DNA from: Brachycybe producta
Taxonomy: Eukaryota > Arthropoda > Diplopoda > Playtdesmida > Andrognathidae
Assembly (NCBI GenBank): GCA_036925085.1
Contig: JAUPFP010000023.1
Coordinates: 2,245,778-2,309,777, forward strand
Length of the DNA stretch: 64,000 nucleotides
Direction of reading: 5' to 3'
Shown: positions 1 to 64,000 of the stretch, in pieces
Position numbering within the stretch: the stretch's first letter is position 1
Layout: each line of letters opens with the position of its first letter
The notes under the pieces: generated by a model
Told to the model about the DNA's origin: nothing
The model's input: only the letters and a program-made list of their open reading frames with translations
Databases searched by the model: none
Made by a program: the position numbers and the translations under genes

Positions 1-2728
1 TGGTGTTTTTTTTAAAAAATTATATAGAAACTGCAATCCTGCAATACATTGTAGTTTATATAATATACCTAGATACGGTTAGTTGAATTAAACCTCAGAT
101 TTTGGGTTATTCATGAATAAGTCTCATGACAAATTAATCTTATAGTCTTGTTTTGTAAATTTGTATTGCATGAGAAAGTAAATGGAACGTGATATATCTA
201 TTGAAAATGACACACGTCAAATTTTTCTTTTTCCTAGTTGTAAGTTAGAATATTCTTAAAAGAATTGTTAAGTTATGCAAATAGAATGCAACAAACGGAT
301 TTTCTGCAACGATTTTCTGAGGAGGGTTTAATTTTTTCAGGCATATAAATTGTGTAGATTTAGTAATTTATGAAGTGATTTAATGAAATCTTTTTTTTTT
401 TTAAATGATTCAAAATGAACTGACATAACCAAATAAACTTTCAATGTTCCTTACCTCATTGTTAAATTTGAACAAATGATAATTATACATTGTTCTTTTT
501 TTTGCATAGAGGTCGGCAATTAATTGTACGAATTTGAAATTTATTTTTTTAAAAAACACAATTATTCATACTTCATTCATTATATGAGACCAGGTCATAA
601 AGTAATAAATTGATCTAAAATAATAATTTCATGGTTCAAACGTATAATAATATGGCTTCATAGTTTCGTGTGACATTAAATTGTTGATGAAAATGAAGTT
701 TAAAAGTCACGATCACACTTGCAACATTTGTAGCAAGATCGCTGTTATGTTTCTCACAATAAATTGTCAATAGCAGTCTGATGATAATATTCTTACAATT
801 ACAATTACAAAAAATACTCTGCAAGCAGCCGGTTGGCCTATGGCAGAGGGATCTCAAGATCCAAGTGCTGCAAGATGCATTGTCAATATATAATAATTAC
901 AAAAAAAAAATAACCTGCATTGCAAATATAAAAAAATATAAATGCAGTCATGAAAATTTGAACCCACAATTCATTAATGACATCATCATCATTCTTGAAT
1001 GACTTGCAAGGGTTTCTTGTACACATTTTCTTGTAGAAAACCCTTTTTTTTGCAAGACTTTGTATTATATTTACAGCAATATAAATCACATTTTTTTTAC
1101 AGAGAATGTTGTTATATATTTAGTATCGCAATTCAATTTCAGTATACGAAATGAAAAACAAATGATCATATAACGCTTGAAGTCTGATAAAAAAACACTT
1201 GATTCATTTCATTTTATGCTAAATAGCAGCGTGGTGACAAATTGATTTTCAAAATAAATTATTAGACGACGTAATTACTAATTCTTTCAGTGAAAAATTA
1301 ATTACAATCATAATTACTAAATTTAAATAAGAAATTAAATCTACTCATTTTTTCAAGAGTATTTCAATTATTTTCCAATTACAAATCAGGTGACAGACAT
1401 ATGTAAAGACATGAAAAACAAAGATTGCAAAACTGAATGCATAAAGTAATGCACAATTGCTTATTAGTTTGACAATAGTCTGGAATAGTTAACGCAAGTT
1501 CCGAGTAGTTTGAGAACAAAAATATATAAAAAAAAAAAGTAATTTTAAAAATAACTTTAAAAAGTAATTAAAAACAATTGTGTTTTCATTACAAAAGATA
1601 ATTAAAATTACAAATTAACAAGTTTCAAAAGTCATGTAGTGAATATTACTTGAAAAGGTAATTTAATTAACTTTACAACACTGCTAACTATATCATCTTT
1701 CATTATAAATTACATATACAGTATACAAAAATGTTAATTTTCTGTATTTACTTGTGTATCTAATTTAATTACAGTAATTTATTACATTTTGTTACAAATT
1801 ATTTTCCAACACTTAGGCTAAATATAGCATATTTCATTATAAATTACATGTATACAACCAAAAAAATGTTAAATCTTGCGTTGTGAAATAGTGCATAATT
1901 TTCATAAATAATATCTTGAAACAGAACACCAAAATGGAAATGCAGCCAACCATATACTCTACAAAAAATTATTCCAAATTTGATATATAGCTTCAGTAAA
2001 TCTGGTAGGTACCTGTTGTAATAATATTGTGTAAATTTTAAACATGTATTCCTACAGGAAGTACAATACAAATACATATGAAAGTGTAATAATTTTTTTA
2101 AAAAAAAATTGAAAAAACTGCAACTTTTTTGGTGAATTTCTGACTGATTTCGTAAAATATTATAGTTATTGTAAAATACAGGTACAGGTACACACATACA
2201 TGTACAGTATATATACGGTCACTGACGTGTTTCCTTTACTTTTAAACGTTGAGGTGTGTCTTGCGTTTGAGTTTTCACATTATCAGGTGGTAGCCAATGA
2301 GCTTCAGTTCACCTGCTTTGTTTTTTCTATTAAGTCCAACCACTTTGATAGTTAACAATTGTTACAGTTGTGTAGAACTAGCACCTTTCAAAGACTGGTA
2401 CAGATTTTTCGCGACAAGTTCTTCAAATAATAATATAACGGTACTTTTGATTCATAAGCATGAAAAATCTTATTTTTTATTGTTATATTTTCTCAAAATT
2501 AAATTGAGTGTTTTTTTTATTATTATTATTTTAATTTTATAATTTCAGAAGACAAAAAAATTGTTTTGCAGTGAAAACATCATTAAGTGGATTTGAATGT
2601 AGAATCTATTTTATATATTTTATACGGAGATTTGTGGAAGATTTCCGTAAATTTAACAACATAAAGAAGGGTTATTGCCGCTTCTTCTTCAGCATTTTTT
2701 TTCTCATTTCAACAAGAAAAAAAAAACT
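1..2728. other. Upstream non-coding region
   Basis: AT-rich sequence with no convincing exon on either strand; the longest open stretch (minus strand, 1844-2197) is low-complexity. The recognisable content is a LINE 3' fragment near 815-975. The last few hundred bases before 2729 should hold the 5' UTR and promoter of the chitin-binding gene. A TATA-like run is present near 2209-2215, but nothing ties it to a start site. Confidence 0.6.
815..975 (-). mobile_element. 3' UTR fragment of the CR1/jockey-type LINE family
   Basis: The stretch shares the block reading CTCTGCAAGCAGCC, then GGCCTATGGCAGAGGGA and ATGCATTGTCAA with the 3' end of the LINE at 18283. On the minus strand it runs into a short tandem tail of TAATTG-like units (about 785-810), as expected for LINEs that end in short repeats rather than poly(A). 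No coding sequence remains. Confidence 0.65.
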
Positions 2729-2786
2729 ATGTTGTCGTTCATGTCACTGCCCTTAGCCACGATTTTATTTATCACGATTTACAGTT
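2729..2786 (+). CDS. Exon 1, signal peptide of chitin-binding protein
   Basis: It encodes residues 1-19 (MLSFMSLPLATILFITIYS) and ends in phase 1 at a strong GTAAGT donor. A second in-frame ATG at 2741 is an equally possible start and would still leave a usable signal peptide. A purine-rich A run lies directly upstream. The following intron is 3.2 kb. Confidence 0.75.
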
Positions 2787-5700
2787 GTAAGTATATAGAT
2801 ATATTTATTATAATTTATAAATTATACAAATGAACACTTTTGTTTTGTAAAAAAATTATATAATTGTGATGATGGTTTTTTTTTAATATGTTTTAGTTAG
2901 TGAAATATGGTTTTAAATGTATAATAATTTACATCTAAATTTATTAAGTTATTTTTTATTATTATATATTTCTAACATAAAATAGGTCTGTTGCATTTTG
3001 TATGTAGGCTGTTCTATTTGAGCCACATTTTTTTTTGTATGTATTTTGGATCAAACTTGCTTTCTTGATTGTGCGTTAGTTTGCCTCGGGACTTGACCCA
3101 ATAATTATTCGACCCTTCCACGTTCCTCCTTTTTTTAAACAAAAAAATTCATAGATTTTATTTTAGATTAACAATATTACTTAGATGAAACAATAAATTT
3201 CATTTAAAAAAACTTTATAATCTGATAATAGATAAAAATAAAATGTAAATTATTGATTAAATTGGAATTTATTTGCAAACTGGCCTAACAATTGTGTTCA
3301 CATTTTCATGCTGAAAATGTGTCACAGTTTCACACGGGAACAGTTTTTTTTTTGTGGTAGACATAATTACAATGAAAGGATTTGTAATCTTTTCTTCAGA
3401 AAAGACAAAATTATAGTACAAGCTCGTATTTTGTTATTAGCAAAGTTAAAATCTTAAATACATCAGCAAGGTTTTGTTAGAAAATTAGAAAACCTTGCTG
3501 ATCTAATTTTTTTTAACTTTTGTATAAATTTATTGTAATAAGCCACTACATTGTAATACATCGTGCATTACTACAAGAACTACAAGAAAGTTAAATATCA
3601 TAACTTCCAAAAAAAGGCACAAATAGATTTGACTTAAGATAATTCATATTTTTGTAACATTTCCTTATTATATTTTATACACTATTTCTGTTTCTTTACC
3701 ATCCAAATTCAAAAAGAACCCTCAGAGCAGGGTTTTAACTTTGAACTTTGAACTAAAGAATACACAATAAAATGGTTTTATTGTGTATTCTTTAGTTCAA
3801 AGTTCAAAGTTTTCGGTTTCCGGTTTTCGGTTTTAGTCGGAATTAATCTGTATACGCATTTTTTTGTTTATCCAAAAAAATGATAAAATATTATTTGTCC
3901 AGTAGTCTAAAAATGAGAATGTGATCTGATCACTGATTATCTAGATTACCTTGCATAGTATTTTTTTTAAATATTCATTTAAAAAAAACTCATGAACCTA
4001 GACCTATATTTCTTTTGACATGTCTGATATGGCAGCCTGTAATATTGATAATAAATATATCAGTAACGTGACCTTGTTAAATTGGCACAAGTTTATTTGT
4101 TTATTAAATTATATTTAAAATAAATAGGAAGAATTAAGCTATTACTTGAGAGAATTACTTAGCCTACTTACTTAGTTGTTACAAGACATTGTTATGACAT
4201 TAGATAATTTGTCTTAAAAGATATAGAAAATTGTATATGATATTTAAAAAGAAATGTTAATTTTTTCAACAAATTTGTTACAAAAACAAGAAGAAAAAAA
4301 AAGTATTTTTCATTTCTAAGAAATTTGACCGTTACTTTGGTTTTGTGCTTTCTTAGCTCATGAAAATGTTGGCCTAGTTTTTGAGCCAAGTGTTTGTGGC
4401 CTCAGGTGAACCATGTTCGCTTTCTTTTTTTGTCGCGCCATCAAGCATACAAATACAGACAACAATGCTAATCTAGGATGGGTAGTGAAACAAAAGCCAG
4501 TTTTGTGAGACATTCTACTTATTATTATTATTATTATATTATTATTATAATATACACCCAAAAAACTAAAAAAAATTTGGTTTGAAAAGTAGGCTGATAT
4601 GCCATCATGTCATTTCAACTTTAATCCCACGTATAAATGAAGTGCATTTATGTGCTACATGCATAATATATTTTTAAAAATTGTTAGAATCTGGAATTCA
4701 TAACTAGAAATATTAATTTGCATTAAACAGTCAAGTTTTGTTTTCCTCCTGGTACACGATATGGTATGTTCGGCATTGTCACAACAAGCATATAAATGTA
4801 CAGTTTGAGATTGAGTCTGAATTGGCAATTTCTCTTGACCCGTGCAAAACCAGTTTGTGAAATGTACATATTATTTATTATTGTGTCCTTGTGGTCATTT
4901 CTATATAACAATTGCTAGATTTGTCGTGATTAGATTTATTTAAGACTTTTTGAAGTCGTTCAGAAATTTTTTTTACACAGAAATATTATGAAGAGAAACA
5001 TGGAATTGTTTTAGAAACTAGATGGGTAGCTCAATCACTTAAGGGTACTTTAATGTTGATATCTTTCAAAATAAGCTTTTTATGAGAGTTTGAAAATGAA
5101 TTAATTCTAACCAGATGAGATTTTTTTACTTTTTGTGTTTCGAACTCGCATAAAAAGTTTATTTTGAAAGATATCAACACGAAAATACCCTTAATATAAC
5201 AGTTTCTAGATGCTTTTAATTTTGCTCTCGAAAGAAAGAATAGACACAGTTCGAAAACCATGATCCACCTTAATAGTACCGCATGTTTATGTTGAGAATT
5301 TGAGATCTTTCAAAATAAACGTTTTTCTATTCAAAAATTTAACAAGTTATCATATGTTTAAAGTTCGATCAGTTACAAACTATCATAAAAAACTTATTTT
5401 AAAATACATTATGTCAACATGAATACATAAATTATATCCTTAAGCGTTGAACTACCCTTCTAGTTTCTAAAACACTTTCAAGTTTCTCTTAATTTTCTTT
5501 CTGTAAGAGGGGCGTTTATAAACTTTAATATCACCTTAAAATTTGAATGTTGTGAACATAAAGGTAACCGTAATTTAAATATAACTGCAAACCTTAACAT
5601 ATAATAAAAGTGACACAAATGTTTTTAAGTGATCAGAACACGGAAATGTCTTTGCTTATTTAAGTGTGTACTTGTTTCCGTGAAGCAAAGAATTATTATG

Positions 5701-8700
5701 TCTGTTATAAGTTTTTAAACGACGTAGTTTAACAGTACATTTTTATGTTAAGAAAGCAACGTTCATTTTTCTGCGTGCAAGGCCAATGGGGTCTCCAAGG
5801 TTTTCCATAAATTGCTGCTTTAGAAGAAAAAAACCTTGAATTCCTAAACATTTCAGTAAAAAAATGAAACATTCTATTCACATTAAACTTTTTTTTTACC
5901 TTCTATAAGTAACGAGTAATAATGTATTATACTTGCCATACATTATATTTAATTTAGTCATAATTTGCCATATACAATTTACAAATTTGTTTTTTATTTT
6001 ATGTTTCAGTGCCTCGTGAAATCGGTGCTCAAGTTGCTGTTACAACTGAAGTAAGATTCAAAAAAAACTTTTATTTCCTACTTTTATGACTTTCAATTCT
6101 CATGACACTTTTGTGTCACATCATGTGTCACCAATTGTTACCGTGGTGGTTTACATGTTTTCAAAAAAAAAAAATATCTCGTTAGTTAACCTGGTGGTAG
6201 CTCTTGACAGAGGTGAAGTTTCACAATAACGATAAGTGATACTGAGGTTATTGCAATGTGCAAAACTGCAGAATTGGTTTGCACCAGACTTAAAATGGCT
6301 TAAAAGATAGTTAAGAGTATTAAATCTAAACCTTCCTTGTAATTTTTTTTTTCGACAGATACCAGTCACAACTGTTTCTTCTAACGAAACTGTATCGAAC
6401 ACAACAAGGGATCCCAGATTAACTGGAGATCCTCGCCACGACTGGATCTACGATCCGAATCTTCCTCGTGAATTAAATGGTTACAATCTAAGTTCGTATC
6501 CTTTTTATACTTCAGTTCCAGATGACATCACATTCAAATGTGATGGTAGACATGATGGCTATTATGCCAGTATACCACATCACTGCCAGGTAAATTGTAT
6601 TCGATGAATGAATGCATTTTTTTTTTGTAAAATCAAAGAAAAGATTTTGTCTTAACAAAGATCATCTTTTTTATTGCAGTTATTTCATTTGTGTGTTTTT
6701 GGAATAAGACATGATTTTTTATGCGCCAATTACACAGTCTTTGATCAGTCTCAGTTCATCTGTCATTTTGTGAATTCGGTCAATTGTGGAAATTCTGAAT
6801 CGTACTATATACGAAATGAGGAATTGTACGTAACAACTACCACCGAGGCACCCGAATACGAAGATGAATACGAGGAGGTGGAACGACCCAGAAAACGAAA
6901 GAATCGAAGGAAGAATAGGAGGAGGAGACCAAAGAATAGGAGGCGAACTACAACACCTCCATCTGATGAGTATTACGATGACTATGCAGAAGACGAAGAA
7001 GAAGTTCTGCCTCCTGAAGAGGAACAAGATATTCCACTAGAAGAACAAGATATCGCAGTAGACCAGCAAGATATTCCTCTTGAAGAAGAGGTGCAACAAG
7101 AAACAAGACCAGCATCGAGACAAAGGCAAAACGCAGCTGTTACTGAAGAAGAAATTCAAGAAACTAGACCAGCAGCACCTAAAAGAAGACAAGAAGCTGC
7201 TGCAATTGCCGAAGAAGAACACCAAGCAACGAGACCAACACCAAGACAAAGACAAAACGCAGCAGTTACTGAAGAACAACTTCAAGAAACTGGACCAGCA
7301 CCGAAACGAAGACAAGAAGCTCCAGTTGTCGAAGAAGAAGAAGAACAAGAAATTAGACCGGCACCGAGACAGAGGCAAAATGCAGCAGTTACAGAAGAAG
7401 AAGTTCAAGAAACTAGACCAGCACCTAAACGAAGACCAGAAGCCGCAGTTACAGAAGATGATGCGCAAGGTGCTAGACCAGCACCTAGACGAAGACAAAA
7501 AGCACCAGTTATCGAAGAACATGATGAGCAACAAGAAGCTAGACCAACACCAAAACGAAGACAAAAAATAGCAGTTACAGACGAAGCAATTGTAGCAACT
7601 GCACCAGTGCCACGAGTTAGAAAACCACAAATCAGACCTCCAAGGCCTCTGGTAGCACCACCGCCAGCACCACATCCATCTGAAGATGTTCCAGAAGAAC
7701 ATTCAGAAGATACTCACTCAGCAGCCGATGAATCCATTTTGAACGTCCACACATCCAGGCAGCGAACTCGCACACGACAGCCTGAATTAGAAGTTTCTCC
7801 TGAGAATCCTGAACAGTCAGAGTCTCTTAACGAGGAAAACAGCCAACAATCATCTGAACGTCCAACAAGAAAACGTAAGGTGTCAAATTCCGTTCCTAAA
7901 AGGCATAGTCGTCAGGAACGTGATGTCGAATTACCCAATCCTGATGTTGTCGCAGCGAGTATCCTCAGTGGCCAAATTCCCTTTGCAGAAAACCAGACGA
8001 CACCAAAACCATGGCGAAGACCTAAAGATGAGCCTATAAATCCAGATTTTATTGCAGCAAGTGTCCTGAGTGGTCAGAGTCCTAGTTTATCTGATGATAC
8101 AACGCCAAAACCAAAAGTTGGGAAATCTAACAGTGACGGTAAACCAGAAGTTGAGGACGAGGCGGCAGTAAATCCAGATGCCATTGCTGCCAGTGTTCTA
8201 AGTGGACAAGATCCAAGTGAGCCTACAACGAAGCGAAGTTCTGTACTTGCAAAAAAAAGGCCAAAACCTTCAGGCCCTGATACCATTGCAGATTTCATTC
8301 TAAGTGGACAGAGTCCAGTGGCTGAAGAGAACTCGACACCTCAGAGCAAAGATTCTGGTAGTTCAGTAAGCAGAGGAAAGCGTCCACAAGTAACAGCATC
8401 ATCATCATCATCATCATCATCAGAAGCTGCAAGTCCAGATGCTGTCACAGAAAGTAACGTTAACGTAAATGCTCCTGTTGCAACTACACGTTCAGAACCG
8501 AAACTATCCACATCGACAGGTAAATTCGATTCGATTAATTAAATGCTTCATAAGATAGTAATTTGTCGTTATCAGGTCGTCCCAATGAGAAAACGGGACC
8601 AAAAGGAAAAGTACGAGTCGTTCAAAGAAGGAGGAAAGTGAATGGTACGAGACGATCGACGACTTCCACGACGACGACAACAACAACGACTGTAGCTCCT

Positions 8701-8733
8701 CAAGAAGAATACGAGTACGAATATGTGGAATAA
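2729..8733 (+). CDS. Secreted chitin-binding (ChtBD2) protein, CPAP1-like, with long repetitive tail
   Basis: Five exons join in frame: 2729-2786, 6010-6050, 6359-6589, 6680-8519 and 8576-8733 (2328 bases, 775 residues plus stop). Every intron has GT and AG ends. Residues 1-20 are a hydrophobic signal peptide. Residues 94-146 form one peritrophin-A/ChtBD2 domain with cysteines at 94, 109, 115, 125, 138 and 146 and the expected aromatic GYY and F-H-L-C positions. The remaining ~600 residues are disordered: an acidic and basic stretch, eight to nine ~20-residue units of the RPAPKRRQ..AAVTEEE type (about 244-417), then four NPD.IAAS.LSGQ units (530-660), and a Ser run. One chitin-binding domain plus secretion fits the CPAP1 class of cuticle or tracheal chitin-matrix proteins. 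That class is inferred; the tail is not a domain I recognise. Confidence 0.85.
3737..3811. repeat. Perfect 36-bp inverted repeat with 3-nt loop
   Basis: Arms 3737-3772 and 3776-3811 are exact reverse complements around a TGG loop. The hairpin lies inside intron 1 of the chitin-binding gene. Just upstream, CCTCAGAGCAGGGTT is shared with 48380-48395, so the locus may be part of a dispersed repeat. Confidence 0.9.
4975..5262. repeat. Palindromic dispersed element (family P), copy 1
   Basis: The left arm carries GTTTTAGAAACTAGA, then GGTAGCTCAATCACTTAA, then TTGATATCTTTCAAAATAA; the right arm has the same blocks in reverse complement, ending AAAGAAAGAATAGACA. About 290 bp, inside intron 1 of the chitin-binding gene. 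No coding capacity. Confidence 0.75.
5275..5500. repeat. Family P palindrome, copy 2
   Basis: Directly follows copy 1. The right arm is well kept (GTTGAACTACCCTTCTAG, TTTCTAAAACACTTTCAAG, TTTCTCTTAATTTT); the left arm is worn. It may be a duplicated or overlapping insertion. Confidence 0.6.
6010..6050 (+). CDS. Exon 2, 41-bp linker exon
   Basis: A tiny exon between a TTTCAG acceptor and a GTAAGA donor. It completes a Leu codon from exon 1 and adds 13 residues (PREIGAQVAVTTE). Its 41 bases restore phase 0, which is what exon 3 needs. It falls just after the signal peptide. Confidence 0.75.
6359..6589 (+). CDS. Exon 3, N-terminal region and first half of ChtBD2
   Basis: Exactly 77 codons, phase 0 at both ends, between GACAG and GTAAAT. 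It holds a Thr/Asp-rich segment, a YPFYTSVP segment of the kind often found just before the ChtBD2 domain in CPAP1 proteins, and cysteines 94 and 109 of the domain. Confidence 0.85.
6680..8519 (+). CDS. Exon 4, second half of ChtBD2 and repetitive tail
   Basis: An 1840-bp exon starting after TTGCAG and ending at CGACAG followed by GTAAAT (phase 1). Cysteines 115, 125, 138 and 146 complete the chitin-binding fold. The rest encodes the charged repeats. Reading on past 8519 meets a stop at 8540, but the next exon is in phase, so splicing at 8519 is preferred. Confidence 0.9.
8576..8733 (+). CDS. Exon 5, basic/Thr-rich C-terminus
   Basis: It starts after TTATCAG in phase with exon 4 and encodes 51 more residues: a very basic patch (RRRKVNGTRR), a Ser/Thr run, and a final acidic-aromatic EEYEYEYVE before TAA at 8731. 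The end echoes the EYEDEYEEVE stretch near residue 170. Confidence 0.8.
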
Positions 8734-8787
8734 TCTTCAGATTTTGAAACGAAGATTATAAGGACTTAGGTAATTTTTAGGATATTC

Positions 8788-8914
8788 TTTTGATTAGGAG
8801 CGTCTTGCCTCCAAGCTAAGGCTTCGAAGTTGTTGTATTTGTTGCGCCAAAGGCGTGCCGGGCCACATAAAGCAAACGAACTTCACGTACAGGCTAAGCT
8901 GCTCCTAATCGAAA
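8788..8914. repeat. Short fold-back element in 3' flank of the chitin-binding gene
   Basis: The ends are inverted copies: TTTTGATTAGGAGC on the left and GCTCCTAATCGAAA on the right, with further pairing (GCCTCCAAGCTAAG against AGGCTAAGC). The GC content is well above the flanks. It begins 55 bp after the stop codon, so it may be transcribed in the 3' UTR. Confidence 0.6.
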
Positions 8915-9667
8915 GGATTTCCACTTTTCTATAATTATTTGCTATTCTCATTACCATATTGTCCTTTTTTTTTGGTTCTTTACATAATTAATAACAAAAA
9001 GCTATGTTTAATGAATCACTTTACTAATTGAAGTGATTTTGTTTTGTGTGTTAATTTTATGTAAAAAGTCAACTGAAAAAAAAAAAAAAGATTGTTGTTA
9101 GGACATCGTGTTACAAGACAAATTTTTTGACAGGATGTTAGAAAAAAAATACTCATTTTATTCAGTTTATTTTGTTGTTTGTTCATTTTGTGACAGTTGT
9201 TCATCAAATACATTTTTTCTTTTATTACATGAATCTCTCTTAATAAGGTCTACTTAAGTTTTAAGTATTGTTAATCAGTTTATTTCTATGGCAACAATTG
9301 TTCTCTTTCTAAAACATGATCATCGATCAGTGCACACCAATTACAGTTATGCTTTTTTTCCAATCAAAAAAGACTGGTTAGAAGCTAGAATTTTCTAATT
9401 GTCACGTATGTTAATGACTAGAAAATTTAGCATTTAAACAGTATATATTGGGGGAAAGTATAATTTTGATGTGGCTTTATTAATGAGTTTATTAAATTTG
9501 AATTGAAAAAAATGTTTAAATCTAAATTGGAAACTCTGAAAATGTTAGCACAATAAATTAGAAACTCTGAAAATGTTTGCACAATAAATTAGAAATAATT
9601 TTTATTTAAGGTGTTTTATTTTGAACAGATCAGAACAGATATCCGGTTATTCAGCATTTTCAGAAGC

Positions 9668-9945
9668 ATCCCTAAGGAGAAATCGAAAATGTGTTAGAAA
9701 CTAGAAGCGGTAGCTGCATCACTTAATGGTATTTTCATCTTGAAATCTTTCAAAATAAACTTTTTCTTGATTAAAAAATATTGTCTACTTAAAGTTGGGT
9801 TATTTTTAAACTGACATAAAAATGTTTATTATGAAAGATATCAACATGAAAATTATCCTGAAGTGATTGAGCGACCTTAATAGTTTCTAAAGAAAACTTC
9901 AAGTGTTTCTTAATTTTGCTTCTGAAAGACAGAATAACTAGTGAT
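9668..9945. repeat. Family P palindrome, copy 3
   Basis: Both arms are present: GTGTTAGAAACTAGAAG and TCACTTAATGGTATTTTCAT on the left; GAAAGATATCAACATGAAAA and AGTGATTGAGCGACC on the right, ending TTTTGCTTCTGAAAGACAG. Confidence 0.7.
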
Positions 9946-10504
9946 CGAACCAGCTTTAATACTTGGAAAAAATATGATAAAAATTGTGTTTTTATTATAA
10001 TAATTATGAAGTCGGTAACAATATTTAAAGCAATTTATTTGGAATCTTAGATAAATATTATGAATATATTTCGTTAATATCGGCAATAACATTTTTAATT
10101 AACTTATTTAATAAGTTCAAAAATATGGAAAAATTTCTTTTTAGGATTACTTTCAATATGCTCGCTAAGGAACGTTATTGACAAACGCCTGGCGACTAGA
10201 AATTACTATCAGATTTTTAACACTGTTCGTTCCGTTTGAGCGTTCAACTTGTTGACCGCTATATAGCAATTAATACAATAAACTTTAAATTACCTTAAAA
10301 ATTGCTTTAAAATTAAGTAATACCAAAATAAAAAAATCTGCAGCTTTAAAATTAATTTTAAAAGAATTTAAAAGATTTTTCGCATCTTAAAAAACACATA
10401 ACAAAAAGTTCCCGCAACTTTCTATTGTGACGTCATTAATTGAGCACATAGCATGAAAAGCTATCCGGAGTTCTAGTTGCTAGTATTCATTGATACTACA
10501 TGTG

Positions 10505-10735
10505 CTTGCGTCGCCCTTAGAAGAAGCTTATGACGTCACATGGATTGACACAAAATTTAGGATTGTGTCATTTTTGTCTGATAAAAAGAGGTAAACGCAA
10601 TAGGAGGCAGAAACCCACTTGTTAAAATTGAAGAAACATTTGTTTTTACCACTTTTTTTGTCAGATAGAACTCCTCAATACTTAATTATTCATTAATCCC
10701 TCTGACGTCACAAGCTTCCTCTAAGGGCGACGCAA
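10505..10735. mobile_element. Fold-back MITE with TGACGTCA in each end, copy 1
   Basis: About 231 bp. The left end TTGCGTCGCCCTTAGAAGAA and the right end are inverted copies of ~34 bp with few mismatches, each including the exact 8-mer TGACGTCA (10531-10538 and 10703-10710). No ORF. A sister copy lies at 24867. Confidence 0.75.
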
Positions 10736-12029
10736 GTATAGAATAGTGCACATGTTGGAATACGCTCAATTTTAAGGTATAGATAGGATAGCGCTTTTCA
10801 TAGAAGAACGGGTCTTGGAGCAAGAATGGCGGGTTTTCAACATCTAAGTTTTTTTTATACTTTTTAGTCATTTTTTTCTATTAATTTTAAGTATCTTATG
10901 ATTTGTAATGTTTAATACCGTTGCTAGCTATGATCTGGTAAGTTTAACGATGAGTTTTCTGTTTGATTTTTGTAAATTTAACAACTTTCATGCAATGATG
11001 TCAAAGATACACGGTGAGTCTAAAAACGGTGGAGCAAAAACTTTTTTAAGCTTCCATTAATTTATATTGAATTACTGTACACATGCGAGAAATTAACTAA
11101 TGTTAGTATTATGTGCAATATTTTCAAATGAAGCTTCGAGTTCTTTTACATAATTACGTTTTTGGCGCGTTTATGACAAAAATAAGTAACTCACTTCACG
11201 TCATTCGAAGAGCTCATTATAGGAAAAAGTCATAAAATTGTGACAAGTCATACCTTATGATGTCACTGCTCGTGCGCTATTATTTTATGACTGTCATATT
11301 ATGCTGTACACCAGTCAATGACAGTCATATGACAATATATTTTGATATCTCTTATTGTGACTGTAGATTGTTACATAGTTATGAGCTAGATACGACAATT
11401 TACTGTCTTGTGTCAGTCTTATTTCCTTTTCGTAATGACATCTCGGGTTTAAAGACCCTCCTCCTTCTTTCCACCTATCTTATAAGTTATAAGTTACATT
11501 TAAAGTATTTTTAATCCGAAATTCAAGAATTAAAAATTGACACTCAAGATTAACCTTTGAACCCTCTAAGTAAGTACTAACTTTCAAATTTTAACGTTTT
11601 ATTGAGTTTTTTTACGCAACAAAGAAATTTTTTTTTTCAAACTTGAAAGCACAAAAAAAGGATTCTAGTGCCTCATTACAGAACATGTCATATAACTGTG
11701 ACAATCATACCTTACGATGTCACTGTTTGTGCATTATTGTTTTATGACTGTTACAGTAAGGTTGTACACTAATCAATGGTAGTCATATGACTACATACTA
11801 TGTCATATGTAATAATATTTTGTAATTTGCTTTTATGATGATTAGAAGGTTATGAGCCGGAAAATGACAATTTACTGTCTTATGACAGTCTTATTCCATT
11901 TCTGTAATGAGACCCCCTAGGTTATAGAAACTTTCACAATTTGCTATAAAAAGTTTTACTTTCAAAAACATCAACAATTTATTTTATGAACAGCTGATTT
12001 TCGAACTCCTGAAATCTTTAAAGAGAGCA

Positions 12030-12292
12030 AAATTAAGAGAAACTTGAAATTGTTTTAGAAACTAGAAGGGGTAACTGAATCACTTAATAGTATTTTCATA
12101 TTGATATATTTCAAAATAAACTTTTTCTAGACAAAAATTTAAAAAATGTCTGCTTAAAGTTGGATCATTTTCAAACTGACATAAAAAGAAGAAACATACC
12201 GCTCTGACGTCACAAGCAGGTATAACCTTTCTAGTTTCTAAAAATAACATTAAAGTATCTTTTAATTTTGCTTCTGAAAAACGGAATGATCA
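12030..12292. repeat. Family P palindrome, copy 4, interrupted
   Basis: The left arm (AATTAAGAGAAACTTGAAA, TTTTAGAAACTAGAAGGGG) is clear. The centre is disturbed at 12185-12225 by a fragment of the TGACGTCA MITE (GCTCTGACGTCACAAGC). The right arm resumes as CTTTCTAGTTTCTAAAA and ends TTTGCTTCTGAAAAACGG. Confidence 0.65.
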
Positions 12293-12621
12293 GAATTCGA
12301 TGCGCGATTACACTTCAAAACCAATTGAATCTTCTAGTTTCGTAAAAAAGAAAAAAAATTCCAATTTCATGTTAAACGTTGCTTCTACGCAAAGCTTAAA
12401 TATAGAGAATTCTTTGACTTATTGACAAATCCAATACCAAGGGTCCACATAGCCCTTAAACAAGTTCTCATAATGAGATAATGAGAGAGAGAGAGATAGA
12501 AATCTCTCCTGAGAGTGACTATCAAATAAGTGTCATTCAAAGATCACTCTTATTTTTTTTGTTTTTTTGCAATGCAAATTTGCATCATGAAACTCAACGA
12601 CTGCACTTCTTTTGAAAGACC

Positions 12622-12852
12622 TTAAACAGTGCTATAGTAGATCCAATATATCAAATTGAAAGCCAAGTAGAAGGCGGGAAAAATGGCACGACTAAAACCA
12701 TCGATCCGTTTCGCAAGTGCGATTTGATTTCCTCCAGATGTTTTAGCGCCGGCCATCGTAATAATTGTAGGCTGTAACATTTCTCCCTGCTTTTTCAACA
12801 AAACACAACATTTGTACATGAATTTTGCCAAATTTAGAGGAGCTTTTTTATC
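12622..12852 (-). CDS. Channel exon 8, M3-M4 loop end and TM4
   Basis: It starts after TTTTAG with DKKAPLNLAKFMYKCC and ends in RIDGFSRAIFPAFYLAFNLI then YWIYYSTV and the stop. The R-I-D-x-x-S-R-x-x-F-P segment before TM4 is a family hallmark, which confirms the C-terminus. Confidence 0.92.
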   Translation of the reverse strand, partial: DKKAPLNLAKFMYKCCVLLKKQGEMLQPTIITMAGAKTSGGNQIALAKRIDGFSRAIFPAFYLAFNLIYWIYYSTV

Positions 12853-15800
12853 CTAAAAGTAATACTCACTGAACACGGAATGTGGACCGTGTTTCCGTTG
12901 ACGGCCTTTTTCTTCTGTTTGTAACCTCGACGTCCGATTCCGCGACGTCGCCTCGATAGATAGTTGACCACGGTGAATTCGATAAGAGCTAGAAACACAA
13001 AAGTAGTGCAGACTCCGATCCAGACATCGAGAGCTTTGACGTAAGAGACCGGTGGAAGGTTTCCTCTTATTCCTGTACTTTCAGACGAAATAGTCAGTAA
13101 TGTGGTCACTCCTAGAGTTACTCTAGCAGCTATGGCGTCCACTTCCAACCAAAATGAGACCCATGACACTACAACGATTAGTGTCGTTGGCAAATAACTC
13201 TGAACCATGTGATAACCGAGAGATCTTCGTAGTCCGATGTCGGCTCGAAGGCAACTGTACTGGCCTAAAAGAGTACGAAAACAAAGTTCCTTTGAGAAGC
13301 TGAATTTTTAGACGTTGTTTTGTAAAGCAGTTATTTGCAAAATATGCAAATGAAGGAGGAAAAACGTAATTGAACTCTTGTTATTCTGTATTTCAGTAGC
13401 AACATTAAGAGGTTACAGCACTTAATTACTTCGACCAGAGACCCGATGTTAAAGAAGAAACGTTAATTTTTCAAATACACAGTCGCGGCAATGTTTATTT
13501 TTCATATTTAAAGGTATCCAATTTTGATGGTTCAAAGTGCAATGTGCACCTTAAATATATGATGATCGAGTGATAGAATGACAAAAAATTGGTAAGTGCG
13601 GTTCCATTTTTAAAAACTATTTCAAAATCGCGAATTTATAACTCTTATGTTAAACTCCAATGAGTACGCGCTCTAATAAGAAAAAAATCATTCATTGAAA
13701 TGCTCGTAAAAAATACCTGAAAACAATTTTAAAAAACCACAATTAAACCACAGTGAAGCCAACACATTGGCGCACGTGCTGCTGCTTTTTTTTATGGATT
13801 TTAAAATTATTTTTAGGTATTTTTACGAGCGTTTTAATGGATGTTTTTTTTCTTACGAGCACGTACTCAATGGAGTTTAACATAATGAGTTAGAAATTCG
13901 CGATTTTTAAATAGTTTTTAAAAATATAACCGCACTTACCAATTTTATGTCATTCTATCACTAGATCAGCATATATTTAAAGTGCACATTGCACTTTTAA
14001 AAATCAAAATTGGACAACTTTAAATATGAAAAATAAACATATTGCCGCCACGACTGTGTATTTTAAAAATTAACGTTTTTTTCTTTAACATCGGGTTTAT
14101 GGGCTGAATAAAAAAAAACGATGCTAGCGCTCCTTGTGGAGTTTTTCAAAATAATTTTGCGATGTAGACTCTAAAGAGTATTTAATCATTTTCAAACTGC
14201 CATTGAAAGTTTATTTTAAAAGATATTACGTGAAGATTGAGAGAATTCTGTTGCGTGATTTATCGTTTATTCTATTCTAGTTTCTAAAATAGTTTCAAGT
14301 TAAGTTTTCTCTTAATTTTTTGCTCACATGTCATGTTTTTTGCTCAAAAATCATATGTGATTTTCGAACTCTATTCTGTTCTCCAGTAGCAAATAATTAA
14401 GAGAAACTAGAAAGTGTTTTAGAAACTAGAAGGATGAGATTTTTAAAAAATGACCCAACTGTCTATAAAAAGTTATCAACGTGAAAATACATTTTAATTG
14501 ATTGAGCTGTCATTCTAGTTTTTTTTTAATATTATTTTATTAAAGGTACTAAAAGTAATATTATTGACAATGTCTTCACAAATAAACCTTTTATGGCAAA
14601 TATAAAAAAGGGCAAACATTGATCATTTTCAAAAAAGTTTAAAATGATACCATGAAATGACGAAAATAATCTTATCACATTCGAGTACTATTGTAGGCGT
14701 ATGTACATGTAGTTTGTAACATACTTTAGAATTTCTTCTAGAATATAAAAATGTTTACGGTTCACACTTTTATACACCTATAGAAATGATTTTTTTAAGA
14801 GAGTCCTTTCCTCCTTCATTTTGAGTTTCAAGTAATTTCACGCTTAGTTATACAGTAGAACGTCGATTATCGGAACGAATGTTCCAACATGCGTAGTTCC
14901 GATAATCAAAAGTTTATATAAAATCGAACCTCCCATTAAGAAAGTTGAGAAAAGTAAGAAGAAGAAAAAAAAAAAACGATTGCAAAGAGATTTTCCATAA
15001 GAATAAATAAAAACGAAAATTGGTTCCCGATAACTGATAGTTCCGAGAACCTACGTTCCGATAATCGACGCTCTAATGTAGTTAGTTTACCATTACCAAT
15101 GTGAAATGTGTCGGAACATTTTGCAATATCGATATTCTCAATGGTGAATTGTGGTAGTTTCAATTGTTCGTAGATTTTGACTGGTTCTGAATTGGCCCAC
15201 TCTAAAACCAAATCTCTCGTTGTCTTGGCAACTGCATTAAGAAAGACCACAGTCATCATCACACAAAAAATAAGGCTCTTTATTTTGTAATAGGAAAATA
15301 GTCGTCAAAGGGTTTTATTTGAAATATATATATATAATACTGATGAATAGCTTTTATATGAAATTTGTTTTTGATTCGCAAAAAAAAAAACCAGGGATTT
15401 TTTTTTAAATGAATTTTTTTTTAGAAGAATGAAAATGGAATTATTATTACTTATATTATTAATAATGTACTCACAGCTTGCAAGTTCAATGGAACACACT
15501 TGACGATCCATTGGAAACTTAGTTAAGTCCATCATACAAGAAAAAGTTAGTTTCAATCTATTGGAAATGAAATTGGAAAACATGTAACTTTATCAACAAA
15601 CAAAAAAAAAGTTAGATCAAAGTGAAACAATTTCGTGATTTGATGACAATTGTTTTTTTTTTTTCTAAAACCTTGGTGTATTTTTTTTTTAAAAAAATAT
15701 TAAAGGTTTTTTTTGTTTGTTTGTGGGAATTCATATTTACTTTGAAAATTACTTTTGACGTGGAAACAGGGTTTTTTTAGTGAGAAAAATAAAAAAAAAA

Positions 15801-18800
15801 TGTATGAGGTTAAATGGGAATTCGATTTCACTCTAGAGACGGAAGGAAAAGAAAAACGTATACTGTAGTTTTATATTGCAGGGTGTTTCACTTGTCACTT
15901 CGACTTTGTAAGAATTAAACGTGGATCACACATATGTGAAAATAAGCATAAAATAAAAACAGAAACAAATAATGAAATAAAAATCAGAATTTAAGATTCA
16001 GCTATATATTTCTGTGTTTCTTTACGTTCAAGGGATTCTCTCACATTACAGTAAAAAAAAACTTCAATGGAAAATTTTGAGTTTATAGACGAGGCGCGAA
16101 AAGAATAGAAGCGCGGCCATAAAAAATAATGCTCTTTAAAACCATAACTGATAACTTGTAATTTTTCATAAAAAAAAACAATTTTGACTGTTTTTATACC
16201 TTTGTTGCAAAACAATAAAGACTTTTATACAACAAGGAATAGACAAAACTGGTGAAAGTTTAGGCTGGATGGATGTGGGTCGAACAACTCAACAATAACA
16301 TTTTGCCACACGCATCTGTAGACAGCTTCAGAATTTCTTTGGCTCCGCCCTTTTATGAGCGGCTATGAGGACCAAATATCAACCAATTAGAAATAAAAAA
16401 GGGCGGAGCAAGTGACATCAGACCCAGTAACAAACCAATTAGAAATCGACGACGCTCCTAAAAGGGCGGAGCTAAAAAAAATCTGAAGCTGTCTACAGAT
16501 GCGTGTGGCACAATGTTATTGTTGAGCCCTCCTGCGAAGGCCATTTTGTGGTACTTTACTTGTAGTAGTTGTAGTTACTAGTGAAATGTACCAGTTTCTA
16601 TGTGAAAATCAATATTATTAGACCATATTTACAGATACTATTACTTGTAACTTGTAATTTATTACTCTTAGTAGTTTTGTGCAATAGGACCCTGGAATGT
16701 ATGATGACAAAACACAATAACCAAGTAATTTAGTCAGTTAGTTTTAACTTTTTTAAGTAAACAAATTGTCATCTTTAAAAAAGTGTCTTTGTATAAGTAG
16801 GTTCCATATGTATCTTTTTAATGAAATATTTTTATTCCTTTTGTCTGGTTTTCTTAAAAAACAAACTAACTGAAATAAGAAAACGTTTTTTCTTTCTTTA
16901 TATATGTATAATTTATAATTAGTTTCATTAACACTATAGTTAGTTTGTATTTTGGTCTATGTCTTTTAGTGTCTTTGTTATGAAATTTTACAAAAAAAAA
17001 TCAATTTAGTCTGAAATAAAAAGAAGCATATTCTTTTTTTTCTGCCTGAAGTGAGATTAGATAGAACTTTAGTTAGTAATCTGGAAGTTATTAATAAAAA
17101 CGACTTTTGTGTGTGTATATTTATGTGTATCTTTCTTTCTTTCTTCCTTCCCTTTTTTTTGTTGCCTTTTTCTATTGAGTCCTATTTAGTAAAGGCAACA
17201 TGCCAAGACTTACTTTATCGTGGGTGTTCCAAAAGAAACCATTTTCCTAGATTTATGACTTTCAGAATCATTTCATGTTTTTTATATATCTAATTTTATC
17301 GTTTCGCGATGCCCAATGTCTGCTGTCCTTGTGTGTCAGAGTTCTTGGTCAAACTCAACAGTGTTGTGATTCGAATCATTACAAGATATGAACTCACTGT
17401 TTTAGTAAAAATATTAGGTAATAAAAGTAGCAGTTTGGTACTTCACTGTCTTAACGAGTGCTAGGCTGGCTGCTGCTGCTATTACTACTAAAAGTGTGGT
17501 CCGCGACCTATCGTCAAACCCCCTCATAGTAAGGTTCACTAAAACACAGGGGTTGTGTTAGGTGCTCATGAAAATAATAAAACACCTAACATGAACACCT
17601 AATCATGGTCCCACCAAACAGAACTAATAAATAAAAACCCCAATTATATAAAAATAATACTTTGAAACTTGCACAAATGCAAGTATCCAAATATACAAAA
17701 ATAAGAAAAAATATAAAAAGAAGATAAATTTTTACAAAATAGGGGGATTAAAGATAAAGATGTTTAAAGATCAAAAACAGGCTAAATAAGGACAAAAACA
17801 AAAAATAAGATAACATCAACTGAATAGCTGAAAAACACAAAATTACATGACTGGAAATAATGAAAACATAACAATGGTCAAAGGACAAATCAGAATAGGT
17901 CCCAAAATAACCAAAAAAACCATATATCACAAAGACAGAAAAACACAGTAATTAAGGAAAGAAAAATGAAGATTATGATAGATTACAACACATTAGGAAA
18001 AAACAAAAACTTAATGGTCAAAAAAGGACAAAGTAAAGTAGGTCCCGAAAAGAAAATAGAATTGGGTCCTAAGTCTGAATTTTTCAGAAAAATGAAACAA
18101 AAAATAGAAGTTTGAAAAAGAAGCTTTAGTCAGTGGGTTTTCGAGATTTGTTTGGGAAAGGTTGAGTTTAGTTTTGTGTATCTGTTAAAAATTGGTTTTT
18201 TGGGAGTTTCGATTTTTCAAAGTTAGTTGGTTTTTTTGGGAAAGTTAGTTTTAGGAGTTTTTGAATTTGAATTTGAAAAATTACTCTGCAAGCAGCCATA
18301 AAGGCCTATGGCAGAGGGACAAGAGTCCAAGTGCAGCATAGAAAATGCATTGTCAAAACCAGAAAATATAAAACCCTAATGATATAAACCCAACAACAAT
18401 TTCAATATTTTTTAATGCTGCAAATATATGCATTGTCAAAACAAAACAAAATTATGACTCCCATAAAATACGTTTTTCCTGCACAAAATCCCCAGCAAGA
18501 GAGTTCCATTGTCGAATCGCCCTCGGGACAAATGACCAGTAATAAGAATCTGTTCGTGCAAAAATCTCTCCAACTTTGTTAGAGTGGTCACCCCTACCCA
18601 AATATAATGCCCTGCAAAGTTTACTTGAAGTAGGTTTAGGGCAAGAGCCTTCTAGCATTCGATTAAAAATATTAAGACTAAAATCTGAACGTCTTGCAAG
18701 TAAACTATCCCAACCAAGCTCTGAAAGCATTTTAGTTACACTGTCGGCATATCCATATTTACCACAAACAAACCTAGCAGCCCTGCGTTGGACCATTTCT

Positions 18801-20949
18801 ATAGAGTAAGCTAAGTCCTCAGTGTGGGGATTCCACACAGAGCTGCAGTATTCTAGATGGGGACGTACTAATGATTGATATGCTATACATTTTACCTCCC
18901 TGGGACACCTTCTTAGAACACGTTGACTAAACCTAAGCATCTGCATAGACTTGGAAATAATCTGTTCGACATGCAGCTTCCAAGAAAGTTTAGCTGTAAT
19001 CGTTACCCCCAAGAATTTATAAGAATCTACGTTATTAAGTGGAATGGCCCCTATTCTATATGGAAATATTATTGGATTCTTTCCCCTAGCTACCCTCATT
19101 ACACAACATTTTCCCTTATTAAGTTGAAGTTGCCATTTAGAACACCATGCCTCTATTGCTTTCAAGTCACTATCAAAAATATGGCAATCATTGTCAGAGG
19201 TAACCTCACGATAAATTATTGTATCATCTGCAAATAGCCGGCAATTGCTGCTAACTTGACTGCTAAGGTCATTGATATACAAAAGAAACAGAAGTGGACC
19301 CAACACACTACCCTGAGGAACCCCTGATGTAACCTCTATCCAGTCAGATTCAGACCCACCTGCAACAACCCTTTGTTTCCTATCACTCAAAAAAGAATGC
19401 ACCCATTTATACACCTGTTCACCCAATCCATACCCACTAATTTTTGTCATTAATTTTGAGTGAGAAACTGTGTCAAATGCCTTGCAGAGATCAATAAAAA
19501 CCAAATCTATCTGACCGCCTTGGTCTAAAATTTTCTGAAGGTCATCAACTAAAAGAATAAGCTGGGTTTCACATGAACACCCCCTAAGAAACCCATGCTG
19601 GTTATCACACAAAAGATTGTTTTCCATAAGAAAATTCATTGAGGAGGAATATATAATATGTTCAAGGACCTTGCAAACTATCGAGGTTAAAGACACGGGT
19701 CTGTAATTAGTTACCTGAGACTTGTCTCCTGATTTAAAAATTGGACTAACATTAGCTAATTTCCACATATCTGGTACAATACCTACATCTAAACTCTGTT
19801 GAAAAATTAACTGAAGGTATGGACCCAACTCTTGTGCAAGATTTTTTAAAATGATAGCATACATCCCATCTGGACCACAGGTTTTATTTGAGTCTAATTT
19901 TAGAAGTTGCTTGACTATCCCTTCTGCAGTTATTACAATTTGATCCATAAAAAGAGATGTTGAAGGAAAACCCTCATGTGGTATGCCATCATCAATTGTG
20001 AAGACCTTCTTGTATTGTTCATTAAATAAGGTAGCTTTCCCTACTGGATCTGAAACAAGCTTCCCATTTGTTAATTTTGAGGAAGTTTGTGTATGTTTTG
20101 GGGAAGTTTAGGTTTAGGAAGTTTGGTCTACATTTGTGAAGTTGGTGAAGTGCCCAGAGAGCCATTTGTTGGAAAAGAGGAAGAACTGAAAAGTAAGACC
20201 ACTTTCATTATTTTGTAAAAAAGGCCAAAATAGATTTTTTTGGCACAATTGATACCCGTATTTAAGTCTACTCATTAAGTTTTTTTTTACTTTTATTTGC
20301 ACTCATACCTAATTAGTAATCACATCCTATACATATGTTCTAATCACTCTTATTGCCTATAACATAAAATATTTTTAAAAAATTTAACCATTTGTACCAA
20401 AAAGTGTTTATCTATCAAATAAAAGCAATTTTCTAATACAATATTTTCTCTGGCCCGATTGTTATAGAAGCCTTCATTGGCTTAAAGGACCTGGTAAATT
20501 TATCTCTGTCCCTTAAAATTAAAAAACAAAACGGGGCGGGTAACAGTTGTAAGAGAAAAAAAAATCACGATTTTTTTAAAAATATCAAAATATCATATAT
20601 TTATATATCATTAAATCAAATTTTGATATACAAGGATAGGATCGGAAATGACTATCTGAAGGTAGTAGTAGTGCTAGCAACCCATAGTAGAAAAGACGCA
20701 GGAAAATAGGCTGAGGTGATTTGGGCATGTAATTAGGATTGGGGAGGATGAGCTGCCGAAACAGGTGATGACTCGATGAGTTTGGACCTAGAGATAGGGA
20801 TAGAAGAATAGCCCAAACAAGCCTTGAACAAAGGTGTAAAACGGGATGTATGCATGGGTCCTATCTGAGAGTTTAGCACGAAATTGGAAGGAGTGGAGAG
20901 CTGTAACCCGTAAGACCGACCCTGCATTTTGCGGGAAACCGTGCAGGAA

Positions 20950-20987
<38 letters not shown>

Positions 20988-23900
20988 AATGATAATAATC
21001 ATAATTAATGTTTTAACCTGAATTTCACTGTTTAATTCATTAGTTTAGAATTCTGTTGGCTTTAATTAGGTTAAGTTGGTCTATTTATGGTTATAAGTTA
21101 TAACATAAAAAGAACAATTTAAGTGAAAATATTTCGCTTCCATTTTCACTTTTAGAAAATGACAAGATGGGTGGCATGAAATTCACTTTTTTGAGAAATT
21201 TCTATGGATATATTTACTCATAAAATTTCTCAAAACGTGAATTTTTAGTTTTTCCATTCGATTATCCAGTGTTTTAAATACGAGTTAAATACTGAAATTT
21301 TTCAGGAAATGCAAAAAACCGAATTCTTCTACATTTCGATTATTTTCTAGTGGCTTTTATTATGGGATGTTTTATTTTTGTAATTTTTTTTATAGATATC
21401 GATTCAACTATGAAAACTGAAGTTTGGTCAAAATATGGACTTATGAAGTGTTTAAAAAAAAGCTCCCCATATTTATTGAATTAGACATCATGATTAGAAG
21501 TCAAAATTACAATTGTTTTAGTGTAAAAGAATTGGTAAAAAATATAATTATTATTAAGAATAAGATATATCTAACAACCGTGCTAAAACCACTTAAATAG
21601 CCTCCATTTAGCGGCCCTCCTAGTTTTAATGGTGGACTTGTTAGAGGAACGTTTATACGCCAACATGCCAGGGAACTAATTTTTGGCGTTTGTTCAATTT
21701 TGCACTTAATCAATTGCCTCCTTTTTAAAAGTGTCTTTTCGATTTTGTAATTCTGCTCCGAGGGTTCAAAAAAATTTTTTAAAAAAATTTGGGTCTTTAG
21801 TATATTTTCCAATAATAAAAATTGTGTTAGGTTTTCTTACCTTAGCATGTACATAATTTCTCCATTTGGATAAATGCTAACGACCACATTGGGAACAGTT
21901 ACATATTGAAATGCAGCATCTTTCGCATTTGGAAAGAACACTTCAGGCTTCCATATCATCTGAACAACTCTCGGATCGTGGAAATCCAATGGTCTTGAGA
22001 AGTTTTCATGTGTCAAACGTTCGTCTTTCCATCTTTGTCTCAGATAAAGGTCAGCTTCGTAATCCTGTGGTTAACGAGCAAAAATAAACAAACTATATTT
22101 TGTGGTATTATTTTCAAAGTTCTTCTGATAGATGAATTTAATTGAGCGAATATTAATATGATAAACGGTGTTTTCAGCATAAAATAAAAATGATCTGCAT
22201 TTTTCTCTGCAAGCGGTTTTCATATTATGACCTCAGGCTGCATTTTATGTGAAACTCCAGCTGTGATTTTGATGCATTTAACTTTAATCGTGGCCTCATC
22301 ATAGAGCAATTAATCCATAATTAGTATTTATTAGGGTTTGGGGTTTTTGTGCAAAATATCAAGCAAATGTTTCTCAATTTTTGTGGCCCAAGAGCCAATT
22401 GTGAAGTAACTATCTCCCGTTTAGATCAACCAACAATTACGGTTTTTTCAAACAAAAACACTTGTTAGAGGCTAGAACTCTTCGTTGACAACTGATAATA
22501 ATCACACATCTAGCCTCTAACTAGCCTTTTTTTATTAGAAAAAAAATATAATTGCAGTTGTTCTAAAGATGATAATGATGAACACTTCATAATTGGCACT
22601 TGAGTCACAAATTGAGAAACATTTACTTGATATTTCATAAAAATCCTAGCCCTAGTAATTACTAATAATAGGAAAATAATTACAGAAGTGAAAGTTCAGT
22701 TTTGAGGTGACGGTTGTTTTTAATGTGATAAATTTCAAAACATGGCGTCTATATTTTAAAAATTACTGTAATGACATCACAGTCAAAATAAATTAAAGAA
22801 TCTGCAGTCTTTTATTAAGTATTGGCTGTGTGTTAGGAAATTAAGTAAAGGCCTTTTTAGAGCTCGATAAAAACAACTCTGAAAAAACCTTCTGAAAATT
22901 ACAATTACTCTTATGTAATTCAGCGCCATCTATCTACAAATTGTGACTTTTTTTTTCTTCTTTTTCTTCGTTATGTAGTTTTAGAGTTCTATTTCATTTT
23001 TCAGAGTTTTCTGAAATAATGTTTGCAATATTATTTCAGAGTTTTTGTATTTTAAACTCTGAAATGATAGTTTTTAGATAATACTTTGACCTTGATTCAG
23101 AGTTTTATATCATACCATTGGCAGCCTATTATAATTATTCAATTTATTAAGTGGAATTTATGCTTTTGGATGTTTTTTTTTTTCAGAGATTTTTTTTATC
23201 GAGCTCTAGAAAGGCCTTAAAAAACCTATTATCTGTAAATGAACAGAAAGGCAGCGTCCGGGGAAAAAAAAACATGTTCTGGATCTGTACCAGCACCATC
23301 GATTTTATTGACACCCTGTATTTTGCAAATTTTGTAATTGAACTGTTCGTTTCTGGTTCAACAATTGAAAGTTTTAAAGAAGCATGTTTTAGAAATATCT
23401 TTTACAATATTCGTCTATACATACAGTCATCAGTTAGTGATCTTATCGTAAATGCTGTTAAGTGCATTAGCAGCAAACTCAATTACTTAATTTAGCTGAC
23501 GAGAGAAAACAAAAATAAAAAAGGTTACTACATCAGTATATCTAATTCTGAAAGTTAGCTGCTCGTGTTTTTTTATTTAAAAAAACTGGAGTTACTTATC
23601 GAGTCGATAGAGAGAAAGGGACTCATTATATATATATATAATAATTTTGGTTGATATTTTTCCATAATTCAGTCAAGTCAGTCTCTGAAGCAGTCTTGAG
23701 TCACTTGTCTCTTTCACTACCTTCGTCGTTTTGAGGCCACTTTTGCCGACGCAAGGAATGATACTTCTTTGCTGCTGATTGCAGTCAGCGGTTGGCCGAC
23801 CGTTGCTTACCATCGTTGCTGGACTGATGGATCCGAAACTTCGAACATACATCTGAACGTAGACTGTCGTAGGGTCGTCTAAAACAAATTAATTTAGAAG

Positions 23901-26900
23901 AAAAAAAAATACAAATAGATGAAACTCGTTAAATATTGATTCATGTACACGAAATAATTTAGTAAAGGTGTGGTTCAATTCCACTTGGCCAACAGTCACT
24001 TTAAAATTCTCATACATGACTAGTTTTATTGAGTTTATCATGTATAGTATTGCATACCATAGCTTGTGACCAGGATATGACTAACTGGTGACTAGCCAAT
24101 GAGCAAGTCAGCTAACAGAGACGATCACATGGTACTTTTAGCGAATAAGTGTAATTGCGGATGATTGGCTATTCTTTGTAGTATCATAGAAGACTAGTAA
24201 GACAATAAAAAGTCATTACACTGACTGGTTGCGCGTGACTATTTTGCAGTGACTAGTAACCAAGTGGAACTAGGCATTAAGTCACGTCGTGACTTAACAG
24301 TGATTAACATATTATGTAGTAGGCCCTGTAGTCTGGTCATCGTGACTTTAATTAAGGCTTGACGATTTTTGGCTTTGGAGCATGCCAGGCTAGATAAAAA
24401 TCATGATTTTTTTTAAAAAAAAATCGGGTTTCGTGATTTAAATAAGATTTATTGTTTTATTTAAAATTTTATAAAATTGCTCTTTTATTAACTGACAAAT
24501 TGAAACATTTGAATTTTTGCAAACAGGATGTCACAGGCCCAAACTTCGAGCACCTATTTTATGATCAATCCACAATACCGAAACGTTAAGTTAGAATGAC
24601 CGGACTGTATAGGTCACAGGCAGTTAGAAATAGGTCAAAACTTCAGTTGGCTCCGCCCCTTGTTATGACGACTGGCAACTTCTAATTGGCTGGTTATGAA
24701 GTCTGACGTTGTAAAGGGCGGAGCACGTGACGACAGACTTCATAACCAGCCAATTAGAAGTTGCCAGTCGTCATAACAAGGGCGGAGCTAACTGAAGTTT
24801 TCACCTATTTCTAACTGCCTGTGTATAAGGTCACGAAGGGATTTAAAGTTAGCTGTCAGCAACTTATATCTGCCTCATTCTAAGAAGAAGCTTCTGACGT
24901 CATAGGGATTGACGAAAAATTTAGGATTGTGTCATTTTTTCTGATCAAAAAAGCAGTAATAACAAAAGAATTCAAGTACCCTTTTGTTATTACCCCTTTT
25001 CTATCAGATTAAATGACACAATCCTAGATTTTATGACAATCTCATTGACGTCATGAGCTTCTTTTTAGGATGAAGGCAGGTATAGGTCTACTTTATGTAC
25101 GACGGTGTTCACAGACAGAATTAAAATGAGTTTAAAACACATGGGATGTGAATGTGGGAGAATATAAGACACAAGAGAAGGGTTCTATGCAAAAAGTCAG
25201 TTTTCCCCCATTTAATATGACTGAAATTGTAACTTTGAACATGAGGAACCACCTACGCGTCCTATTAAGTTAAATGGAAATTAATTCTTGCATAAAATTG
25301 GATGAATTAGCATTTCTCCAATTACACCATCAGCCAATTTAAAAGGGAAGTGAAAGTATTTATTTCTCTTTATTTTATTCCATTTATTTCTGCTCACTTT
25401 AATTTTTTGACTGTGCATGCCGCGTTTTTCTAAACATCATATCATCATCTTCTAAATTTCTATTCAAACAGGTATTACAAATCAGAGAGAACGTGATCAC
25501 GAAATGCCGACTATAAACTTGGCATGAGTTTTACGGTCGGTTGTATTCATTAAGAAAATTAAGGCCTCTCAGTAAACCTTGACACTTGAAAGTGCTTTTT
25601 AAACAGGATTTTTCGATCAAATCTTGAAACCATGAGCAAAACTTTCAAGAAGTACTTTAATTAAATATCAGCTTTAGCTTCTTCGTTAAGCTCGAGCCAT
25701 AATTGAGAGCAAGAAAAATACATTAGTTAACTTATTATGTCAACAATGCCACACTTTTTTTTTACATTTGAATTAATTGACTGAACGTTCAGGAGGTAAC
25801 CTTAATTTAACAGGAATGAGTCTTATAATGGGCCTTTTTAGTGCACATTTAAGCAAACATAATTTACTCTGGGTCAAGTAGACACACATGTCTTAACTGC
25901 ATACAGATTAGTGACGTCAAAATTATGTCAAATAGTCTTAAATGAATAAAATTTAGGGTCGTCATCAATCGCATCACTTTGTTTTCTTAACTTTGCCTAT
26001 AACAAACAAGGGCTGGAAATTTCAGGAATAAAAAATAACCAAATTCGAGATTCAAAATAAACAAAATTTATGAAGAAATTCTGGAAGAAAAAAAAAATGG
26101 CTTTTCATAGAAAAGGGAGTGTAAATCAAAAAAGAACTTTAAATCGATATTTTTAAACTTATTTATTCAAACATGATCGGCATAATTAACTTGAATGAAA
26201 AGTAGTTTTTCAATGTTTTCTTTCTTCTAGCAAATGTGAGAATAATCTTCATTATAAATTGCTATATACAGTACTGTATATCATTTCCAGATATATTTTT
26301 ATTGATTTGGAGTTTATGAATAAATAAATATTAAAAATAAGACTGAAAATTTGCAAAATCGGATGAAAAAAAACATCACTATCGCGAATTTGGTATTAAA
26401 ATCTTTTTTTTTTTCTCTCAAAAACAAAAAAACTGCCAACAGCTTAAATTATAATTTGAATTTATAATTTCAACTATTCTGAAACTTATGTTCTTTCAAG
26501 AAAGTTTCCGAATTTTAAATTTCTCAATCCTGCACACCACCTGCTTAGAGGTGGGAGACACCGCCGTGAGCCGCCTATGAATATTGGCGTACAGGCAATT
26601 AGAAATCGGGACGAACTTCAGTTGGATCCGCCCTTTTTATGCTGAACGGCAACTTCTAATTGGTTGGTTATGTAGTCTGACGTCACATGCTGCGCCCTTT
26701 TCAACGTCGAACGACACAACAAACCAATTAGAAGTTGCCGGTCGTCATGAAAAGGGCGGAGCCAACTGAAGTTCGTCCCGATTTCTAAGAAATTGCCTGT
26801 TATTGGCGGTGCCACGCCACCGCCGAGGAGACCCTATGTCGAAAACACATAGTTTCGATACGAGAATATCAATATAAGCATGATACAATATTTGTAATAT

Positions 26901-29900
26901 GTAATTTTTACAATACTTTTTTTTTTCATGCAAAACAGTGCACCACGCCACGCCGAGCTCCGCGGGATTTTGGGCGCGCCATCGCTCCCACTTCTATATA
27001 GTCCTACTTATAATTTTGTCCGTACATACTTGGCCAGAACGTCAGTCGCTTAATTTGAAGTTACAGTTACTACGTTTACATGAGAGAAATTAGTAGCTAA
27101 TCTTTTAGTTAGATAATAATTACGTGGGATATCTTCATATTTAAACAGTTGAAATAAATAGATAAATGAAATAAGCGAGCTATAAAAATGAACCACTAAA
27201 TCCAAGTCGTTTTTTTTTGAGAGAAAAAAAGCAATAAATATCATAGCTCACCTCATTAAACTTTGTCATGTGAAGGTCACCCTAATTTAGTTGAACGGTA
27301 GGTCACTAGGTGATCTATACTTCATAATGTGTAGGTCACTCAGTGACCTACACATTACAACATTTTTTTTATTTCGGTCATTAGATGGCGTTATGTGAAA
27401 TTAAGCTTATTGCGGGGAGGGGGGAGGGTCTGGGTAGGTCACTGAGTGTCACACAGTTCATACTTGAAAGTCTGTCCCTAATTTAGTAGGTAATGTTGTG
27501 CAATATGTGTTCAAGAATTAGTAGTTTATTTTTAATGCATTTCGTTAAAAGTTTAGTGGTTATTTTTCGCTCATGTAAGTAAACGTAGTAAGTGTGACTT
27601 TATTGATTGATGTGTAAATGATATTACAGTACGAGCAATATTATGTATATTTTTTACTCATATTAAACTCAATAATCAATATTAATTTCATTTCTCTTAT
27701 TTTCTATAATACAGCCATAATAAATATGTTCAAATGTGACAAGACATTTTTGATTTTGACAAGTAGATAAAATGATGTTCTCAAATGATTTTTCGGTTGT
27801 AAATTTAAGACTATGTTAAGCATGGTTTCTCGACAAGCAAGTTGTCAAAAAAAAAAAAAAAAAAAAAGCAAACACACAACAAAAAAAGCATGTTCCATGT
27901 CACATGTGATTAGTTCTTTCTGCCAGTTGAGCACGATCTAAGGCAGATGTTGTTCTTCATTAGACTAGAAAAGCAACAATCAAACAAAAGCTGAGAACTG
28001 AAAAGACTGGGATTTCTTTTGTTGTTAATTGTTGGTACTTTTTTTTTTGTTGAAGGTTTTAACAAAAATTCGTTGATATTGAAGTGTGTATTGTTGCTTG
28101 AAATGAAAATCAATCACTTCTTGTGAATTGCATTTTATTGCATGCAACTAGTGTTATTTTAATGATATACGTGAACTATAGGAATGTTTCTGCTTGCTTG
28201 CGTTTGCCGGATCTTAGATCTTTTTAGATTAATTTTCCATTAGATCGATTCTGAATGGTATTTTTCTTGGTGTTTGTCCAATTTTCCTTTCCAGTGTTTC
28301 TGTATGTGTACTACTACCCTATGTTCAGAGTACAATTATTGGTACGTGTAATGTATATACATTTATATAGGAAGAAGAAGAAGAAGAAGAATCTGATCAG
28401 TGATGGGGGGAGGTATAATAGCTTTTTACAACTAACCTAATGAAGAAGCTCCATTTGGATTTGCTCGTCTGTCGTAATTCTGCAATAGTTGATCCAATAT
28501 ATCGAGATCACTGGAAGTTTTGTAGCTGTGCCAATAAGAGCAAAAAAAAAAAAAACAAAGAATTATTATTATTATTAAGTTCCAGTTTTCTTAATTTTTT
28601 GTGTGTTGTGCGTGTCTTATTCTGAGTGTCATATCTTGTTTCATTTTCAAACAATAATATTGGACCCGCATGATGTTATAGTGTGTCTCATTTTCTTCTA
28701 TTTCGTTCCTTGTGGTATGTTATTATTATACACCCACTTTAGCACTTAGTCTTTTTGTGGGTGTGGTGTGTTATATATATGTAGCGTCTTAAGAATGCAA
28801 GTAGACCATTTATTTTGTGCATATAGCATTAGATGGCGCCACTAGCCCTCCTTCCATAGAAATATACTGCAGACACTTTTCAACTCTGACTCACCTTCCT
28901 TTTTTTTCACGTGGCAAACTTTTAATTGCGTCATCGCTATTTCTACACGTGCTCTCTCTCTTCACTTAGATGTCCTCTGGGTATAAGTTTGCCCACGTGC
29001 TGATAATTAAGGTTGTTTTGGACGCTTTTAGAGCTAAAAGGCTGCGTTCTGTTTCAACTAATAATTGGCGAGTGTAGTTGGCCACCTATACGCCATCTAC
29101 CTTGCATTTACACAAGTACTTTTCTAGAGAGCCCTCTTAATACAGTGAAAACTACGAAATGGAAAAGGAGCAAAATATTTTTTTCGTGTTAAAAATGGTT
29201 TATGAACAGGTGATTTTTGAACTCCTGATTATATTCTGCGTTTAAAGAGTTTAATGTACATAAAAAGCAGAAATTAAAAATAAGTTAGAAACTAGAGTAG
29301 TTTAGTAGCTTAATCAGATAATCGTATTAACAATTTGATATTTTTCAAAATGAACTTTTTGTTAGAGGTGGGACGAATCCTACATTTTCTCGAATCCGAA
29401 TCCTAAAAGGTTCTCGAATCTCCCGAACCTCGAATCTCTCGAATCCTATTATTATTCATTAAGAAGATGCAATTAAATGAAATAATATTAAATATTAAAT
29501 TATTAATAATGATAAAAAAAACAGTGTGACACTCAGGGTCGACACAAGTTGATATTGGTGATCTGAGTACAACACTGAAATTGCAACAATCGCCGGTTTT
29601 TTTTTGTTAATGAACGCTTCTATTGGACGTTAATGGAGTTAAAACTAATTTTACTAAAGTTTTTAACAGTTTTTTTTTCAGGTTAGGATTCGAAAGATTC
29701 GAAAAGACGAAAAAAGCGCGAAGATTCGAGTTTTCGAATCTCGAATATTTTTCAAGATTTGCGGGATTCGAATGTAAATGTAATATGTAAATGTTATGTA
29801 AATGTTTTTATTGCACTTTTTTTTTTTGGTTTCTACCGTCTTCCGTATTCAGCTTAACAAGTTCTTTCCAGCGAACAATAGTTTATTGAAATTGGCAAAG

Positions 29901-32900
29901 GACCCATGTACTAGGATTATACCACAATTTTTTGTAATCCCTCTCCTCTTAATTTTAATAATTGTCGCGGTTTTTTATTTTAAAAAAAATGGGATCTATA
30001 ATTTCGTGTTATCCGATTTTTTGTGTTGTAAAGGTTTTTTCCCCACTGTATGTGTGTCTATGGGACATATTTGTGTGTGTGTGCGCGTGTGTGGGATGAA
30101 TTACATTAGGAGATATTTTTCTTCCACATCCATTTATGTACAAAAAATAATAGTTATGACCTTTCTTTTGTTACTCATTTTTTTTCTTTTCATGTTATGA
30201 CACTCCATGATAATAATCTTGATCAAATTCATGCGTCTGATACTCATGAAAATTGATCCATTCATTTGACAAACTTTGTTGCGTAACAATGTTATTAGAA
30301 ATACATGCCTATTTGGAGATAAAAATGACACAAAGTGTCAATGCTAATAAATAAAAGCTCAGATGAAGGATGATAACTTATTAGGATTCATTTTCTAGTT
30401 ATAATTAGGATGATATTGTTGATGGAAGTGACTAAAAGAATCGATTTATTAAGAAAAGAAGGACGAGGGGGGGGGGAAATCCCACCTAACAAATTTATAG
30501 ACAGGTTACTTCAACATTAATTTGAAGTATGGGGAACTTTTGAAGAGTTGCTAATTTATGTTTATCAAACCCCTTTTTTTGAAATCCTTTTTAACCCATG
30601 ATTCGTTTTGAAAAGTTAGGAATTTATTTCAAAAGCGTGTTTTTTTGAAAAGAAAAATCTTCAACGTTTTCTTCTTCTTCTTGTTGATACATTTTCAATA
30701 AATAAAAAGGTTTGAATTTGTAGCGTAAAAAATAGAATCGGTGGGGTTTTTTGTTGTTGTTGTTGCACATTTTTTTATGAAATTTCATTTTCAAAAAGGT
30801 TTGAAAATTGTTGAAATGAAGTTTAAAAAAATTATAGAAGAAAGATAAATACTAGAAGCACTCATGGGCCTTGCCAGCAGGCTTTGTGAACTTCATCGGA
30901 CTTTTGTGCTTTGCGGGCCTCTTGAGCTTTTAAAGCTCCATGAGCGTTGTTGGTTTGGTTGTGGGCTTTTGAAAAGGCCCAGCTCATGAGGTTTTTTTTA
31001 GCTTAGTGGGCTTTTCTAAAAAAAACTAGCACATGGACTTTGTGGGCTTCGAAAAGGCCTGTTGAGGGTTTATGGGTTTGGTGAGCCTTCTGGGCTTCAA
31101 TGGGCTGGGGCTGAGTCTCCAATTCTCACAAAGATGTAGGTCTCTAATGAATATAATTAAAATAATGTCATACTGTGTGCTTCTTGTAATTTAATTAAGG
31201 TACAAGTTTTGTACAAATTATGATTTTGAATGACAAGAAAAACAAGCTGGAAGTCAAAGAAATACTAAAAGAATTATGCATTAAAAATGAAAAATGACTG
31301 TAATTAATTAATTTAATGCACATATGTCGTCATCATCATCATCATTATCATTATCATCATCATCTTCATCACAGTGCTCAGATTAAATGATAACATAATT
31401 TTAATTTCGTCTAAAATGAATCATGTATGAAGATGAATCAATCGCTCGTGTAAACTTTGAATTTATTTAAGTGGACGGGCGGCAGGTTGATTTTAAGAGA
31501 GTGAAAATGGTTTGAATTCCATTTTGTTCCTCTTTATCAAAATGTTTGTGTATTCATAGTTGGAAGTGTGGATGTTAGGTTGGATCAGAAATATTTGCAC
31601 TGTTGTTTCATGAGAAGTGGCTAACAGAAACAAAATTTTTATTAAATTGTGGAAACTTGTGGGGGGGGGGGGGGGGGGGGGAACTGAAGGTTGTCTAAAA
31701 TGAAGAAATGCATGAAAAGTCATGAATTGCATAGGAATTTCATCATACAGTATTGTTCAAATAAACTGATGAAAATGCTTAGGTTTTTCTATACCGATAA
31801 AAAATATGTATGAAAATTTAGAATTTGATCAAATTGCTGTAAATAACAAAATGTTAGGGTTTAACAAAACTGTATAAAATGATGAATTGCACGAAAAATA
31901 TTAAATTGTTTGGAAATTTCATGAAAATCGTTAAAAATGATAAAAAAACAAACTGCCATTTGATTATCTATAAAGCCACCTTTAGGCCTTGTTTCCACTG
32001 GAGCAAAAATTTGAATTTTTTTGAAAATTTCAACTGATAAAACTAGAACAAACGTGGCCGTCCGTATCACAGATGGGGGCCACGTTTCTTCTATTTTTCA
32101 CCAGTTGAAATTTTCAAAAATGTTCAAATTTTCATCCCAAATGGAAACAAGGCCTAAGCATGTTGTTGTCTTTTTTTTTCTTCTAAACATGGAGTTGCAT
32201 TTATACCTTTATAAATTTATCTTTGGGTCAAAGACTTGAAATGGTCACTGGTCTTAAGGTCACTGAGACTTAAAACTGAGACTTAAGGACCGAATTCTCT
32301 CCAAAGAAAAAAAAATAACACTCAAGTCCTGCATTATTTAGAAATCGATGTTGCATTTCCCATGAATTTCAAGAGTTAACATTATGTAGAATAATAAATG
32401 CAGTTAGATTATTGTATTGTTTGACCCATTCTTTCATTATTGTGCTTCAGTAAGTTTTGAATGTTGTTGGCTTTATTTTGTTCTAAACAGATTTTTAAGT
32501 GGTATTCTAAAGGTTGACATTCATTTATAAAAATGTGTTCATTATGGTGTGTGTACGTGTGTTTTAATAGACTTGTAGAAAACATTAAGTGCAATTACTT
32601 TATTATGGCTAAAAGAATGTCATTTTCTATTTTTGAGTGTTTTTTTGGTCTCTTGTGTGACCCATTCTTTTTTTAATGAGTAGAGTCAACGTTGAAATAA
32701 TTTAACACATGAAAAACATGAGGAGGAAAAAAACTACACATTATAATGGAGTTGTACGTTTGACATTATTATTGTAGTTGTTGATTACTATTACTTTTAA
32801 CTTTTAAAAACACATCTTGAGAGGTTTTTTACTAATTTCAATTTCGAAAGTGAAGGTCTTTCTCTCTCTCTCTTTCTCTAAAAAACAAACAATTCTATCA

Positions 32901-35900
32901 AATAAAATAAAAAAAACTGGTCGGGAAAAGGGTTGATTCTTTTGAACTATTTTATATAGACGTTTTATGTTGCGTTTTTTAAAAATCGATTTAGGAATAT
33001 ATACTCGTTTTTTGTGAGCTGCTTTTAAGCCGGTTGCAGACGATGTGTGCATCTGAGGGACAGACTAATCGTAGGTCACTAGGTGACCTACACTCAGGGA
33101 CTTACACTTGAGAACGTTTTTATATCGGTGATTAGGTGTGGTTACGTTAAATTAAGCTTGTTGCGGGTAGTCTAAGGGCACAGAATGTAACAAAAAGTGT
33201 AGGTCACTGAGTGACCCACAGAATCAGTCAATCTGCAGAATCAGTCAATCTGCATATTGCACAGGCAATCTGCAAAACAACCAAACTGCTAATGATTCAC
33301 TAGCAGTTTGGTGGTTTTGCAGATTGCCTAGGCAATATGCATTTAAGCGTACAGTATGTTCATGTTGGTATCTTTCAAAATAAACTTTTTATAGACATCA
33401 GCATGAAAATACCTTAGTGATTGAGCTACCCTTCTAGTCTCTAAAATACATCCAAGTTTTTCTTCATTTTGTTTATGAAAGACAGAATAATCAAGAGTTC
33501 GAAAGGTGTGTTTACATTTTAAAACCACCGTAATCCATTTGTTTGTAACTTTGGCCCACCTTTTCATACAGCGTGTTTTGATATCTTTTAGAAATTGTCA
33601 AAATATTGTAATTATATTCGTAAACTATTTTATAATTTATATTCTAGATAACAAATTTTCTAATTTATATCCTAGATAACACATTTCCAAATGAGCCAAA
33701 AGTTCACCTTACTCTTCTTAATGATTGCTAACTGTGGATATGTAAAATGCTAATGCTGAGCTCATCCATTTAAAACATCATCAAACATTTAGGAATTTAT
33801 CACTAGATTTAACCATCTCACAGTTAGCCATCATTAGGAATATTAAGCTATAGAACTCATGTTTACGTTTTTTGTAAAGGTGGCTTTATAGATATTTATT
33901 TGCTTTTGTCTCTCCGGAGGACGCCACTGCAGTGGCTAATAATATACGCTTCATAGACGTTTTTTTTTACAAATTTGGACGCAAAAACTTCAAGTGAAAG
34001 TTTTTAAAAACAACATTAGGAAAAAAATCATATAGTTTTCGAAACTAGAATTGTAAAAGATTATGTTAAAAGTTTTTATTTTTCATGGCCAATATCTTAA
34101 AAAATAAACATTTTATAGTTCAGTTTGAAAATGACCAGTTTTTAGGTTTTTTAAGTCAACATTTGACAAAAAATATTTTTGCATTTTTCAAACTGTCATA
34201 AAAAAATTAATTTTGCATTATCACCAACTATTCTAGTTCCTAAAACATTTTGAATTTTTTTTTTATCGTAATGTTTCTCATAAAAAACGTTCGCTTGAAA
34301 AATGTAAATTTTCTCAAAACTGCAGGTTAAAGGGTAAGAGACCTCCTATTGAACAGAATAGCCACGCAGGTGCGCCATCTGGGAGGACGAAAACAAAATA
34401 AATGTCTAAAAGAATACAAGTAGATCCTTTATTTTGTGCGTGTAGCGTTAGATAGCGCCACTATCCCTCCTCCCATAGAAAAGCACTGACACTCTTCAAT
34501 TCTTGACTCAACTTCTATTTTTTTCTTCACGTGGCAAACTTTTAATTGCGTCATCGCTATTTCTACACGTGCTCTCTTCACTTATATGTTGTTCAGCGTG
34601 TAAGTTTGTCACGTGCTGATAATTGAGGTTGTTTTGGACGCTTTTAGAGGCTAAAATACTGCATTCTATTTCAACTAATTGCGTGCGAGTGTAATTTGCC
34701 ACCTATGGAGGTTGCAGGCGCCATCTACCTTGCATGTACACAAGTATTTTTTCTATGGAGCCCTTATTAAGGAGAGTTTTCTATGTTGTAATCTTGTGCA
34801 AGAGAAGTTGAAACTATGTGACAAGTGCCACGCATCGTCTGAAACCGGCCTTATGTATAAGTTGTATGCGTGACCATGTTCGTCTGTATTAAATACAATT
34901 GTATATGTGTTAAAGTTGTTGGGGTTTTTTTTTTTGGATTAAACCCAAATTCGTATTACAAGTGGTGAAATACGGTTATGTTTCTAAAGTAACCTTTTGA
35001 ACAATGGAAGATGGAAACTTTATGTCAGAGATATTTTTTTTTTCTTATTTAGTACATTGTAATTCAACTTGTGTCTCAAAATACACTTCATTCTTGTCTC
35101 TTTTTTTCTACGATATAGGAATTTATAAAGTTTATATGGAGCTTTTTTTTTTTACAAACAAGTGGTTCTCAACAAGCGGCCCTACACAATTAATTGAGGT
35201 TGTCATTCTGCATGGGGCAAGTAAGTTATTGATCATTTTTTAAAAAAAAAATCTCGATTACTTTGACCTTTCAGTGTTTTATCTATTGTAGCATTAATTT
35301 TCGTAATGTTGCCCCCTTAAGCAGGAAATCACTGCTTACACAACATTAGAGATTACATTAATCCCTCATTGTCTTTTGTGTGTTATCTTCTTCTTTCTTT
35401 GACTCCTCCGTATCACAACACACAAACAAAATATGTTATAAAAGTTGTTTAGGTCATTGTTACAATGTCGTTTTTATTTGCATTCAAGGCTAAAGAAGGT
35501 TAAACTCAATTAGGGTTGGTTTTTTCAGGCGTTCAGAACTGTTTTTATTACATATCCGAACGATGCCATGTAGAATACAAAATTGTATTTTGGGATTTAG
35601 AGACTTAATAATAAAAGTCTTTCTTCCCCCATCCACCGACACCAGAAAAAGGAAAAAAAAATCCCTATCTTCTTTCAAGATTTTCCGTTTTGACCTTGTT
35701 AATGTTTCTTGAAACGCTTCTAGCAATTCCAATTAGGCAACTTAACGCAATCTCACATTATGTTGATAGAAGTATAAGACTAGATTCTTTAATTTGTTTC
35801 ACAAGTAAATTTCCTGAAGCAATTTAGATAAAAATTTACATAATGTATGTAAATTATGTATGAAAGCAACTCTGTAAGACGAAAAAAAAAAGAGAGCAAA

Positions 35901-38900
35901 TATTCAAGATTTGTCTGAAGTTACAATAGTAAGTAAATATAGAGAGATGCCCGATTTAGATTCGATTAATCGGAGAATCGATTTTTCGTTTGTTTCATTT
36001 AATTCAACTCAGTACGTCTGCAAATCAGCAAGAGAGTCATGTTGCAAGGGGACAAAAGTTTAACATTCAGTATGCAAACTACATTGTCGAAACCAGAAAA
36101 ATATATAAATTAGAAAGGTCCAAATATGGTCTTGTGGAATTGGGTTATACTCCTCGTTTAAAATACAAGTAAATAACTGCAGTTTTTTTTTTTAAAGTTA
36201 ACCACAGTTAACTTTCTAGTGGAAGCAAATGTGGTTATAATGTATAACCTTGTGAAACTGGGTTATACATCGTTTTAAAAAAACTACAAAAAAATAATTT
36301 CAGTGGAAATAAAATGAATGTGGTTGTGTTAACCATGTTTAAATTTCTGAACAATGGAGTTAATTCAGCTACATTGACACAATGTAGTTAACCACAGTAT
36401 TGAATGGTTGAATACGTCACTTTATATGTTCAACCAGATTTTGTCTACAAACAAAATGGCGGATCGTGAGAGCACTCAATTTTTTTTTACTAAATGAAGA
36501 ATGAAAATTTCACAAGATGCGGAACTGTTTAACAGGAAGTGACACAAAAATTTGTTACCACAGGTAAGTGTTTTAAAAACGAAAACACAGCAACAGTACC
36601 ACTTCTAGCTTGTCTGCAGTTAACTATAATCTTGGTTATGTAACTGCAGTTAATGTGTTGTAGTGGAAACGAGATATTTACACTCACTAACTTAATAGCT
36701 GAGTCATAAGCGTTTTTTATCATCATCATCATTTTCTAAGAATGTTTTTTTTTTATTAATTGTAATCCATCATTAATCTATTGTCCTGTGTACATTTATT
36801 TCATTTGTTGTTACACTGCATCAACAAAACTTAAGTCTTCTGCGTCTTCTATTTGCCAATTGAATACACACACTCGCATCCATTGTGGTTCCAATGGCAT
36901 GATAGGATTTTTATTTGCCATTGTCTTTTAAGTTTGATTTCGAGGTTACTGGATACATAACATAGTAGAAAGGCAATTTTCACATCTGCTAAGTCGAGCT
37001 GAAAATCAATATAATCCGTTGCTCATGTGTTAGAAGTTTTACCAAAACCCAAGTGTTGTTGTTGTTTTTGCTGCACTTGACACATCAGTGATGGAGATTT
37101 TACGATCGAATACACGTTTGTCAGTCATTTTGTTGGTTTAACTTGCTATTTAACTTTTAGGCTCAAATTCACTTTTCGTGTTTTTTTTTTTTTGGTAATA
37201 TACAGATTTAGCAACTACTTAGTTGTCGCCACTTTCCCCACACTACACTGATTGTGGTGATTGATTGTTACACTTGTGTCACTCAACTCTCTGTTGTGGT
37301 TTGTTTTGGAGAGAGAAAATTCTATTGTGAGACTAAATTGAAATTAATCCTTGGCTTTTGTGGGATTTCTTGCAACGATATTATATCTTTGTTAAGGTAA
37401 TTTAGTCGTAAATTGTTTTCAACTGTGCAGTTAGTTTTTCTTTTGTGTTTTCTTCTATATTGAGATAAATTTAAACATGCTTTTCACGTTAGGAGACTAA
37501 GGGATGGATCACACATGCGTAAAAAACAAGCAGAAGATAGAAAAAACTTAAATGATCAGTATAAAGTTTCAGCTACAATTTCTATTTTCCTTTGCATTTT
37601 TGCAAGGATTCTCACACATTATTACAACATAAAACATTTCAAGGGCATTGTTGAGTTTATAGAAGAAAGGGTGTATATTATAAAGTATTTTCAGTTAGAC
37701 AGCAACTTGATGCCATCTTCTACCTTTTCTTTTTACATTGAATTGACTAGTGATATTCTTTATCTCATGTTGCAGAAATGTGAATCTTTTTATATATATA
37801 TATCTGCAAGTAGACCCAATTTGGACTTGCATTGTAGTTTTCTTAGATTAGATGGGGAAATAGTATGCGATTGCCTTCCTTTCTTTCATCCTTCAAGCTG
37901 GCCTCTTCTCTCTCTCTCTCTCTCTCTCTATCTTCTTCATTTCTATTCAACATTATATACATTTCTGAATTCTTCTACACTATATAAATTTGTGTGTGGT
38001 AACGGAAATGAAATTGGAGGAGTTACTTCAAAAATACGTAAAAAACGATTTTTGGACAAGTAAAGCCACTATCACACTAGCAACTTTTCGTGAAACATGG
38101 ATACAATAAAAACTTGCCATGTAACGTGCAACATCTGCATTTATAGTGTGATGTCACTTGCAACCTGAAGAAATTAAAGCTGCTGCTCATATCACACAAG
38201 CAACTTTTCATGAAATTTAGACTTTTGTCACACAGACCACTTTTGGTGGTCGATTTCGATGGCAAAATGATGTTGCATTTGGTTGTAATGTATTTTTTAT
38301 AGAAAGATTCGAAGTGGTCGGGTTTAGCGACAACCCGACTTCATTTTTTAGTCAAAATCGACCACCAAAGGTGGTCTGTGTTCCAACCCTTAAACGCGAT
38401 AAAATTGCAATTACACATACAAACTGTCAACTTGTGTCAAGTAATATCATTTGACATTCAACTAGATGAAACTTTTTTCAAAACACATACAACTTGTGAG
38501 TGACTTAACATGATACTCGCCATAAAAAGCCAATCATGAGTTAACTAGAAATGACATTAGAAGTTTTAATTTGTATGTTTAGTTGCTTTCAGTAAACAAC
38601 TAAGTTGCAGTTGCTAGTTTTATTTGCATATTGACTCGCATGTTTTTTTGCATGAAAAATTGCTTGTGTGTAAGGAAGCTTTAAGAGCCTAGATCCACGT
38701 CCATCTTGTTGTTTTGAGCAGACGACAACGAGACAAATGAGTGTTCTTATATGGTGTTACTAAAACTGCAAGAAATCGCCTCACAATCGCTCAATTAAAA
38801 TACAGTAAAGTGCAAAATGCAATTAAAAGTATTGTTCTTCACTTGCTCGAATTATATAATTTTTGAAAAGGTCCTTCTATTTTTAAACAATGTTCAAAAT

Positions 38901-41900
38901 CGTTCGTTTTTTCAACCCCATGTTAAATCCCATTGGCCCCGAAACCGTCCCACAAACATTTGAAAAACTCTCGTTAAAAACGATTTAGAACAATAATAAA
39001 ATAATTAGCACATACTTTCATGTATTGGCTTCACGATGTTTCCATTTTATAAATTTTGAAAAGGTCCTTCTATTTTTTAATAACGTTTAAAATCGTACGT
39101 TTTTAAACTCCATGTTAAGTCCCATAGGACTAAAACACCGTCCAACAAAAGTTAAGAGAACTCTCATTAAAAATGATTTAGAGCAATCAGTAAAATTAGC
39201 ACGTACTTACACGTGTTTATTGCCTTCAGGATTATTCCTTTTTCTAAATTTTAAAAGGGCTTTCTATTTTTAAATAACATTTAAAATCTTACGTTTTTTT
39301 AACTCCATGTTAAGTCCCATAGGAGCAAAAAACCGTCACCCAAACATTTGAAGAACTCCCATTAAAACGACTTAGAACAATCACACCAAAATTAGCACGT
39401 GCATTAATCTATTGGCTTCACGATATTTCCTTTTTATAAAGTTAGCACGCGAAATTATTTTTCTATTAATTATTATGTGACTTCGAACCAGGAGAAAAAA
39501 CGTTAAAAAACCGTTTTTCAATCAACAACGATCGCAGCGCCTACATTCGGAGAAATTTTGAACTAAACGATGTATCTAGGCTCTTAAGTAAAGTTGCATT
39601 CAATGTTGCTTGTGTGAAGAAGAATTTGAAGTTGCATGTCAAGTTTTTGAATTCTGTTTTGTTAGTTTCTTTTATTCTGATTGGTTGTTTTCAGTAATAA
39701 TTGAAGACAACTTACAAAACTAGTTCTAAGACTAGTTGCTTGAGTGATGTTGAAGTTTATTAAAAAGTAGCAATCGCAAGACTCGTCGCAAGGAAGTTGC
39801 ATGTCACATAGCAAGTTTTATTGCATCCAAATTTCATCGAAAGTTACTAGTGTGATACAGGCTTAAAGAATAACAGCAAACAGTCAGGAAAAAAAACATA
39901 CAGTAGAAGGAAGTGTATATGCTCATATTAGTTTTTGAGGTGTTTTTGAGATTTTTTATATTAAAAAAAACAGTAATTTCATTTACATAATGTTATATAC
40001 GTGTGTATTGGTGTTTTTTTGTTGTTATTCCTGAGAAATTTAGGTTTAACAACAGATGTTCTTTTCAACTTTGGTTGTAATAAAATCTTTTCATCTGTTT
40101 GGTGCCAAAAAAAAAAGTAAACATAATACAAAAAGACGTAATTAATTTATTATAATGCCACGTTTATAATCGGCATTTTGACTATCATATCCTTTCTTTC
40201 TGAATCTGTGTACAATTTGAATATACAAATTCGGAGATTACGTCATTCACGAAATGAGGACTATAAACGCGTACATTGTAATGAAAAGATGTGAAAAGTA
40301 AACATCATTTAAGGTTGCACAGCAACTATTTTTTTTTGTGTAAATAAAGTGAATGTAAATATTTTCCAGATGAAACATTAAAGAACAAAAATGATAGAGA
40401 AAAATAAATTATGAATTGAAAGCAAATAGTTTAGCTGAAAGTAGATTAGTAAATACCTCAGCAAATTAGTTTCTTGATGATGTTTTTTAAAGTACAAACA
40501 TTTTAAGACAGTATGAAAATGAGCAATAATTGTATAACATTTGAAAAAGTTCTATTGATTATACTGTCTTTCAAGAGCAAAATTAAGAGAAACTAAGTGT
40601 TTTACAAACTAGAAGGGAAATTACTTTGAAAAATCTCCACAAAAAGCGCTAGCATCGTTTTTCTATTGAGCCTATAAACATAATGTTAAAAGAAGAAACG
40701 TTAATTTTTTAAAATACACAGACGCGGCAGTATGTTTATTTTTCATATTTAAAGTTGTCCAATTTTGATGGTTCAAAGTGCAATGTGTAATTTGAATATA
40801 TGCTGATCTAGTGATAGAATGACAAAACATTGGTAAGTGTTTTTTCTATTTTTAAAAACTATTTCAAAATCGCGAATTTCTAACTTTTATGTTAAACTCC
40901 ATTGAGTACGCCCAAATAAGAAAAAAAAGCATCCATTAAAATGTTGGTAAAATACCTAAAAATAATTTTAAAAACCAGAAGAAGAAAAAATTAGCACGTG
41001 CGCCAATGTGATGGCTTCACTATGGTTTACTTTTTTTATAATTATTTTTAGGTATTTTTACCAACATTTTAACGTAAGAGTTAGAAATTCGCGATTTTGA
41101 AATAGTTTTTAAAAATAGAAAAACACTTACCAATTTTTTGTCATTCTATCACTAGATCAGCATATATTTAAGGTGTACATTGCACTTTGAACCATCAAAA
41201 TTGGACAACTTTAAATATGAAAAAGAAACATTTTGCCGCAACTGTGTATTTTAAAAATTAACATTTTTTTCTTTCAACATTGGGTCTATATGAGTTCAAT
41301 AGAAAAACGATGGTAGCAATCTTTGTGAAGATTTTCAAAGTAATTTTGCGATGTAGCCTCTTAAGGGTGTTTTCATGTTGATATCTTTCAAAATAAACTT
41401 TTTATAGACAAAAATTTAAAAAAATATCGTCTGTTTAAAGTTAGGTCGTTTTCAAATTCACATAAAAATGCTTATTTTGAAAGATATCAACATGAAAATA
41501 CACTTAAGAGGCTGAATATATATTTATTTTGTTTTTGTATATCTGTCCTACGTGTTCTATAGGAGGAGGGTCTTCTCTCCACCCAAATGTTTTAGCAGAT
41601 TTATGTTTTTCAAGGGAACGTTTTTCAGAAAAAAAAAACGTTGTGAAAAAATTCAAAATGTTTTAGAAACTACAACTAGAATTTATAAAGTCGAAAATAG
41701 TTTTTCAGTGAAATGTTAATGAAGAACCTATAACTGGGTCATTTTCAAACAGCTATAAAATGTTTATTTTTTAAGATATTGCCTTGAAAAAAGGTTCAGC
41801 ATTGTTTTGAAAACATTTTGAATTTTTTCATAATATTGTTTCTGAAGAAGAAGAAAAAGTCTCTTGGCGTTTTTTGGTTCCAAATTTACCAAAAGCATCT

Positions 41901-44669
41901 ATGGCGCCATCCGCTGGACCATTATATATTCGTCCATTGTAAGTGATGGAGCTACCATTCTAGTTTTCAAAACACATTGAAGTTTATTTTTCGTTTTACA
42001 CTTCGAAAAGAGCGCATTTAAGTTCGAGAGGCATTTTACACTTGAAACCCATCTTAAATTAGATTTCCACATTTATTTTTTTATCATGAAAATACTTTAA
42101 ACACACATTTCAGGTATCATCATTAGAACTATCGTTTTTTGCTTAACTGAAGAATGTTTCTAATTGAGTGTCCAACTATTTTTAACTCACATCTTGAGAC
42201 AGTTTTGTCAACTGTTTTCTTAAGTATGTCATTTATGTCATTGTGACCTAGTACAACATATTATAGTACTAGAGAGAGTGAGTGAGTGGTGGTGTTGTGT
42301 ATCACAACACAACAACCTAGTAAAAATAACATAACTTTGAAGAGACAGAGAGAGAGAGAGATAGATATGCCGTTAATATAGCACTGGGCGTGCCAGTGCC
42401 ATATTTGTCTTGTCTTATTCTATTTATATAGTCTTTGTGTTTTTATTCGGTGAAATTACCATACTTTTATCTTAATAAAGATGATTATAGGTGTTATTGC
42501 TGCAGCACGAAATCTTGACTCCCGTTTTTGTCTCGTATCTTGAACAAAAGATGGATTATTTTGCTCTTTCTCTGTTCGTGTTTGCATATAATATAATAGA
42601 AATGGCATTGTAAATATGTAAAAGCCCCATTACAGGGGGCCTTTTTGTTAGTTGCATGATGTATGTGTATGCCAATGGGCTTTGGGTTTAGGATTTTTTT
42701 TGTTGTTGTTGGTGGTGGTGGTGGTGTGGTACTTCTTCTTTCTGTCTGTTGGAAACCGATCGATAAATGTTGTATAATAAATTATTAAACACTGAGTGCC
42801 ATTCATTAATACACGTTATTCATTAGTTTCAATGTAACTATGTTACATTATTAATGGGGAAAAAATTCACTTAATATTCAGTTTTTTTAAACCATTTTTG
42901 AGGTTATATGTATATATAATTTAAATTTTCATATTATTAATGGATGTGAAATATAATATGAAATGTGCAAATTCCGAAAATACAAACTGAGATTACATTT
43001 TAATTAAGTGTTTGTGGAGAAAAATTGGGAACAATTTGTGTGGTTCATTTTGCATAAAAATCGATATGTGTTTCAACGAGGATGTGTTGGGTCAACGGGA
43101 GAAATGAGAAGCCAATTGTTTTCACCTGTGTTTATTATGAAAAAAACCATGGTGATATATGTTATTTATATTTAGATGTATGTATGATGCGTGTGTGGTT
43201 TCACACAGTTTGAAATCTGTTGCTTTGTAGATTTCTCGATGAGATTCAAAGCGAAACAAACGTACAAAAATGAATTCAACTTTTTTTAAAAAAGAAAACA
43301 AATACACAGTATATATTATGTTACAGTTAAAATTGAAATTCGACGAATACTAGTTTTGTTTAATGTAAATCATTGCTTTGAGGCTGGGGAGATTCAGTTA
43401 GGTAACGGATTTAAAATAGGTTAGATTAAATTAGATTCTAAATGGGTTTTGTCTTGATTATCATAAGATTTCAGATTTCCTTAAAGTAGTTAGTGTTGTT
43501 GTATTCTTAAAGAATGAAGATTTTGTTTGCATTTGAATAATTTACCCTGCAAACAGCTCACAGAGAGAGAGATCCTATGGCAGAAAGACAATTTAGTCAT
43601 AAAATTGCATAAGAAATGCATTGTGAAAATAACCTATTAAAACATGCCATAAAAATTCCCCTCATTGCAAATGTAAATCTTAGTTGAAAAACAGCATGAA
43701 TATATTAAACTTACATGCTTTGTAAAAATGGCCACCCTTATTTATTCTCTAAATTATAAATTCCTCTATTCACAGAACAACATCTTCTGGAAGTAAATTT
43801 TTTTTGTCAGATGAAGTTGATGAGTTAAGTATAAGCTTTAACTATCTTACAGTTAACTAACTTTTAAGATTACAGCCATTAAGGTCAAGATGCGTCAAGC
43901 TAATTAAACTAGATGGCGTTGTAACCAAATTACAACCAATATTTAAATTAGTCTCAACGCGATTTGTGTTTGGTCTTTTTTTTTTAATAAAACAAATTGT
44001 ATTCCATTAAAATTCCAGCATTTCATTAATTACCTAAGGTCTATAGGTGCAGTGTGTAAATGAGTAGGCCTAATTGATATCTTGAAAATTAAACTTTTTA
44101 TTTTAAAAAAGGTGGTCACTGTTTTTTTATGATTTTAATCTCAAAAGATTTAATCATATTAAACTACCATTAAAAAGTTTATTTTAAAAGATATCATTAT
44201 GTAATTTGTATTTTCATATTCGTTTGCTCTTCTAGTTTCAAATAAATTTTAAAAATCGTTTATTAGTGAATTCAAACTGGACTGTTAACAGTCGTTTTCC
44301 TGCAATCTGACTAACGCCATTACCCTCTTGTTCAAAATAGTTTTCTTTTCTAAATTCCAATTTTGACTCTTAAAAAAGGCCTTGTTTCCACTGGGATGAA
44401 AATTTGAATTTCTTTGAAAATTTCAACTGGTGAAAAATAGAACAAACGTGAAGCCCGTCTAGTCACTATTAATGGCAGGGGGTCACGTTTGTTGTATTTT
44501 CACCAGTTGACATAAATTTTCAAAAAGTTCAAATTTTTGTTCCAGTTGAAACAAGGCCCTTACATAACCAAGTAGTTTTCAATCTCTCTTACCTGTCTAC
44601 TGTAATGATGAAAGAAGATCCAAGGCACAGACAACAGAAGAAACTGAAGACAATCCACTTGAACAACAT
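12622..44669 (-). CDS. Cys-loop ligand-gated anion channel subunit (GlyR/pHCl/GluCl-like)
   Basis: Eight exons join in frame on the minus strand: 44669-44593, 28525-28437, 23878-23811, 22064-21841, 15557-15475, 15231-15097, 13264-12870 and 12852-12622 (1302 bases, 433 residues plus stop). The product is a pentameric plasma-membrane channel subunit: signal peptide (1-~22), extracellular domain with the 13-residue Cys-loop (C160-C174), the second disulfide pair C219-C230 typical of glycine, glutamate and histamine/pH-gated chloride channels but not GABA-A subunits, TM1 about 246-265, TM2 about 273-292, TM3 about 302-324, a short basic M3-M4 loop and TM4 about 412-430. The TM2 0' Arg is R273 and the 9' gate Leu is L282. 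The -2' Pro of the usual PAR filter is Ala (A271), which is odd. The ligand cannot be read from sequence alone. Confidence 0.9.
12870..13264 (-). CDS. Channel exon 7, TM1 to TM3
   Basis: A 395-bp exon. QYSCLRADIGLRRSLGYHMV leads into TM1 (SYLPTTLIVVVSWVSFWL), TM2 (ARVTLGVTTLLTISSE) and TM3 (ALDVWIGVCTTFVFLALIEF), then the basic start of the intracellular loop (SRRRRGIGRRGYKQKKK). The donor is TTCA followed by GTGAGT. A271 is coded by GCT at 13128-13130. Confidence 0.95.
13439..14160. mobile_element. Long palindromic fold-back element, copy 1
   Basis: Arms of ~300 bp (13441-13743 and about 13795-14098) pair around a short centre: ACCCGATGTTAAAGAAGAAA on the left, CTTTAACATCGGG on the right. 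The right flank carries a further end sequence (AACGATGCTAGCGCTCC, AATTTTGCGATGTAG) lost on the left. No transposase. It lies in the intron between channel exons 7 and 6. A second copy is at 40619. Confidence 0.8.
14160..14530. repeat. Family P palindrome, copies 5a and 5b
   Basis: A right-arm piece (CATTTTCAAACTGCCAT, TTCTAGTTTCTAAAATAG) is followed by a new left arm at about 14395 (AATTAAGAGAAACTAGAAAG, TTTTAGAAACTAGAAGG), suggesting two truncated copies side by side. Confidence 0.55.
15097..15231 (-). CDS. Channel exon 6, loops B to C
   Basis: A 135-bp exon starting after ATGCAG and encoding AKTTRDLVLEW through LKLPQFTIENIDIAKCSDTF. It carries the first cysteine of the second disulfide (C219). 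The chosen donor is GTAATG at 15096; a second GT six bases on (GGTAAAC) is possible but would add residues. Confidence 0.85.
15475..15557 (-). CDS. Channel exon 5, Cys-loop
   Basis: An 83-bp exon encoding LKLTFSCMMDLTKFPMDRQV followed by CSIELAS. The two cysteines, 13 residues apart, with the internal F-P-M-D, define the family. The acceptor is CAATAG and the donor GTGAGT. Confidence 0.93.
15912..16100. repeat. Dispersed repeat shared with 37505-37680
   Basis: Both loci share GGATCACACAT, a TTCAGCTA..ATTTCT segment, AAGGATTCTC/AGGGATTCTC followed by TCACATTA, and GAGTTTATAGA in the same order and orientation. The repeat is diverged and has no clear ends. Confidence 0.5.
16288..16526. mobile_element. 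CTCCGCCC-family MITE, copy with 45-bp terminal repeats
   Basis: Ends at 16288-16332 and 16482-16526 are 45-bp inverted repeats with one mismatch, beginning CTCAACAATAACATT and ending CAGCTTCAGA. Inside are inverted GGCTCCGCCCTTTT / AAAGGGCGGAGC blocks and ACCAATTAGAAAT motifs shared with the elements at 24614 and 26591. Confidence 0.8.
18283..20101 (-). mobile_element. 5'-truncated CR1/jockey-type LINE
   Basis: A minus-strand non-LTR retrotransposon lacking ORF1 and the endonuclease. The RT and C-terminal region (18452 to about 20101) is followed by a ~165-bp 3' UTR ending at CTCTGCAAGCAGCC and then a short tandem tail (CAAATTCAAATTC on the minus strand). The 5' truncation is typical of incomplete reverse transcription. 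It sits in channel intron 4 in the same orientation as the gene. Clade is inferred from motifs; CR1, L2 and jockey cannot be separated by eye. Confidence 0.82.
18452..20101 (-). pseudogene. LINE reverse transcriptase, partial ORF2
   Basis: The open frame runs without interruption from a stop about 20103 to TAA at 18452; the first ATG is at 19948 (498 codons), but coding similarity extends upstream of it, so it is the remnant of a longer ORF2. Visible RT blocks in order: SNKTCGPDGMYAIILKN, NYRPVSLTSIVCKVLE, IDLVFIDLCKAFDTVSH, SGVPQGSVLGPLLFLLYIND and the catalytic FADDT, then a C-terminal domain with SFVPRAIRQWNSLAG. The active-site FADD is intact and no frameshift is seen, so the copy is young, but without EN and ORF1 it is not autonomous. 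Confidence 0.85.
20640..21000 (+). mobile_element. Decayed 3' end of an RTE-like LINE with ATG/GAT tail
   Basis: On the plus strand the frame reads RLR-stop-FGHVIRIGEDELPKQVM, matching the RLRWFGHV..M motif at the C-terminus of many LINE ORF2 proteins, with the Trp codon decayed to TGA and further stops after it. The element ends in ATGATG repeats (20948-20990), a terminal microsatellite typical of RTE-type elements. Confidence 0.7.
21841..22064 (-). CDS. Channel exon 4, ligand-binding core
   Basis: A 224-bp exon with the family signatures DYEADLYLRQRWKDERL and IWKPEVFFPNAKDA (the W-x-P-(D/E)-x-F-x-x-N-x-K motif) and ending GEIMYMLR. It forms loops D, A and E of the binding domain. It starts after CCACAG and ends AG followed by GTAAG. 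Confidence 0.92.
22319..22670. repeat. Inverted repeat with ~90-bp arms
   Basis: The left arm (AAATATCAAGCAAATGTTTC, CAATTTTTGTGGCCCAAGAG) pairs with 22590-22670 read in reverse (AAATATCAAGTAAATGTTTC). A second, nested pair is TTAGAGGCTAGAA with CTAGCCTCTAAC. Likely a worn MITE. Confidence 0.65.
22846..23219. mobile_element. MITE with AAGGCCTTTTTAGAGCTCG ends
   Basis: Left terminus AAAGGCCTTTTTAGAGCTCG followed by ATAAAAA; right terminus is its inverse (TTTATCGAGCTCTAGAAAGGCCTT). About 374 bp. Internal CTCTGAAA/TTTCAGAG segments also pair. No transposase. Confidence 0.75.
23811..23878 (-). CDS. Channel exon 3, first beta strand
   Basis: A 68-bp exon encoding DDPTTVYVQMYVRSFGSISP then ATM, a typical beta-1 strand of the Cys-loop family (V-x-V-x-M-Y-V-R-S). 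Acceptor TTTTAG, donor GTAAGC, leaving phase 0. Confidence 0.85.
23978..24271. repeat. Fold-back with TTCCACTTGG ends
   Basis: TTCCACTTGGCCAACAGTCACT on the left is matched in reverse by AGTGACTAGTAACCAAGTGGAA on the right. GTGACTA-type motifs recur inside. Likely a diverged MITE. Confidence 0.65.
24614..24822. mobile_element. CTCCGCCC-family MITE with 9-bp duplication, copy 2
   Basis: A near-perfect palindrome from ACAGGCAGTTAGAAAT to ATTTCTAACTGCCTGT, with inverted CTTCAGTTGGCTCCGCCC / GGGCGGAGCTAACTGAAG blocks and long inner arms around AACTTCTAATTGGC. Flanks GTATAGGTC (left) and GTATAAGGTC (right) look like a 9-bp target duplication with one inserted base. Confidence 0.8.
24867..25084. 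mobile_element. TGACGTCA fold-back MITE, copy 2
   Basis: Ends TATCTGCCTCATTCTAAGAA and its inverse TAGGATGAAGGCAGGTATA. Each arm has AAGAAGCTT/GAGCTTCTT and an exact TGACGTCA (24895-24902, 25046-25053), then AGGATTGTGTCATTTT / TGACACAATCCTAGAT. Same family as 10505-10735. Confidence 0.78.
26591..26800. mobile_element. CTCCGCCC-family MITE with 9-bp duplication, copy 3
   Basis: ACAGGCAATTAGAAATCGGG pairs with CCCGATTTCTAAGAAATTGC then CTGT; inner CTTCAGTTGG and GGGCGGAGCCAACTGAAG blocks match copy 2. It is flanked by TATTGGCGT and TATTGGCGG, a 9-bp duplication with one mismatch. Short open frames on both strands are shadows of the palindrome. Confidence 0.85.
27280..27500. repeat. Repeat with palindromic AGGTCA-N5-TGACCT motifs, copy 1
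   Basis: It contains a perfect 31-bp palindrome at 27326-27356 centred on AGGTCACTCAGTGACCT, a near copy at 27298, and a half copy at 27435. CCCTAATTTAGT occurs near both ends. The middle (TTAGATGGCGTTATGTGAAA, TTAAGCTTATTGCGGG) matches 33130-33170. Confidence 0.7.
28437..28525 (-). CDS. Channel exon 2, N-terminal helix
   Basis: An 89-bp exon between GGCACAG and a GTTAGT donor. It encodes SYKTSSDLDILDQLLQNYDR and a following RANPNGASSL, the short amphipathic N-terminal helix region that precedes the first beta strand in Cys-loop receptors. Phases 2 in and 1 out match both neighbours. Confidence 0.8.
28784..29140 (+). repeat. ~360-bp dispersed repeat, copy 1
   Basis: Starts TCTTAAGAATGCAAGTAG and ends TAGAGAGCCCTCTTAA. 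It shares ordered blocks with 34404-34770, including TTAGATGGCGCCACTA, GTGGCAAACTTTTAATTGCG, TCATCGCTATTTCTACACGT and GGTTGTTTTGGACGCTTTTA. It contains three CACGTG hexamers. It could be a SINE or solo LTR; no tRNA-like head seen. Confidence 0.75.
29262..29370. repeat. Family P, half copy 6
   Basis: The left arm only (AATTAAAAATAAGTTAGAAA, CTAGAGTAGTTTAGTAGC, TTTCAAAATGAACTTTTTGT), cut off by the GATTCGAA-rich fold-back that begins at about 29372. Confidence 0.5.
29372..29790. repeat. Fold-back rich in TTCGAATC / GATTCGAA
   Basis: The left end has repeated CTCGAATCCGAATCC and CTCGAATCTCTCGAATCC; the right end has the inverse (AGGATTCGAAAGATTCG, GATTCGAGTTTTCGAATCTC, GCGGGATTCGAAT). The centre carries no coding sequence. 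A non-autonomous DNA transposon remnant is the simplest reading. Confidence 0.6.
30850..31110. repeat. Degenerate GGGCTT-rich repeat
   Basis: About 260 bp in which GGGCTT, GGCCTT and AAAGGCC recur every 10-25 bases, with GC content well above the flanks. Frames on both strands are broken. It resembles a worn minisatellite rather than a gene. Confidence 0.6.
31661..31681 (+). repeat. 21-base poly(G) run
   Basis: An uninterrupted run of 21 G in channel intron 1. On the minus strand it creates a run of Pro codons in an otherwise meaningless frame. A shorter G run lies at about 48826-48836. Confidence 0.9.
31982..32157. mobile_element. MITE with TAGGCCTTGTTTCCACTGG ends, copy 1
   Basis: A ~175-bp palindrome: left TAGGCCTTGTTTCCACTGG, right ATGGAAACAAGGCCTA, with paired AATTTTTTTGAAAATTTCAA and AACAAACGTGG/CCACGTTT inside. 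The outer TA on each side could be a TA target duplication. A sister copy is at 44378. Confidence 0.8.
33052..33235. repeat. AGGTCA-N5-TGACCT repeat, copy 2
   Basis: Motifs GTAGGTCACTAGGTGACCTAC at 33071-33091 and AGGTCACTGAGTGACCC at 33201. The intervening AAATTAAGCTTGTTGCGGGT matches copy 1. AGGGACAGACTAAT at the left end is the inverse of copy 1's right end. Confidence 0.65.
33350..33510. repeat. Family P, partial copy 7
   Basis: GGTATCTTTCAAAATAAACT leads directly into the right arm (CATCAGCATGAAAATACC, GTGATTGAGCTACCCTTCTA, TTATGAAAGACAGAATAATC). The outer left arm is missing. Confidence 0.6.
34000..34290. repeat. Family P, diverged copy 8
   Basis: Blocks ATATAGTTTTCGAAACTAGA, AATATCTTAAAAAATAAACA, TCAGTTTGAAAATGACC and CTATTCTAGTTCCTAAAAC keep the family order with many substitutions; together with 41640 it may form a separate subfamily. 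Confidence 0.5.
34404..34770 (+). repeat. ~360-bp dispersed repeat, copy 2
   Basis: The direct-orientation partner of 28784-29140, from GTCTAAAAGAATACAAGTAG to ATGGAGCCCTTATTAA. Divergence is moderate with small indels. The three CACGTG hexamers are all kept. Open frames on both strands here are incidental. Confidence 0.75.
36125..36345. repeat. Imperfect tandem duplication of ~115 bp
   Basis: CTTGTGGAATTGGGTTATAC at about 36131 and CTTGTGAAACTGGGTTATAC at about 36250 start two related units, each followed by TTTAAAA runs, GTGGAA and AATGTGGTT. The right side (36600-36690) holds AACTGCAGTTAA in inverted relation to 36173, hinting at a larger fold-back. Confidence 0.45.
38681..39588. mobile_element. 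Nested element with TTAAGAGCCTAGAT ends
   Basis: TTAAGAGCCTAGATCC on the left pairs with TATCTAGGCTCTTAA on the right. It interrupts the TATCACACTAGC fold-back. TTAA at both edges could be a target duplication, but TA is equally possible. Its interior is mostly the tandem array below. Confidence 0.6.
38855..39440. repeat. Three tandem units of ~190 bp
   Basis: Units start near 38861, 39054 and 39249 with TTTTGAAAAGGTCCTTCTAT or a close variant. Each continues with ACTCCATGTTAAGTCCCAT (or CCCCATGTTAAATCCCAT), ACCGTC, ACATTTGAA and TTAGCACGT. Spacing is 193-195 bp. Confidence 0.8.
40555..41515. repeat. Family P copy 9, split by the long palindrome
   Basis: The left arm (40570-40618: AGCAAAATTAAGAGAAACTA, TTACAAACTAGAAGGG) stops where the long palindrome begins. 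Family P sequence resumes at about 41360 (CTTAAGGGTGTTTTCATG, GAAAGATATCAACATGAAAA). Confidence 0.6.
40619..41350. mobile_element. Long palindromic fold-back element, copy 2
   Basis: A fuller copy of the element at 13439: the ends AAATTACTTTGAAAAATCTC and its inverse AGATTTTCAAAGTAATTT are both present. The arms carry ATCGTTTTTCTATTGA, AGAAGAAACGTTAATTTTTT and AAAGTTGTCCAATTTTGATG and their inverses. About 730 bp, no ORF. Confidence 0.8.
41640..42010. repeat. Family P, diverged copy 10
   Basis: ATGTTTTAGAAACTACAACTAGA, TGGGTCATTTTCAAACAG and TATTTTTTAAGATATTGCC follow the family order; a second right-arm end (GAGCTACCATTCTAGTTTTC) appears at 41948 after an unrelated segment. Confidence 0.45.
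43543..43690 (-). mobile_element. LINE 3' UTR fragment, third locus
   Basis: TACCCTGCAAACAGCTC, ATCCTATGGCAGAAAGACAA and AAATGCATTGTGAAAA match the LINE 3' ends at 815 and 18283 with more divergence. No ORF2 sequence attached. Confidence 0.6.
44078..44245. repeat. Family P, partial copy 11
   Basis: GATATCTTGAAAATTAAACT, AAAAAGTTTATTTTAAAAGATATCA and TCTTCTAGTTTCAAATAA are recognisable; outer arms are lost. It lies about 350 bp downstream of channel exon 1. Confidence 0.5.
44378..44571. mobile_element. MITE with GGCCTTGTTTCCACTGG ends, copy 2
   Basis: GGCCTTGTTTCCACTGGGAT and AATTTCTTTGAAAATTTCAA on the left are reversed at the right (TTCCAGTTGAAACAAGGCC). The centre AACAAACGTG..TCACGTTTGTT pairs as in copy 1. 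The TA flank seen in copy 1 is not kept. Confidence 0.78.
44593..44669 (-). CDS. Channel exon 1, signal peptide
   Basis: ATG at 44669 opens a hydrophobic leader (MLFKWIVFSFFCCLCLGSS) and the exon ends AG followed by GTAAG (phase 2). Its 77 bases fit the phase of exon 2 exactly. The next exon is 16 kb away, so this exon would be missed by a simple ORF scan. Confidence 0.8.
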
Positions 44670-46099
44670 TTTCGCGTTTCTTGTTATTATTTTTGTTAGT
44701 AACATTTATTTCAATTTAAATATATGAACTTTTTCTTCTCGAGATAACTTAAAATTCATTTCAATTGTGATTCCTTTTTTTTTACTCTCATGTAAAATTA
44801 ATGTTAAAGAAAAGAAAACGTTTTATTACACATATTTCAAAGTTGTCACAGTTTTGTTTGTTTTTTTAGAAAAAAAACTTCAAAAATTAATAATTAAATT
44901 ATATTTTAGTACTACTTACATTAATGTACATTAATTTCTATTAAAAAAAAGTTGTCCGTTAACATCTAAGAAAGTTTTTTAAAAAAATTGCAAAAGATGT
45001 AAAGATGTTATACAGCTTTTACTTAAAATAAATTGTTGCTGTGCTGAATACACATATATACAGAGAAAAAAAAATCCTCTTTAGCATCGTTCTGGCATCC
45101 GACAGATGGAAACACACAAAAGTAAAAATGGACTAAACTTGGCTTTAGTTACCAATTAAGAAGAGTACATGTATATATGTTTATAACCTTTAAAAATTGT
45201 CCAGGTTTCTTCTAAATTGTTAAAAGGACAATAACAACAGCAATATTGTTCATTTGATGTTTTGTCATTGTTGTTGGGTCTTCTTTTGTTTCTTGTTGAC
45301 CTACTTCTTATATCAATCTAAAAGTTAAATTAAGAAGTATTTTCACTTTATGAACATTATCTGATAGACTTTTGGTTGTAACTTATATGTCCATGCATAG
45401 TTATTTTTTTTTGTGTGTGTTTGTGTTGGTAGTCACTTGTCAATCCGATGAGAATTCGGTTCACGAATGCCGTCAGAATTCAAAAAAAAAAACCTCTATG
45501 GTAATCTTGTTACTTGGAGGAGTAGAATAGGAAGAAGGTCGATATATTTGCCTGTAGTGTAGTAGTAGCTTTAAATTCTCATTTATCTACGTACAACTAC
45601 TACTATATATACATGTAGTGAATATATTTTACTCTCCTCCACATTGTAAAGTTTTCCTTTGCTCCTTTTTCCTTTTAAACTTACTACTCATCGGAGGAGA
45701 GTTTCATGCACACTGGATGAAAAATGCAAGCATCGACCGACTATAGTTTTTTTTCGTCTCCTTCTTCTGTAATAAACTACTCTCTTTCTATGTTAGAGGG
45801 GTTCTCTCAAATAGTAAAAACGACGACGCTTGCGCATTCTATTTTCCGGCTTATACTTCCAAACCACCTATTATATTTGATGTGTGCAACAAGAGGGGGA
45901 CATGAAACATACAAGTACATGATATATTATGCCTTTATACATACATAATTATATTCATTTATACAGAGATGAACAAACTCTCTGTCTCTCATACTCGGTA
46001 TTTTTGGTGAATGAAATCCATTAAATGGCATTAAAAGATTTAACTTCAATTATGGATGTTGCAATTTATTTAAACATTTTTTTTTTTTTTGAAATCACA

Positions 46100-46395
46100 T
46101 TTTGGTCTCAAAAAGTAGTGTTACCGTGAGTTTTACTAAGTGTGCCGCGAAATTTTTGAAGTTATATTTGGATGTTTTAATATAATAGAATGTTTTCCAA
46201 TAAATTTTAACATTACTTGTAAAAGAAAATTAAAGGGCAACGTCCTATAACACTTACCTATGTAATAAACGAATGTTTTCCAAAAGGGATATAGTTTGGC
46301 ACATTAGTGTGCCGTAAGTTTTACTTTGTGTGCCGCGAATTTTCTAGGCAAAAATACGATGCCGTGAGCCAAAAAAAAAGTTTGGGAACCACTGT
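46100..46395 (-). mobile_element. hAT-like non-autonomous remnant
   Basis: Read on the minus strand, the element starts CAGTGGTTCCCAAACTT, a terminus common in hAT elements, followed by GGCTCACGGCAT and two copies of a TTCGCGGCACAC motif (46145, 46332). No clear opposite end was found. Confidence 0.55.
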
Positions 46396-46567
46396 TTTAC
46401 ACATTGCCGCCACATGTAGATGTGTAACTGGCAACTCAAGGTTACTGAGTAAAAAAATTAAATCAGTCTGTATTCTTGAACGTTTAAAAAAAATTGCTCA
46501 TGCGCAGAAATTGTGAAATTACGAAGAAAAAGATGTAAAGCAATGTAAAGGAAAGGGAGAGTGTGTT

Positions 46568-47270
46568 ATACTGTGTTCATACAGGAACCTGAATTGAATA
46601 CTACATTTGTAAATGCGGTATTCAAGTAGTTATTGAAGCCACTACTGTGTTCAGACCACCATTTTTCGAATTTCGATCTAGGTTTTCATGATACATTGTT
46701 AGTTATAGTGCTATTGATGAAAATAAACCACACATCCCTGTTCAATGTCATGGTAAATTCCAGTTTATTTGGGTTTTAGCTTAAGTGCCTTAACTGAATT
46801 TGTTTGCAAAGCATGATGGGTATGTGCACTTATCTTAATCCAGTATTGAATCCACCTCTGGAGGTAAACAAGCTATTCCAGGATAGAATACTGGATTGTT
46901 TGTGTGTTAAGACACCATATGGTATTGAGTAGGGTATTCAACACCATATCATAGAATAAGGAGAACAACAGAAGGGAAACTGAGCAATAAACTTGTGACA
47001 GACTTTTTCTGCGCATGTGCGGCGCCGCCCAGAATGTTACTCGCTATTCTGTGGCGCTGTGGCTGACGCCATTTTGAAATGTATTACTTTCACATACGCA
47101 GTAATACATTCCAAAATGGCGGCTATCAAGTAAAATAAGAGAAGCTTTCATTCCAAGGTCATGAAATTCTGTCACAGCAACTTCAAAGGTGCTGCACGAG
47201 AGTTTCCCTTCTATTCTTCTTTTTATTCTGTGACCATATTAAATTATTAAGTGTTAGTCTGAACACGGTA
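46568..47270. mobile_element. Fold-back with CTGTGTTCA ends
   Basis: ATACTGTGTTCATACAGGAAC on the left and its inverse (GTCTGAACACGGTATGAA) on the right enclose ~700 bp. CAGTATTGAAT / ATTGAGTAGGGTATTCAA segments pair loosely inside. It contains a further fold-back at 46951-47230. Confidence 0.55.
46951..47230. repeat. Nested GC-rich fold-back
   Basis: AACAGAAGGGAAACTGAG pairs with GAGAGTTTCCCTTCTATTC, and an inner hairpin pairs GCCATTTTGAAATGTATTAC with GTAATACATTCCAAAATGGC. CGCATGTGCGGCGCCGC makes it much richer in GC and CpG than its surroundings. Confidence 0.65.
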
Positions 47271-47889
47271 TGAAACAGTCAGACACTTGTAATTTAAACA
47301 TAGTGATGTAGTCTATTTTAATAATCTAACCAGTAATCTTGAGTTGAGTTGGCATACTTTGTGGTAAAAGTATGTAACATTTTATGTGTGTGGTTAGCCA
47401 TTAAAGAACTTTATAGTTTGTAAATCACAAACTTTGGTTTCACCCTGCTATTAGAAATTTTAAAAGAGAATCTTACTGTTTGCAATGATCATTTTAAAAG
47501 TAAACACCCGTTTTATTGGTCTTTATTTTTTCTCTACCAACACCAGTTGCCATTCTTTCCGTGATAACAATTAAAATTAAGCAGACTGCATCATGATGGG
47601 CACAGAATTTTAATGTCAGAATGCACATTATATAAAGATGTAAAAAAAGCAAATATAATCCGTTGCTAATGCGTATGCAATGCAGTCATCCAGACTAAAC
47701 ATAATTAAAAGTGTTTATAATGCATTCTACTGTAATGAACTTATTATTAAGTCAAGTTAGTATGTAATGTATAAACACATTGACTTAATTTATGCTCAAT
47801 ATGATAGCCGTGTTTTTAAGCTGCTTTTAAAGTGTAAATGGCGCCCCCCTCGAACTCTGGTTTTATCTGTATTTCAGGAACAAAATTAT

Positions 47890-48170
47890 AAAAAAAAAAC
47901 AGTTGCAAGTGTTTTAGAAACTAGAAAGATATCTCAGTTTACAGAAGAGCAACTTACTAGAAAGGTATTTCAGTTATTTTCATGGTGATATCTTTTAAAA
48001 TAAGCTTTTTGTGACAATTTGAAAATGATTCAACTTTAAACATAAGATATTTTTTTAAATTTTTATCTCTAAAAAGAAGTTTATTTTGAAATATGTTACC
48101 TACCGTTCTAGTCTCTAACACACTTTAAATTTCTTATAGTGTTGCTTTTCTGAAATGCGGAATAACAAGA
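47890..48170. repeat. Family P palindrome, copy 12
   Basis: AAGTGTTTTAGAAACTAGAAAG, GGTGATATCTTTTAAAATAA and GAAAATGATTCAACTTTAAAC on the left; AGTTTATTTTGAAATATG, ACCGTTCTAGTCTCTAAC and TCTGAAATGCGGAATAAC on the right. Confidence 0.65.
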
Positions 48171-49359
48171 GTTTGAAAAATCAGCTGTTCGTAAATCATC
48201 TTTAAGACTTTTACGACTTTTAATTTGGAGATTTTTTACATGATGATAATACACATTCTTGGTCACTTCCTGATTCCTGACCGTAAATATCTTCTCGAGA
48301 TCTTATTTATCATCTTCTAAGAATATTTTAGGCCCAAATTCAAGAAAAATACTTTATGCTTGAACTTTCAACTTGAATCCTCAGAGCAGGGTTCAAGCAT
48401 AAGAAAAAACTGTGCATAGCTACATAAATAAATTAAACCAGAGTGGGAAAAAATGATTTTTTTATTAAAATTATTAGAATAAGCAGTATTTTTACATTAA
48501 AAATTTAAAGGAATGTGCCATTTAATTATTTTTTTTTAAACTTTAATACTTTCAATATTTTCAAATTTAACTTTAGTTTTAACTACTCCAGTTAGGAACG
48601 AATAGCCTAGCTTATTTTATAACTAACAACATAATGAAATTTTAATTTATCTAAAAAACATTTAAAAAAAGATTCCGAAAATCCGATTTTTTTAAAAAAA
48701 AAATCAATCCACGTTGTTTGAAAACCCCTGTTCTGAGTTTTCAAGTTAAAGTCGAAGTGCTAACTATTAACCATGAATTTCGCCCCTGAAATGACTTGTC
48801 TGTTTGCGTGTGTGTTTTTTTGTGGGGGGGGGGGGGATAAACTTTAACCCCTTCAGTCATTGTGCGCCACTTTTATTTAACTATATTCACTTTAATTGAA
48901 ACTTTGCATTATTTATTGCCCACAATGTTGAAATGAAATTTCGGATGAATTGCTTACGACGTTCGTTTGGTTGTATGGTTTGTTGATAATGTGGTAATAT
49001 TCTATTGCTTTCGTCGCCTAATAAATTTTCATCGTAGTGGAAAATTATATATATATGTGTATATATAAAAACATAACCGCAAAACTGGTGACTACATTTT
49101 TATTTGTCTTCAGCTAATAACATAATCAGTTTTGTGTGTGTGTGTGTGTGCCTGAGGGGGAGAAGCATGTTCTTAAAAGTAAATTGAATATGAGACACTA
49201 AAAAAGGTATTTTATATCACATTTTTTAAAAAAAGAAATCTAAAAACATTTTGTAGAAATAGAACTGTTTCCAAGTTTTATAAATGATTCACATGGTTTT
49301 TAAAGTGTAAATGCACCTCTAAATCTATTTTGGTTATTTTCTGTCTTTTAGAAAAAAAA

Positions 49360-49640
49360 AATTAAAAGAAACTAGGAAAGTGTTTTAGAAACTAGAAGGA
49401 TAATTCAATCACTTAATGGTACTTTCATGTGGATATATTTGACAATAAGCATTTTTTATGTCAATTTGAATTGTTCCAACTTTAATTAAGCAAATATATT
49501 TTTTTTTAAATTTTTGTTTATAAAAAAAGTAATTTTGAAAGATACCAACGTGAAAACGCTATTAAGTGGTTTGGCTACCAGTCTAGTTTTTAAAACATTT
49601 TCAATTTTCCTTATTGTTACTTTTGAAACGCAGAATAACC
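49360..49640. repeat. Family P palindrome, copy 13
   Basis: AGAAACTAGGAAAGTGTTTTAG and AACTAGAAGGATAATTCAAT to the left; TTTTGAAAGATACCAACGTG, TAAGTGGTTTGGCTACC and TTTTGAAACGCAGAATAACC to the right. The short open frame at 49514 is part of the repeat. Confidence 0.65.
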
Positions 49641-49686
49641 ATTTTTATTTTCTCCAAAAAAAACACATCTTAAATGCTAAGGTGAA

Positions 49687-49901
49687 CAGGGCCAGGATTA
49701 TCCATAGGGCAAGGTGGGCAACATGCTCAGTGCTCGGACTGGATTAAATACGAATTAAACGACATGAGTCGATACAGAAATATGAAATAGGCCTACAATT
49801 AATAATATTTATCGACTTCGTCATCGCCTATAAGCAGATATAATATCTATGAGCCCTATGTTGGTTGTGCCCGGGCCCCCAAAGGCCTTAATTCGGCCCT
49901 G
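49687..49901. mobile_element. Small element with CAGGGCC ends
   Basis: CAGGGCCAGGATTATCC at the left and AATTCGGCCCTG at the right are short inverted termini of the hAT CAGGG type. No matching 8-bp flanks could be seen, so the insertion is old or an end is misplaced. Confidence 0.5.
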
Positions 49902-51534
49902 AAGTTGGAAAAACCAAGTATTTTTTTTTTCAGTATAGGTTTTTCTACACTTTAAAAAAAAATCTTGTGCAACTCAAAAATATTTGAAATCCAATAAAAT
50001 ACAAGTATATATCAATCATTTATTAAGTTCCTGCAGTTGCATTATGTAGGTGTATTTCGTTTTTGTGAAAGGAATCACCTATTTTACGGTATATACAAGG
50101 TGGTGACCATAAAAGAAGAACCACAATCTGATAGTTTACAACTGTGGTATATAGTTTCTATGCCGGAGGCACCTAATGAAAAATTCAAGAACAGATTTGA
50201 TTGTTATTTATTGTTCCAATATGAAAAGACTTTAACAATGTTTATCTGACGTCTTCATTAATTTTTTTTTTCCTAGACTAAATATATTTAACGGTTATTT
50301 ATTTATGTGCGTACATGTGTGCGTGTCCTCTTATCTTTGTGAATGTGTCACAATGGTTTCATTTGAAAACGACCACATTTGTAGTGAAGGGTGCGAGCAG
50401 TTGATGTACATGTAGCTAGGGTTTTGGCTCCTGAAGCAAGGTGTTAAAAAGCGCCTGAAACCAAGAAAGAGAGAGTAAAGGGCTCCTACAATCGTGCCCT
50501 TTTCAACGGTTCTTCCCGAAGAAGTTGTTCACCAAAATTATTCAATATATTTTGAGTATTGACCAAGGATCAATAAATATCAAATTATATGACTATGTAA
50601 TAGGCTACAAGCTATAGGCTATGTAATAGGCGTTCAGATTTTGGTTTTGAGGTCCATCTACTCATTTGTACTACTTTGGGTTGTCATTTCGGCGCCCTCT
50701 GACCCCGCCGCCCAAACGACATTTCCTCCTCACTATACCACTGGTGAGAACTAGCATATTTGACCAGATAGAAATTCAGTATGGTGGAGTGTGGAGCTTC
50801 TATTAACAGCAGCACTTATAGAATGCAAATGTAGGATTGCGATCACTCACTCAGGATGTAACACATCATTTCAAATGGTTCTTTTTGTCGTGACCAAGTG
50901 TCATCAATCTCATCATACTAGAAAAGGTCCTGTATAGTCATTTTTTGAAATAAAGTTATATACTGGTAGTTTTAGGTTGTTCCAATTTCGTCTTTTTCAT
51001 TGTTTGCTTTTTCTCTTCCTATCTGTTTTTGTTCAAAGAGATTGCATGTCATAATGTTTTAGAATGTAATAATAATCAGCAAGCAGCCACATTTTTTTAA
51101 TGATTTTTGCGTATACATGCATAATAAATATAGTAAGTACTACAGTATAGTTGTAGATCATCATGATGCATAAATGCATATTAAAGTATAATGTTCAGTA
51201 TATGTTGTAGTTGTAGCCGTACAATATAGGCGTATACACACACGGTATAATAATAATATATGCATTATTTCCATGCTTAGAACTTGTCTCTCACATTTAT
51301 GAAAAACCCACTGCAATAGTTTTACTTCTCATTATTCCGCTGCATGTTCGTCAAATTACATTTCTTTCTTTTTGATATTGTTGTTTTATTTCTACGAATA
51401 ATTTCGAAAACTTGTTGTTTAACTAGTTTTTTTTATTAAAAAAATTTAGAATTCCTTTTAAGTAAATAATTTTTGAAAAAAACTATTTTTCTTTATAATG
51501 ACTAGACACTGCATAATTTGCAATAACTACCAAT

Positions 51535-51660
51535 TAGGTATTTAGGAGCAAAATTAAGACAACTTTGAAAGTGTCTAAAGCCTAGTACACACTTGGATGC
51601 AAAGTCGCACGCGACACTATAGTATCTGGAATTGTCCAGATATCGTTCTAGTTTCTAAAG
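51535..51660. repeat. Family P, fragment 14, next to the LTR element
   Basis: AGGAGCAAAATTAAGACAAC and ATCGTTCTAGTTTCTAAAGCC are ends of the family P arms. The centre is replaced by unrelated sequence. It abuts the host repeat into which the LTR retrotransposon inserted. Confidence 0.45.
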
Positions 51661-52073
51661 CCTCGTTTACACGGTTATAGTTCTTTCGTAAAAGTAGTTG
51701 TCATGAAAGTTATGATAGGTCTCTCTCATGATAGTAACTGTGTTAGGTGTAGCATACACGTACACCTAACAAAAAAGTACTACACTTACCTTATTATTAT
51801 ATACTTACTGCGAATAACGATCGACGATCAAAGAGTAGAGTAGATTTAAAAAATAAAATGTAACTAAAAGAAATTAATTTGATAACGGTCGTTGGAGCCT
51901 ACAATCATATGATATTAAATTTCAATATCATACGATTGCTTTAATGGTTCCAATGTCCAATTAGGGGGACAAAAAATTTATTTTTTCTCTCTGGTCTGTT
52001 TTTGAGGTTCAAAGTGCACCATTTTCAATATCATGTCAATTGTCAATGACATGAAATCACGGTCATTAACTAA

Positions 52074-52922
52074 TGTAACGAATTCACCGTTTGGAATTCG
52101 TCCGTTTTTGTAAACACCCTGTAATCAAGTTGTATCGATGAAAGGTTCTCACCTCATGCTTGGGGGTGGCCGGGAGGTCATTACGACGATGACTCCCTGC
52201 CCTCCAAAGATGAGAAGAATAGCCCAAAAGTACTACATCGATGGTTAATAGGATAGATCCTAGAAGAACCATCGATGCAGAACTTTTGGACGTGAGAATC
52301 TTTACAAATTGTTAATAGGAGGATGATCGTACATCCTTCTGTATTGTTATAATTTATACATCTTATAGATGTTTTCGTTTCTTGTTAAGTGATAGTTCAC
52401 TTCTAGGTCCGAGTGTGTCCAAGAGACTTGGACACACCTGGAGCCTTTGTTATCATAATCAGATGTTTGTATTGTATTTTGAGTATAAATACAAGAGGTT
52501 GTAGATTGAGAGGACAGATCGGATAGATCAGGCAGATCGGACAGACCGTCTTTATGCTTAAGACCGATGCGATATCTCTCAATCTACAGGACTCTCTGTT
52601 TATTGAATAAAAGAGCATTTTCATCATACGAATTCAATGTGTGGACTCAGTCATTTTATGGGAGTGGGACTTAGGATTATAGCCGCCACGTAGCCGATGT
52701 TTCCACCGGACAACGAAGTCTCCAGCAGCCGAGTGTAAGACGACATCTCTACAATATTCTCTACCACAGGTCTCCTGAGGTACCGACCCTTGTGTCCCTG
52801 GTGGTTAAGTGTGCAACACAGGAGCCAATAGACCGAAAGACTTAATCATCAACATCCATTCGACACTTCTAGATGGCTAGTAGAGATCTCTCTACTAACC
52901 CTACGGAAACGGGGATGTTACA
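52074..52922 (+). mobile_element. Nested solo LTR of another family
   Basis: The 849-bp insert starts TGTAACG and ends GATGTTACA, with CTAA at 52070-52073 and again at 52923-52926 as target duplication; the uninterrupted site is preserved in the 3' LTR. It contains TATAAAT (52483-52489) and AATAAA (52606-52611) in the order expected for LTR promoter and poly(A) signals and has no internal coding region, so it is a solo LTR left by LTR-LTR recombination. An 11-bp hairpin (GTGTGTCCAAG / CTTGGACACAC) lies at 52413-52437. Confidence 0.88.
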
Positions 52923-53156
52923 CTAATGACGTATGATTTCAACAGAGTATTCAATGGGGTAAAAGTTCGCTAGCTAGCCATGCAGCTCTGGGCTAGAAAA
53001 TAGCTCTGATTATCAACCACATGATATGTCCACATGATAATCATGTGAACAATCCAAAGGTTGGGTGACCACTACGCATTAAAATTACTTTTGCGAAAAA
53101 CAAAAAATTGACGAGTTAGTTGAAACATAGTGTCTGAAGAAGAAGGGTCGAAGCTG

Positions 53157-53231
53157 GTGGAAGAGTGAGTGAAGAGTGGAAGAGTGAGTGAAGAGTGGAA
53201 GAGTGAGTGAAGAGTGGAAGAGTGAGTGAAA
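53157..53231 (+). repeat. 19-bp tandem repeat in the 5' LTR
   Basis: Four units of GTGGAAGAGTGAGTGAAGA, the last one slightly changed. Purine-only apart from T. The same array occurs in the 3' LTR at 62897-62971. LTR tandem repeats often act as promoter or enhancer elements; that role is inferred. Confidence 0.9.
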
Positions 53232-53821
53232 GGGAATTGAGTGATTGTGTGTGTGTTGCAACAGAGTTCTACACGGAAGATGGACCCCGAAATATTGTGA
53301 GTTACAAAAAATTCATAAAAAATTTATACATCTTATACAATATACACTTATACATATATATACACTATGTATATGTTATAAAGTAAATTCATAACTTAGA
53401 CACTAAGGAGCAGAATGAATTCTAATTAAATGTGTTTGGGTGAATTAGAACTTGATTGCATTGGGCTGAGTTGAATTCAGAGGGATTCAATTTAGCCTGG
53501 GACAATCAGGTTCCTCCGTAAACAATTAGACCCTTAGTCCAGACCTAGTTGTAATTATACCAAAGTAACAGACCAGAGCAAAGTGTAAAACAGTCCCTAC
53601 CACCCCTTTTTTCTTATTGTACTCTTTTGTGAACAAATAAATTTAACCTCTTTAGCAAAACAACAAGTTTCCCTTTTTTGATTGGAAGTACCAGAAGAGG
53701 GGGGGTAATACGGCTGAACCTCAGAGCTTCATTGCTCTTACACCTGAGGTCATCATAAGACATCTTTGTAAGCGCTTTTCTTTAAGCCAACTTTAGTTGG
53801 TGAAAAGCGCCCAACAAAAAG

Positions 53822-53839
53822 TGGCGTCGTGAACAGGAT
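53822..53839 (+). other. Primer-binding site
   Basis: TGGCGTCGTGAACAGGAT starts five bases after the 5' LTR. The leading TGG is the complement of the tRNA CCA end, as required for minus-strand priming. I could not assign the tRNA with confidence. Confidence 0.75.
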
Positions 53840-54184
53840 TTAATCGATTTTTTTTTCATTTTCACTTGGCCTGGTCTTTTGTAGTGGTATGAGTATTGGT
53901 TCATTTGTGTTTAGAAATTAAGTAGCATTAAGAGGGGGGTATGCATGCGATGCGCAAAGGAGTATCACTTACTGCTAAATTGTCCACACACCTACACAGC
54001 GCGAATTTTGCAAACACGAAGGCTCAAAAAAGCAGCCTGTAACTATGTAAATGGACAATAGCAACAGCACTTGTAATAGAAGGCGGATATTAAACAAAAG
54101 GTAACAATAAACTCATTATAACAGGAACCATTTTCGGAAGACGAAGAAAAAATTGAATTAATTGTGTCGAAGAATAATTATAAA
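53840..54184 (+). other. Retrotransposon leader
   Basis: A 345-bp untranslated leader between PBS and gag. The frame upstream of the gag ATG is open only from the region around 54160. It may carry packaging or splice-donor sequences, but no strong donor could be singled out. Confidence 0.6.
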
Positions 54185-55276
54185 ATGACAGATAATGCGG
54201 AATCCTCTACTTCTCAAGGGAACAGTACCCAGCTAAACTTTTCTAATTTGATTCCTACCTTTTCTGGTGACGATAAAGGACCGTCAGCCAGGGAAATCTT
54301 TGAACAGCTAGAGAAAGTGGGGGGAAAGGCTCACTGGGATCAGGAGTTTATGATCCTGGTTTTCAAATCAAAATGCAGAGGGCTTGCTGCCGAATTCTTC
54401 AGAGATCATCCTGAAGTCAGAACCATTACGTCCTTTCCTGAGTTAAAAACTTTGTTTATTCAAAGATTTGATCCCCTGGAGGCAAGGCAGACTCTTCAAC
54501 AACGGTTTATGGAGGCTAAACAGGCACACACAGAGTCTGCAATAGCATATATTTCTCGAGTAAAAACTCTAGGAAGGGTTTTTACCGGAGAAATGCCTAC
54601 CGTAGAAGAAATTAGATTAAGGGATAGGATGATACAAACACAACTACTTAGAGGCCTTCCACCAAAAATGAAACGATTTGTGCTGACTAGGAACCCTGAA
54701 ACCTTAGAAGATACTATTAAGGCAATCTTAATAGAAGAGGAAAACGAAAAGTTAACGAGTTTAAAATATGGATTGAATGCCTTGGAAACAGAAGAAAAAG
54801 AAAAAACGGACTTGCAGAAATTAGAAGAAAAGGTGAAGAATCTAGAGCAGCAAAATAAAAATGAAATAGCAGCTCTAGATGAAAAATATAAGAAGGAATT
54901 AGAAAAGGCATATGAAATCAAAACAGAAAAATCTAATATGGAATGTTTTAATTGCCACAAGCACGGGCACTTTGCAAATGAGTGCAGAGCCCCAAAACAG
55001 TCAGGTTTCCATAGGAACCCACCAAGAAGACCCTTTCAACAGCCAACCCAGGCCCATGCCTCTTTTTCAATACAGTGTTACAACTGTGGGAAAATGGGAC
55101 ACATGGCTCGAGACTGTTGGTCAAAGGCCCAATTAGGTAAAAATACCTCTTCACAGTGTTTTCATTGTGGAAAGAGCGGACATTTTGCACGGGATTGTCG
55201 TAACCGAAATGTTGGAAGACCGCAACCAAGGAATGTTAGATATCAGTCCAGACAAGACCCTAGAAGGGGAAACTAA
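54185..55276 (+). CDS. Gag polyprotein with three CCHC zinc knuckles
   Basis: 363 residues from ATG 54185 to TAA 55274; open frame extends seven codons upstream but without ATG. The N-terminal half (about residues 40-190) is a retrotransposon gag capsid domain (FEQLEKVGGKAHWDQEFMIL, LEARQTLQQRFMEAKQAH, LLRGLPPKMKRFVLT). A Lys/Glu-rich coiled-coil segment follows (about 200-255). The nucleocapsid has three CX2CX4HX4C knuckles: CFNCHKHGHFANEC, CYNCGKMGHMARDC and CFHCGKSGHFARDC, which bind the genomic RNA. The last ~110 bases overlap the pol frame. Confidence 0.93.
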   Translation: MTDNAESSTSQGNSTQLNFSNLIPTFSGDDKGPSAREIFEQLEKVGGKAHWDQEFMILVFKSKCRGLAAEFFRDHPEVRTITSFPELKTLFIQRFDPLEARQTLQQRFMEAKQAHTESAIAYISRVKTLGRVFTGEMPTVEEIRLRDRMIQTQLLRGLPPKMKRFVLTRNPETLEDTIKAILIEEENEKLTSLKYGLNALETEEKEKTDLQKLEEKVKNLEQQNKNEIAALDEKYKKELEKAYEIKTEKSNMECFNCHKHGHFANECRAPKQSGFHRNPPRRPFQQPTQAHASFSIQCYNCGKMGHMARDCWSKAQLGKNTSSQCFHCGKSGHFARDCRNRNVGRPQPRNVRYQSRQDPRRGN

Positions 55277-58200
55277 AGGCTTCCCCTATAAAAACGCGTA
55301 CATGGGGAGGATAAGAAAAGGAACGCGTCTCATATTTAACCCATTAGGTACTAATTCTTCTTGTCCGATATTTTTGGCAACGGTACAACACAACTTAGTC
55401 AAAATTCTTTATGATACAGGGGCAGCAATATCAGTTGTTTCGAGGAGTTGTTTTGAAGAAGTAAAAAGAAACTTCCCACACAAGGTGAAGCCTATTCCTA
55501 GTTCTGAACTTTTAGAAATAGTAGCAGCAAATGGGAAGCCATTTCCTACAATTGGTGTGTACAAAATTCCAGTAAAAATTAGATCCACCATTGTTCAAGT
55601 ACCTATGCATGTTAGCTGTAATGACTTGCCGAGGAAATATCATATGATCTTTGGCATAGACATTATTAAGAAACTGGGCTTAACTTACGAGCCAGTTAAA
55701 GATATCATTTGGTATAAAGGACAGATGGTTAGGACGCAGACTGGTGAACTCAAACAGACAATTAATTTGTTACAAAAGGTAACAAAGGCACATAAAACAA
55801 ATTCAAGGGAATGGATCCAGGAGTGTTTGGAAAATACAAATAACACATTCAAAGGAATGTTAAAACAAGTCCTCGAGGCAAATGCGGATTGCTTTGCCAA
55901 TAATTTAAAGGAACTCACTCCTACACACATAGTGGAACAAGAAATAGAATTTTCAGACAAAACCCCAGTTTTTATTCGCCCATATAAGGTTCCGCAAAAG
56001 TTAGAGGGAGTAATGCAGGAAAAAATAGATGAATTATTAACAGCAGGAATTATCAGATCTTCTGTTAGTCCATATTCTGCACCATGTATGTTAGTAGGCA
56101 AACCAGATGGAAGCCATAGGCTCGTAATAGATTACAGGGCCCTTAACAAAAAAGTTGTCGGGGACAAATATCCCTTGCCAGAATTGCTTAGTGTTAGCAA
56201 TCAATTGGGAAATGCTAGGTACTTCACAACTATCGATTTAGCTAGTGGGTTCTATCAAATTCCAGTGAGAGAAAGTGACAAAGCAAAATTGGCTTTTAGC
56301 ACACCTTTTGGACACTACGAATTTAATCGATGCCCAATGGGACTAAAAACCTCTCCTAGTGTATATCAGAGGTTGATGGACAACGTATTGCAAGGACTTA
56401 AGGGAAAAATCTGTTTTGTATACATGGATGATATAATCATCTATAGTAGTACCCCAGAAGAGCATGTTCTGCGTTTGAATTTAGTATTCCAGCGATTGCG
56501 AGAAGCAAATCTAAAAGCAAAACCTTCCAAGTGTGTTTTCATGAAAACAGAAATCAGTTATCTTGGACACACTTTTACAGAGGGACAAATACAGCCAGGA
56601 GACAAGAAAATTGAAGCGGTTGCAAAATTCCCAAGACCCACTAAAATGAAAAATGTGCAAAGTTTTCTTGGTTTAGTAAATTTTTACCGAAAATTTATAC
56701 AAAATTGTGCTAAAATTGCAGCACCCTTAACACAGCTTTTGGGAAAGGATGTGCCTTTTAATTGGACAGATGCATGTGAAAGGGCATTTGAGACTCTCAA
56801 AACATGTCTAACCACATACCCTGTACTAATCACGCCAGATTTTGGAAAACCTTTTTTCTTAACAACTGATGCTTCTAACATGTCAATTGGAGCCATTTTA
56901 GAACAAAAAGTGGGTGATAAACTACATCCTATAGCTTATGCAAGTAGGAAACTAACAAAATCAGAACAGAATTACTCTACAACATGGAAAGAAGCTTTAG
57001 CATGTGTGTATGGCGTAAATTATTTTCGCTATTATCTTATGGGACGCAAGTTTACACTAATAACAGACCATCAGCCGTTAAAATACCTTATGTCTATGAA
57101 AAAGGATAAGGCTATGTTAACAAGATGGGCGCTTCAATTACAGCAATATGATTTTGAAATCGCATATCGAAAGGGGAAAGAGAATACAAATGCAGATGCT
57201 CTTAGTAGAAATCCAATAGAAGAGTTGAATGTTTTAAGTACACAATTTGATGTTTGGGAGGAAAAAATGGTCGCGAAAGATCAAGAAAATTGTGCTGAAT
57301 TAAAACCATTTTTGGAGAATTTGCATGGTTGTCCAACTTCCAAAGAAATGCAGAAGGAGGTGGAGAAGCGAAATTATGAGTTGAATACAAAGGGATGGTT
57401 AGTAAAGAGGGAGAAAGACATGATTAAATTGGTAGTACCCATAAGAAGAAGGGAGACCATATTGAGAATGTGCCATGATAATGTTTTAGCAGGACATTTA
57501 GGGATAGATAAGACAATACAGCGCATCGAAGAAAGGTTTTATTGTAAAACTTTACGAGCTGATGTAAAGCATTACTGTGAGTCTTGCATTTCTTGTCAAG
57601 AGAAGAAAGTTCCACATGGAAAGAGTCCTTTGTGCAAATTTCCACCACCCTCTAAGCCATTTGAAAGGATTGGGATGGACATTTTAGGTCCTTTACCAAC
57701 CACTGTCAATGGAAATAAATACCTCGTTGTCATCTGTGATTACTTGACTAGATATCCGGAAGCATTTGCCATTCAAGATCAGAGAGGAGAAACTATAGCA
57801 AGTGTATTAGTAAGAGAGATAATATCGAGATATGGCAGTCCAAGAGAATTAATTACAGACAGAGGTGCAAACTTCACATCTGAATTAATACACAATCTAT
57901 GTAAGATGTTCAGGATAAAGAAAATTTTTACCTCAGCGTATCACCCACAAACTGATGGATTAGTTGAAAGGTTTAACCGTACCTTGACCACCATGTTATC
58001 ACACTATGTGGATAAATCGCAGAGAAATTGGGATGAGGAACTTCCTCTAGTTCTTATGGCATATAGGAGTGCTGTGCACTCAAGTACCAAAGAAACCCCA
58101 TACTTCTTACTGTACGGTCAAGACATGAGTTTGCCTTTTGACTTAGTCATACAAAAGCCAGAACCAATATACAACATAGACGACTATGTTAAAGTTTTGA

Positions 58201-59084
58201 CGACTCGTATGCAATCCATACATGAGTTAGCTAAAGAAAGCTTGGAAGGATCTGCAGAAAAGCAGATAAGGTACCAAAAAGGATCTCGGAAACACAAAGC
58301 TATTACAGTAGGAGATAAGGTTTTTCTTTACATCCCACAGGTAACAAAAGGAAAAACTAAAAAGTTAGCTAGGTTAAATAAAGGTCCATATAGAGTCCTA
58401 GCACAAACGTCACCAGTAAATTTTAGGATTCAGCACATGTACAAACCTAAGGACGTGCAGATTGTGCATGAGGAAAGGCTGAAAGTTGTAAAATCAACAA
58501 ATCCTTGGGAGTTCCAAGAATTAGAAGATACAGAAGAGTTAAGTCGGAAGTCAACGGACCAAGAAGAAAATGCTGAAAACGAGGAAGAAACCTCGTCAGA
58601 AGAAAACATGGATGATGAAGAAGCAAATGGAACAGCAATGCATCCAGCAACATCAACGATGATGGGACCAGCTCGGAACATCGAATCCGTACCCACAAGT
58701 CATCGATATGAGTTGCGCAGCAGAGCAGAAACCATAGAACCACACCCATCTACCTCTAAAGGAGGAGAACAGAAAAGAAAGTGGGAGGTAGTAAAACCCA
58801 CAGAAAGTCCATTAAAATTGAAAATAAGAAGAGCAAGTCTTCAATCAGATGATGAGGATATTAGTCTGGCAAGGTTGCGAGACAGAATTCGAGGTGAAAA
58901 GGAAGTTTATGCAGAGGCTACCAAGGTAGTAAGCCCGACAGAACCAGTAGACGAAGTGGAGCAAGCAGCATCGACTGAGAGAGTCGAAGAACCAGTTAGT
59001 GAATCCAGAGGAAATTTTGCTGACAAGCTCCTTGATTCATTTCATAAAATGTTAAGTGTACTAGAAACAGCACCAAGGCAGTGA
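55167..59084 (+). CDS. Pol polyprotein: protease, reverse transcriptase, RNase H, integrase
   Basis: Open for 1305 codons in the +1 frame relative to gag, overlapping it to 55276; it has no ATG of its own, so a Gag-Pol fusion by frameshifting is expected. Residues counted from 55167: aspartic protease DTGA at 83-86; RT with LVIDYRALNKKVV, TTIDLASGFYQIPV and the catalytic YMDD at 419-422; RNase H with TTDASNMSIGAILEQ (D568); integrase with an H2C2 zinc finger (about 770-815) and a DD35E triad D838, D898, E934; a GPY/F-type module (LARLNKGPYRVL) follows. A ~190-residue acidic, Ser/Glu-rich tail ends the protein, longer than usual. All catalytic residues are present and no stop interrupts the frame. 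Motifs match Ty3/Gypsy, not BEL/Pao or Copia. Confidence 0.95.
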   Translation: MERADILHGIVVTEMLEDRNQGMLDISPDKTLEGETKGFPYKNAYMGRIRKGTRLIFNPLGTNSSCPIFLATVQHNLVKILYDTGAAISVVSRSCFEEVKRNFPHKVKPIPSSELLEIVAANGKPFPTIGVYKIPVKIRSTIVQVPMHVSCNDLPRKYHMIFGIDIIKKLGLTYEPVKDIIWYKGQMVRTQTGELKQTINLLQKVTKAHKTNSREWIQECLENTNNTFKGMLKQVLEANADCFANNLKELTPTHIVEQEIEFSDKTPVFIRPYKVPQKLEGVMQEKIDELLTAGIIRSSVSPYSAPCMLVGKPDGSHRLVIDYRALNKKVVGDKYPLPELLSVSNQLGNARYFTTIDLASGFYQIPVRESDKAKLAFSTPFGHYEFNRCPMGLKTSPSVYQRLMDNVLQGLKGKICFVYMDDIIIYSSTPEEHVLRLNLVFQRLREANLKAKPSKCVFMKTEISYLGHTFTEGQIQPGDKKIEAVAKFPRPTKMKNVQSFLGLVNFYRKFIQNCAKIAAPLTQLLGKDVPFNWTDACERAFETLKTCLTTYPVLITPDFGKPFFLTTDASNMSIGAILEQKVGDKLHPIAYASRKLTKSEQNYSTTWKEALACVYGVNYFRYYLMGRKFTLITDHQPLKYLMSMKKDKAMLTRWALQLQQYDFEIAYRKGKENTNADALSRNPIEELNVLSTQFDVWEEKMVAKDQENCAELKPFLENLHGCPTSKEMQKEVEKRNYELNTKGWLVKREKDMIKLVVPIRRRETILRMCHDNVLAGHLGIDKTIQRIEERFYCKTLRADVKHYCESCISCQEKKVPHGKSPLCKFPPPSKPFERIGMDILGPLPTTVNGNKYLVVICDYLTRYPEAFAIQDQRGETIASVLVREIISRYGSPRELITDRGANFTSELIHNLCKMFRIKKIFTSAYHPQTDGLVERFNRTLTTMLSHYVDKSQRNWDEELPLVLMAYRSAVHSSTKETPYFLLYGQDMSLPFDLVIQKPEPIYNIDDYVKVLTTRMQSIHELAKESLEGSAEKQIRYQKGSRKHKAITVGDKVFLYIPQVTKGKTKKLARLNKGPYRVLAQTSPVNFRIQHMYKPKDVQIVHEERLKVVKSTNPWEFQELEDTEELSRKSTDQEENAENEEETSSEENMDDEEANGTAMHPATSTMMGPARNIESVPTSHRYELRSRAETIEPHPSTSKGGEQKRKWEVVKPTESPLKLKIRRASLQSDDEDISLARLRDRIRGEKEVYAEATKVVSPTEPVDEVEQAASTERVEEPVSESRGNFADKLLDSFHKMLSVLETAPRQ

Positions 59085-59431
59085 AGAGTAAGTATGTTAT
59101 GACCCAAACAAAAAACAACAGGAAGGGGAAATTAGCTTATTTTGAATTCCAATTATAGGGCAGGAGTTCCGCTATTCCAAATGTAGGAACTTATCTCGGT
59201 GGGCTATTATCCGACCTAGGAAGCGTCTCGCAGGGTCAATAGGAGATAATCCCTGAGGACTTACCCTCTAAATTTTAGGGCCTGTTGGAAAAAATTGAAT
59301 GTAATGAATGCTTGTGAAAATTGCTATGGAAAGAATTAACATTTAACAGATGCTTACTACTAACAAATAAAGTACCCAAATTCAAAATCTTAACAAGATA
59401 TAACTTTTCAGGTTTATATTTTTGGGACTAG
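59085..59431 (+). other. Spacer between pol and the envelope-like ORF
   Basis: Non-coding, with inverted and direct AGGACTTA/ATAGGAGATAAT motifs. At 59401-59411 the sequence TAACTTTTCAG is a good splice-acceptor candidate directly ahead of the third ORF, as expected if its product is made from a spliced subgenomic RNA. Confidence 0.6.
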
Positions 59432-62053
59432 CCTGCATATCTGGAGTTGTGTCAATTCTCAGAGCCTAAAGATCCTAACATTTATTCAAGCAAGCTTTGC
59501 CCACAAAATGGTTGCAAAGGATGCGTAACCCAGTGGACTACTAAAGTAATAATACCACAGAAACCACCAGCTCCTGTAATCGGTTTTCAGCTCCAGCAAA
59601 TAGAAGCGGAAACTGGCAGAGATGTGGTGTATAAGTGCACTAACCATGATATCGCTTGTACCTGCAGTAACCAATCATGCTCCGGCACTATTGATTATTG
59701 TGCAAAAGCTAAAAACTGCAAATCAGACCCTGCAAAATGCCATTGTGAATTAAAGAAAGCATCCACTAAATTAGTACATGTGGATGAAGAAGGACAAGAG
59801 ACCGAAAATTTTGAAGTAGTCTCGTATAGGGAATGTTACTGGAATAGATCCGATATAAGAAATCGTGACTCGCGATCAATTGGGAGAAAATTACTGGCAC
59901 AAGAACAATTCAAAATTGAGGATGGGCAAAATTTTATTAAATTTAATGATCCAGTAATAACTGTGAGTGCGGAGGGATCTCTCATCTTAAGAAAAGATGG
60001 AATTGAGCGAAGTACTCACGTGGGAAAAAATAAACAGGTTATCATATCTCCTGAATTCGGTATGGACTCAGGCACTCTCCATATCATCTTCATTACTCTT
60101 GAAGGTCATATTATAGAGGGCCGATTTCCTATCGAAGGGAAAGACATTTGCCATAGAATCAAATGTGTTGTGTGTTTAGAATTTGTGTATAATTTTCATT
60201 GCATGCCAACTTACATATCATATACTCTTGTGATTACTATGATGGTACTTACAAGTGTTTTTATTATATATTTGAAAAGTGTTATAATTGCCATTTGGGA
60301 AATAGGTAAATGGATCTGCTGGTTTTCCATTACGAGTTACAGATTAAGTACAAAATGTTTACGAGTAATTATGGTAATAGGTGTAGCAAGTGGTCATCAG
60401 GTGAAATCAAAGGCAAAAAAGGTCCAGAATAAGTTCAAGTCTCTAGAAGAAAGAACCATGAAACCAGTGGTTGTAGCCCCTAAACTACAATTAAGTACCG
60501 CTGTACTGTATGTTATAATTTTTACAGGTATTTTGTTAAGTTTGTTCTCTATTGCATCATCACGATGTACTGAGCATAAGCTTATAAAATCCAGCGTCAA
60601 AGAATGTATAGATACTGGCATGGGACAGAAGTGTGCCTTGGCAACATCAGTGCAGTTGACCTTGTCAAATCTGGGCTATACTGCTTGTTTGTGGTTAACT
60701 GATGATCAAGAATATTATGCAGCTACATTAGAAGTTATCTTCGAATCTGTTGATTGTGAGTGGAAGACTCAGCAAATGTATTATACTTTCCCTACAAAAT
60801 TGTTTACTTTAAATCAAGTTGTGTGTCCACACAACGAATATTGCGGTTGGGGAGAACATTGTCATAGGGATTATAAATTCGAAACACTAACCAAAGAATC
60901 ATTGGATTTTCCTGGTGTGACTGATTGCGAAGGAGCAGATTCAGGTATGAAGTGCTTTTTCAACAATCAGCCGTGCCATTTTTTCCGTTGGTGGCTAAAA
61001 CCCGTATATTATCAAACCTACGAAGTTAAACGAATTGTATCAATGGATTGCGCACCAAAAATCAAGATGATTGTAAAAAATAATAATACAGAAACAGAGT
61101 ATGTCGTACGCAAATTCAAGACGATTCCAGGTATATTTCACATCGAGGTCTTAGGCACGTTTGATCAGGCTACGGACATAATTTCAAAACATTTGATTGT
61201 CCACTATAGTCACATTTCTGAAGCATATTTAGAAACTGCCGCAGAAGTGGAAAGACCATTACGAGGGCAGATTGGTGATGTCCAATCTGGTGCAGCTATA
61301 CCTGAGCAGTTCATTTTTGATGAAAAAATGGTTACCTGCAAATTTTTTGAAAGACGTATGACCTGCTCAAAACAGTCATCTTACCTAGAACTCATGATTC
61401 AAAGCAAAAGAAATCTTTTGCCTATGGCAACAGTAAACCACAAGATGTTTATTGATGATGACGGTAACTTGAAATCTACCCTTATATCATCAAGCCCAGC
61501 TGTAGTGCATATCAACCTTGAACATTTAGATGTTGTAATTAATACTGTTCGAGTTTGTCCAAAATTACAAAAAATTGTATCATACCATGGTTGCCATTCT
61601 TGTTCAACTATGGCTACAATAGTAATTGAGGCATTAAGTACCTGTTTACCTGGAGAAGTTTTAATTACATTGGAAACTGTCCAGATGTCAACACGTGCTA
61701 TATCTTTGACAACAGTAGCCAAAGAACATGAGATTCAACTTAAATTAAGTCACAGGTGTTTGCATGATAAAATTTGCTTGATATCCAGGGTGGGATCATC
61801 CTGCGAATTGTTTAAAGGTTGTTTTGAAGATCCATATATAGAACTCATTCAACAGAACAATACCTATGTTACATCGAATGCAGTTTTTACATCGGGTGGT
61901 AATTTTGATTTTACGAATATATTCTCTGGCATTTTTTCGAGTGCTTTTTCGAGTTTAGGATCTGCCATGGTGATGCCAATATTTTTCATGGTGAGCATCC
62001 TGACAACATGCTTCATATTTTCCTGTATGATGAGCATGTTACGAGCCAGATAG
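59432..62053 (+). CDS. Envelope-like protein, phlebovirus Gn/Gc-type glycoprotein precursor layout
   Basis: The open frame runs from just after TAG 59429 to TAG 62051; counted from 59447 it has 868 codons. There is no ATG before residue 206, so translation must begin elsewhere. Layout: a Cys-rich ectodomain (about 1-250), membrane segment(s) (about 252-310), a short cytoplasmic stretch, a hydrophobic internal signal (about 348-370) ending ASSR just before C374, a second Cys-rich ectodomain with paired cysteines and a W/F-rich cluster (FRWWLKP, about residues 515-521), and a C-terminal anchor (841-864) with a short basic tail. This matches the Gn-Gc class II fusion precursor design known from phleboviruses and from env genes of some arthropod and nematode LTR elements. 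The assignment rests on architecture and cysteine pattern only. A virus-derived gene is inferred, and its function is untested. Confidence 0.72.
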   Translation, partial: PAYLELCQFSEPKDPNIYSSKLCPQNGCKGCVTQWTTKVIIPQKPPAPVIGFQLQQIEAETGRDVVYKCTNHDIACTCSNQSCSGTIDYCAKAKNCKSDPAKCHCELKKASTKLVHVDEEGQETENFEVVSYRECYWNRSDIRNRDSRSIGRKLLAQEQFKIEDGQNFIKFNDPVITVSAEGSLILRKDGIERSTHVGKNKQVIISPEFGMDSGTLHIIFITLEGHIIEGRFPIEGKDICHRIKCVVCLEFVYNFHCMPTYISYTLVITMMVLTSVFIIYLKSVIIAIWEIGKWICWFSITSYRLSTKCLRVIMVIGVASGHQVKSKAKKVQNKFKSLEERTMKPVVVAPKLQLSTAVLYVIIFTGILLSLFSIASSRCTEHKLIKSSVKECIDTGMGQKCALATSVQLTLSNLGYTACLWLTDDQEYYAATLEVIFESVDCEWKTQQMYYTFPTKLFTLNQVVCPHNEYCGWGEHCHRDYKFETLTKESLDFPGVTDCEGADSGMKCFFNNQPCHFFRWWLKPVYYQTYEVKRIVSMDCAPKIKMIVKNNNTETEYVVRKFKTIPGIFHIEVLGTFDQATDIISKHLIVHYSHISEAYLETAAEVERPLRGQIGDVQSGAAIPEQFIFDEKMVTCKFFERRMTCSKQSSYLELMIQSKRNLLPMATVNHKMFIDDDGNLKSTLISSSPAVVHINLEHLDVVINTVRVCPKLQKIVSYHGCHSCSTMATIVIEALSTCLPGEVLITLETVQMSTRAISLTTVAKEHEIQLKLSHRCLHDKICLISRVGSSCELFKGCFEDPYIELIQQNNTYVTSNAVFTSGGNFDFTNIFSGIFSSAFSSLGSAMVMPIFFMVSILTTCFIFSCMMSMLRAR

Positions 62054-62322
62054 ATGAATCCAAACTTCCGCCGGAATGTTTCGTCGTCCAAGACATATAA
62101 AGGACACATATGTAACATCCGACAAGCCATCATAGCTGTGTTACAGTGAATGTAATATTCCAAAGTAGAAGACATCAGAAATAATTGCAGTGAATTGCAA
62201 TTGAGGATGGATGATCGGACAAAGACATCAGTAGATTTAAAAACTAACTTAGAACCATTGTTTAGCTTTAAGAAAAATGTAAACATCCCACTAATTTCAC
62301 CCGGGGTTGAAATCTTTATTTT
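62054..62322 (+). other. 3' untranslated segment of the retrotransposon
   Basis: 270 bp between the third ORF and the polypurine tract. No open frame on the plus strand is worth naming; the minus-strand frame overlapping 61864-62358 is a shadow of the envelope-like ORF. Confidence 0.6.
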
Positions 62323-62333
62323 GGGGGGAGGAA
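62323..62333 (+). other. Polypurine tract
   Basis: GGGGGGAGGAA directly abuts the TGTTAGG start of the 3' LTR, the position at which plus-strand DNA synthesis is primed. It is preceded by a T-rich run. Confidence 0.88.
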
Positions 62334-63556
62334 TGTTAGGTGTAGCATACACGTACACCTAACAAAAAAGTACTACACTTACCTTATTATTATATACTTA
62401 CTGCGAATAACGATCGACGATCAAAGAGTAGAGTAGATTTAAAAAATAAAATGTAACTAAAAGAAATTAATTTGATAACGGTCGTTGGAGCCTACAATCA
62501 TATGATATTAAATTTCAATATCATACGATTGCTTTAATGGTTCCAATGTCCAATTAGGGGGACAAAAAATTTATTTTTTCTCTCTGGTCTGTTTTTGAGG
62601 TTCAAAGTGCACCATTTTCAATATCATGTCAATTGTCAATGACATGAAATCACGGTCATTAACTAATGACGTATGATTTCAACAGAGTATTCAATGGGGT
62701 AAAAGTTCGCTAGCTAGCCATGCAGCTCTGGGCTAGAAAATAGCTCTGATTATCAACCACATGATATGTCCACATGATAATCATGTGAACAATCCAAAGG
62801 TTGGGTGACCACTACGCATTAAAATTACTTTTGCGAAAAACAAAAAATTGACGAGTTAGTTGAAACATAGTGTCTGAAGAAGAAGGGTCGAAGCTGGTGG
62901 AAGAGTGAGTGAAGAGTGGAAGAGTGAGTGAAGAGTGGAAGAGTGAGTGAAGAGTGGAAGAGTGAGTGAAAGGGAATTGAGTGATTGTGTGTGTGTTGCA
63001 ACAGAGTTCTACACGGAAGATGGACCCCGAAATATTGTGAGTTACAAAAAATTCATAAAAAATTTATACATCTTATACAATATACACTTATACATATATA
63101 TACACTATGTATATGTTATAAAGTAAATTCATAACTTAGACACTAAGGAGCAGAATGAATTCTAATTAAATGTGTTTGGGTGAATTAGAACTTGATTGCA
63201 TTGGGCTGAGTTGAATTCAGAGGGATTCAATTTAGCCTGGGACAATCAGGTTCCTCCGTAAACAATTAGACCCTTAGTCCAGACCTAGTTGTAATTATAC
63301 CAAAGTAACAGACCAGAGCAAAGTGTAAAACAGTCCCTACCACCCCTTTTTTCTTATTGTACTCTTTTGTGAACAAATAAATTTAACCTCTTTAGCAAAA
63401 CAACAAGTTTCCCTTTTTTGATTGGAAGTACCAGAAGAGGGGGGGTAATACGGCTGAACCTCAGAGCTTCATTGCTCTTACACCTGAGGTCATCATAAGA
63501 CATCTTTGTAAGCGCTTTTCTTTAAGCCAACTTTAGTTGGTGAAAAGCGCCCAACA
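62334..63556 (+). repeat. 3' LTR
   Basis: 1223 bp, TGTTAGG to CCAACA, with the unoccupied CTAA site of the nested insertion, TATAAA at 63117-63122, AATAAA at 63376-63381 and the 19-bp array at 62897-62971. By eye I found no difference from the 5' LTR outside the nested insertion; an alignment would be needed to count substitutions. Confidence 0.93.
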
Positions 63557-64000
63557 ACTGTCTTGATGTAACGTGATAGTTCATTGTCATGACAGTCATA
63601 GTAGGTCTCTCTTAAAGCCTCATTTTCACGATAGTTGCTGTCATGACAGTAACTATCGCGAAAACTATCATCTCGGAAAACTATAGCTTTAACATACTCT
63701 CAATTTTTTTTGCTCTTCTTGCTTTCATAAAACATCATAATTAAATCTAGATTGGCCTAAAGAATTCTATGATTCCACGTGAAGAGTTGCAAGCATATTG
63801 GTGGTTTTGCAAATTGTCCAGCCATTGTGCATAATAACTGATTTTACCACTTTGCCTGTAACATATGCATGTAGAATTGTAGATGAATTTCAATTTGAAT
63901 TCTGTCAGTGGATGTGGGGATAAATAATGGAAAAAGAATCTTGTCTGTGTTATTCTCAGCAATGAGGAAGAAGAACTTTTTAGAGCTTACAATACAGCAT
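63557..64000. other. Right flank of the retrotransposon
   Basis: It starts with the ACTG duplication. Sequence here (GTCATGACAGT, TAGGTCTCTCTTAAAGCCTC) echoes the left flank (TAGGTCTCTC, TAAAGCCTCG near 51657), so the element landed inside an older repeat. No exon seen to the window end. Confidence 0.6.

What the first reader, a model, noticed from the sequence alone, without database searches (positions are those of the whole stretch)
51741..63556. Young Ty3/Gypsy element carrying a phlebovirus-type envelope gene
The pol motifs are clearly Ty3/Gypsy, yet the third ORF has the two-ectodomain, Gn-Gc-like layout of phlebovirus glycoproteins. Gypsy-type errantiviruses are best known for baculovirus-F-like envelopes, while phlebovirus-like envelopes are classically reported in BEL/Pao elements. 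A gypsy backbone with this envelope suggests an independent capture or swap. Matching LTRs, TSDs and open gag/pol make it a recent insertion and a candidate endogenous retrovirus of an arthropod.
Basis: partly seen in the sequence, partly recalled or inferred. Interest (0 to 1): 0.75.

Follow-up and report, generated by a model that had tools for sequence, protein, structure and literature searches.

The report
Gypsy-type retroelement with bunyavirus-like envelope
A very recently inserted virus-like jumping element of the Ty3/gypsy kind, one of a long-lived group in its host genome, carries an envelope gene of the type used by phlebovirus-like RNA viruses, a pairing known so far mainly from a different family of such elements in worms.

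Summary
The element at 51741-63556 has a 4-bp duplication, a polypurine tract, open gag and pol, and LTRs identical over 1223 of 1223 bases outside an 849-bp solo LTR nested in the 5' LTR. Pol is Ty3/gypsy-type: best solved relative Ty3, no BEL/Pao-type domain listed. ORF3 matches Phlebovirus_G2 (E 4e-27) with a Gn-TM-signal-Gc-TM layout; a poor Gc model still retrieves class II fusion proteins in the rows shown. In the 295-Mb host genome the profile rings 83 times. Of 24 such places examined, window included, 23 have this kind of pol beside them. Pol and env diverge together (r 0.92 over 16 copies; 0.68 with one copy per group, 31 of 5040 permutations), and five close copies show strong constraint on env. 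So this is an established, recently active Ty3/gypsy lineage with a class II envelope, not a one-off. Env of the window copy is cut short at its front compared with five siblings. Whether the env came from BEL/Pao elements or from an RNA virus is open. Novelty is tentative: the key survey was not available.

The parts
51737..51740 (.). left copy of target-site duplication ACTG
51741..53816 (+). 5' LTR (1223 bp of own sequence) interrupted by a solo LTR of another element
52074..52922 (.). 849-bp nested solo LTR (TGTAAC...GTTACA) with CTAA duplication, TATAAATA at 52484 and AATAAA at 52606; strand not settled
   Evidence: reading as solo LTR is inference
53822..53838 (+). primer binding site, complementary to the last 14 bases of a host tRNA-Ser(CGA) gene
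54185..55276 (+). gag: Retrotrans_gag domain and three zinc-knuckle stretches
55137..59084 (+). pol: protease motif DTGA, RT (YMDD), RNase H, H2C2 zinc finger, integrase core, Integrase_p58_C; overlaps gag by 140 nt, +1 frame relative to gag
59432..62053 (+). env (ORF3), open stop to stop, no in-frame start codon near its 5' end, front shorter than in sibling copies
60239..60295 (+). Gn-like transmembrane segment (ORF3 residues 265-283)
   Evidence: adjoining Gn match
60500..60556 (+). hydrophobic segment before Gc (residues 352-370), internal signal sequence by analogy
   Evidence: inference
60566..62050 (+). Gc-like class II fusion protein; Phlebovirus_G2 domain on 60566-61477
61964..62020 (+). 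Gc transmembrane segment (residues 840-858)
62323..62333 (+). polypurine tract touching the 3' LTR
62334..63556 (+). 3' LTR, 1223 bp, with 19-bp tandem repeats at 62897-62970
63557..63560 (.). right copy of target-site duplication ACTG

Best explanation
This is a very young insertion of an endogenous-retrovirus-like Ty3/gypsy element whose third gene encodes a Gn-Gc precursor of the phenuivirus kind, and it belongs to a lineage in which pol and env have travelled together for a long time. Shown: LTRs, duplication, polypurine tract, Ty3/gypsy gag-pol, Gc-type class II domain, co-divergence of pol and env, and constraint on env among close copies. Inferred: reverse transcription primed by tRNA-Ser; Gag and, through a +1 shift in the overlap, Gag-Pol from full-length RNA; Env from a spliced RNA whose start codon lies upstream of ORF3; Env cut ahead of Gc at the internal signal; Gc as a low-pH class II fusogen that carries particles between cells or individuals. 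The env of this particular copy is probably disabled at its front. How the lineage gained the env is open.
For: LTR identity, duplications, polypurine tract. Domains of gag, pol and ORF3. Best solved pol relative is Ty3, 430 bits over residues 266-1100; after a second Ty3 entry come an entry at 214 bits and retroviral ones at 133 or less. Four of 4 members of the env family hit Phlebovirus_G2. Host genome: 55 env matches, 6 of them at 98-100 % identity including the window; 83 Phlebovirus_G2 matches, all over the cut-off. Pol of this kind beside 15 of 15 sampled copies and 7 of 8 more distant ones. Pol-env distance correlation 0.924, 0 of 2000 permutations; with one copy per group 0.681, 31 of 5040. 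Nonsynonymous/synonymous rate ratio 0.04-0.12 in 10 of 10 pairs of five close copies. Fold search: RVFV Gc first, 50 of 50 VIA-align rows are entries of class II fusion proteins by title. Atlas Gc, a related retroelement Env, fuses membranes (PMC9094657, passages and one section).
Against: The Gc model is poor (mean pLDDT 47.7). One of 8 distant Phlebovirus_G2 places had no such pol in the 2.5 kb read, and 59 of the 83 were not examined. ORF3 has no start codon, and none of 5 close copies has an in-frame ATG in the open front either, so expression by splicing is assumed. The correlation test over 16 copies is inflated by near-identical groups; the reduced test is weaker. The rate ratio is a crude count (codons with more than one change, 0-5 per pair, set aside). 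No transcript or protein evidence.
Confidence: 0.88

Rival explanations
1. The lineage gained its env from a BEL/Pao element by recombination between retroelements, an env swap, rather than from an RNA virus.
For: A profile of the four-protein env family finds Atlas Gc (BEL/Pao, hookworm) at E 8.4e-19, 70 bits, and the nine other rows, phlebovirus- or bandavirus-type Gc, only at 16-21 bits. P0124 alone finds Atlas Gc and nothing else in the PDB at E up to 1 (6e-11).
Against: The window protein alone did not list Atlas Gc by default phmmer and listed phlebovirus-type Gn/Gc weakly; without filters it scored 22.6 bits against the Atlas fragment, P0123 only 7.6. The PDB holds few insect phenui-like glycoproteins, and such viruses lead the structure search of viral proteins. 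23 of 24 examined env places in this genome go with Ty3/gypsy pol, none was seen with BEL/Pao, but BEL/Pao elements of this genome could not be searched.
Confidence: 0.4
2. The env was captured directly from an arthropod phenui-like RNA virus by a Ty3/gypsy ancestor, independently of BEL/Pao.
For: Most named rows among the first 20 of the BFVD search bear names of insect, mosquito or crustacean viruses (Yichang Insect virus, Hubei diptera virus 5, Broome phasivirus 1, Shuangao Insect Virus 3).
Against: The model is of low confidence, BFVD holds viral proteins only, and the sequence profile prefers Atlas Gc among solved structures.
Confidence: 0.42
3. ORF3 is a bunyavirus-derived fragment, or a piece of another element, that merely lies in this copy.
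For: No start codon in frame.
Against: Six near-identical copies and many diverged ones carry it in the same place behind pol, pol and env diverge together and env is constrained.
Confidence: 0.01
4. The element belongs to BEL/Pao, where such envelopes are known.
For: Only the envelope type.
Against: No Pfam family that I know as BEL/Pao-typical among the 10 listed at E up to 1 (no BEL/Pao protein was scanned as a positive control); best solved match is Ty3 over RT, RNase H and integrase; RT motif YMDD, not the YVDN reported for nematode BEL/Pao.
Confidence: 0.02

Closest known systems
Atlas virus (Belpaoviridae, Ancylostoma ceylanicum; PMC9094657)
   Same: LTR element with identical LTRs and a Gn-Gc phlebovirus-like Env; its Gc (7a4a) is the best solved sequence match of the env family profile
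   Different: BEL/Pao pol with YVDN, one Gag-Pol-Env polyprotein, 271-nt LTRs; here Ty3/gypsy pol with YMDD, separate ORFs, 1223-bp LTRs
Insect errantiviruses (gypsy, ZAM, Idefix)
   Same: Ty3/gypsy backbone with a third, probably spliced env ORF
   Different: Their Env is the baculovirus F type (PMC12992720, passages); here a class II Gc and no F-type Pfam hit. Gag here has three zinc-knuckle stretches, which canonical errantiviruses lack (recalled)
Anakin elements of mosquitoes (PMC7642597)
   Same: A retrotransposon that took an envelope from a negative-strand RNA virus
   Different: BEL/Pao backbone and chuvirus glycoprotein (passages)
Phleboviruses, bandaviruses and insect phenui-like viruses
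   Same: Gc domain profile and fold, Gn stem similarity, topology
   Different: The element has gag-pol and LTRs; the Gn part in ORF3 is short compared with SFTSV Gn
Ty3 of yeast
   Same: Best solved relative of pol; +1 relation of gag and pol frames (Ty3's +1 shift is recalled)
   Different: Ty3 has no env (recalled)

Membership tests
Ty3/gypsy (Metaviridae) | pol order protease-RT-RNase H-integrase with Ty3/gypsy-type domains | tested here: met
   motifs; Ty3 best at 430 bits
Ty3/gypsy (Metaviridae) | RT falls with Ty3/gypsy and not BEL/Pao in a tree with named references of both | not tested
   No named BEL/Pao sequence at hand. The tree (57 rows) was built from hits to this pol plus Ty3, so it cannot exclude BEL/Pao
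BEL/Pao (Belpaoviridae) | BEL/Pao-type pol domains (Pfam Peptidase_A17, DUF5641, DUF1758, DUF1759; names recalled) | tested here: not met
   None among the 10 families listed at E up to 1; no positive control was run
Errantivirus (insect gypsy type) | Baculovirus-F-type Env | tested here: not met
   Only Phlebovirus_G2 is listed for ORF3 at E up to 1
Errantivirus (insect gypsy type) | env expressed from spliced RNA | not testable with these tools
   No in-frame ATG in the open front of 6 of 6 close copies; no RNA data
Phenuivirus-type Gn-Gc glycoprotein | Gc class II domain by profile | tested here: met
   PF07245 E 4.3e-27, 95.4 bits against cut-off 22.9; 4 of 4 family members
Phenuivirus-type Gn-Gc glycoprotein | Gn ahead of Gc with TM, cytosolic stretch, internal signal, Gc, C-terminal TM | tested here: met
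   Hydrophobic segments; Gn stem match E 0.0067. Gn head short or missing
Phenuivirus-type Gn-Gc glycoprotein | Class II fold of Gc | tested here: met
Phenuivirus-type Gn-Gc glycoprotein | Membrane fusion activity | not testable with these tools
   No experiment
Endogenous retrovirus, intact copy (the window copy) | All genes open and able to start | tested here: not met
   gag and pol open; env front 5 codons against 34 in 5 of 5 siblings and without their hydrophobic stretch; 5' LTR interrupted

The most novel reading that the evidence does not exclude
An undescribed, long-lived and recently active lineage of Ty3/gypsy retroviruses of animals uses a class II Gn-Gc fusogen, gained independently of the nematode BEL/Pao elements, so that class II envelopes entered reverse-transcribing elements at least twice.
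Probability: 0.4. Interest if true: 0.78.

Novelty: new variant of a known kind. Interest (0 to 1): 0.68.

Why it matters
Class II fusion proteins in integrating elements have been documented experimentally in a nematode BEL/Pao element (PMC9094657). A diversified, recently active Ty3/gypsy lineage with the same kind of Env shows that envelope type and polymerase lineage are decoupled beyond that case, that such an env can be kept under constraint for a long time, and gives concrete sequences for testing whether retroelements trade envelopes among themselves or take them from RNA viruses.

Tried and rejected
Considered and rejected: BEL/Pao membership; F-type envelope; ORF3 as an accidental insert; the one-gap difference between LTRs.

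Led nowhere: the env search with words from the first 500 residues found nothing at E up to 0.001 among 4734 candidates; only the Gc region gave three relatives. Four scans of viral contigs found no relative. BLAST of element parts against 1-51700 of the window found no second copy there. The full-length env model was too poor to use (pLDDT 44.7). Rfam and tRNA scans of the window were empty. The LTR promoter scan is of bacterial type and at chance level. An env profile against the 125 proteins then held found only P0123-P0125, so none of the 120 listed pol relatives carries env in the same ORF.

Results against kinship with Atlas: the window Gc and P0123 alone do not list the Atlas fragment by default phmmer (its second, filter-free run printed the same values as the first and may not have run as meant). 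With hmmsearch --max the window Gc scored 22.6 bits against at most 5.9 for the 171 of 200 shuffles that were scored, and P0123 alone 7.6 against 5.0. The fragment was the part matched, which favours a match. P0124 and P0125 carry most of the signal.

Tree: of 120 hits 37 were dropped for spanning under 480 query residues; of the remaining 83 I used 55 (10 named, 45 unnamed), plus the window and Ty3. Quick method, long window branch (1.29).

First pass of the rate counts was wrong for copies on the minus strand; one search replaces it.

Changed after the self-check: the genome search answered from then on. Confidence rose from 0.82 to 0.88, the accidental-insert rival fell from 0.08 to 0.01, direct capture moved from 0.40 to 0.42, the novel reading from 0.35 to 0.40 (its interest from 0.75 to 0.78) and overall interest from 0.6 to 0.68, all because.

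Not done: BEL/Pao elements of the host genome (family PF05380 asked for, never answered), a pol-wide copy count (not answered, not repeated), host identity.
Full report
What is there. The element spans 51741-63556 on the + strand. ACTG flanks it on both sides; the LTRs start TGTT and end AACA. The 3' LTR is 62334-63556, 1223 bp. The 5' LTR runs 51741-53816 because an 849-bp sequence, TGTAAC...GTTACA, was inserted after LTR base 333 with a CTAA duplication. With its LTR-like ends, a TATAAATA and an AATAAA, I read it as a solo LTR of another element. Outside this insert the two LTRs are identical at 1223 of 1223 bases, so the insertion is very recent, and the nested one more recent still unless the assembly is wrong there. 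The insert lies upstream of the only TATAAA found in the LTR (63117 in the 3' copy; TATATA motifs occur elsewhere too), so the core promoter may be untouched; this is inference.

Genes. Gag (54185-55276) has a Retrotrans_gag domain (E 7.7e-08) and zinc knuckles (E 2.4e-17, three stretches). Pol (stop to stop 55137-59084) has RT (6.5e-40), RNase H, H2C2, integrase core and Integrase_p58_C, with DTGA, YMDD, TDAS and GPY motifs, and overlaps gag by 140 nt in the +1 frame. Against solved structures pol is closest to Ty3 (430 bits over residues 266-1100), then a second Ty3 entry, an 'Enzymatic polyprotein' at 214 (caulimovirus, recalled) and 'Pr125Pol' at 133 (spumavirus, recalled). No Pfam family that I know as BEL/Pao-typical is among the 10 listed at E up to 1. 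In the protein search 120 of 3420 hits were listed: the first eight are annotated to a pseudoscorpion, and a spider, ants, bumblebees and an alga also occur. In the tree, built from such hits, the highest identity to any row is 45 %.

Primer. The 14 bases complementary to the primer binding site without its TGG end occur 19 times in the host genome, against 1 for the control pattern. Judged from coordinates, 11 of these lie at env-bearing elements and one more next to an LTR of the family. Of the 7 others looked at, one is the exact 3' end of a tRNA-Ser(CGA) gene; the other six gave no tRNA. So tRNA-Ser is the likely primer.

The envelope. ORF3 (59432-62053, 873 codons open) matches Phlebovirus_G2 at 95.4 bits. 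Hydrophobic segments at residues 265-283, 352-370 and 840-858 give the Gn-TM-signal-Gc-TM order, and the stretch over the first TM resembles the Gn stem of SFTSV (E 0.0067). Compared with that Gn the part in front is short. A Gc-region search of 5.8 billion proteins returned three relatives, all with Phlebovirus_G2 (40, 36, 30 % identity; 3 of 5914 candidates; E at most 5.4e-73). Their contigs are 4.2-5.8 kb and unnamed, so it is unknown whether they are retroelements or viruses.

The family in its genome. The host assembly has 295 Mb in 442 contigs. The env protein gives 55 matches (52 of 366 candidates were scored, so a lower bound): 6 at 98-100 % identity including the window, the rest mostly 46-62 %, many with the frame open throughout. 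Phlebovirus_G2 gives 83 matches, all over its cut-off, with 102 of 102 candidates scored, and rings in 0 of 14 control genomes; some are pieces of one gene. The LTR gives 60 matches in pieces (40 of 84 candidates scored), among them pairs about 11 kb apart around the env copies on C7, C10 and C27 and a partial pair on C8. Those pairs differ by 1 mismatch in 1213, 1 in 1227 (plus 3 gaps), 1 in 1231 (plus 1 gap) and 7 in 578 aligned columns, so three of these four insertions are nearly as young as the window copy.

Env belongs to this pol. I read the DNA beside 15 further env copies, 5 close and 10 diverged. Pol of this kind stands beside 15 of 15; core identity to the window is 96-99 % in the close and 66-77 % in the diverged copies, env identity 98-99 % and 46-59 %. 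Of 8 still more distant Phlebovirus_G2 places that were not in the env list, 7 have such a pol and one has none in the 2.5 kb read. With the window that is 23 of 24 places examined out of 83. Pairwise pol and env distances over 16 copies correlate at r 0.924 (120 of 120 pairs, 0 of 2000 permutations); with one copy for each of seven groups r is 0.681 (21 pairs, 31 of 5040 permutations). The pairing therefore predates the split of the groups in this genome, and I see no sign of frequent swapping among them. In five close copies env changes are mostly silent: ratio of nonsynonymous to synonymous rates 0.04-0.12 in 10 of 10 pairs. Env has been kept under selection while the family spread.

The front of env. 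In 5 of 5 close copies the frame is open for 34 codons before the point where the window's is open for 5, and that front holds a hydrophobic stretch (peak hydropathy 1.8-2.1) that the window copy lacks; none has an in-frame ATG there. Two diverged copies do have an ATG. I infer that in this subfamily the start codon comes from an upstream exon, as in fly errantiviruses whose env start lies on a short exon upstream of gag (PMC12992720, passage), and that the window copy has lost its signal-peptide region from the frame. Donor-like and acceptor-like motifs occur in the leader and ahead of ORF3, read by eye only.

Where the env came from. The four-protein profile scores Atlas Gc at 70 bits (E 8.4e-19) and nine phlebovirus- or bandavirus-type rows at 16-21 bits. 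Atlas virus is a hookworm BEL/Pao element whose Env has tandem Gn and Gc (PMC9094657; passages and section 6). This favours a shared retroelement history, but the window protein alone gives weaker and mixed signals, and insect phenui-like viruses could not be searched by sequence here. I keep swap and capture about equal.

What is known. Passages seen: PMC5962544 lists baculovirus-type env in errantiviruses, phlebovirus-type in Cer elements and herpesvirus-type in Tas, all under Metaviridae; PMC9094657 places the nematode phlebovirus-type ones in Belpaoviridae. PMC7642597 reports chuvirus glycoproteins in Pao elements and assigns phlebovirus to Tas and herpesvirus to Cer, the reverse of the other two. 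PMC5803895 reports an endogenous phlebovirus-like G fragment in Spodoptera cells, and PMC4357865 a Phlebovirus_G2 transcript in a tick with unknown integration; either could be a relative. Passages of PMC5408684, PMC6085415, PMC12992720, PMC12440569, PMC13172572, PMC10309623 and PMC6563192 do not describe a phlebovirus-type env in Ty3/gypsy. My ten searches listed no paper that by title or start of abstract reports one; two searches showed only 20 of 112 and 20 of 1761. The survey most likely to contain it, Chary and Hayashi 2025 (eLife 108449), was not held; I saw only how others cite it. So 'not reported before' is tentative.

Host. A GluCl- or glycine-receptor-like channel exon, a chitin-binding domain below its cut-off, low GC and chelicerate names among the pol relatives fit an arthropod, perhaps a chelicerate, but prove nothing.

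Verdict. Confirmed as a structure; unusual in its envelope; an established lineage rather than a single odd copy. New variant of a known kind.

Noticed in passing
52074-52922: Nested 849-bp solo LTR of another LTR element inside the 5' LTR, CTAA duplication; no other copy in 1-51700 of the window. A second LTR family was active after this insertion.
   Followed up: partly
host genome G000, C13:4897008-4909363: Four LTR copies of this family (94 % identity) at start spacings of 3686, 3724 and 3686 bases, which looks like a tandem arrangement rather than separate insertions.
   Followed up: no
L077 (host genome C1:12139870-12142370): The one examined Phlebovirus_G2 place without a match to this pol in the 2.5 kb read.
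   Followed up: no
62897-62970 and 53157-53230: Perfect 19-bp tandem repeat (3.9 copies) in both LTRs of the element, of unknown role.
   Followed up: no
18452-20107 (- strand): 551-codon open frame of a non-LTR-type reverse transcriptase (RVT_1 E 1.3e-36; type judged by eye).
   Followed up: no
12834-13307 (- strand): Exon of a ligand-gated chloride channel, best solved match GluCl alpha.
   Followed up: partly
6656-8542: 628-codon open frame with a weak chitin-binding Peritrophin-A match (20.1 bits, cut-off 22.1) and tandem repeats of a 60/123-base unit.
   Followed up: no
38851-39440: Tandem array of a 193-bp unit, 3.1 copies.
   Followed up: no
ORF3 residues 140-150 of the window env and the same region of P0124: Basic motifs (RDSR, RKLL; RRLK in P0124) that resemble furin or S1P cleavage sites (recalled consensus); might mark processing inside Gn.
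   Followed up: no
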